Notes under the pieces: model-generated
What the model was told of the DNA's origin: nothing
What the model saw: only the letters and a program-made list of their open reading frames with translations
Databases searched by the model: none
Part shown: piece by piece, positions 1-64,000 of the stretch
Numbering within the stretch: position 1 is the stretch's first letter
Layout: every line of letters starts with the position of its first letter
Translations under genes and position numbers: made by a program
NCBI GenBank assembly: GCA_002964805.2
Contig: PUDQ02000002.1
Coordinates: 1 to 64,000 of the forward strand
Origin: Trametes villosa
Lineage: Eukaryota; Basidiomycota; Agaricomycetes; Polyporales; Polyporaceae
Direction: 5' to 3'
DNA: 64,000 nucleotides

Positions 1-594
1 AGGAAGATGGTCGACTCCGAGTCCGGTTTCTCCTCAAGCTCCAGGCCAACCTTCGCGCTCACGAAGTCGCGAATGTTGCGGAGGGTGCGCACTTGAGCGG
101 CGAATGCGTCTGTGACGCCACCCGACTCAAGTGTCACGTACTGCACAGCAGCCGACGCCGAACAATCACTTAATCGTGCATATGTGAGTGACGCGTCGGC
201 GATACTAGCGTGGTCGCACTCACCGGTCCCAGTTACCCAACGGAGTGACGTTGAAGTCACCCAGGAACCCCTGCAGGACAACGACGACGAGTTCCGCGGA
301 ACCCCGTTTCTCCTTCGGCAGCATCAGCGAGCGGTAGATCAAGTGCCTGCGGCCCAGCGATGTCTCCTCGTCGTCGTCCTGCTGCGCTATGGTGGCCCAG
401 TCGCATATCCCCTCGAAGGTCTCGGGGATGTACTGGTACGTGTCGGTGACCTGCAGGTCGAACAAGCCTGATGAAGCTCGCCCTAGACCCGCCGGCCAAA
501 TGGCAGGGACAATGGTGCGATTAGCTGCCAGGATGCGAGGTAAGTGGATGAAAAGGACGACGACAACAGTCAACTGACCGGTGACAACGGACAT
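1..594 (-). CDS. Gene E, left-arm copy (cut by window edge)
   Basis: This is the mirror of 10671-11264. Exon 1 is 594 to 224, an intron covers 169-223, and part of exon 2 lies at 1-168. The rest is outside the window. The product is not recognised; see the right-arm copy for the full reading. It runs divergently from gene F, with about 190 bp between the two start codons. Whether this copy is complete or stops at the palindrome's outer edge cannot be decided here. Confidence 0.6.
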
Positions 595-784
595 GTAGAG
601 CAACAGGGAGAATACAGCCGCGAGTCGCGCTGCGCAGAGGACTTCTGCCTAAATAACCGACGAGCGACGCGCTCTGGGCGATCTGGCTACCCGTATTCCG
701 CCCACTAGATCGCCGATCTTTGCACAAGACGTGTCGTCCCCCCCTTAAGGTGCGTGAACCGCGGGGTTTGCACCCATAATCGTC
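595..784. promoter_or_regulatory. Shared divergent promoter between E and F (left arm)
   Basis: About 190 bp separate the start codons of gene E (minus) and gene F (plus), so both promoters must lie here or overlap the genes. No TATA box or known operator is clear. The same interval recurs at 10481-10670 in the right arm. The role is inferred from gene layout only. Confidence 0.4.
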
Positions 785-1522
785 ATGTCATCCCTCAGCG
801 ACACTACGGAAACCGAGGAATCTGCAATACAAGTTCCTATCTACGTTCACTTGCCGCCTATCGAGGCGACGGGGAATAGGGTACGGCAATAACAGCGTCT
901 AAACTGATTTGCTCGGTGCACTAACCGTTTTTCAGCGGCAATTACTCCTCACCGTCGACGTGCAGCGGTCCGCCAACGACCGTACCGAGATCGGCGTTGT
1001 ATGGGACGAGATTTCCCTGCCGCAACCCTACCAGCCCGCTCCGCTGCTGCCACGCGCGTCGTTCCCTGTGCTGCCAGGAGTGCAAGTCTTCGTTCCCCGG
1101 AACGCCCTCTTCTCTCCGGTGTTTCTCGTTGTCTCGCAAATCGATCGCTTCCGCTTGCCCGTAAGTCATGCCCTGGAATATAGCGGCACCCCCTAACAAA
1201 TCCCTGACAGGCACGTCTTCTGATTGCTGTCAGCATAACGCCGTCAGCTGAGGACCACGAGAACACCGTCAGCGTCGAAATCGACGCCCGGTATCTGCCG
1301 GAGCAGCGTCGCGGGCGCGTTCGGTTGGATTTGATCCAAGCATTGCGCAACTCCGCCCCGGAACTGACCTTCCACTACGACGACGCAGCCGTTCTCCTCA
1401 GGACTTTGCAGCAGCTGTCTCAATCGACGTCTCGCGGCGAGCCGGCCCCCGAACCCGAGCTCGCTCCTCACGGCAACGCCGAACCCGACTCGGAGACCGA
1501 GGTGGAGGCGCTCCTGTTCTAG
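785..1522 (+). CDS. Gene F: unrecognised protein of the F/G/J family
   Basis: I read three exons: 785-880, 936-1160 and 1211-1522, giving about 210 aa. Introns are 55 and 50 nt, both GT..AG in phase 0; the second has a CCCTAAC branch-like motif. Exon 1 starts MSSLSDTTETEESAI and ends in a strand-like PIYVHLP. Exon 2 (exactly 75 codons) carries the signature FVPRNALFSP. Exon 3 has ARLLIAVSIT and a Glu/Pro-rich tail. Gene G downstream has the same layout, and a decayed copy (J) lies at about 14,050. No signal peptide, membrane segment or enzyme motif is visible and the function is unknown. The conserved exon phases in two paralogues argue that it is real and coding. Confidence 0.72.
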
Positions 1523-1638
1523 ATAGCCACCCGCCTAGCCACTCCGGAGAATGACACCGTTCATTGCTGCGACCCCTGATGAAAACACTGCATATACCGA
1601 CCACTGCAGTTACCTGTTTCGCGCTCCGCTCACGAATT

Positions 1639-2202
1639 ATGCCGCGGTCACGCGAACGTCCCCGCGTTTCCATTCCGCTTCAAGTCAAACTGCCGCGAGG
1701 GCCGAACTCCACAGACGAGGTCCGTGCCTTGCCGTGACTTCGAGAATCGTGCTAATATGCTCCACATAGCGAGACCTCGACATTGTCGTGACCGCGACTA
1801 GAGTCGCGCGACACCACACGTCAGTCTCGGCGACGTGCGAAGTCATCCCATCCTTACACGCACCGGACACCCGAGCGGGGACAACAACGGTTCCCTCGCC
1901 CATGATCGCCGGAGTGCAATACTTCCTTCCGCGGAACGCCCTGCTCTCACCGATCTACATCACCGTGGCTCGAATCGGACATTCCACAATGCGAGTATGT
2001 AGACCACTGTCCCGTGTTGAACCGGCAAACTCACATTGGGCAGCGCCGCGCTCTCATCAGAATAACAGTGCAACAATGCATCCCGGGAGATGAGACGTCC
2101 ATTCGCCTGCGGCTGTACGCTGTAAAGTTGAGGCGACCTCGCCGGTGCGGGTTTACAATAGACGATCCTGTAGACTCGCTTTCGGCTAGCCCGATCGTTT
2201 GA
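1639..2202 (+). CDS. Gene G: shorter paralogue of gene F
   Basis: Three exons, 1639-1719, 1770-1994 and 2044-2202, give about 154 aa. The introns are 50 and 49 nt; the first contains GCTAAT ahead of CACATAG. Exon 2 is 225 nt, the same length as in gene F, and carries FLPRNALLSP where F has FVPRNALFSP. Exon 3 has RRALIRITV where F has ARLLIAVSI. The protein lacks F's Glu/Pro-rich C-terminal tail. It lies 116 bp downstream of F on the same strand, as expected for a tandem duplication that has since diverged. Function unknown. Confidence 0.7.
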
Positions 2203-2369
2203 AAACAAGACATCTCCTTTCCCTCTTGGCTGCCCTGACCCCATCTCGCTGCCCTGCTGACATACAGCCCCCCGACGTCAGCTGCGATCGTACGCGCAAA
2301 GTGCACCAAACAATCCGTCCGCCTCGAACGACACACGCGAGCCCAGTCTTGCGCTCGTCGCCTCCCACC

Positions 2370-3218
2370 ATGGCCCGTCTCACATCGCACTTCTACCTCT
2401 TCGCGCACAACGCACGCCTTCCGGAGGTCCGCCCCAGTACGTTCTGTACTGCTACTACTTAGAACCCCCCATTGACGAAGACACTTCGTTCAGGGCGCAT
2501 TGCACAGGGGTACCCGGACGAAGGAGACGGCGTGCAGTACACGCACCACAACCGATCCGCTATCATGGCCGTCGTGAACACTGTCCCTTATCTAGGGATG
2601 CCGGCTTTGTTCCCAATCTTGCCAGAGCTACTCGCGGTATGTGCTCCGCATACAACGAGGAACGGGATTAACTTACACTTCACAGCCTGAGAACGGCGGA
2701 GTCTACCACAACGCTCTAGCGGACATCCAACCTGACCTCCGCGTACTCTTCATCTGGGAAGAACTACACATCGCGCACCGCCTCGCCCACCACAACGCGA
2801 GACACGCCGTACACTTGCAGATCTTCTGTGAGGCGCCGCACAGCGCCGGTCTACTAGCGGTCGTTCTGCTTCGTCTGTTGGATCACGCCGCTCGGAACGC
2901 TAGACCTTCACGCTTTCCGAAGCTGAAGGACTTGCAGTACTCCATCACGCCGTCCGCCGTCTACGCCAGCGCCTACTTCACCGGGTTCGAACGATCGTAC
3001 AACATTGCCTCAGCGTTCGCTGCCGTGCAACAATACTTCACGTTCACGCCCGAGGGAGATCGGGAGTTCCCACTCACCACATGGCCGGACAACCGTCGCG
3101 ATATCGCTGCAACGGACAACGTCCTCGACTGCTATGCTACTGTGAAGTAAGTCCGCACGCCCAGGACTGCGAAACGCTCATTGACATACTCGCCGACAGG
3201 GCTCTCGCTGACGTATAA
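2370..3218 (+). CDS. Gene A: four-exon member of the A/B/C/D family
   Basis: Exons 2370-2436, 2494-2636, 2686-3146 and 3200-3218 give 229 aa. Introns are 57, 49 and 53 nt, with phases 1, 0 and 2. The start MARLTSHFYLFAHN matches its paralogues (xxFYLFA). Exon 2 carries GYPDEGDG and ends in LPELLA, exon 3 begins PENGGVY and ends with FPLTTWP and a short tail, and the tiny last exon encodes ALADV. No signal peptide, transmembrane helix or catalytic motif is apparent, and the family is not one I recognise. It is the first of three tandem copies in the arm. Confidence 0.8.
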
Positions 3219-3585
3219 GATCAATTTGTGGAATAGCGCGAGGGCGGTAAACGGCGTAGTCTACGTATGCATTTGTCAATAAACGAGATCGTCGGTGCTC
3301 TGTGTGCTTCGCGTCTGAGTCCGGGAACCCACCCCGCCGCCGGTCGCCTTCCGGGCGTCGAGCTGTACCTGTCTCTCTATGAGGGCGAGATGCACGCTCG
3401 GTGGAACCAGACCCGTTCGGAACCTCTGCCTGTTCCTCAGGACGGCACCGCATGCCGAGAGATACGTTCCGAGGACCCCTATGAGGAACACCACGTGAAA
3501 GAGATCTGCATACTTGAGCAGCGTGGGGGCAGGGTCTGAGGAGACGACGACTCCCCCCTCCCGCCGTCGCCCCTTGTCCACCGAA
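3219..3585. other. Gap between genes A and B
   Basis: The 367 bp between the two tandem paralogues contain no exon I can support. The interval presumably holds the 3' end of A and the promoter of B. It recurs as the mirror interval 7680-8046. Confidence 0.5.
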
Positions 3586-4449
3586 ATGTCCGCACGCATC
3601 TCACGCTTCTACCTCTTCGCCGGCAATCCTCGCGCCCCCCGCGGCGAACTTCGTAAGTGGTGGCATACGCACACTCCGTACAGCCGCTCACTGCCCGCAG
3701 GGCGCAGGGCCGAGGGTTTCCCGGACGAAGGAAACGGTATTCACTTTAACTACGACAACCGCGCCGCTATCATCAGTGTGGTGAACACAGTTTGGAAGCT
3801 GGGCTTACCCGCGCTGTTCCCCGTGCTTCCCGAACTGCTTGCGGTATGTCTCCTGTTTCACTGAGCGTCTTGGTTCTCACGTCTTCCCCAGCCCGACAAC
3901 GGAGGCTTCTACGACGTCAACTTGGGAGACGGTATCCCCGACCCGCGAGCGCTGCTGATGTGGGAAGTCTTGGACCTGCACGATCGCGTGGCCCACGGGC
4001 ATGCGACGTACGCCGTCCATTTCTTCATCTTCAGCAGCGGGACAGAGGTCGCAAAGGACCTCGCCTCCCTCCTCCTGCGCCTCGTGCGTGATGGAACTCA
4101 GGCTTCCATCGACCCGAACGACCCGAACGGCGCACCGCGTCGCTTCGCGAAGCTTACCGACCTGGTCTACTTCATGCGCCCTGGTTGCGTGTCCGGGTCA
4201 GCCTTTCTCTGCGGTATGAAGTATGCGTACGCGGAGGCACGGGCGTTCGCGAACGAGCATCCCGAATACACGGCTGAGTTGAAGGAACCGGAGCTCCCTC
4301 TGACCACCTGGCCGCCCGAGTGTCTTGCGTACACGCAACCTAACCTGGTCTGCAATGTGTACGAGACGGTTCTGTGAGTGCCTCTTTGCGTGTATCGCGC
4401 TGTGCTATCAGCTCACCGCGACTACAGCGCCCTCGCTCGCGTATTCTAA
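3586..4449 (+). CDS. Gene B: four-exon member of the A/B/C/D family
   Basis: Exons 3586-3652, 3701-3843, 3892-4373 and 4428-4449 give 237 aa. Exons 1 and 2 are 67 and 143 nt, identical in length to genes A, C and D, and the intron phases (1, 0, 2) are also the same. Motifs include ISRFYLFAGN at the start, EGFPDEGNG in exon 2, PDNGGFYD at the start of exon 3, LPLTTWP near the end, and a last exon encoding ALARVF. Exon 3 has a MWEVLDLHDRVAHGHATYAV stretch with counterparts in A and C, probably helical. Function unknown. Confidence 0.8.
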
Positions 4450-4690
4450 CGGTGACTGCGGAAGTCCGAGCGTTGTTGTATTGTATTCCTGTATGATCGC
4501 GAGTGGCTGACTGACGAATACATGTCTTGTACACTGCGCGTGTGAGGCTAAAGCGTGAGCGATTGCCGGTCGGCGGTCACAGATCCCCTGAGGACGAGTG
4601 GCACGTGTGATGTTGTCCTTGTGTACTCAGACCTCAACACGGTAGAAAAGCATCGAGGGAGGAGAGCGTGTGCCGCCCAGCGACACTCCC

Positions 4691-5576
4691 ATGAGCGCTT
4701 ATACTTCGCACTTCTACCTCTTCGCGTCGGACGCCCACTCCGACGCAGGTCGCCTTCGTACGTTATTCTGCTCCAGCTGCTATAATATCTGTGTATCTCA
4801 GCCATTTCAGGGCGCATAGCTGAAAACTTCCCTGCCGAAGAAGATGGGGTGCGCTACACATACGCGAACCGACCGGCGATCCTCACTATCGTGAACATGG
4901 TGAGCGAGGTGGGAAGGGGCGCTATGTTTCCGCTGCTACCCGCACTCCTGGCTGTACGTTTGTTTGAGGGGTTCGACGAAACATTTTTGACACTCTGCGC
5001 AGCCGAACAACGGTGGCCTCTACAACTACCACCCTTGCGATGACCCGCAGGGGGCTTACTACGGCGACCGCGCAGAAGCTGTCCTGTTGTGGGACGTGCT
5101 CGACGACAGCGGACGAATCGCGCACAACGACGCGGCTCATGCGATCCACTTCCGTCTTTTCACCGAACATCCATTCTGCGCTGCGCATCTGGCAGTATTT
5201 CTACTCCATCTCGTCGAGCACGGCACTCGAAGGTCCGTTGAAGCCAACACGGAATCACATAATGCGCCTGCCTCCGCGGTGTTGAAAGATCTCGTATACT
5301 TCATACGACCGGACGGTGTTTGGGGGACAGCGTATATGGCGGGTATGGAACACGCGTACGCGGAGGCGCAGGCCTGGGGGGAAAAGGACGCCTACTACAC
5401 GTTCGGTTACAAGCTTCCCCGAACACTGTCCATCACGACTTCGCCGGAACCTTACAGAGCATACGCCGGGTTCGGTACCGTCTTGTATTGCGTCCAGATT
5501 GCCAAGTAAGTGACTTGCAGCCTCGAGAACCAACTCCTCACTGACCTCTCTGCACAGGGCCCTAGAACGCGTTTAA
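4691..5576 (+). CDS. Gene C: four-exon member of the A/B/C/D family, at the palindrome centre
   Basis: Exons 4691-4757, 4811-4953, 5003-5505 and 5558-5576 give 243 aa, with the family's standard exon sizes (67, 143, ..., 19 nt) and phases. Motifs are TSHFYLFASD, NFPAEEDG, PNNGGLYN, LSITTSP (where the others have L/F-P-L/I-TTWP) and a last exon ALERV. The stop codon TAA is at 5574-5576, only 11 nt from the inner edge of the palindrome, so the breakpoint barely spared the gene. C and its mirror copy converge on the spacer with almost no private 3' sequence, so their transcripts would probably read into the spacer or the opposite copy. Confidence 0.8.
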
Positions 5577-5587
5577 AAGTGGGGGAG

Positions 5588-5677
5588 ACATCGAGTCACT
5601 GTCTGCGTGTCTCAAACGCACCCCGGTGCACCGGTGGCGGGCTATGCCGCTCGTCGGCGCTACAGAGTTATTACGTC
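5588..5677. repeat. Palindrome spacer with an 84-nt copy of the Helitron upstream region
   Basis: The arms are separated by 90 nt. Bases 5588-5671 are identical, in the same orientation, to 23820-23903, which lies upstream of the Helitron replicase. The last 6 nt (5672-5677, tacgtc) match neither that copy nor the other arm. The shared segment contains a perfect 12-nt palindrome, ccggtgcaccgg, at 5623-5634, almost exactly at the symmetry axis (5632.5). No gene is present. Confidence 0.95.
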
Positions 5678-5688
5678 CTCCCCCACTT

Positions 5689-6574
5689 TTAAACGCGTTC
5701 TAGGGCCCTGTGCAGAGAGGTCAGTGAGGAGTTGGTTCTCGAGGCTGCAAGTCACTTACTTGGCAATCTGGACGCAATACAAGACGGTACCGAACCCGGC
5801 GTATGCTCTGTAAGGTTCCGGCGAAGTCGTGATGGACAGTGTTCGGGGAAGCTTGTAACCGAACGTGTAGTAGGCGTCCTTTTCCCCCCAGGCCTGCGCC
5901 TCCGCGTACGCGTGTTCCATACCCGCCATATACGCTGTCCCCCAAACACCGTCCGGTCGTATGAAGTATACGAGATCTTTCAACACCGCGGAGGCAGGCG
6001 CATTATGTGATTCCGTGTTGGCTTCAACGGACCTTCGAGTGCCGTGCTCGACGAGATGGAGTAGAAATACTGCCAGATGCGCAGCGCAGAATGGATGTTC
6101 GGTGAAAAGACGGAAGTGGATCGCATGAGCCGCGTCGTTGTGCGCGATTCGTCCGCTGTCGTCGAGCACGTCCCACAACAGGACAGCTTCTGCGCGGTCG
6201 CCGTAGTAAGCCCCCTGCGGGTCATCGCAAGGGTGGTAGTTGTAGAGGCCACCGTTGTTCGGCTGCGCAGAGTGTCAAAAATGTTTCGTCGAACCCCTCA
6301 AACAAACGTACAGCCAGGAGTGCGGGTAGCAGCGGAAACATAGCGCCCCTTCCCACCTCGCTCACCATGTTCACGATAGTGAGGATCGCCGGTCGGTTCG
6401 CGTATGTGTAGCGCACCCCATCTTCTTCGGCAGGGAAGTTTTCAGCTATGCGCCCTGAAATGGCTGAGATACACAGATATTATAGCAGCTGGAGCAGAAT
6501 AACGTACGAAGGCGACCTGCGTCGGAGTGGGCGTCCGACGCGAAGAGGTAGAAGTGCGAAGTATAAGCGCTCAT
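5689..6574 (-). CDS. Gene C', right-arm copy of gene C
   Basis: Exact mirror of 4691-5576 with the same four exons (for example exon 1 at 6574-6508 and last exon at 5707-5689). The translation is identical to gene C. It converges on C across the spacer. Confidence 0.8.
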
Positions 6575-6815
6575 GGGAGTGTCGCTGGGCGGCACACGCT
6601 CTCCTCCCTCGATGCTTTTCTACCGTGTTGAGGTCTGAGTACACAAGGACAACATCACACGTGCCACTCGTCCTCAGGGGATCTGTGACCGCCGACCGGC
6701 AATCGCTCACGCTTTAGCCTCACACGCGCAGTGTACAAGACATGTATTCGTCAGTCAGCCACTCGCGATCATACAGGAATACAATACAACAACGCTCGGA
6801 CTTCCGCAGTCACCG

Positions 6816-7679
6816 TTAGAATACGCGAGCGAGGGCGCTGTAGTCGCGGTGAGCTGATAGCACAGCGCGATACACGCAAAGAGGCACTCACAGAACCGTC
6901 TCGTACACATTGCAGACCAGGTTAGGTTGCGTGTACGCAAGACACTCGGGCGGCCAGGTGGTCAGAGGGAGCTCCGGTTCCTTCAACTCAGCCGTGTATT
7001 CGGGATGCTCGTTCGCGAACGCCCGTGCCTCCGCGTACGCATACTTCATACCGCAGAGAAAGGCTGACCCGGACACGCAACCAGGGCGCATGAAGTAGAC
7101 CAGGTCGGTAAGCTTCGCGAAGCGACGCGGTGCGCCGTTCGGGTCGTTCGGGTCGATGGAAGCCTGAGTTCCATCACGCACGAGGCGCAGGAGGAGGGAG
7201 GCGAGGTCCTTTGCGACCTCTGTCCCGCTGCTGAAGATGAAGAAATGGACGGCGTACGTCGCATGCCCGTGGGCCACGCGATCGTGCAGGTCCAAGACTT
7301 CCCACATCAGCAGCGCTCGCGGGTCGGGGATACCGTCTCCCAAGTTGACGTCGTAGAAGCCTCCGTTGTCGGGCTGGGGAAGACGTGAGAACCAAGACGC
7401 TCAGTGAAACAGGAGACATACCGCAAGCAGTTCGGGAAGCACGGGGAACAGCGCGGGTAAGCCCAGCTTCCAAACTGTGTTCACCACACTGATGATAGCG
7501 GCGCGGTTGTCGTAGTTAAAGTGAATACCGTTTCCTTCGTCCGGGAAACCCTCGGCCCTGCGCCCTGCGGGCAGTGAGCGGCTGTACGGAGTGTGCGTAT
7601 GCCACCACTTACGAAGTTCGCCGCGGGGGGCGCGAGGATTGCCGGCGAAGAGGTAGAAGCGTGAGATGCGTGCGGACAT
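6816..7679 (-). CDS. Gene B', right-arm copy of gene B
   Basis: Exact mirror of 3586-4449; start codon at 7679, stop ending at 6816. The reading is identical to gene B, and I saw no difference between the copies in coding or intron sequence. Confidence 0.8.
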
Positions 7680-8046
7680 TTCGGTGGACAAGGGGCGACG
7701 GCGGGAGGGGGGAGTCGTCGTCTCCTCAGACCCTGCCCCCACGCTGCTCAAGTATGCAGATCTCTTTCACGTGGTGTTCCTCATAGGGGTCCTCGGAACG
7801 TATCTCTCGGCATGCGGTGCCGTCCTGAGGAACAGGCAGAGGTTCCGAACGGGTCTGGTTCCACCGAGCGTGCATCTCGCCCTCATAGAGAGACAGGTAC
7901 AGCTCGACGCCCGGAAGGCGACCGGCGGCGGGGTGGGTTCCCGGACTCAGACGCGAAGCACACAGAGCACCGACGATCTCGTTTATTGACAAATGCATAC
8001 GTAGACTACGCCGTTTACCGCCCTCGCGCTATTCCACAAATTGATC

Positions 8047-8895
8047 TTATACGTCAGCGAGAGCCCTGTCGGCGAGTATGTCAATGAGCGTTTCGCAGTC
8101 CTGGGCGTGCGGACTTACTTCACAGTAGCATAGCAGTCGAGGACGTTGTCCGTTGCAGCGATATCGCGACGGTTGTCCGGCCATGTGGTGAGTGGGAACT
8201 CCCGATCTCCCTCGGGCGTGAACGTGAAGTATTGTTGCACGGCAGCGAACGCTGAGGCAATGTTGTACGATCGTTCGAACCCGGTGAAGTAGGCGCTGGC
8301 GTAGACGGCGGATGGCGTGATGGAGTACTGCAAGTCCTTCAGCTTCGGAAAGCGTGAAGGTCTAGCGTTCCGAGCGGCGTGATCCAACAGACGAAGCAGA
8401 ACGACCGCTAGTAGACCGGCGCTGTGCGGCGCCTCACAGAAGATCTGCAAGTGTACGGCGTGTCTCGCGTTGTGGTGGGCGAGGCGGTGCGCGATGTGTA
8501 GTTCTTCCCAGATGAAGAGTACGCGGAGGTCAGGTTGGATGTCCGCTAGAGCGTTGTGGTAGACTCCGCCGTTCTCAGGCTGTGAAGTGTAAGTTAATCC
8601 CGTTCCTCGTTGTATGCGGAGCACATACCGCGAGTAGCTCTGGCAAGATTGGGAACAAAGCCGGCATCCCTAGATAAGGGACAGTGTTCACGACGGCCAT
8701 GATAGCGGATCGGTTGTGGTGCGTGTACTGCACGCCGTCTCCTTCGTCCGGGTACCCCTGTGCAATGCGCCCTGAACGAAGTGTCTTCGTCAATGGGGGG
8801 TTCTAAGTAGTAGCAGTACAGAACGTACTGGGGCGGACCTCCGGAAGGCGTGCGTTGTGCGCGAAGAGGTAGAAGTGCGATGTGAGACGGGCCAT
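8047..8895 (-). CDS. Gene A', right-arm copy of gene A
   Basis: Exact mirror of 2370-3218; start codon at 8895, stop ending at 8047. The product is the same 229-aa family member. Confidence 0.8.
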
Positions 8896-9062
8896 GGTGG
8901 GAGGCGACGAGCGCAAGACTGGGCTCGCGTGTGTCGTTCGAGGCGGACGGATTGTTTGGTGCACTTTGCGCGTACGATCGCAGCTGACGTCGGGGGGCTG
9001 TATGTCAGCAGGGCAGCGAGATGGGGTCAGGGCAGCCAAGAGGGAAAGGAGATGTCTTGTTT

Positions 9063-9626
9063 TCAAACGATCGGGCTAGCCGAAAGCGAGTCTACAGGAT
9101 CGTCTATTGTAAACCCGCACCGGCGAGGTCGCCTCAACTTTACAGCGTACAGCCGCAGGCGAATGGACGTCTCATCTCCCGGGATGCATTGTTGCACTGT
9201 TATTCTGATGAGAGCGCGGCGCTGCCCAATGTGAGTTTGCCGGTTCAACACGGGACAGTGGTCTACATACTCGCATTGTGGAATGTCCGATTCGAGCCAC
9301 GGTGATGTAGATCGGTGAGAGCAGGGCGTTCCGCGGAAGGAAGTATTGCACTCCGGCGATCATGGGCGAGGGAACCGTTGTTGTCCCCGCTCGGGTGTCC
9401 GGTGCGTGTAAGGATGGGATGACTTCGCACGTCGCCGAGACTGACGTGTGGTGTCGCGCGACTCTAGTCGCGGTCACGACAATGTCGAGGTCTCGCTATG
9501 TGGAGCATATTAGCACGATTCTCGAAGTCACGGCAAGGCACGGACCTCGTCTGTGGAGTTCGGCCCTCGCGGCAGTTTGACTTGAAGCGGAATGGAAACG
9601 CGGGGACGTTCGCGTGACCGCGGCAT
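9063..9626 (-). CDS. Gene G', right-arm copy of gene G
   Basis: Exact mirror of 1639-2202 with the same three exons and the FLPRNALLSP signature; start codon at 9626. Confidence 0.7.
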
Positions 9627-9742
9627 AATTCGTGAGCGGAGCGCGAAACAGGTAACTGCAGTGGTCGGTATATGCAGTGTTTTCATCAGGGGTCGCAGCA
9701 ATGAACGGTGTCATTCTCCGGAGTGGCTAGGCGGGTGGCTAT

Positions 9743-10480
9743 CTAGAACAGGAGCGCCTCCACCTCGGTCTCCGAGTCGGGTTCGGCGTTGCCGTGAGGA
9801 GCGAGCTCGGGTTCGGGGGCCGGCTCGCCGCGAGACGTCGATTGAGACAGCTGCTGCAAAGTCCTGAGGAGAACGGCTGCGTCGTCGTAGTGGAAGGTCA
9901 GTTCCGGGGCGGAGTTGCGCAATGCTTGGATCAAATCCAACCGAACGCGCCCGCGACGCTGCTCCGGCAGATACCGGGCGTCGATTTCGACGCTGACGGT
10001 GTTCTCGTGGTCCTCAGCTGACGGCGTTATGCTGACAGCAATCAGAAGACGTGCCTGTCAGGGATTTGTTAGGGGGTGCCGCTATATTCCAGGGCATGAC
10101 TTACGGGCAAGCGGAAGCGATCGATTTGCGAGACAACGAGAAACACCGGAGAGAAGAGGGCGTTCCGGGGAACGAAGACTTGCACTCCTGGCAGCACAGG
10201 GAACGACGCGCGTGGCAGCAGCGGAGCGGGCTGGTAGGGTTGCGGCAGGGAAATCTCGTCCCATACAACGCCGATCTCGGTACGGTCGTTGGCGGACCGC
10301 TGCACGTCGACGGTGAGGAGTAATTGCCGCTGAAAAACGGTTAGTGCACCGAGCAAATCAGTTTAGACGCTGTTATTGCCGTACCCTATTCCCCGTCGCC
10401 TCGATAGGCGGCAAGTGAACGTAGATAGGAACTTGTATTGCAGATTCCTCGGTTTCCGTAGTGTCGCTGAGGGATGACAT
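9743..10480 (-). CDS. Gene F', right-arm copy of gene F
   Basis: Exact mirror of 785-1522; start codon at 10480, stop ending at 9743. The product is the same 210-aa protein with FVPRNALFSP. It is divergent from gene E across about 190 bp. Confidence 0.72.
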
Positions 10481-10670
10481 GACGATTATGGGTGCAAACC
10501 CCGCGGTTCACGCACCTTAAGGGGGGGACGACACGTCTTGTGCAAAGATCGGCGATCTAGTGGGCGGAATACGGGTAGCCAGATCGCCCAGAGCGCGTCG
10601 CTCGTCGGTTATTTAGGCAGAAGTCCTCTGCGCAGCGCGACTCGCGGCTGTATTCTCCCTGTTGCTCTAC

Positions 10671-11846
10671 ATGTCCGTTGTCACCGGTCAGTTGACTGTT
10701 GTCGTCGTCCTTTTCATCCACTTACCTCGCATCCTGGCAGCTAATCGCACCATTGTCCCTGCCATTTGGCCGGCGGGTCTAGGGCGAGCTTCATCAGGCT
10801 TGTTCGACCTGCAGGTCACCGACACGTACCAGTACATCCCCGAGACCTTCGAGGGGATATGCGACTGGGCCACCATAGCGCAGCAGGACGACGACGAGGA
10901 GACATCGCTGGGCCGCAGGCACTTGATCTACCGCTCGCTGATGCTGCCGAAGGAGAAACGGGGTTCCGCGGAACTCGTCGTCGTTGTCCTGCAGGGGTTC
11001 CTGGGTGACTTCAACGTCACTCCGTTGGGTAACTGGGACCGGTGAGTGCGACCACGCTAGTATCGCCGACGCGTCACTCACATATGCACGATTAAGTGAT
11101 TGTTCGGCGTCGGCTGCTGTGCAGTACGTGACACTTGAGTCGGGTGGCGTCACAGACGCATTCGCCGCTCAAGTGCGCACCCTCCGCAACATTCGCGACT
11201 TCGTGAGCGCGAAGGTTGGCCTGGAGCTTGAGGAGAAACCGGACTCGGAGTCGACCATCTTCCTTGAACGTCGTGTGTTCACAAAGGTCAGTGTGCGATA
11301 GTCGTAGTCGAGGCATTGCTCACCTCTTTCACACAGGTCCACGCCTCGGGTGATCAAGCACCTGAAGTACGTTTGGGCAACGCTTCCGATCCTGGCGGAC
11401 ACGCGCGTAAGATGTCCGCCAAGTGGCGTGTCGATCACCTCATCCCGACGGGCACACGCCGCGACAACAAGAACAGCATGCGCATCGCCCCGACGTCGCT
11501 GCGCCGAGGTGACTTTGTCGAGGTGTCGGCGTATGTCGACATCCAGCTTGTCCGTCGTCAGAGGAGGATCGGAACGATCATCAAGTTTGCTCTCATGGAG
11601 GTCGTTCGTTTGTGGCGGGCTCCTGAGGTCCGAGTGAGTCCTCAACCACATGCACGCGACATCCTCCGTCTTACCTGGTTGTGTGAACAGGAGCGGTTCG
11701 AACGCACGGACCTTACGGTGTCCGAGGATGTGCCGCACCTCCCGAAGGTGATCGCCATGCCGTCCATCTTCAGCATCGGGATGGACGATCTTGATGAGGA
11801 CGACGAAGGTAGGGGTGCGGCGGCAGGAGCTATGCAGGTCGAATGA
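10671..11846 (+). CDS. Gene E: unrecognised protein, divergent from F'
   Basis: My reading has four exons, 10671-11041, 11097-11286, 11337-11633 and 11691-11846, about 337 aa. Introns are 55, 50 and 57 nt and the phases fit; the first acceptor is AAG rather than CAG. A further in-frame 45-nt intron at 11367-11411 is possible. The N-terminus has a hydrophobic run (QLTVVVVLFIHLP), which could be a signal peptide but also resembles the beta-strand starts of F and G. Later segments include KWRVDHLIPTG and RRGDFVEVSAYVDIQ, and the C-terminal part is acidic (DDLDEDDEG). Function unknown. The first part lies inside the palindrome's right arm; the part past 11264 cannot be compared with the left arm. 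Confidence 0.65.
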
Positions 11847-12019
11847 GCGGGAATGCGCCGGTGTACTTGTAGTCGGTTCCATGTCTTGTGAATGTACGTC
11901 TTCGTTCTGTGAATGTACGATCTCCATCTGCGAAAAGACTGCAGTGTCCTATGTTGTTGCGTGCGCGAACGTAGCTCTTCAGCGCTCCCCTCCTGTGACG
12001 CGAACACGTCGTGTGACTC

Positions 12020-12398
12020 AGACCGGTACTCAGGCGTGGTAACTTTGCGCCTCCGCGTGTGCCCCACCAGTGAGGCGCGCGACGAGGGATGCAGCCGCGG
12101 GTTTGAAAGAGCCAGAACGCACGTTCCCTCTTCCTAGCCGGTGAGGAGAGGGCGGTAAGCTGCGCACGGTTCGTACGGGTGTTGCGCGCAATATGCTGTA
12201 AGCCCGACTAGGCATACGGGCTGGTACTCAGGCGCGGTAGCCTCCTGAGGGGCGCGAGGTCGTCTTGGTGGCAAGGGATGTAGCCGCGGGTCTGAAAGAG
12301 CCAGAGCTCGTGTTCGCTCTTCTTAGCCGGTGAGGGTAGGGCGGTAAGCTGCGCACGGTTCGTACGGGTGCCGCGCGCGAGGTGCTGTAAGCCCGACG
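12020..12398. repeat. Tandem duplication, unit about 189 bp
   Basis: Two diverged copies lie side by side: gggatgcagccgcggg at 12086 recurs as gggatgtagccgcggg at 12275, and the similarity runs from ggtactcaggcg to ctgtaagcccgac. A looser series of short blocks (gcgcgaggtga...gggcacgaac) follows to about 12,560. No open frame spans it. It lies between the end of E and the end of H. Confidence 0.8.
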
Positions 12399-12737
12399 AC
12401 GAACTGCAAATAGGCATACTGCTTCGCGTGTTGCGCGCGGCGCGAAGCACGCACGGACATGTACATGGGTACGCCGGAGTATGCTACGCGGATTGCGCGC
12501 GAGGTGAGGTAGGCACGAACAAGTAACGCGTGTTGCGCGCGAGGTGAATTGGGCACGAACGTGTACATGAGTACAGAGTGGTAAGATACGCTAGTTGTGC
12601 GAGATGTGAAGTGGGCACGGGGTGTACATTCATACGCGAGGAAGCTACGGTCGACAGTCCGCGCGCGCTGTCAAGCTAAACAAAGACAGCGTGAGCGTTG
12701 GTTGCCCTTCACAAACGAGGGTGGAACGGACTCACCA

Positions 12738-13918
12738 TCAAATCACGGCAGAAGACTCCGGGAGCGGCTCATCGAAAAGCTGTTCTCCCTCTACGACGAG
12801 GGCGATGCGAAGGAGGGAGAAGGAGGTCTTCCACGCAGTCCAGCGTTTCCCTTCGTTCAACTCCTTGTTCTTGTAGCGCCGCACGTAGCACTCGACAAGG
12901 ACGATGTCGGAGAAGTTGACGCGGTCCGCTGGGATCTTTGCGGCCTCGTCCCATCCTCGGAGGTCGCGGTCGACGGCGTTATACACCTCGTCGAACGTGT
13001 GCATAGTCCCTTGCTTCTTCTTCGGCAGCCACTTGTTGGCGAACGTGAGCGTCGCGCTCTTGCCCGGGACTGGTTGACGCGTTAGCGAGAACAGGCATAG
13101 CAGATCGGAGACATCGACTCACAGGCCTCCGGCTTGCACCGCGTGAAGGCGTTGTACTTCGCGGCCTTCTCGTCGAGTTCGCACAACAGTTGAAGGCCAA
13201 CGGAGAACTGCTCGTCGTGCGTCAGCTGGAGTGTCCGCACGATGCCGACCATCCACACAACGAGGGGCTTGGTCCTGTAGCAGAGTAGATGTTCAGTCGG
13301 GGAGAAGCGTCCATCGGGCGCATCCCCCCATGTGGCGGTAGCGGGAAGATACCCGATGCCGTAGCGGTTGAAATCAGGCTCGCGGAAGGAGTGGAGACGC
13401 TCCAAGCGGCTGTGGAAGCGCGTGAGTGTAAGACACAGTTGCGACGCAGTGCAGTTCAGTCGACGTACGCAATAGCGCTATCTTCGACGTAAGGAGGGAG
13501 ATCTAACACGGGAGGGGGACTCTGCATTTCGTGTAAGTGTACGAAGCGGCATATCAGTATGTATGCTACGTACCAAGTCATCGTCCTCGGCGGCAGTGTG
13601 CGCGACAACGGAGGCGGTGTTGTTGGCGTCGACGGGCCCGTCCACCGCGGGTTGCTGATCGCTATGGCGGAGGGTCAGCGACCGCAAAGACGGTGGAGTG
13701 ATGGGCAGGTATACGTATGGACGTTGCCTTGATTGAGGTCGTCGCTGGCGGTGGTCGTCGACGATGCGTTATCGGAAGATGGGGCAGCTTTCCTGTACCA
13801 GGCGTTCAGCGTTGGCGATGCACACAGAGAGGAAGTGCAATACGTACTTGGCACGCTTCGCCGGAGACGACTGAAGGTCGTCGGCCGCTCTCGTCTTGCG
13901 CGAAGAGGGTCCTACCAT
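12738..13918 (-). CDS. Gene H: six-exon conserved hypothetical protein
   Basis: Exons on the minus strand are 13918-13848, 13792-13715, 13661-13574, 13521-13469, 13409-13123 and 13069-12738. All phases close and give 302 aa, with introns of 52-59 nt. The start codon sits in a ccATGG context. The N-terminal ~95 residues are low-complexity, with a basic patch (KRAKK). The C-terminal half is well-ordered sequence including FSDIVLVECYVRRYK and WTAWKTSFSLLRIALVVEG. I have the impression of a family common in Polyporales proteomes but cannot name a domain. The strand and exon pattern differ from the F and A families, so it looks like an independent gene lodged between two members of the array. Confidence 0.78.
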
Positions 13919-14049
13919 GGCCATACAACGAAAGCGGTGAAGAGCGAGGAGGGTTCAAACACGAAGAGCGCAGTCGGAGGGGCGATAGCGGGCGTGGGGG
14001 CGGGCGTGGATGGACGCGGAGGGAAGTTCCGCTGAGTGTCGTGCCTCAG

Positions 14050-14400
14050 TCCACGACGCTTTTGATATCGCGGTCGCGGCGGCGTGTGCAAGAGGGGCAC
14101 CCCGAACGCTTGATCATTCTTCCGTGCCGTGGTGCCGTCAGGAGGTGGAGGAATGAAGGTCGTCGTCCGTATATAGGGGCGCTCTTGTCACCCATGGTCC
14201 GAGTGTTTCCTGTTCGGAATGCGTCAGGTTCGCCGTTCTCCAAGACCCGCACGATCTGCACTTACCCGCATTCGCCAGATCCGAGCGTATTATCTCGGGC
14301 CAGGCGGGGTGGGGCGCTTCGTGATCGTTTCTGTCTCGACCGCGGATGGGGAAGATGGCGGCATTCGTCTTTCGGTCGTGGCTCGCTTCCCTGAAGGCCA
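14050..14400 (+). pseudogene. J: decayed third copy of the F/G family
   Basis: After a CTCAG acceptor at 14049 the reading STTLLISRSRRRV... matches the start of F exon 2. It continues to FPVRNASGSP at about 14,190-14,220, where F has FVPRNALFSP. In another frame from about 14,310, GRFVIVSVST aligns with F exon 3 (ARLLIAVSIT). No GT donor is present where F's second intron starts (the site reads GA) and no matching first exon is found. I take it as a fragment or pseudogene. The flanks (13,919-14,049 and 14,401-14,910) hold no gene I can support. Confidence 0.55.
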
Positions 14401-14910
14401 GACTCGGGTCTGGGACGGTCTTCACGGACGTCCGCTGTGGGGAAAGTCGGCAGCCTGTCGTTCCGGGGGCTTCATGATGCAGATGCTATGTGCGGAGGGC
14501 GAGAAGTCGGAAGCGGGTCCAACTACAGCCGAACACCCTCGCGCGGAGGCTCACCAGCCTGCGATGGAGGACTGGAATTACCACGCCATTTTCGTGCGTC
14601 ATGGCGTCGTTCGGAAAGTGCGCACCCGCGCGAATTACGTGAATATGCGGAAGGGGGACGACGAAGCCGTGCGGGCGGTACTGACGCGGTACGTACATCG
14701 CACAGTGTCAATCGTGGTACAACTGACCAGTTCCCCGTCAGCCTCGTCGCGCGCGAAGGTGTAACCCTTGACGGTGCAGCACAACAGAAGAAACACGCGC
14801 GACCAGTTAGATTTCGTCCGGGGCGGAAGGAGTTGCTGGATTTAGCACGCAGTCGTCGTTGACATAGATTCGCACGTTCTCTCCATGTACGAATCGCCAG
14901 ATCATCCTGC

Positions 14911-15766
14911 CTACGCACGCGCGAGAGCGCTGTCGATGCTATGTGAGAATATAGACAGCGACGGAAAGCGGACCCTTACGTTGCATCATAGTAGCACCGT
15001 AAAACCTCTAGCTCCGCGACGAGGTCAGCTTGCACCGGCGGCCAAGTCGTGATAGGAAGTCCCGCGATAGGGTTGGCTTGGTACTGGGGGTACGACGGCT
15101 GGGAGGCCACGGCGTCCTCGTAAACGTCATCGATGTAGTCGTAGAAGGCGATGCCGTACGCGCGCCCGCTGCTGAGATGATACGCTAAGGCGCGCATCTG
15201 GGGCTGCTTATGAATGTCGAAGTCGTAATGCCGGGTGACGTAGGTTCGAATAGCGAGGTACGTGAAGCGGAGGAGGAAGAAAGCGAGGTGCACGACGCTG
15301 TACGGTCGACGAGAAGGAATGGCGAACATGATCGTGAACTGGGCGTGGTGACGGCGTCGCTGATACGGCGTCAGCTTGCGCCATATGATGAGTACTCGGG
15401 GATCCATGGCTGCCCGCGACAGCTCCATGTCGTAGATCCCGAATGTGTCTGGCTGCGGAGACCATCAGTGGCCGAATTATCAGTCTGTAAACAGGGATAT
15501 CATACCGCGAGACAGGCAGGCAGAGCGGGGAATGTTTCATTGACTCCTGCCTGAAATACGTTGTTGACATAGCTTCTGATGGTGATGCGCCATTCGCCGT
15601 TGTAGAACACATGCTCGCTTTCGTCAGGAAAACCTTCGCTGCGCCGTTCTACGGAAGGCGGTCAGTACGAATATGCTGTGGAATTCACGAATATCGCACG
15701 GTGCCTCTCGTACGCGGTATTGTGATCCCGCAAGAACAGGAAGAATTCCCTGGAGACGATGGCCAT
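14911..15766 (-). CDS. Gene D: diverged A/B/C/D family member outside the palindrome
   Basis: Exons on the minus strand are 15766-15700 (67 nt), 15648-15506 (143 nt), 15452-14980 (473 nt) and 14929-14911 (19 nt), giving 233 aa. Exon lengths 1, 2 and 4 and all phases equal those of A and C. The motifs are diverged but clear: REFFLFLRDH, EGFPDESEH, PDTFGIYD, LPITTWPP and a last exon ALARA. It is much more distant from A, B and C than they are from their mirror copies, so it is an older duplicate. It shows that the family predates the palindrome at this locus. Function unknown. Confidence 0.8.
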
Positions 15767-16146
15767 AGAGTAGGTATGCCGAAGGAAAGAGCGGTGCGTA
15801 CAAGTGTAGAGTTGGGCGGTCAAGGACGTCGGACGTTTCATTGTACGCGCGTGGACTTATTTGCGGGGAGCCGTTGTCCGGGATCGGCGGTGGGATCTGT
15901 GGTACAGGGGTTTGCGAGCTTGATCGAGGCGAGCCCCGTCTGCCGAACCTGTCGTCCCCGCGGGCGCTACCCCGTCTTCCGTATCGCGCGCGCGCAGGCC
16001 ATAGTGTCTGCAGCTGAACGTGTCATAGGTGAGCAGGCGGTCATGAAGACATAGTTCGGAGCAGGGAAGCGGGTACGGTGTCAAGCGCTGAGCGAGCGGG
16101 TCGTGGCACAGCGTTAGAGCGCCAAAAGTTATCCTCAGCGCTTAAA
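15767..16146. other. Gap between gene D and the Helitron
   Basis: No supported gene. It should contain the promoter of D. The Helitron's 3' end begins at 16147, and the base just outside (16146) is an A on the plus strand, that is a T after the element, as expected for an AT target. Confidence 0.5.
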
Positions 16147-16163
16147 TTAGGTTGTGCGGCCAA

Positions 16164-16179
16164 CGCGCGACCTCGCGCG
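16164..16179 (-). terminator. Helitron 3'-terminal hairpin
   Basis: The stem CGCGCG(A)/(T)CGCGCG with a 2-4 nt loop lies 13 nt inside the CTAA end at 16147-16150. Position and shape match the transposition terminator expected at Helitron 3' ends. The stop codon of the replicase lies about 45 nt to the right. Confidence 0.8.
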
Positions 16180-16224
16180 ACGAGGAGGTCCTCCGCGCAC
16201 ACATGGACCAACTTCACAGATCAC

Positions 16225-19200
16225 TCAAGTCTTTCTTCGCTTGGATGGCATTGAGGAGCTCGCATACTTCCGCTTCTTTGGAGACTGTGTTGTCGGCAAG
16301 CTTGCGCTTACATCTTTCTGTGAATCGTTCAACTGCTCGCGCGCACGGCGTGCGACACTGGGGTCTGTTTCCGTGCGATCGACGATCGTCTGCAGAGCCA
16401 ACTGTTGCAAACGGCTAGTTTCCCGCCTGAAATCTTGCGAAGCCCGACACGTAATTCGAGCTAAAGCGAATGGACGCAGAATGATCACTCCGCTTAGGCT
16501 CGTAGCTCGCGAGAGCATCACATATGGAGCCTCGGAACCCCGACAGCTCTCCAGGTCGATGATCACGCGTTCAAACGTCTGGCCCTGGGATTTATGGGAT
16601 GTAAGTGCAAACGCTGGCTGTATCGGCACTTGCGTTCGCTTAATGGTCAATCTTTTGCCAGAATGCGGATGGACGAACGTCATGTCCACCGTGTCTTCTA
16701 GCACGGGATACTGATCTCCGTCTAGACCGGTCATAGATTCCCCCAGGATGTTAGAGAGGCGCACAACACACGACGTAAGGAGACGGTGCCCTGTGGCCAC
16801 GTCTGTACGATACCGGATGTGGGTCAATGTTCCGATGCTTCCGTTGACGATCCCTCCGCTAACGTCGAAGTTTTGGCAGATTATGACCGGCATCCCCAAA
16901 ACTAGAGGTATTCTCCCTAAACGCTGATTTGTCTGACCGGAATGCAAGGACGTCAGGTGAGTTTGCAACGCTTCATCTGTGATACATTTGCCGCGATGGC
17001 GATCAACTGCGTAGTACCAGTGAAGCTCACGGCCGGTGTTGTGGGCAAATGCCTCAGCTGCTTTCACGTTTAGGGCATCCTTGGCCGCGTTGTCGTACAC
17101 TATGAGTGGTGCGTCATCCCATCCTTCCTCATTCAAAACGTTAGGATTGTTATCTAATACACGGCTTTGCAAAAGCTCATAATCTTCTGCAGTGCATTGT
17201 CCTACACGCAGGCGTGCCAACAGCTCGACGAAAGCAGTGTTTTCAGGTCCGTGTTGCCGCATTATCTGATGTAACATTACGACCGTGGTGAACGACAGCC
17301 ACAGCAGTTTTCCAGCGACGATGAGCTGCCCGCTATTGCGCGCCGAACTGCCTCTACTCTCCGTGTTGATCCACGCGTAGAGTCTGGTTTCGCCAACGGG
17401 CGGTAACTGAGCAAAATCTCCAGCTACAATCACGCTCATACCGCCGAATGGGTTGGTGTTTCCCTTTGCGTCGCACAGAGCTTCGCTGATTTGTGCTAAG
17501 AGCTTACATCCGACCATGGATATCTCGTCAATGAGCAGGTAGTCCACGCCCTCCCACATAGACGCCAAGTCGCCGCGAGTCTTGTTTCCTACAGTACGTC
17601 CAGCTTTTCTCTGATCGAGGCTGAGGGCGGAATGTAAAGTTACACCTCTGATATTACGCGCAGCGATACCAGTGTATGACGCCAACCGGAGGCGGCGGAC
17701 TTCGTTTTTCGCTTCGAAGTAAGCAGTTAAGGCTTGAATAACCCGAGACTTGCCCGTTCCTCCAAATCCACCTAGGTACATTCGCAAAGGATCAGGTCGC
17801 GAATCCATGGAATGTTCTGCAATAATGGTGAACGCCCGTGCTTGCTCACTGTTCAAGCGCCATTGGCGGATATGCGCCGGTATGTCCACCAAAATCGGCC
17901 TAGACGGAAAAATTGGTTCAGCAATGCGAATAGACGGTTCGCCTTCGGATAAGCTGTCTTGTGTTCTGATGACAGCAGCAGGAGCGTCTGTGCCTTCCTC
18001 GACTTGAGTACGAGTGGTCGTCGAAGTCGTGCCTTGAGATAGCAGGTTCTGCTTCCATCGCGTACGCCGAAGTTCGTACTCTGTCTTCCAGTGCGATTCT
18101 AATGTCCGTTCGGTACTAGAAGCCTGATCGACGTCCGTCGTCTGACCGACGCTACTCTGTTGGCTGACCTTGGTTCCGTGTCCCCTGAACAGTTGGCATC
18201 TCTCTGCGGTCGTCAAACAGTCCAAGACCCGAGCAGTCGCCTGCAACTTTCTCCCGTCGCGCGCGACGTCTACGGATTGTAAGTGATCCAGCATATCTTC
18301 CTGCGAAACGTCATTTTCAAGGTCGTTGAACGCAGGCACGCGGTCTGTCCGAGCAGAGGATGTGCGCACTGCACGCAGCTTTCGCCGCTTCTCACGATCG
18401 CGCATATGGTCATCTCGACTGTCCTTGCACTCGTGAGTGATCTGCATATTATCCATAACCTCTAAGTACTCAGGTTTGAGAGAATCCCTTTGTCTAACGA
18501 AGGCGTCCTGCCAGGTCTCGTCCACGCGCTTGAGATCAGCCACCTCGCGCCAGGGTACGAAGAACATCAGCATCAACCTGCAGTACCGTGCGTATTCGTT
18601 CTCGCGATCCTTACGCGGTAGACGAGGTCCAATAGGCACGGGAACGTGGCGCAAAGACTGCCGTAGGACCCTCAAGCCTTTCTTGCTACTCTCGCAATGC
18701 TCGTCCAAGAACGGGATGAGCATAACTCTGCGCCCGTCGTAAGTCAGTAAGTCGGTGAGCTCTCCGGTGTCGGGTACGGGTTCCGCCGAAGACTGACCTC
18801 TGTCTTCGTAATCGCAGTCTGAATCCTGTTCCGATGAGCTGTCGGAGACACCTTCGCGCTCCGCCTCGACATCTACGGCCTTCCGAACAAGCATGACTTT
18901 CTTAGTCTGGGCGATGAAATCCCACACTGAAATACGCTGTAGCTCCTCGCCTCTGTATACGTAGTCTGAAAGCTGATCCCCCAAAGGTATCACGCGTCCG
19001 CGCGGGTCAGTCGTGAACGCTACACTATCATCATTTTCAGGATCCTCGGGCTCGTCGTCTTCGTCAACCGAGATATCCTGTGGGTGGTCACACTCGTGAG
19101 AGCTCGAGTCCTCACCACCGACGTCTTCGATGTCGTTGTCGGTCGGTAGGGCAGTAGTTCCTGCATCGCTCTGTGCGACGTTCGCCAGTACGTCCATTTC

Positions 19201-22200
19201 CGTAACCGCGTCAGCTTGAGACTGAGGTGTCAAGAAGTCGTACCGACATTCTGGGCTAGGGTGCAAGCTGTCTAGGTACCGCTCAAATGCGGGCCAGTAC
19301 AGATTAGCGAACTCATCACTGGTAAAGTGATCCTCATAGTCCAGCAGGTACGACATAACTTGGGGTGCCGATAATTCCTGATTCGCCAATAGCGAGAAGG
19401 CGCACTTATTAAGGGTTCGTTTCGCGCGAACCACAATATCCTCGTCCTCGAGGTTGGGATGAAATTCCAGCGCCTTTTTTACGCCGAGAGCGAGCGAGGT
19501 ATACGCTACGTGAGTCTTCAACTGCGACTTTGTGATATAATCGGTGACGTAGTATATTATAGCTTTTGCATCCTCTCCGGTCCCGATGAACTTAATATCC
19601 ATGTTACAGCGCATTGCTTCAAGTATCGTCGAGTTGAAATTGTTTATCAGACCATCCAGGTGTCGCAGCGTCAATTCACCTGTCGCATAGTCCACCGTCG
19701 ACTCTGCGACGCTGTTCTCCGCCTCGAGCTCGAAGCGGCACGCAGGCTCTTCGCCCTCCTTGCAGTATTTGTAACACGTTGCTGTGTGTTCGTGATACTG
19801 GCAACAAGCTACAAGCTGTCGCACATCGCGTAATCGCTGCTGATGGATGCCTTCTTGGTCCGCCTCCGGGCATAACTCGAATCCACGATGTGTGAGTGGC
19901 TTCTTGCTCGGGACTCCTTTCTTATTATATTCTATAGGGCATTCTCCCTCACCGGAGGGCAAAGTGTTCGCTATCGTGTCGTCTAAGAAAGCGACAAGAC
20001 GCTGACCAAACTCCACACCATCTGCACCGGTTAGACGCTCCTTCAACGCGGTGGGATTCATCCCTCCTTCCAACCATACCATCATGTGGCAATGCAAAGT
20101 TCCTCTCCCTTGCGCTTCTACGCATCCGTAGTACGCCTTCACGACCCCGAGGATACCGCCTTCCAGATTTTCGTGCTTGGGATCATACGCCAATAAGGTG
20201 GAGATAAACGCTCTCATATATGTGTTAAAGAATTCCGCACCTAACGCAGGGTTTTTTGCTACTAGCAGAGACTGCTGCCAGTGATTGTGCGGCTGTTCTG
20301 GCAAAATGTTGTCGACGTCGATATTCTCTCCCGCTAGAAAGCGCACGACGGGGTTGTAGACGTCTGCTGGATTTATGGTGATAAAGAAGTTCGGCATGCC
20401 CTTCGACAACATCAGCGCACGGATTTCATTGCGCATTTTCACTCTGGCTGCAGATGAACCGGGAACAGACCGTGTAACTAACTGCACTTCTTGCATTAAT
20501 TGCAGTACGCGACGCTCGTCAGCATCCTCAGCGCGTAGAACACCTGTCTCGGCGATACGACCACACACACGCGCAAGAGCGTCCTCGGAGACCGCGACGA
20601 AATTGGTTGCGAACTCGGGAAAGTGCGCCTTGCGCACCTTCAGCGACGAGTGCAAGAGTACAGCACGCCGTTGCAGTATGTTGAACGCTATGAAAATGAA
20701 CGCGTAGTGTTCCTGGAACCGTCGGTCCGCTAAGTGCAGTAAGTGTTTGATATGTCGTTTGAAAGACACAGGCTCCTTGCGCTGATCATCTTCGCAGCCT
20801 CCTATACCATACGGGAACAATGTCGGATACAGCATCGGAAAGAGATTAGGATTGCAAAACTCATTCAAAGGACGAGGTCCGTGCGGAACTTCCAGATACC
20901 CGCCTCCCTTCTCTTTGATATGTCTCACAGCAGCAGCCCGCAGCTCATGGGCAGGTGCGCGACCGTCCACGTCCGTGATCACCACCCGCTGGAACTCTAC
21001 CTCATTGTGCGCAGTATCGCGACTGCTGAAGTGCAGCTCAGGATCTGGTACGACCGTGTCCGTGGCGCAGGCAGAGTTGTCGGTGGCGTCACTCGCAGGC
21101 TCTGCTGCCTCAGGCGTATCTGTCGCATCGTACCTCGAAGTGGTGGCCTCCTCTGCGAGGCTGGGGAGGACATGTTCGACGTGCAATGGAAGTATGTCGT
21201 TTTCTGGCAGCGCATTCAGGCGACCTTCATCAATGCTTATATCAGCATACAGTGGATTATTCGTCTTCAGCCAGTTCAGCGCCGCTCGCAGTTTGTCGCG
21301 CCGAACACCCAGTGGTGCTGCATTTTCTTTAAGCCACTCTTTGGTCGGAGCTTTACTTCCAACAAAAATTACACAGATTGGGGTAATGATTTCGGATACA
21401 GTAGGCGGTAATACAGCATCCAGACGCTCCGGTCTCTGAGGAAGAACAATGATGTGCCCCTGAAAGCCTCGCTGCAAGTTAGGCCGGCGCGAATGACTGT
21501 CATTATCATCTTTGCGGTGACCGTCTTTCTTGCGCTTGCGATCGCGATCCTCTCGCAGATGTACAATGTACGCTTTACCGCGTGCGCGCGCGATGATCTG
21601 TTCTTCCAAGAAGGTGAGCCCACGGAGTTCGGGGGGTACGGGTCCGAGATAGTTCCGATTAGCTAACGCGAGAGGGGGAAGACTACCCTTGTTCAAATAC
21701 CGAGCGCACTCCTTGCAAGATTCGACCGCCACGACTTCGCCACTCTCCGAGCGCTGCAAGCCAGCCGGGTTTAACAGTATGTCCTCCGGCAGGCGAGGGT
21801 CATCGAGACAGGGAAACGGAAGCTGCCCCTTCGCGCGCTCCACAATATCTGCCGGACAACGAAGCAGATCAATAGGTAACTTATCGAATGGTACCGTCGA
21901 CTTCTCTGACGCGGGTGACGAAGCACCGCAACATCCACAAACGAATCTACGCAAAGCCTCGCTCGACGTCTCCAGTCGAAACGCGCGTATCAGTTTATCT
22001 TTCAACCCGGGAGGTAGAGAGGTCGGCCACTTTGCCCGGACACTGCGCAACATCTCAGCCCTCCGCGCAGCCGCCGAATGTTTCTTACGGTGCCAGTGAC
22101 GTCGTTCGGCAGACGCAGATCTCGGTGGTTGACGGCGACGAGGTCGGTCGACTCCTTTACCCCGTTCAAGGGATGTGATATGAGCCTTGAGCACGCGGCG

Positions 22201-23052
22201 GAGGCGACTGGGTGAGCTATCGGGACTGTACGACACCGCATGTGTATCTAACATACGCCTCAAGCCTGCGAATGACAGTCTGCCTACAACGGATTTCAGT
22301 AGACGAATTTGCAGGTCGTCTACAGAGAAACGCCCATCGTTCTTCTCCGTAGCGGGGTAAGACTTCTGGAAGCGGATGCACGAAGTCCCTGCCTCCTCCG
22401 TCCGACGTTCACATGCGCCGGTAACAATATGCGCGAAAATAGAGGAGCTCAGTTCATGCTCTCGCAATCCTGAACTGTCGAGACCATGGTCATGAGCGAT
22501 AGAGCGCAGTCGCTCCATTCCTACTTTATCCAAGTCGTCCAGAAGATCGCATACCTCACATGGGTCCACGGAGGCTATCGGAGCACTTATTCCGGACATA
22601 GCGGAGCGCACACATTGTACTACCGCCTCATAGGCGACCTCAACGCTGACCGGCAGTTCGACACCGAGCAAGGCGCACAGACGCTCTAGTACTGCGCGCG
22701 GGCACTGATTCAAACGAGACTCGATACCACCATGCAGCTGACTCCGAAGTACGTCAGGACTATCGGTAGTACCTGCCACCTGAATACATCCTACCCGCTC
22801 TTGCCGGACGGAATACAAGGCACACTCACCAGATAGCAAATGTTGAGCCAACGAGCTCTGGAGAGTCCCAGCGTCACCGGCACTGATGCCATGAGACGCG
22901 CACACGCTACGCACGAGAGCCAAGGACGCATCCACAGAGAACACGCTCTGGGAAGGTAGCATAGGAGCGACGATGCCCACAGCATACGCAATATTATGGG
23001 GCATGCCTGCCGCGAAATCGATATTATGCGGCATCTCTGCCCTGCGCGGCAT
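16225..23052 (-). CDS. Helitron replicase/helicase (RepHel)
   Basis: About 2,275 aa from the first in-frame ATG (23052); the frame stays open to 23226 without another ATG. The protein nicks and strand-transfers single DNA strands and unwinds DNA for rolling-circle transposition. Approximate domain order: SAP-like helical segments (residues 150-300, inferred), a Cys-rich block and DUF6570-like region (LALANRNYLGPVPPEL near 460), a Helitron-like N domain, the HUH motif GTLHCHMMVWL near 985, the two-tyrosine motif YYVTDYITK near 1165, an acidic linker, then a PIF1-type SF1B helicase with Walker A GGFGGTGKSR near 1760, Walker B LLIDEISMVG, and LSRATSLSG near 2177. All key residues are present and there are no stops. 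No endonuclease domain is visible, so it is a canonical Helitron rather than a Helentron. An upstream spliced exon is possible. Confidence 0.93.
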   Translation of the reverse strand: MPRRAEMPHNIDFAAGMPHNIAYAVGIVAPMLPSQSVFSVDASLALVRSVCASHGISAGDAGTLQSSLAQHLLSGECALYSVRQERVGCIQVAGTTDSPDVLRSQLHGGIESRLNQCPRAVLERLCALLGVELPVSVEVAYEAVVQCVRSAMSGISAPIASVDPCEVCDLLDDLDKVGMERLRSIAHDHGLDSSGLREHELSSSIFAHIVTGACERRTEEAGTSCIRFQKSYPATEKNDGRFSVDDLQIRLLKSVVGRLSFAGLRRMLDTHAVSYSPDSSPSRLRRVLKAHITSLERGKGVDRPRRRQPPRSASAERRHWHRKKHSAAARRAEMLRSVRAKWPTSLPPGLKDKLIRAFRLETSSEALRRFVCGCCGASSPASEKSTVPFDKLPIDLLRCPADIVERAKGQLPFPCLDDPRLPEDILLNPAGLQRSESGEVVAVESCKECARYLNKGSLPPLALANRNYLGPVPPELRGLTFLEEQIIARARGKAYIVHLREDRDRKRKKDGHRKDDNDSHSRRPNLQRGFQGHIIVLPQRPERLDAVLPPTVSEIITPICVIFVGSKAPTKEWLKENAAPLGVRRDKLRAALNWLKTNNPLYADISIDEGRLNALPENDILPLHVEHVLPSLAEEATTSRYDATDTPEAAEPASDATDNSACATDTVVPDPELHFSSRDTAHNEVEFQRVVITDVDGRAPAHELRAAAVRHIKEKGGGYLEVPHGPRPLNEFCNPNLFPMLYPTLFPYGIGGCEDDQRKEPVSFKRHIKHLLHLADRRFQEHYAFIFIAFNILQRRAVLLHSSLKVRKAHFPEFATNFVAVSEDALARVCGRIAETGVLRAEDADERRVLQLMQEVQLVTRSVPGSSAARVKMRNEIRALMLSKGMPNFFITINPADVYNPVVRFLAGENIDVDNILPEQPHNHWQQSLLVAKNPALGAEFFNTYMRAFISTLLAYDPKHENLEGGILGVVKAYYGCVEAQGRGTLHCHMMVWLEGGMNPTALKERLTGADGVEFGQRLVAFLDDTIANTLPSGEGECPIEYNKKGVPSKKPLTHRGFELCPEADQEGIHQQRLRDVRQLVACCQYHEHTATCYKYCKEGEEPACRFELEAENSVAESTVDYATGELTLRHLDGLINNFNSTILEAMRCNMDIKFIGTGEDAKAIIYYVTDYITKSQLKTHVAYTSLALGVKKALEFHPNLEDEDIVVRAKRTLNKCAFSLLANQELSAPQVMSYLLDYEDHFTSDEFANLYWPAFERYLDSLHPSPECRYDFLTPQSQADAVTEMDVLANVAQSDAGTTALPTDNDIEDVGGEDSSSHECDHPQDISVDEDDEPEDPENDDSVAFTTDPRGRVIPLGDQLSDYVYRGEELQRISVWDFIAQTKKVMLVRKAVDVEAEREGVSDSSSEQDSDCDYEDRGQSSAEPVPDTGELTDLLTYDGRRVMLIPFLDEHCESSKKGLRVLRQSLRHVPVPIGPRLPRKDRENEYARYCRLMLMFFVPWREVADLKRVDETWQDAFVRQRDSLKPEYLEVMDNMQITHECKDSRDDHMRDREKRRKLRAVRTSSARTDRVPAFNDLENDVSQEDMLDHLQSVDVARDGRKLQATARVLDCLTTAERCQLFRGHGTKVSQQSSVGQTTDVDQASSTERTLESHWKTEYELRRTRWKQNLLSQGTTSTTTRTQVEEGTDAPAAVIRTQDSLSEGEPSIRIAEPIFPSRPILVDIPAHIRQWRLNSEQARAFTIIAEHSMDSRPDPLRMYLGGFGGTGKSRVIQALTAYFEAKNEVRRLRLASYTGIAARNIRGVTLHSALSLDQRKAGRTVGNKTRGDLASMWEGVDYLLIDEISMVGCKLLAQISEALCDAKGNTNPFGGMSVIVAGDFAQLPPVGETRLYAWINTESRGSSARNSGQLIVAGKLLWLSFTTVVMLHQIMRQHGPENTAFVELLARLRVGQCTAEDYELLQSRVLDNNPNVLNEEGWDDAPLIVYDNAAKDALNVKAAEAFAHNTGRELHWYYAVDRHRGKCITDEALQTHLTSLHSGQTNQRLGRIPLVLGMPVIICQNFDVSGGIVNGSIGTLTHIRYRTDVATGHRLLTSCVVRLSNILGESMTGLDGDQYPVLEDTVDMTFVHPHSGKRLTIKRTQVPIQPAFALTSHKSQGQTFERVIIDLESCRGSEAPYVMLSRATSLSGVIILRPFALARITCRASQDFRRETSRLQQLALQTIVDRTETDPSVARRAREQLNDSQKDVSASLPTTQSPKKRKYASSSMPSKRRKT

Positions 23053-23180
23053 TTCTGCCGTGGCCACCTTGTATATACTCCCGAGGCCATGGGAGGACGA
23101 TGCATGACTCCCATCGTCAGAAGAGGACTCAGTGCGCAACGCCGCTGAGCCGCCAGCGAGATATATGCCGTCTTGATCAC

Positions 23181-23600
23181 CTAAACGTCGAGTGTGAGCG
23201 CCGGGCGAGATGAAAAAGACAAGCACGTACGCGGAGTCGAGACAGGAGATGCGTCCCAGCTGTAGCCGACTGGGAAACGAACGTCGCGAGGTGGATCACG
23301 GACGAACGAGGGGCCCAAGGCGACGCCGGTGGCGGTGATCCAGTCCAAGCCAAGTAGCACGTCATGATCTCGAATGTAGGAGATGACGATAGGCTGAGAA
23401 GACGTGTAGTACCCAGAAGAGGTGGGGACGCGCAGTATTGCGCGAGAGGATATGACGATCTTGCTATTCTCGGTGGTGATAGTGCGAGGGAGGTTCGACG
23501 CCAGGGCAAACTGAGTGGAGATAGCTGAGCGAGGGAGAGAGCTGTCGAGCAGGACGGAGACGGTGTGCCCGTCGTATGAGCCGCACACACTGAGCACCAT
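23181..23600 (-). CDS. Retropepsin-like small protein in the Helitron leader
   Basis: About 139 aa from the ATG at 23600. The layout is that of a single-domain retropepsin: GHTVSVLLDSSLPRSAIS, where the catalytic D-S/T-G would lie, and later DHDVLLGLDWITATG, the usual hydrophobic-hydrophobic-G-x-DW element. The catalytic glycine position reads Ser (DSS), so activity is doubtful; it may be a structural or binding relic. The end overlaps the upstream open part of the replicase frame (up to 23226) in another frame, so a splice joining the two is conceivable. It lies between the leader repeat and the replicase, inside the inferred element. Confidence 0.6.
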   Translation of the reverse strand: MVLSVCGSYDGHTVSVLLDSSLPRSAISTQFALASNLPRTITTENSKIVISSRAILRVPTSSGYYTSSQPIVISYIRDHDVLLGLDWITATGVALGPSFVRDPPRDVRFPVGYSWDASPVSTPRTCLSFSSRPALTLDV

Positions 23601-23819
23601 GGCGAAGGAGAGGCGCGAGCAGACAGGGGTGCGCGATGCTCGTTGTGGTCGAGAGTCAAGAAACAAGGCCCGGGCGACGGACAAGAGACAGAGGGCGTGG
23701 GAAGGTCACGTGAAAATCCGCGTGACTTGGACCAAAATCTGATGGGTAGTCGAGAGCCCGCAAAGACCCACTACCGTTACCGGTAGCGGGAATACGAACT
23801 GTAATGTGTTGCGCAATGT

Positions 23820-23903
23820 ACATCGAGTCACTGTCTGCGTGTCTCAAACGCACCCCGGTGCACCGGTGGCGGGCTATGCCGCTCGTCGGCGCTACAGAGT
23901 TAT
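23820..23903. repeat. 84-nt segment also found at the palindrome centre
   Basis: Identical to 5588-5671, in the same orientation. It lies 220 bp upstream of the retropepsin-like start codon and probably includes the Helitron's 5' terminus. An inverted hairpin CTACCG-TTAC-CGGTAG sits just inside it at about 23,772-23,787. Confidence 0.93.
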
Positions 23904-24789
23904 AGTGCGAGGCGGTGGACTTTGCAGGAGGTGGGGGTTCGGCTTTTTCCGCGTCATGTGACCATCAAGCGCTCGTGTATACGCGTCGCGTTAGGGCGCG
24001 TGTCGCCTGCTCCGCTGCGTGTGCGTCGCGACTTCCTCCTCCCTGCCACCGCGCGGGGCCTCGCGGTGGGCTTATGTATTTACAGGAAATATGAGACAAC
24101 AATTCTTCCACTTTACTTGGAGCTGCCGCCTGCAGGAATTCCGGTTAGACGGCACTTGTAAGTCCCTATATGTCAGTATTGGCCTTGTCACGATCCCGCC
24201 AGCCCGTGTTGCGGGAAAAACCGCCCATTTCGCCGTGTACAAGCTGCTTCTACACATACTCAGAAAGGGCCTCAACCCAGTGGAATGCATCAGCGCGCAG
24301 TTCAAATTAGGAATCGCGGTGCGGTATGTGAATGTTTGTCCCTCACTGGTTCAAACTGCGAGTTAGCAAAGGGCTTCGAGTACCATAAAATATGGTCGTG
24401 TCTCACTTGTACATCATGAAAAGCTCCTAGCATTGAGAAGGCCGTGATAAACCAGCAGGCTGGTGCTCCATATACTATGTCGTATGTGAGGTCGGGCCGA
24501 GTCGAGGAAGTGTTTTATTGCCTTATTTGCTGTAACGATGGTCTAGTATGTATGTTTATTGACCAAAAGTATGGTATCTATGATGATTACGGAGGGCGTT
24601 CGGTGGAATACCGTACAGATTTCCCCTCCTGAGGCTTCATTTGCCATGCTCGGCAAAGTCCGAAGACGAGTGAGAGACCCACGCATGAGCGTCTATTGCC
24701 TAATCGGGACGAAGACCACCTCCTGCAAAACTGCCGCGCCTTGATGCAGACTGTATAGGTAGATCGACTGTCATCTACCCTACAGTCAG
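23904..24789. other. Unannotated stretch after the Helitron
   Basis: Short frames only; none has a family motif or a consistent exon structure. I see nothing here that I can name. Confidence 0.4.
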
Positions 24790-25930
24790 CCACGGAGACT
24801 AGCCACATACGTCGGTGTGACGTTCTCCTCGACGGAGCGAGACATCTTCGCAGACTTATACCGCAGGAAAGCCCTCGCCGCGCAACGTCTGTCAAACGCC
24901 GCGTACTCGCTCGAGAGCTACATGGGGCCGCTGCCCACCCCGATGGCCTGCGACCTCTATCGGGCGAGCGTCGATCCGCACTTAACCTTCGGCTGCGAAG
25001 TTGCGCTGGATGTCTCCGCCGCGAACGTCAGTCAGCTCGAACGGATACAGCACGCGTTCCTCCGTAGGACCCTCGGACTGGGCTCATTCTGCCAACTCCC
25101 CCCGCTCTTCACGGAGAATATGGCCGATCCGGTATCGGCGCGTGCTCCTCGCCCTCACCTACCTGCAGTACCTCCTCCACGACCGGCCAACATGCCCCTT
25201 CGCAGCGTTATGCACGGCCTGGGAGCTCGCGACGCGGGCGGCCCGCGGGGCGGGGGAGTCACACACGTCTTGGTCACGGTGGGGAGACCTGCACCACACG
25301 CTGGCCAACCTCCCAGTGCCCGTGAGCCTGTCTATGACCCAGTTCCCGACGGAGGATAGTGTAGCGGACGTCATCGCCGCCCTCTCCAAATCCTTGGCTG
25401 AACATCTGCGGACAACAATGCTGGCATCGGAACGGCTGCCCCTCCTGCGCACCCGGACCCTGCGGTTGGACACCTGGGAGCTCGCCGACGTCTGCGCGAA
25501 GCGCCCGTATCTAGCCCTACCACGACGCCGCTAGCGCGAGGCGGTCATCCGCCTAGTATGCTCGGAGCACCCGCTCGCGATCGAAGCGCTACGACGAACG
25601 CGTCCAAGCCCCGTACCTCGTGATCGGCGCGTATGTCACTTCTGCCGACGCCGAGGGGCAATAGAGGACGAGAGGCACGTCCTCCTGGAGTGCGATGCGG
25701 AGCCTCTGGTGACACTGCTGGACCCGTTCCTCGACGAATCGCGCGCCCTTATCCCCGCCATCCAACGTATGTCCGAGCGGATGCCGACCTCTGCGCTCCT
25801 GGACGTGTTCCTCGGAAGGGAGAAAGTTCTCCCCGCGTTCGCTACGTACGTGGCGGACGTCTTCGACCTCTGCGCCGCGGAGCCACCCCTACTCGTCGAT
25901 GACGAGACTTTTGCCGCACTGGACCCTTGA
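24790..25930 (+). pseudogene. C-terminal fragment of a non-LTR retrotransposon ORF2
   Basis: The reading YVGVTFSSTERDIFADLY... RVDPHLTFGCEVALD-like, LERIQHAFLRRTLGLGS and then PIRYRRVLLALTYLQYLL follows the thumb and post-RT part of fungal jockey/Tad-like reverse transcriptases. It ends in a CCHC-type knuckle (CHFCRRRGAIEDERHVLLEC) at about 25,625-25,695. It is broken by a frameshift near 25,120 and an in-frame TAG at about 25,532, and the catalytic RT core is missing. A dead 5'-truncated insertion, as is usual for LINEs. Confidence 0.75.
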
Positions 25931-27875
25931 CGGTCGGTGCCTGTTGCGACCATCCGTAGGATGATGTGAACACCGAACCTTGCTGGACAACGGTGCGTGC
26001 CCTCGGCCCTAATGGGGACAATGTCAGTGAACTGACCCGGGGTATTACAGATAGGTACCCGTGCATAGGGTACTGAATGTGGCGCATGGCCGTTCTCCTG
26101 CTCGCGGAGTGTGTAATGGACTTCCTGTATCAGACTGTCGAGCACTTTTCATCTGGTGTCGTGTGGGTTACGATGGCTTGGCGGCGACGACTGCTAGCCC
26201 TCTCCTTACAGGTTTTTGAAAATTTTCCTGGGGTTTCCACACGATGCCTGCGCCTCGAGCGCCGAGGTGAAGAGTCTCTAAGTATGGGCGGGAGGTATAT
26301 TACATGCCGAGCTATAGAGCCAGGCAAGCGGAAGTGGGAGCATTATCTACGCGGGTGCTCGTGGTTATTTAAGTAGCTACGTAGACTTAGTTAGATCTTG
26401 TAGCACTTTGCAAATAGACCAAACCGTCCCCCCCCCCCGGTGTATTGGCCGGCGTGGCCTGGGCAGACGACACGCCTGCGTCCGTGCCCGTGCCCGATGT
26501 GGTCTCGCAGCCAAGCGGCATTACGCAGACGGTATCTCTGAAAATGCGCGCACGTCCGACGGGTGAGTATCACATTCCGTCGCGTCCACTTGTTCCGGCG
26601 CGCTATCGATTATGCCGGAACTCATTTTCTGAGGTGCCGCCCGGTGTCGCATGTCGTCTCAATCCACGAACAGATCAGCATAGCTGTCGGCGTGAAGCCT
26701 ACCTCCGCGTACACGGGAGCAACCTAACCCTGAAAGTATGCACTCCAGTACCGGCGCCGTCGCGAGCTACGCTCAGCGAGGAATGGTATGGCAGGTCCGT
26801 CCGCGCTGGCTTCTTGCTAACCCCGCGCGTCTTGCAGGACTCGTCGAGAAGTCAGCCGTTTTGCAGGCCCATACACCTCTCCTCTGACATTCTACAGTCC
26901 AGCACCCAGGCCGCTGCGCTCAGTTGGGGTGGCGGAGCTCCTCCGGCTCGGTACTCGAAGGCGATGACAATGGGAGCCCGTCTGATTACGAGGTCATTGA
27001 GATGTCCCTGCAGCCGCTTGAGTGCGCACGGTGCGAATGTCCTATCTCGAGCCGGTTCGCGTGCCCGGTGTTAGTACCTTTGCATGACTTTTACCCTGTC
27101 GGTGAGCGCCGCGTGCGTGCACCTAGTGTCTGACGCAAAGCTATCCGGCTTCGGTTATGGACGCACTGTGCTGCAGCCCGTGACTCGAGGTGTGTCGGCG
27201 TTGCGCAAATACACTGCCCACAGGTGCGGTACAGCCGGTCTGGCCAGCACGGACATGAGAGCGCGAGGTCCGGCCGTCGCTCAGCCTGCACATATTTCAG
27301 CGCCCCGGATATTGGTCCAGATTGCACGCGGGCGAGCTCCGAGCAGCGCCGTCTGCACGCCCAGGATCGTGCGCCGCCTGCGCAAGCGCGAGGTGTGCCC
27401 TTCGTCGTGCGGGACTGTGCCGACGCGTGTGAGTGGCGCGTGTCCGCGTCTGCCGGCGGCGGCGTGGGTGCGCGGTATGGACGCTGGATTCAGCTCCCTC
27501 TCGCGCTGGGAGCATGGCGGTGGCAGGGAGGTGGGGAGGAGAGTTCGCGTGCTGGTCCTTGCCGTGAGTACTCGATCAGACGTGCTTCTTGAGGTGGGCG
27601 ATTTCTTGGCGTTCAGAGGCTTCGTCATATGCTTGTGAGCGTGCGAGTGAGGTCACTGTGTGCAAGAGTGCAGGTGGGTCGGCGTAAATGCGGTGTGTGT
27701 CAAAATTGTGAGAATTGGGAACGGATCGGCCGGCGCTCGTACCATACGCCGCCGTGCAGGACATATTGTCGTGCTGTTGAGCTTGTGAATATCCTACCGC
27801 CATGCGGAGGGCTTCTGCTCGGAAAGCAAGCCAGAGTGGTACTCGGAGTTTCCCCGAACTGGGGTAGCATTGGTT
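25931..27875. other. Unannotated stretch
   Basis: Several frames of 100-200 codons exist on both strands (for example 26,445-27,074 plus), but none shows a known motif or a conserved exon pattern. A run of 12-13 C lies at about 26,430. I cannot support a gene here. Confidence 0.35.
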
Positions 27876-28874
27876 CATCAGCATTTCGTCACTTCTACTT
27901 GGGGGACCCTCCAAGGCACTCAAGTCACCTGAAGGCACTCAAGTACTCACCTTGTGAAGTAGAGCCTCTACTTCAGAAGACCAGTCCGTTTACTTCTGAA
28001 GGCAGCCCCCGACTTGTGAAGGCGTTCAAGGCCGCTGAAGTCCCCATTCAAGTCCGGTCAAAGCCTTTTATTGTAGCATTAAAATGTGATATTATCCGGG
28101 AACAATGCATTAAAAACCATACCACATGAGCACCGCAATCTACCAGGGATGCTGATCGGACCTGAGGAAATGTTGCCCATGACCATGATTGAACTCGCGA
28201 CCCGCACAATTTTACACTTTACAGACTATACTATAAGACGAACTAAACCACTACACCAACAGATCTTGACATTGACACTGTCCACCCGGTATACATTACG
28301 TTCTCTCTGGGCTGAGGCCGGCAGACAATCAATGTGTATCGGCTACGCAGCTACGAGTGCAGCACACCTAGTGGTTCGTGAGTGAACGGTTTATGACTGG
28401 TGTTATTTGCACGCAATGAAGTGGCTAACAATGACCCAAAAAGCCAGCTCTGACCCGTGCAAGGTATGTTTGTCTAAGCATCAGCACTCTCCTCACCTCA
28501 TGTTTGCTATAGGCTGCTTTATCTTATAACTGCTCTCAAGACACACTCCAACACGGAACAATGACAGTGCATGCCTCCCATAGTATTCAAAAAAAAATTG
28601 TCAATGTGTCTTGTGACTCGCAAATGTACTAAGTCCAGATGTGGCTCAAGTAGCTGAAGGCCTTGAAGCCACTCAAGTAGGCTGAAGTCGCCGACTTTGG
28701 GCTAAGTAGCCCGACTTTGGGCCAAGTAGCCTGACTTCACCAAGTACAGTGTCTTGGGCTCAAGTCCAGCAACTTGGGCAAAGACGAGCTACTTGGTCTC
28801 AAGTTGCCGGACTTGGGCGAAGACGGGCTACTTGGGGCCAAGTACGTCCCCAAGTAGGTGACATTTTGCTGATG
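27876..28874. mobile_element. Non-autonomous inverted-repeat element rich in CAAGT/ACTTG
   Basis: The ends are imperfect inverted repeats: left CATCAGCATTTCGTCACTT (27876 on) against right, reverse-complemented, CATCAGCAAAATGTCACCTA (28874 back), both followed by TACTTGGGG. Just inside each end (27,890-28,060 and 28,620-28,860) the pentamer CAAGT and its complement ACTTG recur many times in both orientations, typical of subterminal transposase-binding repeats. The interior has no transposase frame. Weaker similarity continues outward (about 27,850 and 28,925), so the true ends may be a little further out. Confidence 0.65.
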
Positions 28875-29187
28875 TATTATCTTCGACCAATCTTACTGGC
28901 AGCATCCCCCAGTGAACACCATTGAATCGACGCCTTGATACTGCAAATATTATCCTGAGTTGGCGGTGTAGTAGTGGGATCATGCCAGCTGTGGGACCGT
29001 GCGTGGGAGCCTTGAGCCCGAGTCTGGGAGAGAGAGAGAACTTATTTGGTCAGCACACGGTCCTTAACGAACGCGAGGGATTTCCTGGTCAGAGTCGTTA
29101 CGACTCCTCCAACTTGTCCTGCTCTGTACTGTACAGATCCACCCGACATTCGTCTCCACTACTACACCTTAATCATCACTTCGGAGT
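28875..29187. other. Upstream region of the RBR gene
   Basis: No gene. It lies between the inverted-repeat element and the RBR start codon and presumably holds the promoter, including a pyrimidine-rich tract near 29,105-29,165. Confidence 0.4.
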
Positions 29188-32100
29188 ATGTCATCGCCAA
29201 GACCTCCTCTTCAAAGTGAAAGGCCCGAGCCGGAAAACCTCGACGCGCTTCGATTGAGTAGGGTAGACGAATTAGATCCACGACCAAGTAGGGTGAGTAG
29301 TGTCCTGGCGTATTATTGGAGTGAGGCACAGCTGATCCATCGCTGCGCCTCTGACAGAGATCTAAAGAAGTGTGCAAGATGTTTCAGAAGGGTAAATGTG
29401 CCTACGGCGATAGATGCTTCAAGACACACATATTTCTCTTACCTCAAGCATGCATCACGCAATTGCTCCCTCCGGCTCCTAAGCCGGTAAAACGGAAGGT
29501 AAGCCTAAGAAACAATGCCAATTCTCCTCTCTCATGCAACTGCCACAACTCAAGGTCCCTGCTACTGTTCAGTACACTGTAAGTTTAACGCCCTCCAAAG
29601 CTGGTACAGAGCTGACGTGTGCCCTTTGATTACAGGCGCCCGATGGATCCGTACGCGAGCGCGAAGTCTGTAAGATGGATGCTATAGGCCTCTGCCACAA
29701 AGGCATATCCTGCCACTACGCCCATATTTCCGAGTACGAGTGCGAAGGCGAAGGTGCAGGGAAAACAGTGGCAGAAGGAGGGGGTGAACCGTCTTTGCGC
29801 AAGGTGGTGTCTCCGCCAGAAGCATTTGACCAGCCTAGGGGGAAGGTACGCACTCGCACCTCATTGCAAGCTCATGCAGCTAATCCTTCATATATTGCTG
29901 GTCATATCTCAGGGGAAGCACCGCGCTGAGAGTAGACCCCCTTGTGCTCCTAACGGCTCTGCAGCGCAGCCGAAGTTCATTCCTGGGCTGGAGGCCCTTC
30001 GGAACACCGAGGGCAATAGCGCTAATGCAACTGATACCTCTGCAGTACGCATCTGTTTGCACTGCAAATGCTGTATTATACTCATGTGCATGCAGCTGAA
30101 TCCGGGTAACGTGGAAGCTGTGCACCTCCTCTCCTGGCCTAAGACTGTCTGCTTCGACTTCCTGAGAGGGCGGTGCCGACGTCGTGTATGTCGCTATTCT
30201 CATGACTTCGGCAACCAGCAGATGTACCCGTTTCCAGAAGAGGTATGTAGTATTGACTCGGGTTTGCTGGCTTTTGCTCAAGGTTTAGTAACTTAGCATG
30301 ATCTCAATACTATTCTACAAGCACCCCTTCCATTTCAACCGGATCTAATTTCTACAAGACCTCCTGGCGGTTACCTACTGCCTCCATCAAGGTCATTGTA
30401 CGACAGTAGCAGCGTATACCCCATCGTTGGCCCTCGCGCAGGACCTTCCGACCAGCGCCGGGCTCCTGACTTTCCACCGGGGCTGGGCCTAGAGATGGTG
30501 AGCCTAACGCGGTGCCTCGCTTCCCAGGAAAAGACGTTGAATTGTTTGGTCCAGCAGCTCGCCCTGAAGGCACCGCTGTCTTCGCAATCGTGGGTCCCCT
30601 TGGAATCGGTCACCCATACCGTCTTCGACTACACCGAGGTCACTTTCGGCTCCGGCTTTGCTATCTCGCGGATTGTCACTGGGTTCGAGCATCGCCAGGT
30701 TGTTCTGGGGGGCGTCCCGGCTTCCATCGCACTTGCATCTGTCTCGGAAGCGCTAGCTGTCTTCGGCACAGCAACCGCCATCGTTGCTGTTGACTCAGAT
30801 GCGAAGACAGGGATGACGACCTACAAGGTGACCTTTGGGAGCGGTGAGTCTGCTGCCCAAGCGATCACTGCCTTAGACGGAAAGAAGTTCCTTGGTGGGG
30901 AGGTCTCGGTCCAACTTGTGCGGAAGACGTCGAACGTTCTCGGAGGGGCCACATTGGTGGACAGCGACGTGCTCTTCGAGTTGCCTGGGCCCTGGCAGGT
31001 TGGGTATGTCGGTTATCCTACGAAGGAGCTAGCGCAGAAGGCCATCGCTCTCGCGAAAACTACGAAGACGGGTGTCTCCGAGGTTGTAGCGGAGCCGTTC
31101 CAAGGAATCCCGAACGTGGGGGTGCACAACGTCCGCTTCTTCAATATACCCCCTACCTTCACAATCGCCGACCTCAAGAAACACTTTGTAGACCCTATCG
31201 ACGAGGAGAAGGACTGGAGGTGTGGCGAGAAGAAGGGCGGACGGGTAGAGCCCGTGATGGAGAAGTTCGACAGCGCAATGCTGCAGCGCGCCAAGTACAG
31301 CTCGCTCCAAGCCGCCTTCCAGGGGTTGCAGAGGATGCTTGAGCAGTACGACGAAGACGTCACGATCAACGCCTTACCTCCACCGTATCGCAAGTTCGTC
31401 CGAGTCTGGGCCCACTTCTCCGATCCGCACACCGCTGCCGCTGCTTGCAAGAACTTACACCGGTACTGCCCGCGCTTCGTAGGCAAGGGGAGAATTTTCG
31501 CATATCACGTCAAAACCCTTCAATATTCGCTACCCGCTGCCATTTTCGACGTCCTTGTCTACGACATCAACCTCCTCCGCTCTTACCTCCGCGACGACGA
31601 CAACACCACCATCTCCGTACTCGACAGGAGAGCGTCACACAGTACCACTGCGCCAGTAGTCGTCAAGCTGGTCTCGCAGAACATGGCAGCCCTCACCAAG
31701 GCCAAAGCCTCCTTCGATCGCCTCCTTCGTGGCCAAAAGGTCTCGGACAACGGCCAGATTGTGTGGAGTGACTTCTTCGCCGGTAGGGCTGGTGAAGCCT
31801 TCCTACGTGAGCTCGAGGAGGAGAACCCCAAGGTGAAGATCAGCAGCGACCCGCGCCGGCGCACCCTGACGCTCTTCGGCGTCCTCTACCAGCGAGAACA
31901 TGTGCGGAACCAGATCATCCTCCGAGTCCAGGTTCTGAACTCTCAGACGCTCCACCGCTATCCCGTTGACCGCCATCTCGCCGCCGTCTCATTGAGCGCC
32001 GATTTCATCAAGCTGCAGCAGGACATAGGGTGTGAGAACGTATGGGTGGACTTTCAAAACCAGGAGCTTGTTGTCCGCGGCGATGAGGACGCGCAGAAGG

Positions 32101-32816
32101 TCGCTCAACTTGCTCTCCTCCAGACCCAGAAGAGCCTGCCTCAGCGCCCTGGGCAAAGCCAGACGAGTTGCCCTGTCTGTCTCGACGACGTCTCGTATCC
32201 CGTCACTTTGGACTGCGGGCACTCCTGGTGCAAGGGCTGTCTGGTCGACTACCTGAACGCCTCGGTCGACAGCAAGACATTCCCACTTTACTGCCTCGGC
32301 GACACTGCACGATGCTCAGAGCCGATCCCGCTTTTGGTTGCGCAGCACCTCCTCACCACAGACGAGTTCAACGCGGTGGTCAACGCTGCGTTCACCGTGT
32401 ACGTCCAGCAGCGCCCAAAGGACTTTCACTACTGTCCTACGCCGGACTGCCCCCAGGTGTATTGCAAGACTGGCGCTGCGGGGATGGTGGCTCAGGGTTT
32501 GAGAGCGGTGGCGGCGCTACAATGCCCGTCATGTCTCGTGCGCATTTGCGTGCACTGCCACAAGGAGGCGCACGATGCGGGAGCATGCCAAGATCAGGAC
32601 CTGGAGGACGAGCTACTGTTCGAAAGGTGGAAGACGAGTCACAATGTGAAGGATTGCCCGGGGTGCAAGGTGCCGATCGAGCACACGGCGGGCTGCAACC
32701 ACATCACATGTGCGAGTTGCAACATCCACATCTGCTGGGTGTGTCTCGGAACGTTTCCTTGCAGCAGCGAGGTCTACGACCACATGCGGGCCATTCACGG
32801 GGGGATTGGGTTATAG
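29188..32816 (+). CDS. CCCH x3 zinc-finger RBR-type E3 ubiquitin ligase
   Basis: Seven exons, all phase 0: 29188-29292, 29358-29498, 29555-29578, 29636-29845, 29913-30044, 30096-30242 and 30297-32816, about 1,092 aa. Three CCCH fingers come first (VCKMFQKGKC..., VCKMDAIGLC..., KTVCFDFLRGRC...; spacing C-x7-C-x4/5-C-x3-H), typical of RNA binding. RRM-like and KH-like segments follow in the middle. The C-terminus is a full RBR module: RING1 (CPVCLDDVSYPVTLDCGHSWC), an IBR, and RING2 (CPGCKVPIEH...GCNHITC), whose GC-NH cysteine should carry ubiquitin as a thioester. The fusion suggests a ligase recruited to RNA. The gene is intact and looks host-like rather than transposon-borne. The 8-codon third exon is the least certain part. 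Confidence 0.88.
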
Positions 32817-34110
32817 GGCCATGTCCCGATTACTAGGACCCCAACAACTATAGCAATCCGGACTGTTCTACGCTCGCGATGTGGCCTCCTTGATACTACT
32901 AGTACTTCACCAACGCATTCGATAGGCTTCTCCATCGTCACGGTTTACTCACTTCCCTCCGCTTATCCCTTACCTCCTCTATATGTGATGACTATGACGA
33001 GTTCCAGCCTGCCCAGCATGCCAAGACTTCAATGATATTACCTTGTGTGCAAGGTCACCCACGTTCCCCCCCTGCTGGAGCGCTACAGGCTGCCAGTGAC
33101 GGCGTGTTCTCAACTCGCACGAGGGCTTCTCTTTGCACTCAGGCACCTGCCGCTTGATGCACCGTCGCCCACTCGAGTGCACGAGGTGGCCCTCCACTCT
33201 CTACTCGTGGACTCAGCGTGTGCCTCGTATGCCCATACTTAGCTGCAGATTGAAATACATTGATTAGAAATGTTTGTGGATGTAGTACATGCACGAGTGG
33301 TATTCATCTACATACAATGGCTAGTTAGTTCTTGTACCCTTGGAAATGAGTCGGTTTAGGGTTGTCGCGCTCAATACCCTGGCTAATATCTGGCTTATTA
33401 CAGAACTTGTAATCTATTACACAGCGTATCTGATTAGCGCGCCTGGCCGTAAGCGCGCCCGGGCGCCCGGGCGCGAGGACGCGCGGGGTGCGCGAGTGCG
33501 CGCGGGGTCGCGATGGTCGCGCGCGGGGCCGCGCGATCGAGGTGACGGGTTGCGCGCGAGGGCGGGGCCGCTATATCGAGGCGGGTGGCGGTGGCGGGCG
33601 GGCGCTTCGGTGATGCAGCCACAGCGGGGTTTGAACACCCGTGACAAACGGCTGGGCCGTTAACGTCAAGTGTCCGGACGTCGCGCCGTACATCATAGCG
33701 CCGACTCTAGGCTACTGCACACCCGCATCTTTTCACGATCGCGACGCTCGTGCTTTCGGTTTATATGTCCGAGTCGGTATAGACGGCATCCAGTATATAG
33801 GCATGTCTCGCGCACTGTCGAATTCCAGCTTCGCAGCACCCGAGCACCGTTCGACTTCGCGGGCCCACAAGTCTCGCGCTCAACGCGATCGCTCACCCGC
33901 CTCGCCTTCTCCCACTATTTGCCACTCGCCCGTTGTCGTTTCGGACTTGGCACATATCGCCGTCTCGCTCAGCCCGCACGCTGCTCCTTGCTTTGTCTAA
34001 ATTGTCTCTAGTCGACTACTACGGGTCTGTCTATTAGGCCACTTCCTTCTCTTCCTCCTCTGTGCCTGCCGACGCTCTCGCCTCGCCTGCTACATGGACA
34101 AGGCGGCAGG
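32817..34110. other. Gene-free stretch with an extreme GC island
   Basis: No supported gene. Bases 33,440-33,620 are almost pure G/C, dominated by GCGCG alternation, in contrast to the AT-richer flank at 33,240-33,420. Frames in it are open only because of composition. Confidence 0.5.
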
Positions 34111-35400
34111 TCTAGGTTAGCATCACCGCACGCTGGCGCAGCTCCTCCTCAAGCGGTACGGCCTTCACTTCAACTGCGAGAACGCGCGTAAGCGCTGTAT
34201 CGCGCATGTGGTCAATCTCGTTGTTCAGAATATCCTCAGTGAACTCGCCGATGCCGACGATCCAGCACTTGCGGACTACTACGAGATAGGGAACAAGCAC
34301 CTACCTTTCCACTACGACCCTGAGAGCGATGAAGAGAATCAACAGTTCGACGCTGAGAAGGCCACGGGTGGCGAGGGAACTGACGGTGTCATCAACGTCC
34401 ACGGTGCTAGCGAGTTGGGCTCCGAGTCCGCCGACGACGAGTCTGATGAAGACTTGGACCTGGACATCTTCAACGGGTTCCAGGGGCAGACAGCGTTGAA
34501 GAAGGTAAGAGGGTTACGCCAGTATCAAGTTGAGGTATTAGGAACTTATTTCTATCCGGCCATGCTCTCTGCGTACCAGCTCTGCGCCATCGTCAACAAG
34601 ATCGTCTCATCCCTGCAGCGCCGCTCGCAGTTCTGCAAGATTACCGCAGCAGTGTACAAGTCCTTGAGCGACGAGGACGCTCGCCGTTGCAGGCTCATGG
34701 TGGTGCACGATGCCGCCACCCGGTGGGACTACTACACACACGCCATGATTGTGCGTGCACTGCTTCTCCATGAGGTACGGGCTGGTCATCTTTCCCATCA
34801 GATATCCTGACGGTTTATGATATATCAGGCTATCGATCCATGGGTCTTCAAGTGTAAGGAGCTTCGCCCTCTTCTGCTCACGCAGTCAGAGTGGTAGACA
34901 TTACAGCAACTAGGCGACATCTTGGAGGCCTATTGGGCAGCGGTCTGACCTACTTGTCATCAGCCTAGATCTGTCTTACGACAGGGCCGTCTACAGGTAT
35001 TCACCAAGGTTACAAAGGAGATGTCTCATGCCGGGCGACCGACACTGCCGTTCGTGCTGCCTATGTACGAGCAGATGCGCCTAGCCTTGGAGACTCACAC
35101 CAACAACGAAGCACTGGCCCCACCCCTTCGTAACGCCGTCGCTGCAGGCCTACTCAAGCTACGGGAATACTTCACGCACGGCAAGAACTCTCACTACACC
35201 ATCATCGCTACCAGTATGGCCAAAATGCGACGTTCCTTGCAGATTCCCTCCATGCTGACTGTCAGGCACTATACTCCTACACCCAACGCTCTGCGCGAAG
35301 TGGTTCAAGAAGCTCGGCGAACCCCTAACCACACAAGCCGAGGTCATCTTCAAGCATGTGTACGACGAGTATGCCACTGCCGCACCCGCTGACATAGTTG
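34110..35400 (+). pseudogene. hAT-type transposase relic
   Basis: Segments in several frames match the order of a fungal hAT transposase: CIAHVVNLVVQNIL, an acidic stretch, IVNKIVSSLQRRSQF, DAATRWDYYTHAMIVRALL, FVLPMYEQMRLALE, LREYFTHGKNSHYTIIAT and WFKKLGEPLTTQAEVIFKHV. The N-terminal BED finger and the C-terminal hAT dimerisation region are not found, and the frame changes repeatedly, so it is dead. Bases 35,400-35,980 hold nothing I recognise. Confidence 0.72.
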
Positions 35401-35984
35401 GCTTGCCACCGCCCAGTCATTGCTCGTATGGTGCGCGAACGTGCCCAACGTTTTGGCGCTCGCTGGGGGCATGGACGCACTGCCGAGCACTTGCAAGCAC
35501 TTGGGAAGCTCTACTATGCGCGGAGGAGGTGCGGCCTGTGATCAGAGCACCGGCACGTCGTCTATCGGCCCCCGCCGCGCTCGAGTGTGTGCTCGATGTC
35601 TGAATCCGGGACTTATGAGCGGCGGGGCAGGTAGTCAAGCATGGTGCCGCCGTCTACGATGCGAATTCGCACACGACGGTGGTGTGCGGTCCACGGTGGC
35701 AGCGGCGTGCGGCACGCGAGCACTTCTCGCGAGGCCGCCGGACGCTCACCCGCCTGACAGTACGGTTGCAAACGAAGCCCACTGGCCCGGCACCTCACTC
35801 GCCACTCTCGCTCGTAGTGCAGACCGCGGTATGCCGTGCACATTGGCCGCAAACTTGGGCCTCGCCTGGCAACGACACGACGAGTGCGCGTGGGGCCGCA
35901 CTGCCCGCATGCACTCGGGAAGTCTGGGGAATGAACCGCTCATAAGTGGGGACAAGGAGGATGGGGACCGAACTGTATGATACT

Positions 35985-38950
35985 TCAGGGTGCTGCAAAG
36001 CCTTCATAGAGATCATGTACACTACTTCCGTCTGAGTCGCCGTCTCCATCGCTCTCGCGACCATCCTCAACACCAAGGTTGTCTACAGCAGCGCGTGCAA
36101 AGCGACCCCTCACCTCGTCCCAAGGATCCACATTGTCATCGGAGGATGAGATGGACCCATTGGCTACAGATCTAGAGTTATTGTCTTCGAGGTCGTCCTC
36201 AAGGTTGACACTCTCCTCCTCGTCCGAGCTGAGAGGGTCAGCGATCAGGTCCGGATCAGGCTCTTCCGCCATGATCAGGTCGGCGTCGACCTCGCTAACC
36301 GCGTCGTCCTCACTGTTCAGGTCGTCCGCAGTTTCGAGCAGATGCTGCAAGTGGTCGCGTTGAAGGAGAGACCCGTTTTGGCTGCACGTCTAATGCCCGA
36401 TACCACCGCCGAGATAGCACATGAATATGTCGCGATCAGAAAATCTATGACAGAATCAGCGCGTGCACGGGTTTCCCGAAAAAGCTGGGTTTTAGCACTT
36501 ACATGCCGACATAATAGCGGTTCCAATCCATATTATCTTCAGCTCCATTGATGTCGGGGTTGCGGGCGATGCGGCTGCATCAGAGCGGCCGTGGACAAAT
36601 GCCAGTATGATGTGAGAACTGCGAAGGACCTAGTGAGGGGAGATGACGCCGAACGCGTCGTCCTCCAGAGGCGCGAACTCGAGACAGGGTAGCCGACAGG
36701 CCTTCAGGCCCCACGGTGTCGTCTCGTCGAGGTTATACCACTAAACGAAGGGTAGATGAAAGCACTCGGGCTCCTCCGTTCCGCGGCCTGCGAGGGACGC
36801 GTTGAGGTGAAAAATCCCGAGAACCTGAGCATAAAGGAATGAGTGTGAGCTCCCGGGAGGTGCGAGAAGCAAAACATTGTTGTGGGAGTCCCGGTTGACC
36901 GAGTCTTGCTCCAGGCGCATGTCGTACGACGTGTAGTCAACGAGCATCCTCTTGTGGGTGTACATGCAATTATGCCGGATCCGGAGTGCGGCGAGGTCCT
37001 CGTAGGTGGGCTCGTATCCCTCGTCGGAAGGACACACCTTCGCGCGCAGACGCTGTAGAACGTGCACCCGCAGGTTGCGCACGAAGTTCCGTCAAATACG
37101 GTTATCAGCTACGTAGACGGACACCCGGATTGCCAACGTACAACAACAGCGGGATCACCCTGGTTGTCATGAACGAACGCGGTGATGTCCTCGTGTACAC
37201 GCTGTTCAAATGATATGGCGTGATGGTCGCGCGGGGAGAACGGCCCAACGTGTTCGTGCTCGTCCGGACCCATACGCAGTAGCCTGGACATGGTAGGCCT
37301 GGCGAAGAGCCAGCGCGCCCTGGCTTTACGCTGGGCGGAGGCCGCTGCAGGCGCGCGGTGATGAGCCTTGTTGATAAAGTGCTCACGCTGTTGATGCCGC
37401 GCGATCTGCGACACGAATTGCGCATTCTTGTTCGTCTGAACATAGAAATGCTTCAGAGGGCAGTATTCGAGTTCACCCTAAACGGAAGAGTCGACGTCAG
37501 TATATGCACGCAGGGCATAACGGCCGTCCTTCCTCGCCTTCCTTCCATGTCGTGCAGTGACCTCCTTGTCGAGTTTGCAAGTAAGGTAGTCTGGGCACAC
37601 CCTGGAAACGAACGCACGCATTCCAGAGTGTTGAGTCCGAGTGCAGGCGTAGCTTGGCTATGGCATGGTGGGTTGCCAGGAGGAAGAGCACCTTTTCAAC
37701 GACGCGGGTGTGGGGTGCAGACAGGAGCCCTTCGAAGACAGGTGTTGTACACTATGTCATGGTCAGCTCACGTGAGGCTCAGTACCGTGTTTGACAGGAT
37801 CACCTGCAGGAGGTCTTCAAAATCGCGTGCCGCCATCTTCTTCAGCGCTGCAATGTTGGTGCCAGAACGTCGGACAGTATCCCTGCCAAATGTCGGAACA
37901 GCGGCAAATCTGGGTTTGATGAGTCTTAGTACGTGTACCCATGTATGCGTGGAAGAGACGACGCACCTAGCGTTGAGCTCGTTCACCGCCTCCGGCCCAA
38001 TGCAGGTCAATATGTGCACGAGCTTCGTCATGGTTGCCTTCCAGGTCCCGAGCTGAACTTCGTGCATGACATCGGGTACGAGTGCGCGATATATATCGAA
38101 GCCATACTGGGCCAGACGACGCAAAAAGGCGCTCTCAAATGACCAAGACCCGTCAATACGTTGCTGTATGTACCACAAAGAGATGTTAAGCATGATACCC
38201 GCCGGTGCATACTCGAGAGACGGTTCGTCCCCGGGTTTGCGGTCAGTTCTCGCTTTCTCCTGGATCGCATTGTTGACATGGTTGAGGCCATTGGCATTGT
38301 AGCACTCAGAATAGAGACATTCAGGCGCAGAGGTGCCAGGAAATGGTCCCGGAGAGTCACAGGCAAGCGGGCCAGAGCATGGTGAAGTAGGCCGGGGAGA
38401 CTCAGCACGTCGCACATGAGCAGGCAGGGGAGACCCATGATCGATGGCAGCAGGATCTTGGTAGGGTCGTGAGAAGAGAAATTGGAATGGGATGTGGTGG
38501 AGCAATCGCGCGCTGGTGTCTTCGTAAGCTGACCTGATCGCAGCGAGGAACGGCCGGTAGAAGATGCCCTTGACCGTGAAGGAAGGTGCAGCGTCCTCTG
38601 AGTCGTGTTTAGCTCGAGTTCTTGATAGATGAGGGGTGACCGAGCCTTCCCGCCGCCCGTCAGCAGGCAAAGGCATACGCTCGGTAGCGTCTGCAGTGTC
38701 CATGTGGCCGTCAAGCCGCTTGAGCTCGTGCTTGGCACTGAATTCCCGGAAGTCGTCCAGACGGAAGTCCTCTGCAAGGATGACGTCGTTGACCAGTCGA
38801 TTGAGCTCTGTTGTGGATTTGACAACCGAACCAGAGTAGAACCACTTCATGAGACGGTAGATAGACGCATTCAGAAGGGGGCAAACCAGTCTTGTACAGC
38901 AGACGCCACTGCAGGTCTCTGCGTCCGTGAATGGTGCTGGACAGATAACA
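35985..38950 (-). pseudogene. Plavaka-type transposase, internally deleted copy
   Basis: Reading down the minus strand: VQDWFAPF / KWFYSGSVVKS, then VKGIFYRPFLAAIRSAYEDTS, then SLEYAPAGIMLNISLW. It then jumps to RIDGSWSFESAFLRRLAQYGF, DVMHEVQLGTWKATMTKLVH, VPTFGRDTVRRSGTNI and KKMAARDFEDLLQ. The block expected after LW (SDSTHL... through CRFCKRELM and the cysteine motif) is absent, a deletion of roughly 200-250 codons. Later pieces are AIAKLRLHSDSTL, TQIARHQQREHFINK-like, YTHKRMLVDYTSYDMRLEQD, NMDWNRYYVGM and an acidic tail to 35,985. A 1-nt loss by a C run near 38,877 separates DWFAPF from LMKWFYSGS. Non-functional. Confidence 0.78.
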
Positions 38951-39180
38951 CGCAGGGCCTCTCAGGCGTGAAAGGCGCACGCATGCCAGCAATGTTGCGA
39001 GAGTGTACGGCGCCGGCCAACAGCCCGTGTCGGTGGTAGCGTGCCGGAACGCCCGCAAATGGCTTGAAAAAGACGAGCGTCGCCGCATTATATTCCACTG
39101 GTGCCCAAAGGCGTACAGTGGAATGAATTAGTGGGCCAAGACGTGAAACACGCGGCTGACTTACCCATGGAACGCGAGGA

Positions 39181-39380
39181 GTGAGGCTCGTTGGCGCACG
39201 TGCAGCATCTACTCGCCGTGCAACTTCGTGTGGCGTGGCGCGACGAATATCTACAATCGCTAGCATACGCGAAACAACAGCGATTCTTAGTGCACGAACC
39301 GACCGACTGCCCGGACTGCGGCGTGCTGCAGGACCGAGCGCACGTCCTCTTGCGATGTACGCGATACCGCCGGTAGTGGG
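39181..39380 (+). pseudogene. Zinc-knuckle scrap of a non-LTR reverse transcriptase
   Basis: A 60-codon frame ends in CPDCGVLQDRAHVLLRC, the zf-RVT-like knuckle found near the end of LINE ORF2 proteins, preceded by RVAWRDEYLQSLAYA. It lies between two Plavaka copies and is too short to be functional. Confidence 0.5.
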
Positions 39381-39461
39381 AACCTCGAGGCGAATTCGAG
39401 TCCCTGCAGCGGGTGAGTACACCTCGAAGCCGAACTCCGCAAGGCGGATAGAGAATGCGCT

Positions 39462-42400
39462 CTATGAGGCATTAGTGAGCTTGACGTTCCGAGTACATGG
39501 CATCCACAAAATGGGTGTGCTTACGCGTGTAGGTGTCATTGAAGTAGCACCTAAGATACCTTCGCCTGTCGCGCCTTCAGGCGGAGCACCGTACTGGAAA
39601 ATGTTCTTGCGGGCGTTGCTGATTGCGTGGTGCGTGCCCCGGTCGTCGCGACGAATGTTCTTGACTCGGAATTTCATATCGTTCGCCGTACCCATCAGGT
39701 GCGCCTTCGCCTTCGCACTCTGGACAGAGGCAGCGCCCGAGGAACTTGATGCAACTGATGAGACACCTGAAAGAACGTCAATACACCGATGATTGTCGAG
39801 AGATGCGAATACTTACTTTTCCGGGTAGTCTGCAGTGTACGTGAAGATGCGAGGAAAGACATGGCGCACCACACCATCACCACATTTCAGGAGTATGCCG
39901 TGGACGTATGCGTGCATGAACTCCTCGTCGAGCAGCAGCAGCCATATCTTCTGCATAAGTTCCCGCTTGCAAAAGCGGAGTACTGCTGCTGACGCCGGCG
40001 CATTGTATACATCCTGGTAGGCCTTCTGGATGGTCGTAGGGAGCTTCAAAAGTTTATCAATAAGACACCAAATGACGGAGAGAACATGGCTCACCGAGGG
40101 TATATAAGCGAGGTGGTGTAAGGAGAACGTCGATGGGCAGGCATGTAGATACTTCGATAGGTTCGCCAGGAAGAGGTAGATGGGCGGCCAATTCAAAGTT
40201 GGTCAGGTGCGTAGAGTCCGAACCGAGCACGATGGGCACAGCGACGTATGGGGCATCTGGGTCATCGCCAGGCTTGCGGTCTTGCTGAGCCTTTACTTAG
40301 CTGGATCTTCTCGTACTCCTCAAGGACAACGTCGGCAGCGTATGCTTCACTAAACAGACGTTCAGGCTCAGCGGGTGGTTGTGCAGGCTCAGAGCGTGGA
40401 GAGGCCCAGCGGCGCCAGAGGAGCTTGAACGGGTTCCAGTGGAATGACCGTGTCGTGCTGTCGGTGCATGCCGCTTTCACAACCTCGAGAAGGGGTCGGA
40501 AGTACACCCCTGAAACCTCTACCTCGGGGGCATCAGTCTCACTTGCATGGCGATGGCGCTCCTTCGGTAGTCGAATCTTGACTTTGCCCTCGCGCGAGCC
40601 ATCGGCAGCCGCGAACGCTCCACCTTCCTTGATCAGTATGCTCTGCAAGACGGTCGTTCTCCTTCTGGGCATCAAAGTCCTCCAAATGCTCCATCCCGAA
40701 CTCTGGAGCCAGGAAGATGTCGCGCACGAGGTGATTCATCTGGCGTGGTGTCTTCATGTACGACCCGCTGTAGAGCCAGTGCATGAGGCGGAAGATGGTG
40801 ATGTTACCGAAGGGCGCAAACGCAGCGGCAGCCTTGCTTTTCACAGCTTCTCTGGCTTGCCGGACAAAGGAGCGCAGCGGGGAGCCGTTGTTGATTGGGG
40901 TGCGTGTGCGATGTGTTGGGTCTGTGAACGCGTCCGGCGAAAGATGCCGAAACGGTTAGGGGTTAGGGCGGGTGTCGACATGTACAGGCTCTGGAGGCAG
41001 GTCTGGTAGATCGTCTGACACGGGTGGCGCGACAGGAGAGAGCGTCTGGGGAGGCGGAGGTGAAGGACGAGGGATGTGGCCAGGCCGGCCGGCAAGAGAG
41101 GTTGGGAGCATGTCTTAAAACCGCTTGGGGGCGCGCCGTGGACGTCCAACCCGACTGAAGGACTCCACAAATACTGGTGCGAGGGCATCGGCATCGCGCT
41201 GTATACACTGAGGATCAATATTCCAAATAATGGTCCGTGTATGTCCTTACCTGACGGCGCTCTCTCTGCGAGGGAGCTCGAAGGGTAGACCGGCGTTAAG
41301 CGCCTAGGAGTGTGTAATGACGTCAGAGTACTTGCGCTCGACGCCCGTCTCTCAATTTCTCTCCTCCTTCGGCTCCTTCCGAGTCCTTCAAGTCTTGCTG
41401 CTACGCCCTCCCGTTATAAACCCCCCTGCCCTGCTCTTGTCAGCCCACACTCCTTGTCTCCTCCCACCACTCACCCCCCCAAGCTTCAAACTTATCTCAC
41501 CGGCAACCCTTCAGCATTGTTCCCGGCCTCCGAGTCGTACCATCCCCTCCATGTTACTTAAAGGTAGCACGCGACCTCTTCCTGCTTTCGACACTGATAT
41601 CCCGCCACCGGGACCATTCGGGTGCCTAGGATCCACTAAGTGGTGAGTTTTACACGCATATATGCGCATATACACGCATTCTCAGTCGAGAGTTCCGGAC
41701 TGAGGCTCTCGCCAACGACCAAAATTCGTTGGGAAACCGACAATATCGTTGTGAGTGCTACTTTTAGTTCATGTCATTGTTCTATGATCAGTGCGAGACG
41801 GTCGTGCAGCGTGCCAGGGGTTCTGCCGCAGCTCTATGTATGCTGCACAAGGGAGCCGGGCGGCGGGTACTACAGGCGCGCAGGAGGCCGCGACCGCCGT
41901 GCAAGTACCCGACGGCGAGGAGGCCCTCGATGAGGATGCTGTTGCCGCTGAGGGCGGCACTGCTCAGGAGCAGGCGTCGGCGAACAGGTACGCATGTGTC
42001 TATTCACCCGTTCTTTGCTAATCCTTTGCTCCAGCTATGGCCGTTCTTATCGCCGATGCCCTCGGCCTTGCTCTTGGGCTGTTATCTCGGACTCTCGCCT
42101 CAGGCTCCCGTCTCGGACTCTCACCTTACTGGTCTCCTCAACTCGCGTCTCGACTCCCTTGCTTTGGTCTCCAGGACTGCTTTCTTTCACCTGCCTCCGG
42201 CGCTCGCGGCGGGTTTCGTTCCGTGTGCTACTCAAGCCTCTAAACTGCACGCAGTAAGCCCTCAACTATTTCTACAGCACGCCCGGATGTATCCGCTCCG
42301 CGAGCCCCTAATAAATGATTGTCTTGCTACATTGCTTGCATGACGCGCGCGTCAGAGTGGCGCGACGCGGCGGCGCCTGGCGCGGTTTCTGGCATAGGCT

Positions 42401-42883
42401 AAGGGTGTGAATCATGCATCCCCCCGCGCGAGGGGCTATCTCGCTCCATAAGACAGCCTGACAATCTCATCGGTTGCAAGGCTTCGCGTGAGCGTCTGCA
42501 TCGGCCTCCAGCGCGCTGCAGCCTCCTGCGCGCGTTGCTGTGGCGCGATACAAGGCCGCGCGCGAGCCTCTGTCGCCCGCTGCATGCCCTCGGCGCGCGC
42601 TTTGCAGCGCGCGCGAGCGCGAGACGGTGAACTAGTAGGGCACATGGATTCGAGCCAGGAATCAACCGTATGCTACGAACGCTGCAGCGCGATATTGACG
42701 CTGCAGGGCCTTTCAGCCGTCGATAGACAGTGCACCCACTTTGCTGATGCGAGCCTCCTCTTCCTCGCAGTGTCGTTTCTTCTCAGCGGGACCATTGCTC
42801 AGCAGGCCGATCGTTGCTTGGCATGAGTCCTGGTGGCTCCAAAGAGACTTGAAAGAAGTCCCGCAGCCTGTGCACTCAGGCAT
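39462..42883 (-). pseudogene. Plavaka-type transposase, 3'-truncated copy
   Basis: The minus-strand start MPECTGCGTSFKSLWSHQ (42883) is the C2HC finger that opens these transposases. Downstream pieces follow in order: LTPNRFGIFRRTRS (about 40,980), FRLMHWLYSGSYMKTPRQM, VSGVYFRPLLEVVKAA, LFSEAYAADVVLEEYEKIQ, LGSDSTHLTNFELAAHLP, LFLANLSKYLHACPSTFSLH, RFCKRELMQKIWLLLLDEEF, KCGDGVVRHVFPRIFTYTAD, and RRDDRGTHHAISNARKNIF ending near 39,462. The C-terminal half is missing. Between 41,220 and 42,700 no recognisable segment was seen (long introns or inserted DNA); a TATA-like TTATAAA at about 41,416 on the plus strand is unassigned. Confidence 0.72.
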
Positions 42884-43266
42884 AACAAGAAAGACTATCA
42901 CCGACGCAACGTACCCCGCTCCCGCGTAATCTACGCTAATCTCGCGCACATTGTCTACGTTTAGCACTCGCGTAGCGCCGTTCAGTACGAAGAGTGTAGT
43001 AGAGCTCCCCGGTATGTTTTGTAGCAGCGCGCGAAGGTGGATTTAGGTTGTCAGTTGCACTGTAATATCACCGAGCCTCGTTGTGTCCATCGTTTACAGC
43101 GCGCAAAGCGTGAAGCGTGAAGGTATGAAGTACACGAACGAACCGAAGCGTTTCAGTGTCGTGATCGCGCGCGGCGGGCGGGCGGGCAAGCGCGGGTCGT
43201 GTTAAGGCGTCGGAATGGAGGGGCAATCCGTGCGTTCCTCATACGACACCTCTCTCGTCCTCCACT

Positions 43267-46200
43267 ATGTCCGTATTCGAGCCCGCTACAGTGCGCGCGC
43301 TTTGCACAAACATCGTACCCGCGAAGGAGCGTAGCGGTTTTATTGGCAAGTGGAATAAGAACGTAAATACCGAGCGCCTTCGCGCACGCCCATACCCCTT
43401 TTCCCGTCGCCCTACCCATACTGAGTCGTCGTCGGGTGCTATTGAAGGTGGAGTTGCACTGGAAAACCTGGAAGAAGAATAGGAAGACTCAGTCGCAATA
43501 TCTGCCGCAATTAGAATGGGAAGCTCACATTTGCGAATACGAGAACTTCCTTGCCGAGCATACACGCTCCTCCAAGAGGTCCCGCAGCAGCGAGCCTCTC
43601 CGGATCGATATCCCCTTCCTCGGACCTCGCTTCACCCCTCCTACCTTCATTCATGATCAGAAGCGGCTCATCACGCCGGAAATTACCCCGGAGTGCGCTT
43701 ACCTGAAGCTCCTGAACGTCGTCCATCCATTCTACTACCCAGCCGTCGCCCGCTGCCCCAGTGCGGCTCCGAGAAAGTCCAGTGGAATGGGTGGACGGCG
43801 ACCGGTCATCGCGAGGTCCACGGCGTCGCGTTCGAGGAGACGGCTATTGGGGCGCAGTTGTGGTGCCCTGCGTGCCAGGAGAAGTTCGGGAAGGACGGAG
43901 AAACGAAGGAGGAGGGAAAGTATTGCTGGGCGACGACGAACATCTTGTTCTGGGAACCGTCACAAGGAGCACTGGGAGCTCCCGAGTGCGTATGCCTGTA
44001 TTACTCTCCCCGTACCGGCCGCTGACAGATGCTATCCCATGTGTTAGATGGAGTTCCGCATTTCATGAAGCGGTGCGCACTCACCGCCGACCTTTTCGAC
44101 CTGGTTATCGAGCTCCGCCCGTCGACGACCGCGGCGGGATTATCTGAGAACATTAGACGTGCGTCCACCTCTACGCTGTAGGTAATATCTGCGCAACAAC
44201 CAACAACGGTGTCCAATTAGAGCTTCATCTTATGGAGTACCACAAGCGGAGGCTTGCTTACCTACAAGCGTACCAGACGCGTTCGCAGCAAGTCTCGATC
44301 CTCCCGCACAAGGCGGCGCTACGAGCGTTCGCGAAGCCGGAGTCGCTGGGAAAGAACTTGGTCGGACATGACGGTACCTTGATTACTGACGATCTCATAA
44401 GCGATGTCTTCACCAAGTTCAGCGAGCAAACACGTCAAGCAGAGTCGCAAGAGACTCAAGAGAGTGAGTATGAGGACGAAGAGCGGTGAGCTGACACCAC
44501 GCGCTTGCGCTGAGCGTTCGCCTTCCATATCCGGAAACTAACGCCACGACGTAGCCGTCACCTGACGCCACCTTCCGAACTGCCTCCAAAGCGACGGTAG
44601 TCGGCGATGACAGCGCCCGCAAGAGGCTCTTTACTGGCGGTCTGCACACCGTCATCAACGAACACAATCAGATCCTAGCTTTTGTACGTCCTCGTCTCAA
44701 ATCTGCCATTGCCTCGGATCTTAGAGCTACTACTGACAACAGCACTCTGGGCAGCGATTCTGCCACACGCAGCTCAATGCCATTGAAGAAATGCTTACGG
44801 GCCTCAAGCGTCGATTCGCCGATCCGGAGATGGCCATCGTAGACAACTGTTGCCATGTCAAGCACGCATTCCAGCGAGTCTTTCCCGACATTTCAGTGCT
44901 GCTTCACGTTTGGCACTTTATGATGAGGCAAGCCCGTCTTCTGAAGCCCTTGTTGACGGCTACTAATTGCTCCCGATAGGTACATGGCGTGCGTACTCGG
45001 TGGGATGAAGAACCCCCTCCATGGCGAGGTTGCACGCAGTATTGTCGACGCCATCCTCAAGTCGACCGCAACCTCCGAGGCTCCCGCGCGGTATTGGAGC
45101 AAGGAGGAGCAGGAGAGCCGGCTCGTAGCCGCCTACGATAAGTGGGTCGCGTGGGGCGGAGTCTGGAATGTGGCCGCAGACAAGGTGCGCGCGCGTTTCG
45201 ACCTTCATATAACCTAGCCGCTAACCACCTATTGTCTGTCATAGACGCATCAGGATCAGCTCGAGCACGTTTGCAAGGGCTGCCTTGCTCGACCCCGCGA
45301 CGACGTGCGATCGGATGGGAGTCGGATTGAGGGTTCACACAAGGGATGGAACGGGATCCAACAGTCCCACGCAAGCGGGCTCGAAATACTGGTCACGCTC
45401 TGCTACGACTTCGTTCTGCGTCGCAACCTGCGTGTAGAGCTCTCCGGAACCGGCGCCAGCCCCAGTCCCTTCGCCCTCTCGACTTACGGCTCGCACCACG
45501 TACATCTAGTCAACGCCTGTGCGACACTGTGGAACGCTCTCCTTGAACCGAAAGGCGACAAGCCTCCTCCCGCCGGCTTACACCCTCTCCCCATCCTCAG
45601 CCCCGCCGACAGCAGGGAGACATTTGGCCTTGTCACGGCTGGGTCCGCCGCCATCGACTACCACAACCTCCTTCCGATCAAGCAGGAGCCGCTCGACGAT
45701 ATCGCCGCCAAGCTCCCCTTGCAAGAGGATTCTGACTGCGCGTCCGAATTGTGCAACGAACTGGGGATCGATCCCGTTCTGATGCTCATCCTGCAGCAGC
45801 GCACCGACGATCAGAAGGGTGCGTTGATAGCCTCTGGCTCGTTTGGTAAGCCCACACTTTTGGATCTTGTAGGCGACTCGTCACTGATCGCCATCCCCGC
45901 CTCTCCTACACCCTAATCTGCTATAGATGGCTTTACTCTGCCCCGCACCAGTGGTTTTGTCAATGCATCCTCCGGTGCAACATCCACGGAGCCTGCCCCG
46001 CCCATTGACAGCTCCGTGACTGCACCGCCTGCCGCTCTCGAAGGCCGCCCACCTATCCTACCGATGTGCGCGCGACTCAACGGGCTAAGTGTAGCAACTA
46101 ACACTATCAAGTCCGTGGACACGCCGGACGTCGACGCCCCCACCGTGATCGACGTCGATGCCATGACCGCCGTCGACAATTGCGCGCGCGCGTAGCGATG

Positions 46201-47566
46201 ACTCGCCGGTATGTCACGTTGCGCTACGATTCCTGTGCTTGCGTTGTTGAACATCGCGGACAACTAGGTCAAGGCTCAGAAGCGTCGGGCGACGGAGGTG
46301 GATCTGCCTGATTTCTCTACGCTCACAGTTTCGGACTCGCCTTCTACCAGCACCGCCTCACTGCAGAAGAAGCTTCGTGCATCTTCAGCATCCCACCGCC
46401 TCCCTAGTCGTCCACGGCTCTTCCGTGTCATGGCAGGGACAGTCAGCACCCGTACATCCGTTCTTCCTCCCCCCGCCGTCTAGCCCGCTCTCGAAATGCC
46501 TGCTGCCGCTCAAGGTCACCGGCCTCACGCGCTCATGTCCGTTCTTGGCGGGATCGACGCGCGTTCTCTGACGTTCGCGTGGGGCGAGTAGGACGCGTTC
46601 TTCCTGTTTATGCGTCTCCGTGCAGAGCATAAATGGGCGTCGTACAACATGTCCCCGGGCAAGTGGATTGCGGCAGCATCGATCTACAACACAGAAGTAG
46701 ACCGCTTCAACTCCCAGAAGAGCAAGAACATGGCTTGCAAGACGCCGCCAGCACTCATGGAGAAGCTTGCGGGGGTTGAAACCTGCATCCTAGGGCAAAT
46801 TGCAACGAACAATTACCGTTGTAAGTTCTGCGCCCGCGCCCATGTATCGCTGAGCAGAGCTGATGTTCCTCGCGCGCGATGGTAGCCAAGACTACAGACG
46901 GGGGAACACTTTGGCGCGAACACCGCCATGCGGTGTTGCTGACGAAGAGTGATAATACAACTAGCGGGGTAAAGGTGCGTCACTCTACCGACGGCCTGGT
47001 CGCATTTCTCTTGGAATTCTGACACGCCTTGCAGCGCACGAAGGTTCATACGTGCTCGCGCTGCAAGGGCATCATGTGGGCCAGCCCCGAAGGCACACAG
47101 AACAATCACAAGAAAAGGATTCTGCTCCGATGGCGTCAAGCAGAAGCCGCCGAAGTTCGAGAAGACGCTTCCCAGCGGACAGAAGATCACCGGCGTCGAG
47201 CGGCTTCCCCCATGGCCGCAGCCAGCAGGTATCTTCACGCGGGGCACAACCTTCCACCCGCGCCGATTCTTCGAGGCCGTCCAGGAGCTGCACGACAAGG
47301 TTGTCGTTTCGGAGCGACCTCGTCGGCGACCAGGCGATGGAGTATCTCGCGCTGTCCGTGATGCTCCAGGATCGCCTGCTCGTCGTACCCGCGACTGACG
47401 AGGGTCCTTTATGATTCTTTCCGACCTTTTCGAGACGCTCCAGCTGCACGACTGCCCCTCGGAGTGCCTGATCGAGCAGAACGGCTCGCGCTACTTGCGT
47501 ATCAACTATCTCGACGACAATGACGGCGCTGCGGCGCGTTCGGTGTCCAACCTCTTAGTCTTGTAG
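43267..47566 (+). pseudogene. DUF6729-like zinc-ribbon, transposase-related gene with frame breaks
   Basis: Multi-exon reading from MSVFEPATVRALC (43267) to TAG at 47564-47566. Order: ITPECAYLKLLNVVHPFYYP, a zinc ribbon (CGSEKVQWNGW... WCPACQEKFG), CWATTNILFW, NRHKEHWELPS, DLFDLVIELRPSTTAAGL, LEYHKRRLAYLQAYQTRSQ, the nuclease-like MAIVDNCCHVKHAFQ with HVWHFMMR, MKNPLHGEVARSIVDAIL, DGSRIEGSHKGWN, and a C-terminal part with KWASYNMSPGKWIAA and HTCSRCKGIMW. I take the D (VDNCC) and E (RIEGSHKGWN) as remnants of a DDE-type fold (inference). Two compensating 1-nt indels, near 43,764 (C run) and 43,955 (G run), move the zinc-ribbon segment out of frame. If these are sequencing errors the gene may be intact. 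Confidence 0.62.
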
Positions 47567-47964
47567 CTTACGGTTCTTCGCGCTCGAATATGAGTCTGCA
47601 CATGCACTTGCGAGGTTGCTGAGCTGACGTGCTGCTCGAATTCTTAGGTCGCTTCCCCGCGGTCCGAGTCTCTCTACTTTGCGGGTCTACCTAGTCCTCG
47701 CCGTATCTGTTAGTGTATATGTAGTGCCTCTACGTCTACTGAATCTATGGCCCGTGCGCTATCCTTGAACTTATCTACTGAGGGAGCGAGAGGGGGGAGT
47801 GAGCTTGCCCGCAAACGAGGCGACCGCGCTTACTTGTGCGCGAAATCGCTTGCAATGCGGGATGTGGTTAGGGTTACTTTGTTCGTTTGGTCGGTTGGGC
47901 GCCTGGACCAAATGCCTGAGCCCCCCGCAATCGCGGTCACTTGAATCCTCCCTTCGCTCGCAAT
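47567..47964. other. Gap before the JmjC gene
   Basis: No supported gene; likely the 3' end of the preceding gene and the promoter of the next. Confidence 0.45.
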
Positions 47965-50625
47965 ATGCAGCGCAGAAAGCACCCTAGGCGAGGCGAAGCC
48001 CCATCTCTTGCGACGCCGCTTCTGCGTACAAACCCTTCGTTACACGTCCAGGGACCTCCGGAGACGCAGCTATCGCCAGCCCACACGATACCCGGGGCAC
48101 TATGTACGCCCACCACCGTTCGTTCCAGCACACTCCCCACCAACCAACCGGTAGCTGGGCCCTCTGTATCCACTGGGACAGCACTTGTGGCATCGAGCTC
48201 GAAGTTTACGCCCTCCCGAGTGACAACAAGAGACTGGTCAGCCACATACCTCTGTCAGAGGTATGACAACTTCGAGCCAGTCCGGCGGGTCTCCGCCCTT
48301 TCCGAGCCAGGGGTCCTGTCCAACGCCTTGGAGAACTACGAGCGGGATGGCATCCCACTAGTGATCGAAGACTGGCACAAACATCATAGCTGGCCGCGAG
48401 ACATCTTCAGCCTGGAATGGCTGCTCCAAGCCTCAGGAGGAAAGGGTGCGCTGAATTCTGCTGTCCTCCGTGTACTATCTCACCCTATGGAATCTCTAGA
48501 CATTCATGTTCGCAACATGTACGATTGGGGCGATCAGCCCATGACCCTTGCCGAATTCGTAAACAGATCCGGCTCGCAGCAAGTGCATTGCACTCCTGGA
48601 GGTCAGACCTCATAATGTGTTCTCCATCGCCAGGTTTACTGAGGGACTTGAAATAGAAACGGAGAGGTTTTACTGGAAAGATGCTGACTGTCCAGCCGAA
48701 TGGCGGAAGTGGCTGCTCGAGTCCAGTCCTCTACCTCCCGGATTGCTACCCGGCTCGACCGATGATCATCTTGGATACCTCTCTTCCTCAGTTAGTGTTT
48801 CGGATGAACGACTCGCCGTTATTACATCTGACGCCTCTGTTCTTAGGAAGCTGTGGAGACGCTCCTTTGCTATATGGGCATCGGCGATACGTACACCGCC
48901 GCGCACAAGGACCTCTGCTCGTCCTCCGGACAGAATCTGATGTGCTTCTCCGAGAATAACGGGACCTCGTTTTGGTTCATGTCTGCAGCCGACAATGCGC
49001 CCGTAGTCGCGAAGTACTTCCACGAAGAGCTCAAGCAGGAACTCGACTGGGAGACGCACGTCACCACCCTACAGGAGTTTGGCAACGCGCCCTTCACGGT
49101 ATACCTTGCTGAGCAGAAGGTCGGCGACCTTGTCCTAGTCCCACCACGTAGCTGCCATCAGGTAGTCAACGCGGGCGGGATTGCGATGAAGATGAGCTGG
49201 TCTCGCATGACTTTAGACGGCATCCGGACCGCGCTCCACTGCGAGCTTCCTATCTACCGCAGGTAGGATGCCCCATGATTTATCGGTGCATACGATGACT
49301 AAACATAGCCTCCACTACACTCAGGGTTTGTCGGCAGGAGCAGTACCGAATCAGGACTGTGCTGTACCGCTCCATGCAACACCTCACGAAAGCTCTCCAA
49401 ATCGCTTTCTCCGCTCGCAGCCCCGCGGGCGCCGTGGTCGGCGCTTCCATCCCAGCGCCCAATTTTCACGCGCAGGCCCAGAAGCTGAAGCAACTCGTGC
49501 AGCTCTTCGACGAGGTCCTCCGTGACGAGTTCGCCGGCTGCCACGCAAAGCTCCAGCATGTTTTCTGCTCTGAGACGAGCGCCGGGCGGGTGATGACCGT
49601 TGGCCCCGATGCATCTAGCAGGAAGGACAGCGACAGCGCGCGGCCGCGCTCATCGCAAAGGCTGAAGCTGAAGCTCCAGCCGCCACCCGACACGCAGGAC
49701 CGTTGGGCAAGCTACCGTGCAAAGGAGCGCTCGACGTTGTGCAACCTCGAGTGTGACTTCTGTGGGGCTGACATATTTCAGAGCTTCTTCGAATGCAGAC
49801 GGTGTGGAACATCGGGCGATGGCTCGCCACCCGTCCTAGGGGACGGGCTCCTCCTCTGCCCAGCATGCTACGTGGAAGGCCGGATATGCGAGTGCATGGA
49901 CATGGTGCCGGCCCAGTGCAGGCCCTTCGATATGCTGCTGTCCGACCGCAATGATGCTGCGAAGGCCCTCGCCAAGGCGCTACCCTCAGAGGAGGCGCTG
50001 CCCGAGTTCCGGTGTCCTGAGTACGTATACATGCAGTGCGTATTTCAGGTGATACTGATCATATCTGCAGTCACTTGCCCACCGGCGAAGACGTCTGGCT
50101 CTTCCAAGCAGCCTGCGCACTTCGCGAATATCGCATGGAACGGGTCAGTGCCTGTACTAGACACCTAATATACTCCAGGCTGACCACAGTGACCTTGTGG
50201 ATTGTCTTTTCAAGGATAGAATGCGGACACGGACACTCCAGTGTCGCCCTAGCCCCGGTCATGGTCAGAAGGGGGCACACAAAGTGTCACCAGAGCACGC
50301 TGTTCCCTGCACCACATGCCATTCGTCGCAATGCTTCCGCCATCTTCTGGACATAGGGATACATTCTTCGACAGCGCTCTTCATGCGCTGCGTTTGTCGC
50401 GACGACGGTGTGGGGTGGCATGGGTTCCACACGGCGAAGGGTACGGCGGTTAGAAGAGGCGAGAATCTGGCCAGGCTCTTCGACCTCGACAGTATTCACA
50501 ACCCTGCTGAGCGCCGAGTGGTTGCAGCGAGAAGCTTTGGGGAGTGTAGGCCTGCCCACGAGAAGGTGAAGCTTGGCTTTTATGACAGGGAGAGCACGGT
50601 GAGTGGTAATGCCACCACACGGTGA
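47965..50625 (+). CDS. JmjC-domain protein with C-terminal cysteine clusters
   Basis: The start ATG is at 47965 (MQRRKHPRRGE). The Ser/Pro-rich N-terminus leads to IPLVIEDWHKHHSWP and the JmjC core. After short introns near 48,600 and 48,790 the iron site appears: TYTAAHKDLC (H-x-D), then VPPRSCHQVVNAGG (second His), with NGTSFWFMS between. This predicts an Fe(II)/2-oxoglutarate oxygenase, probably acting on chromatin or another protein. After an intron at about 49,265, a helical segment (YRSMQHLTKALQIAF) is followed by a Cys-rich part, CNLECDFCGADIF...CRRCG...CPACYVEGRICEC. After two more introns the final exon (50,1xx-50,625) has CTTCHSSQCF and RCVCRDDG, consistent with a zinc-binding C-terminus. 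No frame break seen; the splice sites near the end are approximate. Confidence 0.75.
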
Positions 50626-51147
50626 ACCACGTTTGCTCATGCCCATCACCCTGCAGCTCGAAGATCCCATAACTGCCACATCAGGGAAAAAAAGGAAGTC
50701 AATGTAGACCGATGTAGCGTACATAGACAGTGTGGTATTGTAGACAACCCCCCGGATATGTTGTGCCCGTGCCCTTACCGTATGTAGACGCCCGTTGCTG
50801 ATCGGGGTGCAATGTAGCCGCCCGTAGCACTGGGTGGGAGTATGTCAAGCGACCGTAGATCGACATTATTGGCGGTATCCTACAGGAATAGGCCCACGCA
50901 ACACATCACAGCTCGGATTATGGCACGAAATTCGGGAGGCGCAGACCGTACTACAGGCTGAACACAGTTACATCCTAACACGACCTGAGCGCTGCGGCCC
51001 GGCGAGCCTTCCTCTCAAAGATCTTCGTCGCTCACGTCCTGCGCCGCGGCCAGCTCAAGGCGTAGGCGGTCGCACGACGCCTGAGACAGACCGCTAGGTG
51101 CCTTGGTCTCCGGCGCCGCTCCTGACGAACGCCTAAAGTAACCGAGG
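50626..51147. other. Gene-free interval between convergent genes
   Basis: No supported gene. It separates the 3' ends of the JmjC gene and the DUF6532 gene; short frames only. Confidence 0.45.
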
Positions 51148-53476
51148 TCAGCCATGGCCCTCTTTACCCGCGCGTGTCGGGATCCGGACATACCTCGCGC
51201 GGTCGTACATGCGCTGCCGAACCAAGCGCGTGGCCGCCTCGTCGACCTTGCACCAGTCGCGAATTTGCTTGAGATGGGCGTTGTATTTCAGGCGGTATGC
51301 CTTGTCTGCGTAGGTTAGGCTTTCATCGAGATGACCAGTGGCGTACTGATCCAAACAGAACTCGATCTAGACAGTAACCTTAGTACAGAACACTTCGATG
51401 ACAGCGCGAGCGCGCAGAGAGCAACGTACCGTAGTGAAAATGAGGGCTAAGGTGACGTCCCGGATAGGTGAGAACTGTGTGCTGTACTTGACACCGGGAG
51501 AACTAGCATCCTTGAACCACTGAGCCTTGATGGCGGTCGCGACGACACTGTTGAGGGCGAAGCCGCCCTTTCCCTCAATGTCCTGAGAAGAAAATTAGGC
51601 AGGGGAATAAACGACACGGATACCCAGCGATGAGGCACTGACCTTGTAGTGAAACCGAGGCTCTGGGTCTTCGGCGTCCCGGTCGAGGAGAAAGTTGTAC
51701 CGCTCAAGGTTCTTGACACGCGAGCGTTCGCTCCGGTCGGTCAGGAGCCCGTAGGCCGGCGCCATGTGAGGCAAAATCTTGTCACGCAAGACACCGCGTG
51801 CATGCGAGCCGCGAGCCGTGATCTGGATGAAGAAGACAAGGAGATTTCGTCAGTATCAGCGCATTCCCAGAAAGAGAATGATACTCAATATGCGTTCGAT
51901 CCGTTCAGAGAGCTCGTAATTCACCTGGGCATCCTTGCAAACGTCCGTCCAAACGCGTGATGCCCATGTGGCAGGGATGCCCGCTTCCGGGAATGGCTGA
52001 TCAGTAGCTATGAGAACCTCATACTGGTGGCAAGCACGATTGATTAGCTTCGCAACACGAGGCTCGTAGTCCGCTGCCTTCGGTTTGCCCGAAGGTGCCT
52101 TGCCGTTGTTGAACGGTGCTGCACCCCTTGGGATATTCTGTACACCGGGGCTGGTCGAGCTAGAGGCTGTTTGCAAGGGGGCAGAGGAACCTGCACGGGA
52201 AGGGGCGGAAGGTGTCGCACAAGACGGGGTGGATGACGCTGCACGGGACGTGGAAGATGAATGGGTGCTGCTGTGTGACATGCCTGAAGACGAGGAGCAA
52301 GAGGATTGCCGGTGGCCGACCTCCGAGTCTGCTTCACGACGTGGAGACTGCTCAGAGTGATGCCCACGGGAATGAGACGGAGGCCGATAGTACGACAGGA
52401 GGGAGGGGCTCCTATCGGCGCGCTCGCGGCTACGGTAGCGAATGCTTGAGGAATGCTTGTCGCGTTGCTCACGAGGGGAGCCAGATCGAACACGCGAGCG
52501 GCCGCGATGAGGCGAGCGTGAGTTGCGGCGTGGTGATCGAGAGCGGTGGTGAAGGCGAGAGCGCAAGCGAGAGCGGTGGCGAGAGCGAGAACGCGAGCGC
52601 GAGCGGCGATGGAGAGAGCGCGAGCGGCGACGGGGAGAGTGCCAGCGGCGGCGGGGAGAGTGCCAACGACGACGAGGAGAGCGCGAGTGGTGACGCGAAG
52701 AGGCATGCGAGAGGCTGGGTGGCGACGGCAGTCTGTGGACCAACGAATCCGATGAGGAACCACCCTCTAGGTTTGCAGCATCGACCGGCCGTAGAGTCGA
52801 CAGCATCGCCGGAGATGGTGCCGGCACCATGCGCGAGACCTCCGAGTCAGGCGGGGATACAGTATCAGAGCTAACTACTCCGCTGTTGGCCGCCGAAGCT
52901 CCTGTGCCCTTCTCCCCTTCGAGTCGGAGGCGTCGCCCCGCGGTAGTGGGCGGGTCATGGATTCCGCGCGACTTGAACTGCACAATTGGCTTAGTGTAAC
53001 AACTATTGCACATAAGAGCGGGAAAGGACGTACCGCAGACTGAAGCTGACGCCTCATCACAACGTCTGGATCCTCCTCCTCACTCTCTGGTGCATCGTCG
53101 GATGCCTGTGCATCGTCGTCTTCCTCAGGCTCTGTGAAAGAAAGGTTGTAAGGTGTCCATTACGAGGTGAGGTTGAGCAAGATGAGCATTCACCCTCGTC
53201 GAGCTGCTTAGCTGTCTTCTTCAACGCCTTCAGCTTGTTTTGAAGCTCCTTAAGCTCCTTGTTGACACTTGTACGCTTATCCTGGTCTGGACGAGGTGAG
53301 AAAAACCATCGGACCATGGCTACACCGGGGCACTCACTGATCTGAGCCTGCTTGGACGACGGTTTGCGTGCGCGGCCAGAGCGTAGGAGAGGAGCGTCCG
53401 TGGGGGCTTGGTCGTCAACGTACTCGGCAGCGTCGTTGTCGCGCTCTGGGGCCTTGCGCTTGCCACTTGCAGGCAT
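51148..53476 (-). CDS. RS-rich protein with a DUF6532-like domain
   Basis: The start is MPASGKRKAPERDND at 53476. An N-terminal part with a Lys/Glu coiled-coil-like stretch (KELKELQNKLKALKKTAK) is followed, after introns near 53,150 and 53,020, by a long Arg/Ser region (RRRSRSLHRRSRSRSRSRHR, about 52,470-52,700) and a Ser-rich linker. The folded C-terminal part starts at about 52,070: RVAKLINRACHQYEVLIATD, PATWASRVWTDVCKDA, ERIERI, RGVLRDKILPHMAPAYGL, FALNSVVATAIKAQWF and PIRDVTLALIFTTV, finishing in an acidic/basic helix to 51,148. This order fits DUF6532, a domain of unknown function expanded in Agaricomycetes. The RS region resembles splicing factors, but no RRM is present, so a splicing role is only a guess. 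Confidence 0.75.
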
Positions 53477-53712
53477 GGCGAGCACAATGGCGGCTGAGCG
53501 TGAGGGGAGAACTGAAGGACGAGGCGCTGAATATCCCGAGTCGGAGTCTTGCCAGAATCGTTGGGAGGTCCAAACGAACGTGACCGCAAACACTGTGATT
53601 GGTCAAAGTCAGCCCAGCTCAGCCTCAGCACATCAAGATAGCGACTGGTGGAGTCATCCTCACCGACGTTCTCCTCGCCATCATCCATCGTACGGGTACG
53701 GCCTCATCTCTC

Positions 53713-54555
53713 ATGGACACTCTCTCGCTGCCTCCCAACACATGCCCCCACTGTCACAAAACCCTCCGATCCGCTCAAGGTGTCGCCACGCACATCCGTA
53801 ATCGGCCAGCCTGCCAGCGGGCGTCTGCCACAGTCAAGGAGCAGCAGAATGCAGCGGCTGCCGCTCTGGGCCCAATCCTAACGTCTGACGAGAGGCGGGA
53901 CACTCAAGCATCCGAAGCCGATCAAGGCGCGGCAGCGGCTGTCGACATCGACATACAAGACCTGCAACTGCAAGATCAAGACGGCGGACACGACAGCATA
54001 GGCCCCGGCTTACCGACAGGCCACGCGGCTGCGAACGAGCCTTCAACAGCAAGCATCCCGGCAACGAGGCGTACGGTGACAGTCGAGGAAGTGCCTGACC
54101 AGGAGGCAGGAGGCCTCCCGCAAACGGACCGAGAGGCAGGAGGTCTCCCACGAAGGGCGTGGGTGGACGACTTCCCGACCGCCGCAGGGACTGCGCAAGG
54201 TGCTGCCGAGACGCCATTTGAGCGGATTCGACGCCTGAAGAAGGCCGCTGGACACTCACCCTGGGCTCCATTCGATGATCAAGACGAATGGGACTTGGCG
54301 CAGTGGCTCATCACGTCCGGTCTGACGCAGTCAAGCATTGAGAGGTTCCTAAAGCTGAACATCGTCAGTGCATATCGCTGAACTAGTGTGCTGCCTATAC
54401 GAACTCACCGGAATATCCAGACACGCGAATGGACCAAGCCATCGTTCGACAGCAACTACAAGTTCTTCAAGAAGGTGGACGCGCTGCCTGGTGGCGAGGC
54501 GAGCTGGCAGGTGGAGATCCTTGATGCCGTGGGGGACATCGTAGGGGAGACTTGA
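53713..54555 (+). pseudogene. Plavaka transposase N-terminal stub
   Basis: From MDTLSLPPNTCPHCHKTL the protein has the C2HC finger (C-x2-C...H...C), a Gln/Asp-rich linker, WAPFDDQDEWDLAQWLITSG and FLKLNI. After a ~58-nt intron at 54,367 it continues with TREWTKPSFDSNYKFFKKVD and SWQVEILDAVGDIVGE, then a stop at 54,555. In complete elements several hundred residues follow, so this is a 3'-truncated copy or a captured exon pair. It is transcribed divergently from the DUF6532 gene, with only ~236 bp between start codons. If expressed it could make a stand-alone DNA-binding protein. Confidence 0.68.
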
Positions 54556-54817
54556 CGTTAATGGGTAGGCTCGTGAACCAGCCGATCGGACATTAGGACT
54601 CCGCCACGCCACACTCGAGGATGTCCGAACGGCTGGTCCAACTGGGCGTCCCTTTGCAGGGAGCTCCCAATCAGGAACCCGTGTGAAAACGTACTTGGCG
54701 AAATCGCATGTTCACCACTGTGGTGATTGTGCACGAGCGAAGCTTCGAGAGCATGCGCAACTGGCAGATTCGTGCGAGATGTAGACGTGCCTGGGTTTAA
54801 ATATAGGATGCATCAAT
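54556..54817. other. Gap between convergent frames
   Basis: Short interval with no gene seen; likely the 3' end of the RecQ-like gene plus remains of the Plavaka stub. Confidence 0.4.
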
Positions 54818-57800
54818 TCAAAATACACTACTCCACGAGTCGACGTCAGGCGGTACATGTAAAGATGGGCGTAGGTCGGGGGAGTGTAACGGCGTGGGTG
54901 GGGTGTAGGATTCTTGAGGCTGGAAGGGAGTCGCGAGGTTGGGAGGGGTGTGCCTTCCAGCCCATGGGTCCATGACAGACGGGATTGCCATCGATTGGCC
55001 GCCCATAGGCCAACCATGTTGCGGGAACGAACTTGAGGGAGGGGCGAGCGGGTGTTGGTTTTCTGACTGCGGTAGTCGATATCGCCCCTGCTGAGCGGAT
55101 AACGCGAGCGGCCCGGGGCCTCGGAGAAGCACGCGGTCATGACGAGGTTGTGGGCTCGGACTCGGCGGCGGTGCAACCTGGCGTCTCGGGGCCGGTAGCG
55201 TATGCCTACCAGGCGGGCCTTGCTGCTGAATCGACGAGGTCGGATGTCCTCCCGGTGGCCAGTGAACTTGGCGTTGCTGGGGACTGGGGCTCGGGGGCGG
55301 CGGGAGCTGGTGGCCCGGAGATACGAACAGATATCTTGTAGGACCACCTGGAGCCTCAGGCTGACTCGGCGCCCATGCGAAATCTTCCGCATGTCGCGGG
55401 CTCGGACGCGGCGGCGGTGCGTGTTGGTACGTCGAGGGTTGCGCCACTGGGGCCGCGAGCTGTTGCGCCGGGTACAGCGGCGGCGCCCGGGCGTGTAGGT
55501 GCTGCGACGCTTGCGGGCTCGGACTCGGTGGCGGTGCGTGTTGGTATGTCGAGGGTTGCATGAGCGCCCCTCCCGCCACTGGTGCCGCGAGCTGTTGCGC
55601 CGGGTACAGCGGCAGCGCCCGGGCGTGTAGGTGCTGCGACGCGGCTGCTGCTGCCATTGTTGGCGGATGTTGAGACGGCGGCAGCGGTGGCGCCGGAGTG
55701 AGAACTTGTCGAGGCGGGGCCAGCGGGTGTCTTGAAGGCGGTAGCGGTGGAAGTTCTGGGTAGTGGGATGCCTGCGGCCCGGCCAGCCCAGCTGGGTGTC
55801 GGGACGGCGGCGGCGGGTATCGGGACGGCGGTGCCAGCCCAAGCACGTGTGGCGGGGGCGGGGGCGGGGGCGGCGCAAGCGGGTGTCGGGATGGTGGGGG
55901 CGGCGCAAGCGGGTGTCGGGATGGTGGGGGTGGGGGTGCATTCGCGTGTTGCGAGAGTGGCATTGGCGGGGCACGATGGCGCTGGGGTGGCGCTGGATAC
56001 TGCCCCCAGGATGGCACGGCCTCATGCCTCACCTTCGGATCGTATTGACCGTGCACTGACGGCGGTCTCTGGAACGGACTGTATGTCATAGCGTGCAGAG
56101 GGGTGAAGTGGGGCGCGGGATTTGGGTCGAGCCGAGCGCGTTTAGAGGGACCAGATACAGGTTCCCCGAACGGGACAGAGGGGCTGTATGGAGCGTGCCC
56201 AGCCAGGCTCTCTTCACGAGCACGCTTCTGGGGCATCTGAGGTGTAGACGGGTGTGCGTGAGGGGCGAGATAGGATGTTGGCGAGGGATAGGTTGGCGGG
56301 TAGGCGGTGGAGGGCATAGGAAGCGTGTAGTGACTAGCGGCGGTCGGCTGCATGGGCGGCGGAGACGGCTCCGGCTGTGCCACAGAGGGACGTGCAGAGG
56401 CGGCAGCCACTCGCGAGGCACGCGGTTTGGTTGGGACAGGTGTGAAGACGATGGGGATGGTACTGACATAGCGTTCAAGCTCCTCGTGGTAGTCGTCCCA
56501 GAAGATCCATTTCGCTTTAAGGATAGTCGACACATTTTCAGCGTCGACTGGCCCGCAAACGATGAGCGACGAGACCAGATCGTCGTCTAGGATGGCGGTC
56601 TCGTCGTACTGAGCGCGTTTGTGATCGCGTGCGAATATCTGGTGTCGCCACTCGCGTAGCTTCTTTTGCGCGTCGAGGTCGGGCAGTCCGCGCTTGAGCT
56701 GTTTCGCCTTGGCATCTGGGCGTGGGGGGGATGGCCGCGTGATGTCGAGCAGGGATGGTGCACAGATATCACAGCAGGGCACCGTAGGCGAATCTGCATG
56801 ATATATACAGGAGGTTAGGACTGGTCAATGGGCGCGTGAGATAGCCGGACAGAGAGTGAACACGTACCAGACAGAATACTCTCAAAAACCTTGGCCCAAA
56901 GCCGTCGCCGACATGAGGTGCTCTGTACGAAGGCGAGGAGGCCTTCATCGGAGGCGTCTGGATCGAGGAGAGGTGGGTGGCCGTCGGGTAGGCTGTCGTC
57001 CCGGTTGGACGCCCCACGCCCAACCCCGTGAGACCTGGCATACTCACGGACCTCTTTGGGATCCTTCTTGACGCCCTCGGCAGTCCCGCCATCCTTAGTG
57101 CTTGCTTTTCGCCGTCGTGCGCTCCCCTTGGTCTTCGCAGCAGCTTCGCAGCCATCCGAAACGAGGTCAACGCTGTATGCTGACCTTTCCACGAGCAGCA
57201 CTGCAAGTCCACGGCGGCCGCGTCCCCGCGCAGCACGCCCCGCGCGCTGGATGAAGTTGGAGAGTGTCGCAGGCAGCTTCCATTGGATAACACGGTCGAT
57301 GTCAGGCAAATTGCATCCCTGAGTGTGCGTACCAGAGTCAGGTCAGCGCGAACACGTATTTGCAGCAAATATGTACTTACCATTCCTGCAGCGTCGGTGC
57401 AGACAAGGATTCGGATACTACCCCTACGGAAGTGAGCCATCGCGAGCCTCCGGTACTCCTGGGACAGGGTTGCGTTGAACGGCCGCACGACACCGTTAGG
57501 AAACCTCGTCGGTCGAGAAGAGTTCGAGCGGGAAGCCGCTACCGCACAACGGATCCTCTCGTTGAGATAGTCCATGATGTCTCCCCCGGCAGCGATGTTG
57601 TCGACGTATAGGTAAGTCTTCGGAATGTCTGTGGCGCTGTGCAGTGTCGGCGGTATGGCGAAGTCGAGATCGGCGTAGGAGTTTAGGGGATGCTCACAGG
57701 CTCGCACCACAATAGAAACATTGGGACGGTCGTTACCCTTGTTGATGAAGCGGGACTGAGTTTCGGATTGCGCGAATTGCAGGACGTGATGTATTGTCCG

Positions 57801-58587
57801 GCGAACGCGCGCGGTGAGAGTTGCTGTGACCGCAATGACGGGGGTGCCGCGAGGGAGGAACGACCGTATCTTCCCAAGTGACCCGTACTTCTTACGGAAG
57901 TCTGCACCCCAGTGAGCGATACAGTGGGCCTCATCGACAAACATTGATATGATGTTCAGCATGAAGCCTGTGTTCCGCAGGATGCGATCCATAAACGCGC
58001 GCGACTGAAGCATCTCGGGCGACACGAGGATGATCTGATACTTGAGGTTCAGAATGTCCTACAGGAACCAGAATAAGTAATTTGTACTCTATGGGCTCTG
58101 AGCGAGTGACAGCGTACTCGGATTACGAGGGGCGAACATGCACCGTTTGCGCTGTTCAAGGCGACAGCCTTCAAGCCGAAGTCCGTATCAAATGTTTGGA
58201 CCTAGAATGTAGTATGCGCTATAAAAAATATACTGCAGTCGGTAGAAGGTGACGCACCATCTCCTCCTCCAGAGAGAGCAGGGGACAAACCATCAAGGTA
58301 AATTTCTTCTCATTGCCAGGCCAGAGATGCGGCCCCGCCGCCAGCGCAGTCTTCCCGGAGCCGGTGGGAGCTTGCACGATCATGTCCGTACCCTCGATTT
58401 GAGCCTGTATAGCCGCCATTTGAAAGTCTTTAGGGTCGTCATCCCACTTGAATGCCTCGCGCAACCGGGCAGCGAGCGACTTGAGGTCTTCCGGGGTTAG
58501 GCGGGGTCGAGCAGTAGAGCGTAGAGGCTTTGAAGCGGTGAAAATAGAGTGGGCCTGCCTAGCTGCTTTACGCGAGATTCGAGCCAT
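54818..58587 (-). CDS. RecQ-like DEAH helicase with a long proline-rich tail
   Basis: Start MARISRKAARQAHSIF at 58587. ATP-dependent 3'-5' DNA unwinding is expected. Motifs in order: FQMAAIQAQIEGTD (Q-motif region), Walker A APTGSGKTAL, VSPEMLQ, the DEAH box VDEAHCIAHWG, VIAVTATLT, TYLYVDNIAAGG, RILVCTDAAGMG and FIQRAGRAARGRG (motif VI). A probable zinc-binding part follows: CRRRLWAKVFES, then after an intron CCDIC. I see four introns (near 58,240, 58,110, 57,350 and 56,820), each with good GT..AG ends. The last ~500 residues (from about 56,430) are low-complexity Pro/Ser/Gln/His with repeated PPSRHPLAPP-type units; this part evolves as a simple repeat and is open in a second frame too. No break in the helicase. 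Confidence 0.85.
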
Positions 58588-58831
58588 GGGAGGAAGAGAC
58601 GGCGCAAAAAAGAGTGTTTTGCAGAAGAGTCAATGTAGTGGTTACAGCGTAGAGGATACAGGTCGAATCGAACGAGCTCGCGGCTCCTGTCTTGAACGGT
58701 CACTGACACCACCTATCCGCGTACCTCACGGCCCCGTCGCCGCATACTCCTATGCTCACTACTTCTCTTCTGGGTTCGGAACTTCACACTGATATTAGCT
58801 GGGCCTAGCGTGACTATTGTCAGCCTCAAAC
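58588..58831. promoter_or_regulatory. Divergent promoter between the RecQ-like and DUF6589 genes
   Basis: The 244 bp between the two start codons (58587 minus, 58832 plus) must hold both promoters. No core element is clear. The role is inferred from layout. Confidence 0.4.
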
Positions 58832-61435
58832 ATGTCTGCTCTCAATCTGGACGACTTGCTTACCATGTCTCCCCTGAGTGCTTTGCCACCTTCCTCGCCT
58901 CCGCCTCCTTCACCCCTGTCGCTCGCTTCGTCACTCCAAGGCTTACCCTCCGATGCCCATCCTGGCGATGCACCCTCACACGAGACCTCTGTTGACGACG
59001 TCCCCCGAGTCGAAGACGCCGCTGAGCCCGACATGCTCGAGGCCGAAAACGAAGAGCTCCGAATAGCCGCGGCTTCGTCAAGCGATCCAGGTGTCATTCC
59101 TACCTCCCCTGCAGTAAGTAACGAAGACGAAACCAGAGAAGAGGTGAGGATGCGAAAGGGACAAGAGAAACGCAAGCGTACCATGGCAGAGACGCGGGAG
59201 GTCCGGGAAGTACAGCGCCTCGAGGAGCTGCAAAGGGTGGCTGAGGAGAACGAGGCGGCACGGGTTTCTGCCTTGAGGGAGGCCGCCGCAGCCCGAGAGT
59301 GCTGCTTTCAGAGCGCTCTGGAAACGCTGAAGAACGGTGGACTCACCTGGGGGATTTCGTGGAGTGGGTCTGCAGACCGCGTTCCGGCAGGGGCGCGGTC
59401 AGGCGATGGGGAATGTTCGAGACGGAAGGGCAGGTCGAGCGCATCTTGGACCTGTGGGTGTCGAAGAAGAACTCTCCCGGGGCCCGACAGAAGGTCCACA
59501 ACTGGGCCCTCCAATACATGGGCACTGTCGTTAGTAAAGAAGCTCACGCCGCAACCGTAGACGGGCTGCTGATGTCGCGCCACATGCAAATCACCGAGTC
59601 CTTCGTTCTCGGGTTCAACATGAAGACGATCCATGCGCGACTGCATACGCTCTGCCCCTCCATGGCATCCCTCATGATGCACTTTACGACAACAAGGAGA
59701 CAAACAGTCGAAGCGGAGAAGCCGATGAAGACAGCATCGGAGAAGGAGGCGTGTGAGCAGCGCGAGGCTAGGAGACATAGGGCGAGTGAAGTTGTATCAC
59801 ACCTGTATCAGCAGCCATTGACATCAACACATTTAGAGGATTGGGGCGGCTCTGACAGAGCTGCTGGGGGAGCGAAGTCAGAACAACAGCTTCGTGAAGC
59901 ACATCATGGGTCTCTACCTCTATGCTGCAGGGGCACAGCGGCAAGTCCTCTCCGTCCTCTCCACCATTGGCCTGTGCAGCAGCTACTCGAGCCTCGCTGG
60001 AAGTGGAAGCACACGTACTCGAAGCCCACCGGCCGACTCGGGTGCGGCGGATGGTGATCCTCGTGGCGGGGATCCTGACGATCCGTCGTCATCAGACTCA
60101 GAATCCGACCTCGACGATGCTGACTGGGTACCGGATGACGATGAAGAAGACTACTCGAGTTCCGAGGACGACAACAGCTCGGAGAGTGAGGCTGGCGAGT
60201 CTGCGGAAAGTGGCACGAGTGCCTGCGAGCCTCTGGACGGCGCGGGGGCAGGAGGGGAACGCGGGGAACGCGATCGAGACGCGATCGGCAGCGCGGAAGC
60301 AAAAGATGCGCCTGAAGCGCCCATCACCGGCCTCTCTCACCTGCTCTATCGTGGGGCTGGCTTGCTCCGCCGCATCTCTGCAGCCTGTCGACTCTCTTCG
60401 CGTCGATGCGCGCACGAACGCCTCTGCGGACACGTCTACGACAACATCAATATGATGTTCAGGATCGCCGAACAGATCCTTGGCCGTAAGGACTCGCAGG
60501 AGAACGGCACATGCGCAACCGTCTTCCCGCTATACGACGCGAAAGAGGAAGACATGCAAACGTCTGACCTCCTCAAGTCCTACGAGTCTGCGCCATCCCT
60601 CACTATCAAGGACATCCTTCAGACGCCTGCAGAGACGAAACTCTTTGAGCAGTCTCTAGAGCATGCGGCTCTTCGCGACCTCGTCACGCGTACGGATCTC
60701 TTTGCTCGTTTTCGTCCGGCGGTTACCGCCTGCCTTCCTGCCACGGACGAGCAGATTCCCCTCCACCAGACAGAGATATATCCTCTACCTGCCATGAATA
60801 TCGACGAATCCAGCATCACAGGGAACGCGGACGTTGTGGACGCCATCTTCAAGGAGCTAGGGTTTGATGTCGGAACTACCAAGTTCTCCGGCATTGTACG
60901 CCCCATGTTCGGCGACCAGCTCTCTATCTCGCGCTTGCGCTCACTCATCACGAACCGCGCTGGCCATGAGAGCGTTGCCCGCTCCTACGCCTATCTCGCC
61001 TTTGGGCCTGGGTTTTTCCACCACCAGATGGCGCTGACCCACGGCATCATCGAAGCTCATTGGGGCGATCCTCACGCGGGCACTCGCAACCCCTCCTCCC
61101 TTTCATTCCTCAATACCGTTCTCGATCGCAAGCCCATAGTCCTCTCTTCGCTTCCGCCGTACCGCACGTGCAGGGACCTCATCTTCACGGCGCTCTCCTC
61201 CTGTCTACTTCATTGCCTCGAGCGTGTCTCACAGTGTGCGTCTCTCGAAGAATATGCTCGAACTGTCACCTTCGATCAGCTGCGCAAGGACGTCCACTCG
61301 ATCATGACCTCGTACGTGAGCCCGGAGGTTGTCGCTCTCCTGCGCCGCGAACGGCAGGAAGATGTAAGTAACGATAGGGTCACCGTCAGACCCAGAGTGA
61401 GATGCACAGAGTCTTGGATGGTGATGATAAGATAG
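58832..61435 (+). pseudogene. DUF6589 protein with a frame break and shortened 3' end
   Basis: From MSALNLDDLLTM (58832) a coiled-coil-like region (REVQRLEELQRVAEENEAAR) leads to NGGLTWG|DFVEWVCRP, where the frame shifts at a G run (59,348-59,352; one G short of continuous). The reading goes on through ETEGQVERILDLW and, after an intron at about 59,794-59,836, ALTELLGERSQNNSF and VKHIMGLYLYAAGAQRQ. An acidic linker follows, then the DUF6589 core: NINMMFRIAEQILGRKDSQE, LHQTEIYPLPAMNIDESS, MFGDQLSISRLRSLI, FFHHQMALTHGIIEAHWGDP and PIVLSSLPPYRTCRDLIF. The usual C-terminal continuation is not found past about 61,360, just where a different, minus-strand unit begins. DUF6589 has no known function; I would group it with transposon-associated fungal domains. 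Confidence 0.72.
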
Positions 61436-61661
61436 ATACATGAACGTCTCCTGCCGGCGCGTGCTCAGCGCCGGCGGTGCTATACAGTCCTTCAAGCCAC
61501 AGCCCACGGGCGCCTAAGCGCCAGACCCCAGCCGGGCACAGCCACGGCAACCCCAACCCTAACACCCTCCCCCTCTGGACCGATGACGGTCCGCGGATGA
61601 TGAAGAGGTGGGAGCCTCGACGAGGGCGACCGAGGGCACGGCGCGAGTGACGCGTACCCCC
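61436..61661. other. Junction between the DUF6589 gene and the gag-like unit
   Basis: No gene. It contains a short C-rich run with one telomere-like aaccctaacacc, too short to be a telomere. Probably the 3' end of the minus-strand unit, and possibly the point where it cut into the DUF6589 gene. Confidence 0.4.
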
Positions 61662-63941
61662 TTAGTGGTCAGCCGCGACCTCGTCGGCATCGTCGGCGTC
61701 GATAAGTTCATCGAAGTCGCCGTGGTTCGAGTCGTGGGTCTCGAGGAGACGCGTGCCCCATGCTATCTCGTCGTGCTTGACGATGAGCGCGACTTGGGCG
61801 GGAGTGGTGACGGAGTCGATCGAGCGCGGCTCCTCGTTCCACGGAGTGGCGTCGTTGGGCTCGCGTCCCGAAGCCTGGTTGCGCTCGAGCCGGGCCCAGC
61901 GGTACAGGGACTCGAGGACGGGTTTGTCCAGAGCGACCCCATGTACGCAGAACCACGCGGCGAGGTGGACGTGGGACGCGTCGTCAGCCCCGTAAGGGAA
62001 CCGGACGGGTGCTTCCTGCGGGATAGCCACATATTCGCCGGTGGTGACGATCCGCTCATACCACTCGGGGATGGAGAACAACTCCATCACCAAGCGGCGG
62101 ATCGGCGCGTCGTGCACCCGGTGGGGGTTTTTGGCCGCCCGTTGGGGAAGCAGGTGCCACAGCAAGAAGTGGGCGCGGCAGTCAGCCGCCAGCGGCATCC
62201 CGAACTCGACGTTGTCGGGGGTCTCTCCAGACGCGAGTCTCATGCCGAGCGGCCAGACCGTGGTGCAAGCGCTTCGGAAGAAGCGCCACACCACATCCTT
62301 GCTCGCCGACGCGTCCGGGTACCGTCCCAGGACGCAGCGAGGCGCGTTAACCGGGCGGGGAGGGGCCCGCGCCAGGTCCTTCCACCGGGGCGAGTCACGG
62401 CTCATGGTGAGGTGGAGGTACCGCACACCATCGGGGCGGAACAACGCCTTGTCGTTGTACCGCCTGAAGATGGCCTTGTAGAACCGAATGGCCTCCTCGT
62501 CGTACTCGACCGCCGCCCACCACCGTAGGTTGTGCGCCTGCACAACCGACGTGATGGTGGTGCCCGCCCACGGACCGTACTCCGCAACACTGTCGATAGG
62601 CAACACCTGGTCGGCGTTGCCGGAGCCCTTGGCGTCCGCGTGCCGGGAGACCTCCTTCGCACGTCCGGAAGGGGTCATACCCTTCGCGAACATGTCGAGG
62701 GGGTCTTGGAAGACCATGTCGATCCCGAAGAACTCGGACGAATCGTCCTCGTCCTCCGAGTCGCCGCCCAGGATGTGATCGAGCTCGTCCGCCATGTTGG
62801 GCGCCGTGCGGGGGCTCGTCCAGCAACGGTACCACGCGGACAGCGGCTGGCCGCTGTTCTCGAGGTCCTCGTCGCGACGGCCCTTCCGCGAGCGCACCAG
62901 GTGGATCTCCTTCTCCTCGGGGGTGCGCTCAATCGTCTCCAGACGAGCCAACTCCAAGTCGTCCGCGTTGAGCTTGGCAACCTTCGCCCGGGTGTTACCC
63001 CGGCGGGGACGCCCGGCGGCCTGTCGCTCTGTTTGGGCGACCGGCGGAGCGACGGTGGTGCCGTCCCCGGTCCCAGCCATGACGACGTCGGTGTCTCCGG
63101 GTGCCGAGGGTGCCGCCACTGGTCCTGGGGTGACGACGGGGAGGTCGCCCCAGGAATAGTTGGCGGGCAATCCCCAGCCGGGCGATCCGGGCGCAGCCAT
63201 GCTCGTCGACGGCCCCGCGGCGGCGTTGTGGTCGCTCGTCGCAGGCGCGAGCGGGGCAGGAGGGGCGCGAGGTGCGGGGGCGCGAGCTCCCTCACCTCGT
63301 CCACGTCCTCGGCCCGCCCAACCCTCATCGTGGGCCGGAGGGAAGAACGATCGGGGCCCGCCATGAGCCAGGCCCGATCCTGGCCCCCGGCGGTTCGGGT
63401 CGCCCTTGGCCTGCTTGACCTCGCCCTGGAGGCGAGCGACGTCCTTCTCGGCAGCGGAGAGCGAGGTCTCCGCCTTCGACAGGGACGCCTTGAGCTGTGA
63501 TCGCTCGTCGCGCAGTCGCTCGACCTTGCGCTCGAGGTCCGAGATCGTGTTGTCACGCTCGCGGAGCCTCCCACGCATGTCGGCCATCTGCTCCTTGAGG
63601 TCGCTCATGTCAGAGATTAGCGCGCTCTCGCGGCGCGCGACGTCCGCCATCTCGCGGTACGACTCGGCCAGGCGCTGCCAGGGGTTGTCTTGCTGCCCCG
63701 GGCCCGCATAGCCGAATTGCGCGGGCGCGCCGAAATTGCCGCCTTGGGCGGGCGCACCGAAGTTGCCGCCGCCAAAGTTCCCGGGTTGCCCGCTATAGGG
63801 ACCCGGCATCTGTTGTTGCCCGTAGAAGGGCCCGGAGGACCATTGGCCGCCGGAGGGAGGATTGTGCGGAGGGTAGTCACCTGGGTGACTGCCCCCGCCC
63901 CCTCCCCCTCCAGGCGAGCCGTACGGCGCATCGGTGTCCAT
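61662..63941 (-). CDS. Long coiled-coil, Gly-rich protein, possibly gag-like
   Basis: 759 aa from ATG at 63941 (MDTDAPYGSPGGGG). A Gly/Pro/Gln-rich N-terminus with NFGAPAQGGNFGAPAQ repeats is followed by a strong coiled coil (about residues 90-175: LKEQMADMRGRLRERD, LERKVERLRDERSQLKASL). Then comes an RG-rich and Pro/Ala linker, and a folded-looking C-terminal part from about residue 330 with WYRCWTSPRTAPNMADELDH, TTITSVVQAHNLRWWAAVEY, FYKAIFRRYNDK and WRFFRSACTTVWPLGMRLAS. No protease, reverse transcriptase or zinc knuckle is present. The size, the coiled coil and a transposon-rich setting suggest ORF1/gag of a retroelement whose remaining part lies beyond the right edge, but I do not recognise the family. 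It could equally be a host gene. Confidence 0.6.
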   Translation of the reverse strand: MDTDAPYGSPGGGGGGGSHPGDYPPHNPPSGGQWSSGPFYGQQQMPGPYSGQPGNFGGGNFGAPAQGGNFGAPAQFGYAGPGQQDNPWQRLAESYREMADVARRESALISDMSDLKEQMADMRGRLRERDNTISDLERKVERLRDERSQLKASLSKAETSLSAAEKDVARLQGEVKQAKGDPNRRGPGSGLAHGGPRSFFPPAHDEGWAGRGRGRGEGARAPAPRAPPAPLAPATSDHNAAAGPSTSMAAPGSPGWGLPANYSWGDLPVVTPGPVAAPSAPGDTDVVMAGTGDGTTVAPPVAQTERQAAGRPRRGNTRAKVAKLNADDLELARLETIERTPEEKEIHLVRSRKGRRDEDLENSGQPLSAWYRCWTSPRTAPNMADELDHILGGDSEDEDDSSEFFGIDMVFQDPLDMFAKGMTPSGRAKEVSRHADAKGSGNADQVLPIDSVAEYGPWAGTTITSVVQAHNLRWWAAVEYDEEAIRFYKAIFRRYNDKALFRPDGVRYLHLTMSRDSPRWKDLARAPPRPVNAPRCVLGRYPDASASKDVVWRFFRSACTTVWPLGMRLASGETPDNVEFGMPLAADCRAHFLLWHLLPQRAAKNPHRVHDAPIRRLVMELFSIPEWYERIVTTGEYVAIPQEAPVRFPYGADDASHVHLAAWFCVHGVALDKPVLESLYRWARLERNQASGREPNDATPWNEEPRSIDSVTTPAQVALIVKHDEIAWGTRLLETHDSNHGDFDELIDADDADEVAADH

Positions 63942-64000
63942 CCGGGTGCGCTTACCCGAGCCGTCGCCGACGTCTCGGCCAGTGGCGCGCTCGGAAGGGG

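What the first reader, a model, noticed from the sequence alone, without database searches (positions are those of the whole stretch)
1..11264. Near-perfect palindrome with arms of at least 5.6 kb carrying six genes each
Every base and every translated gene I compared is mirrored with position sum 11,265, and I saw no mismatch. Such identity means very recent origin, continuing gene conversion between arms, or an assembly artefact. A palindrome of this size is unstable in most cells, so a natural one that keeps complete gene copies would be notable, comparable in form to ampliconic palindromes on animal sex chromosomes.
Basis: seen in the sequence. Interest (0 to 1): 0.92.

Follow-up and report, generated by a model that had tools for sequence, protein, structure and literature searches.

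The report
Inverted pair of identical fungal Helitrons
The palindrome looks like real DNA: it is the middle of two nearly identical 18-kilobase jumping genes (Helitrons) lying tail to tail in a fungal genome, cut off on the left only because the assembled contig ends there.

Summary
The palindrome is in the sequence: arms 1-5587 and 5678-11264, 90-nt spacer, one mismatch. It starts at base 1 of a 68-kb contig, so the contig end sets its outer edge. Both arms are 3' parts of one 18.2-kb autonomous Helitron of a Polyporales fungus. Right copy A runs 5678-23793 on the minus strand. Left copy B ends in an 84-nt 3' terminus (5588-5671); the last 6 spacer bases are host flank. B's 5' part is the start of contig C58: 7821 of 7821 bases identical, ending exactly at the element's 5' terminus. 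C58's flank and C2's right flank join into one reverse-transcriptase-like sequence that is uninterrupted in paralogs on C32 and C65. The whole palindrome should be about 36.3 kb with 18.1-kb arms; 4.7 kb of B is unassembled. A's own 84-nt terminus is missing from its place and sits, inverted, 26 nt beyond A's 5' end; an 18.1-kb flip of a formerly tandem Helitron explains this best (about 0.5). Ampliconic palindrome: not supported. Foldback artefact: unlikely, but no reads were available.

The parts
1..5587 (+). Helitron copy B, 3' part of the body (left arm); cut off by the contig end
   Evidence: Inverted repeat of 5678-11264; contig start
5588..5671 (+). U1: 84-nt 3' terminus of copy B (spacer)
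   Evidence: Exact copy of 23820-23903; its last ~42 nt are the shared 3' end of relatives on C56, C32, C44, C1 and C117 (seen only)
5672..5677 (.). Host flank TACGTC directly after copy B
   Evidence: Same as the host sequence at the C32 empty site and at 24808-24813
5678..23793 (-). Helitron copy A, 18,116 bp, lacking its last 84 nt at the 3' end; 5678-11264 is the right arm
   Evidence: Colinear blocks shared with the relative at C56:529971-550931, 66-69% (88% at the 5' end); 5' end fixed by C58 and other copies
16225..23226 (-). RepHel transposase ORF (2333 aa): DUF6570, Helitron_like_N, PIF1
   Evidence: Pfam; best relative 72% over residues 780-1280, Trametes sanguinea
15973..23793 (-). 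Stretch shared with C58:1-7821, read here as copy B's 5' part
   Evidence: 7821 of 7821 identical
23794..23819 (.). 26 nt between A's 5' end and the second U; no other copy in the genome at up to 3 mismatches
23820..23903 (+). U2: second exact copy of the 84-nt Helitron 3' terminus, in the orientation opposite to A
23904..24751 (.). 848 nt; no other copy listed in the assembly
   Evidence: best candidates only
24752..24801 (+). 50-nt mini-repeat that elsewhere is flanked by 9-bp target duplications
24802..24813 (+). GCCACATACGTC: second copy of the 12 host bases around the insertion site (the first is split by copy B)
24802..26386 (+). Interrupted host sequence: reverse-transcriptase-like, continuing C58's flank
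   Evidence: C58 flank plus C2 aligns through the joint to C32 (76%, 2140 columns) and C65 (66%, 1084 columns); right limit from the C32 match
5759..8669 (-). Three cargo genes of a ~150-aa family (5759-6274, 6891-7400, 8118-8669); mirrored in the left arm; a fourth at 14979-15464
   Evidence: Profile search, profile built from these window ORFs; dN below dS against C56 for 6891-7400, 8118-8669 and 14979-15464
9175..10362 (-). Two exons of a second small cargo family (9175-9495, 10072-10362); mirrored in the left arm

Best explanation
The palindrome is the inner part of a tail-to-tail inverted pair of almost identical 18.2-kb autonomous Helitrons (Helitron2-like ends). Copy B inserted cleanly between A and T of GCCACA|TACGTC in a reverse-transcriptase-like sequence; its 5' half is the start of contig C58. 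Copy A begins 6 nt further on, in the opposite orientation. Shown by sequence: element ends, B's clean insertion, the split locus, the gap. Inferred: that C58 and C2 are one locus and that B is colinear through the unassembled 4.7 kb, so that the full palindrome has 18,116-bp arms and a 90-nt spacer. Formation (inferred, about 0.5): a complete parent Helitron lay in the same orientation 32 nt downstream of B. Two breaks, 26 nt outside its 5' end and 84 nt inside its 3' end, freed its body, which was rejoined flipped with no base lost, turning a tandem pair into a palindrome and leaving the parent's own 3' terminus (U2) behind at 23820. It has no shown function as a palindrome; it is a by-product of Helitron activity.
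For: U1 = U2 exactly, 84 nt. The element ends are shared with relatives whose flanks differ. A relative of about 21 kb is colinear in blocks. C58:1-7821 is 100% identical and ends at the 5' terminus (its last 194 nt were already seen). B's middle is absent from the assembly; near-identical RepHel DNA is listed only on C2 and C58 and near-identical arm DNA only twice on C2, so each open half has one partner. Empty site: C58 flank joined to C2 gives one alignment through the joint to C32 and C65; the two C32 halves were found by separate searches. The 6 spacer bases after U1 equal the host bases expected after B. For the flip: A's inner end mirrors 5587 while U2 begins at the equivalent of 5588, so one break accounts for both joints without loss; both breaks lie close to element termini (toy chance 2e-5, 4 of 200,000 draws, post hoc).
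Against: No reads, depth or spanning molecules were available. 4,708 nt of B are not assembled. The C58-C2 link rests on paralogs at 66-76% identity; two RT copies hit at the same site are not formally excluded. The parent state needed for the flip (26 nt next to 848 nt) is found nowhere else. U2 is followed by A, not T, so the parent itself would not have sat in an A|T site if the element ends in TTAT as in B. Two breaks with clean rejoining are unusual. The 12-nt host duplication needs a further insertion event. Near-zero divergence could be flattened by consensus polishing.
Confidence: 0.8

Rival explanations
1. Artefact: a foldback or whole-genome-amplification chimera at a contig end produced the mirror image.
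For: The palindrome touches the contig end; the arms are almost identical; foldback reads, some with extra sequence between the halves, and amplification palindromes are documented (PMC12870357 passages; PMC6218980 abstract and outline).
Against: The centre lies at a Helitron 3' terminus plus six correct host bases. The spacer's 84 nt recur 18 kb away at the other joint. C58 holds the other half with the matching host flank. None of 6 other contig starts read over 10 kb (C3, C35, C44, C58, C86, C130; C58 belongs to this locus) shows an inverted repeat longer than 219 nt.
Confidence: 0.08
2. Formation by replication foldback: during rolling-circle copying the new strand switched near the 3' terminus to the complementary strand, copied back to the 5' terminus, ran off and re-entered at U. 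(Confidence given that the pair is real.)
For: A ends exactly at the 5' terminus; the switch lies at the 3' end region; one event makes an inverted copy.
Against: Does not explain the 26 nt, the 848 nt after U2 or the host duplication; the 6 host bases after U1 show that B's end had already joined host DNA.
Confidence: 0.2
3. Formation by two independent insertions in opposite orientation at one site, followed by deletion of the DNA between them, including A's 3' terminus. (Confidence given that the pair is real.)
For: Helitron self-insertion in opposite orientation followed by loss of inner termini has been proposed in Fusarium (PMC5148889 section 16). A's 5' joint has A before TTCCC, as at B.
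Against: Does not explain why the trimmed end (mirror of 5587) and the start of U2 (5588) are neighbouring bases of the same element.
Confidence: 0.2
4. Ampliconic palindrome kept by arm-to-arm gene conversion because its genes are useful.
For: Near-identity; cargo genes under constraint between elements.
Against: The whole repeat lies in one transposon with its own termini; constraint is seen between elements, not between arms; recent transposition suffices.
Confidence: 0.03

Closest known systems
Helitron2-like fungal Helitrons (FoHeli, Fusarium oxysporum; PMC5148889, passages and section 16 seen)
   Same: RepHel; asymmetric terminal inverted repeats with the 3' repeat 20-40 bp before the end; frequent at contig borders; opposite-orientation self-insertion proposed
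   Different: This element is 18.2 kb (relative 21 kb) with clusters of small cargo genes; a flipped neighbour with its 3' terminus left behind was not in the parts I saw; its FoHeli ends (TCAG..ATTTT, TGCCT..CTCCTGT) differ
HELPO1/HELPO2 of Pleurotus ostreatus (PMC4289320, passages and section 6 seen)
   Same: Basidiomycete Helitrons with RepHel, AT insertion, cargo genes, near-identical copies
   Different: Listed sizes up to 13.7 kb; CTRR or CTTG ends; no adjacent opposite-orientation pair of one family in the listed table (one copy sits in a 576-bp inverted repeat of a 37.2-kb region, another matter)
Head-to-tail tandem Helitron arrays (plants, bats; cited in PMC5876387, passages seen)
   Same: Adjacent copies at one site; the proposed state before the flip
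   Different: Here the copies are tail to tail

Membership tests
Helitron (autonomous) | RepHel protein with Helitron_like_N and PIF1 helicase | tested here: met
   PF14214 9.4e-35, PF05970 1e-25, one 2333-aa ORF
Helitron (autonomous) | Insertion between A and T without target duplication | tested here: met
   Met for copy B, the only copy with an empty site: GCCACA / TACGTC. Not general: the base after TTAT is T, G, C, T in the 4 relatives read (C56, C1, C32, C44) and A after U2
Helitron (autonomous) | 5' TC and 3' CTRR ends (canonical) | tested here: not met
   Ends read TTCCCGC... and ...(G/C)TTAT; a 1-nt shift in B gives TCCC...TTATT
Helitron (autonomous) | Hairpin near the 3' end | tested here: inconclusive
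   The 84 nt fold at -27.6 kcal/mol (RNA parameters) with a 6-bp hairpin ending 17 nt from the end; no shuffle control
Helitron2 / Helentron-like variant | Asymmetric terminal inverted repeats, the 3' one 20-40 nt inside | tested here: met
   CCCGCTACCGGT / ACCGGTGGCGGG, 11 of 12, 30 nt from the 3' end; 11 of 11 in the C56 relative
Helitron2 / Helentron-like variant | RepHel phylogenetic placement | not tested
   No tree built
Ampliconic palindrome | Arms of host DNA with host genes | tested here: not met
   The arms are transposon DNA, colinear in blocks with the C56 element
Foldback artefact | No molecule spans the centre with unique flanks | not testable with these tools
   No reads

The most novel reading that the evidence does not exclude
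Helitron-associated double-strand cutting close to both termini released an 18-kb body that was rejoined in reverse, turning a head-to-tail Helitron pair into a palindrome of about 36 kb: a footprint of an excision-type act by an element thought to move mainly by single-strand rolling circle. (Somatic excision footprints in maize are mentioned in PMC4289320, passage, so excision as such would not be new.)
Probability: 0.25. Interest if true: 0.6.

Novelty: new variant of a known kind. Interest (0 to 1): 0.42.

Why it matters
If the structure holds, it is a very young natural palindrome of about 36 kb made by Helitrons, with its joints readable to the base. It would test whether Helitrons can leave double-strand breaks near their ends, and it warns that contig-end palindromes can be transposon pairs rather than read artefacts. 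It also shows a large fungal Helitron family with conserved clusters of uncharacterised small genes.

Tried and rejected
Random foldback: rejected as the leading view by the Helitron terminus at the centre and by C58. Telomeric hairpin: the TTAGGG listing runs in contig order from C3 on, with none on C2, and the contig start is not telomeric. The arm end at 5678 as a transposon end of its own: 2 other near matches at 3 mismatches, against 2 in the reversed control. The right end near 24802 as a canonical CTRR Helitron end: dropped once five copies showed a 50-nt unit with 9-bp duplications (read by eye). Source of the 26 nt: none found. Function of the cargo: no Pfam hit for the ~150-aa family (4 members) or for five other cargo ORFs (a sixth, 23184-23705, upstream of RepHel, had only sub-threshold aspartyl-protease hits); no homolog at E<=0.001 for one member; a weak AlphaFold model (pLDDT 63.8); no PDB match at E<=0.001. 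Literature: titles and abstract starts listed (14 of 14 papers; 9 of 9; 20 of 28; 12 of 53; 6 of 6; 10 of 25; 12 of 14; 10 of 16) report no tail-to-tail pair of autonomous Helitrons; full texts were not read beyond the passages and sections cited.
Full report
The inverted repeat is there: 1-5587 against 5678-11264 with 90 nt between. One base differs, 8313 T against C. The window is the first 64,000 bases of contig C2 (68,051 bp) of a 46.7-Mb, 140-contig genome, so the left arm ends where the contig ends. The organism is a Polyporales fungus near Trametes, judged from a host RBR-type protein at 30396-32816, whose four best named relatives are Trametes pubescens, T. versicolor, T. polyzona and Pilatotrama ljubarskyi (59-61%; the top hit, 63%, is unnamed), and from RepHel (72% to T. 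sanguinea over residues 780-1280). The species is not known to me.

What the arms are. Beyond the right arm the sequence continues into a 2333-aa ORF with Helitron_like_N and PIF1 domains. A region on contig C56 (529971-550931, about 21 kb) is colinear in blocks of 66-69% from the small-gene cluster through the helicase ORF. Its two ends match two short stretches of the window: 23691-23794 (88%) and part of the spacer (93%). Relatives on C58, C56, C1 (two), C16 and C32 share the first end and then diverge (6 copies besides the window); relatives on C56, C1, C32 and C44 share the second (4 read), with more near the short copies on C1 and C16 and on C117. So the element's 5' end is at 23793 (minus strand) and its 3' end is an 84-nt piece I call U. 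An asymmetric inverted repeat (11 of 12 pairs, 30 nt from the 3' end; 11 of 11 in C56) is as described for Helitron2-type fungal elements (PMC5148889 passages). Canonical TC/CTRR ends are not met.

How the copies lie. Copy A is 5678-23793 on the minus strand, 18,116 bp, and lacks U at its 3' end. Copy B is the left arm followed by U (5588-5671), a correct 3' end on the plus strand. One search had shown 194 nt of C58 identical up to the 5' terminus; if C58 holds B's other half, that match should run on to base 1 of C58. It does: C58:1-7821 equals 15973-23793 at 7821 of 7821 bases and leaves the element exactly at its 5' end. The middle (11265-15972, 4,708 nt) occurs once in the assembly, in A. 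Near-identical helicase DNA is listed only on C2 and C58, and near-identical arm DNA only twice, both on C2. C58 and the left end of C2 are therefore most simply the two open ends of one copy.

The site. C58's flank and C2's right flank each matched C32 in separate searches, overlapping by 5 nt. Joined, they align through the joint to C32 over 2140 columns at 76% and to C65 over 1084 columns at 66%. With the join at 23904 instead of 24802 the alignment splits in two, so 24802 is the right edge. The host reads GCCACA|TACGTC. B sits between A and T, as Helitrons do (A|T insertion without duplication: PMC5876387 passages); relatives without a known empty site do not all show T after their end. 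The 6 bases between U1 and A, TACGTC, are host. At 24802 the host starts again with GCCACATACGTC, so 12 host bases occur on both sides of 5678-24801, the left set split by B.

How it may have formed. A's inner end is the mirror of 5587, and the second U starts at the equivalent of 5588: adjacent bases of one element. The simplest history that uses every piece is a complete parent Helitron lying in the same orientation as B, 32 nt downstream (TACGTC plus the 26 nt now at 23794-23819), whose body plus those 26 nt was turned around between two breaks with nothing lost. The breaks lie 26 nt outside the 5' end and 84 nt inside the 3' end; two breaks placed at random in the element fell that close in 4 of 200,000 draws (2e-5; a post hoc toy model). 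Against it: the parental arrangement was not found elsewhere, and U2 is followed by A rather than T. I hold the flip at about 0.5. A replication foldback and a deletion between opposite insertions remain possible.

Artefact. Foldback reads and amplification palindromes are real problems (PMC12870357 passages; PMC6218980 abstract and outline), and a 90-nt spacer would not exclude one. But they would not place the fold at a transposon terminus plus six correct host bases, nor produce C58. Without reads I keep about 0.08 for an artefact.

Cargo. Each arm holds three genes of a ~150-aa family and two exons of a second family, plus part of another conserved block; a fourth member of the first family is at 14979-15464 (the profile was built from window ORFs, and three C56 matches were new). 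For three family pairs against C56, dN is 0.31-0.36 and dS 1.4-2.9 (near saturation), so the proteins look constrained. No Pfam family, solved fold or homolog at threshold was found; only one member was used for the homolog search and the fold model was weak.

Verdict. A real sequence feature, best read as an inverted pair of very young Helitrons at a contig break; not an ampliconic gene palindrome. The pairing is inferred from assembly logic and paralogous empty sites, and needs reads.

Noticed in passing
window 24752-24801; C32:937048, C1:7377786, C102:247253, C110:225232, C99:291669, C99:24472: A 50-nt repeat (TGTATAGG...GGAGACTA). In all 5 copies read with flanks (of 6 seen outside the window) it is bounded by a 9-bp target duplication, one of them with one mismatch (read by eye); the window copy lacks one of its own. 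A complete-looking mobile unit of about 50 nt.
   Followed up: partly
window 5759-8669, 14979-15464; C56:530086-542280: A family of ~150-aa proteins encoded in large Helitrons, 4 in this element and 3 in its C56 relative, no known domain, apparently constrained.
   Followed up: partly
C58:8557-10000 and C131:23567-25010: Nearly identical stretch on two contigs ending 735 nt before the Helitron site, after which C131 goes on differently; perhaps another copy of the same retroelement.
   Followed up: no
window 8313 / 2952: The only difference between the arms is CG against TG; direction not known.
   Followed up: no
C32:932454-933255; near C1:2595987, C1:5691916, C16:56134: Short copies (about 0.8-0.9 kb) that carry both ends of this Helitron family, so likely non-autonomous members.
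   Followed up: no
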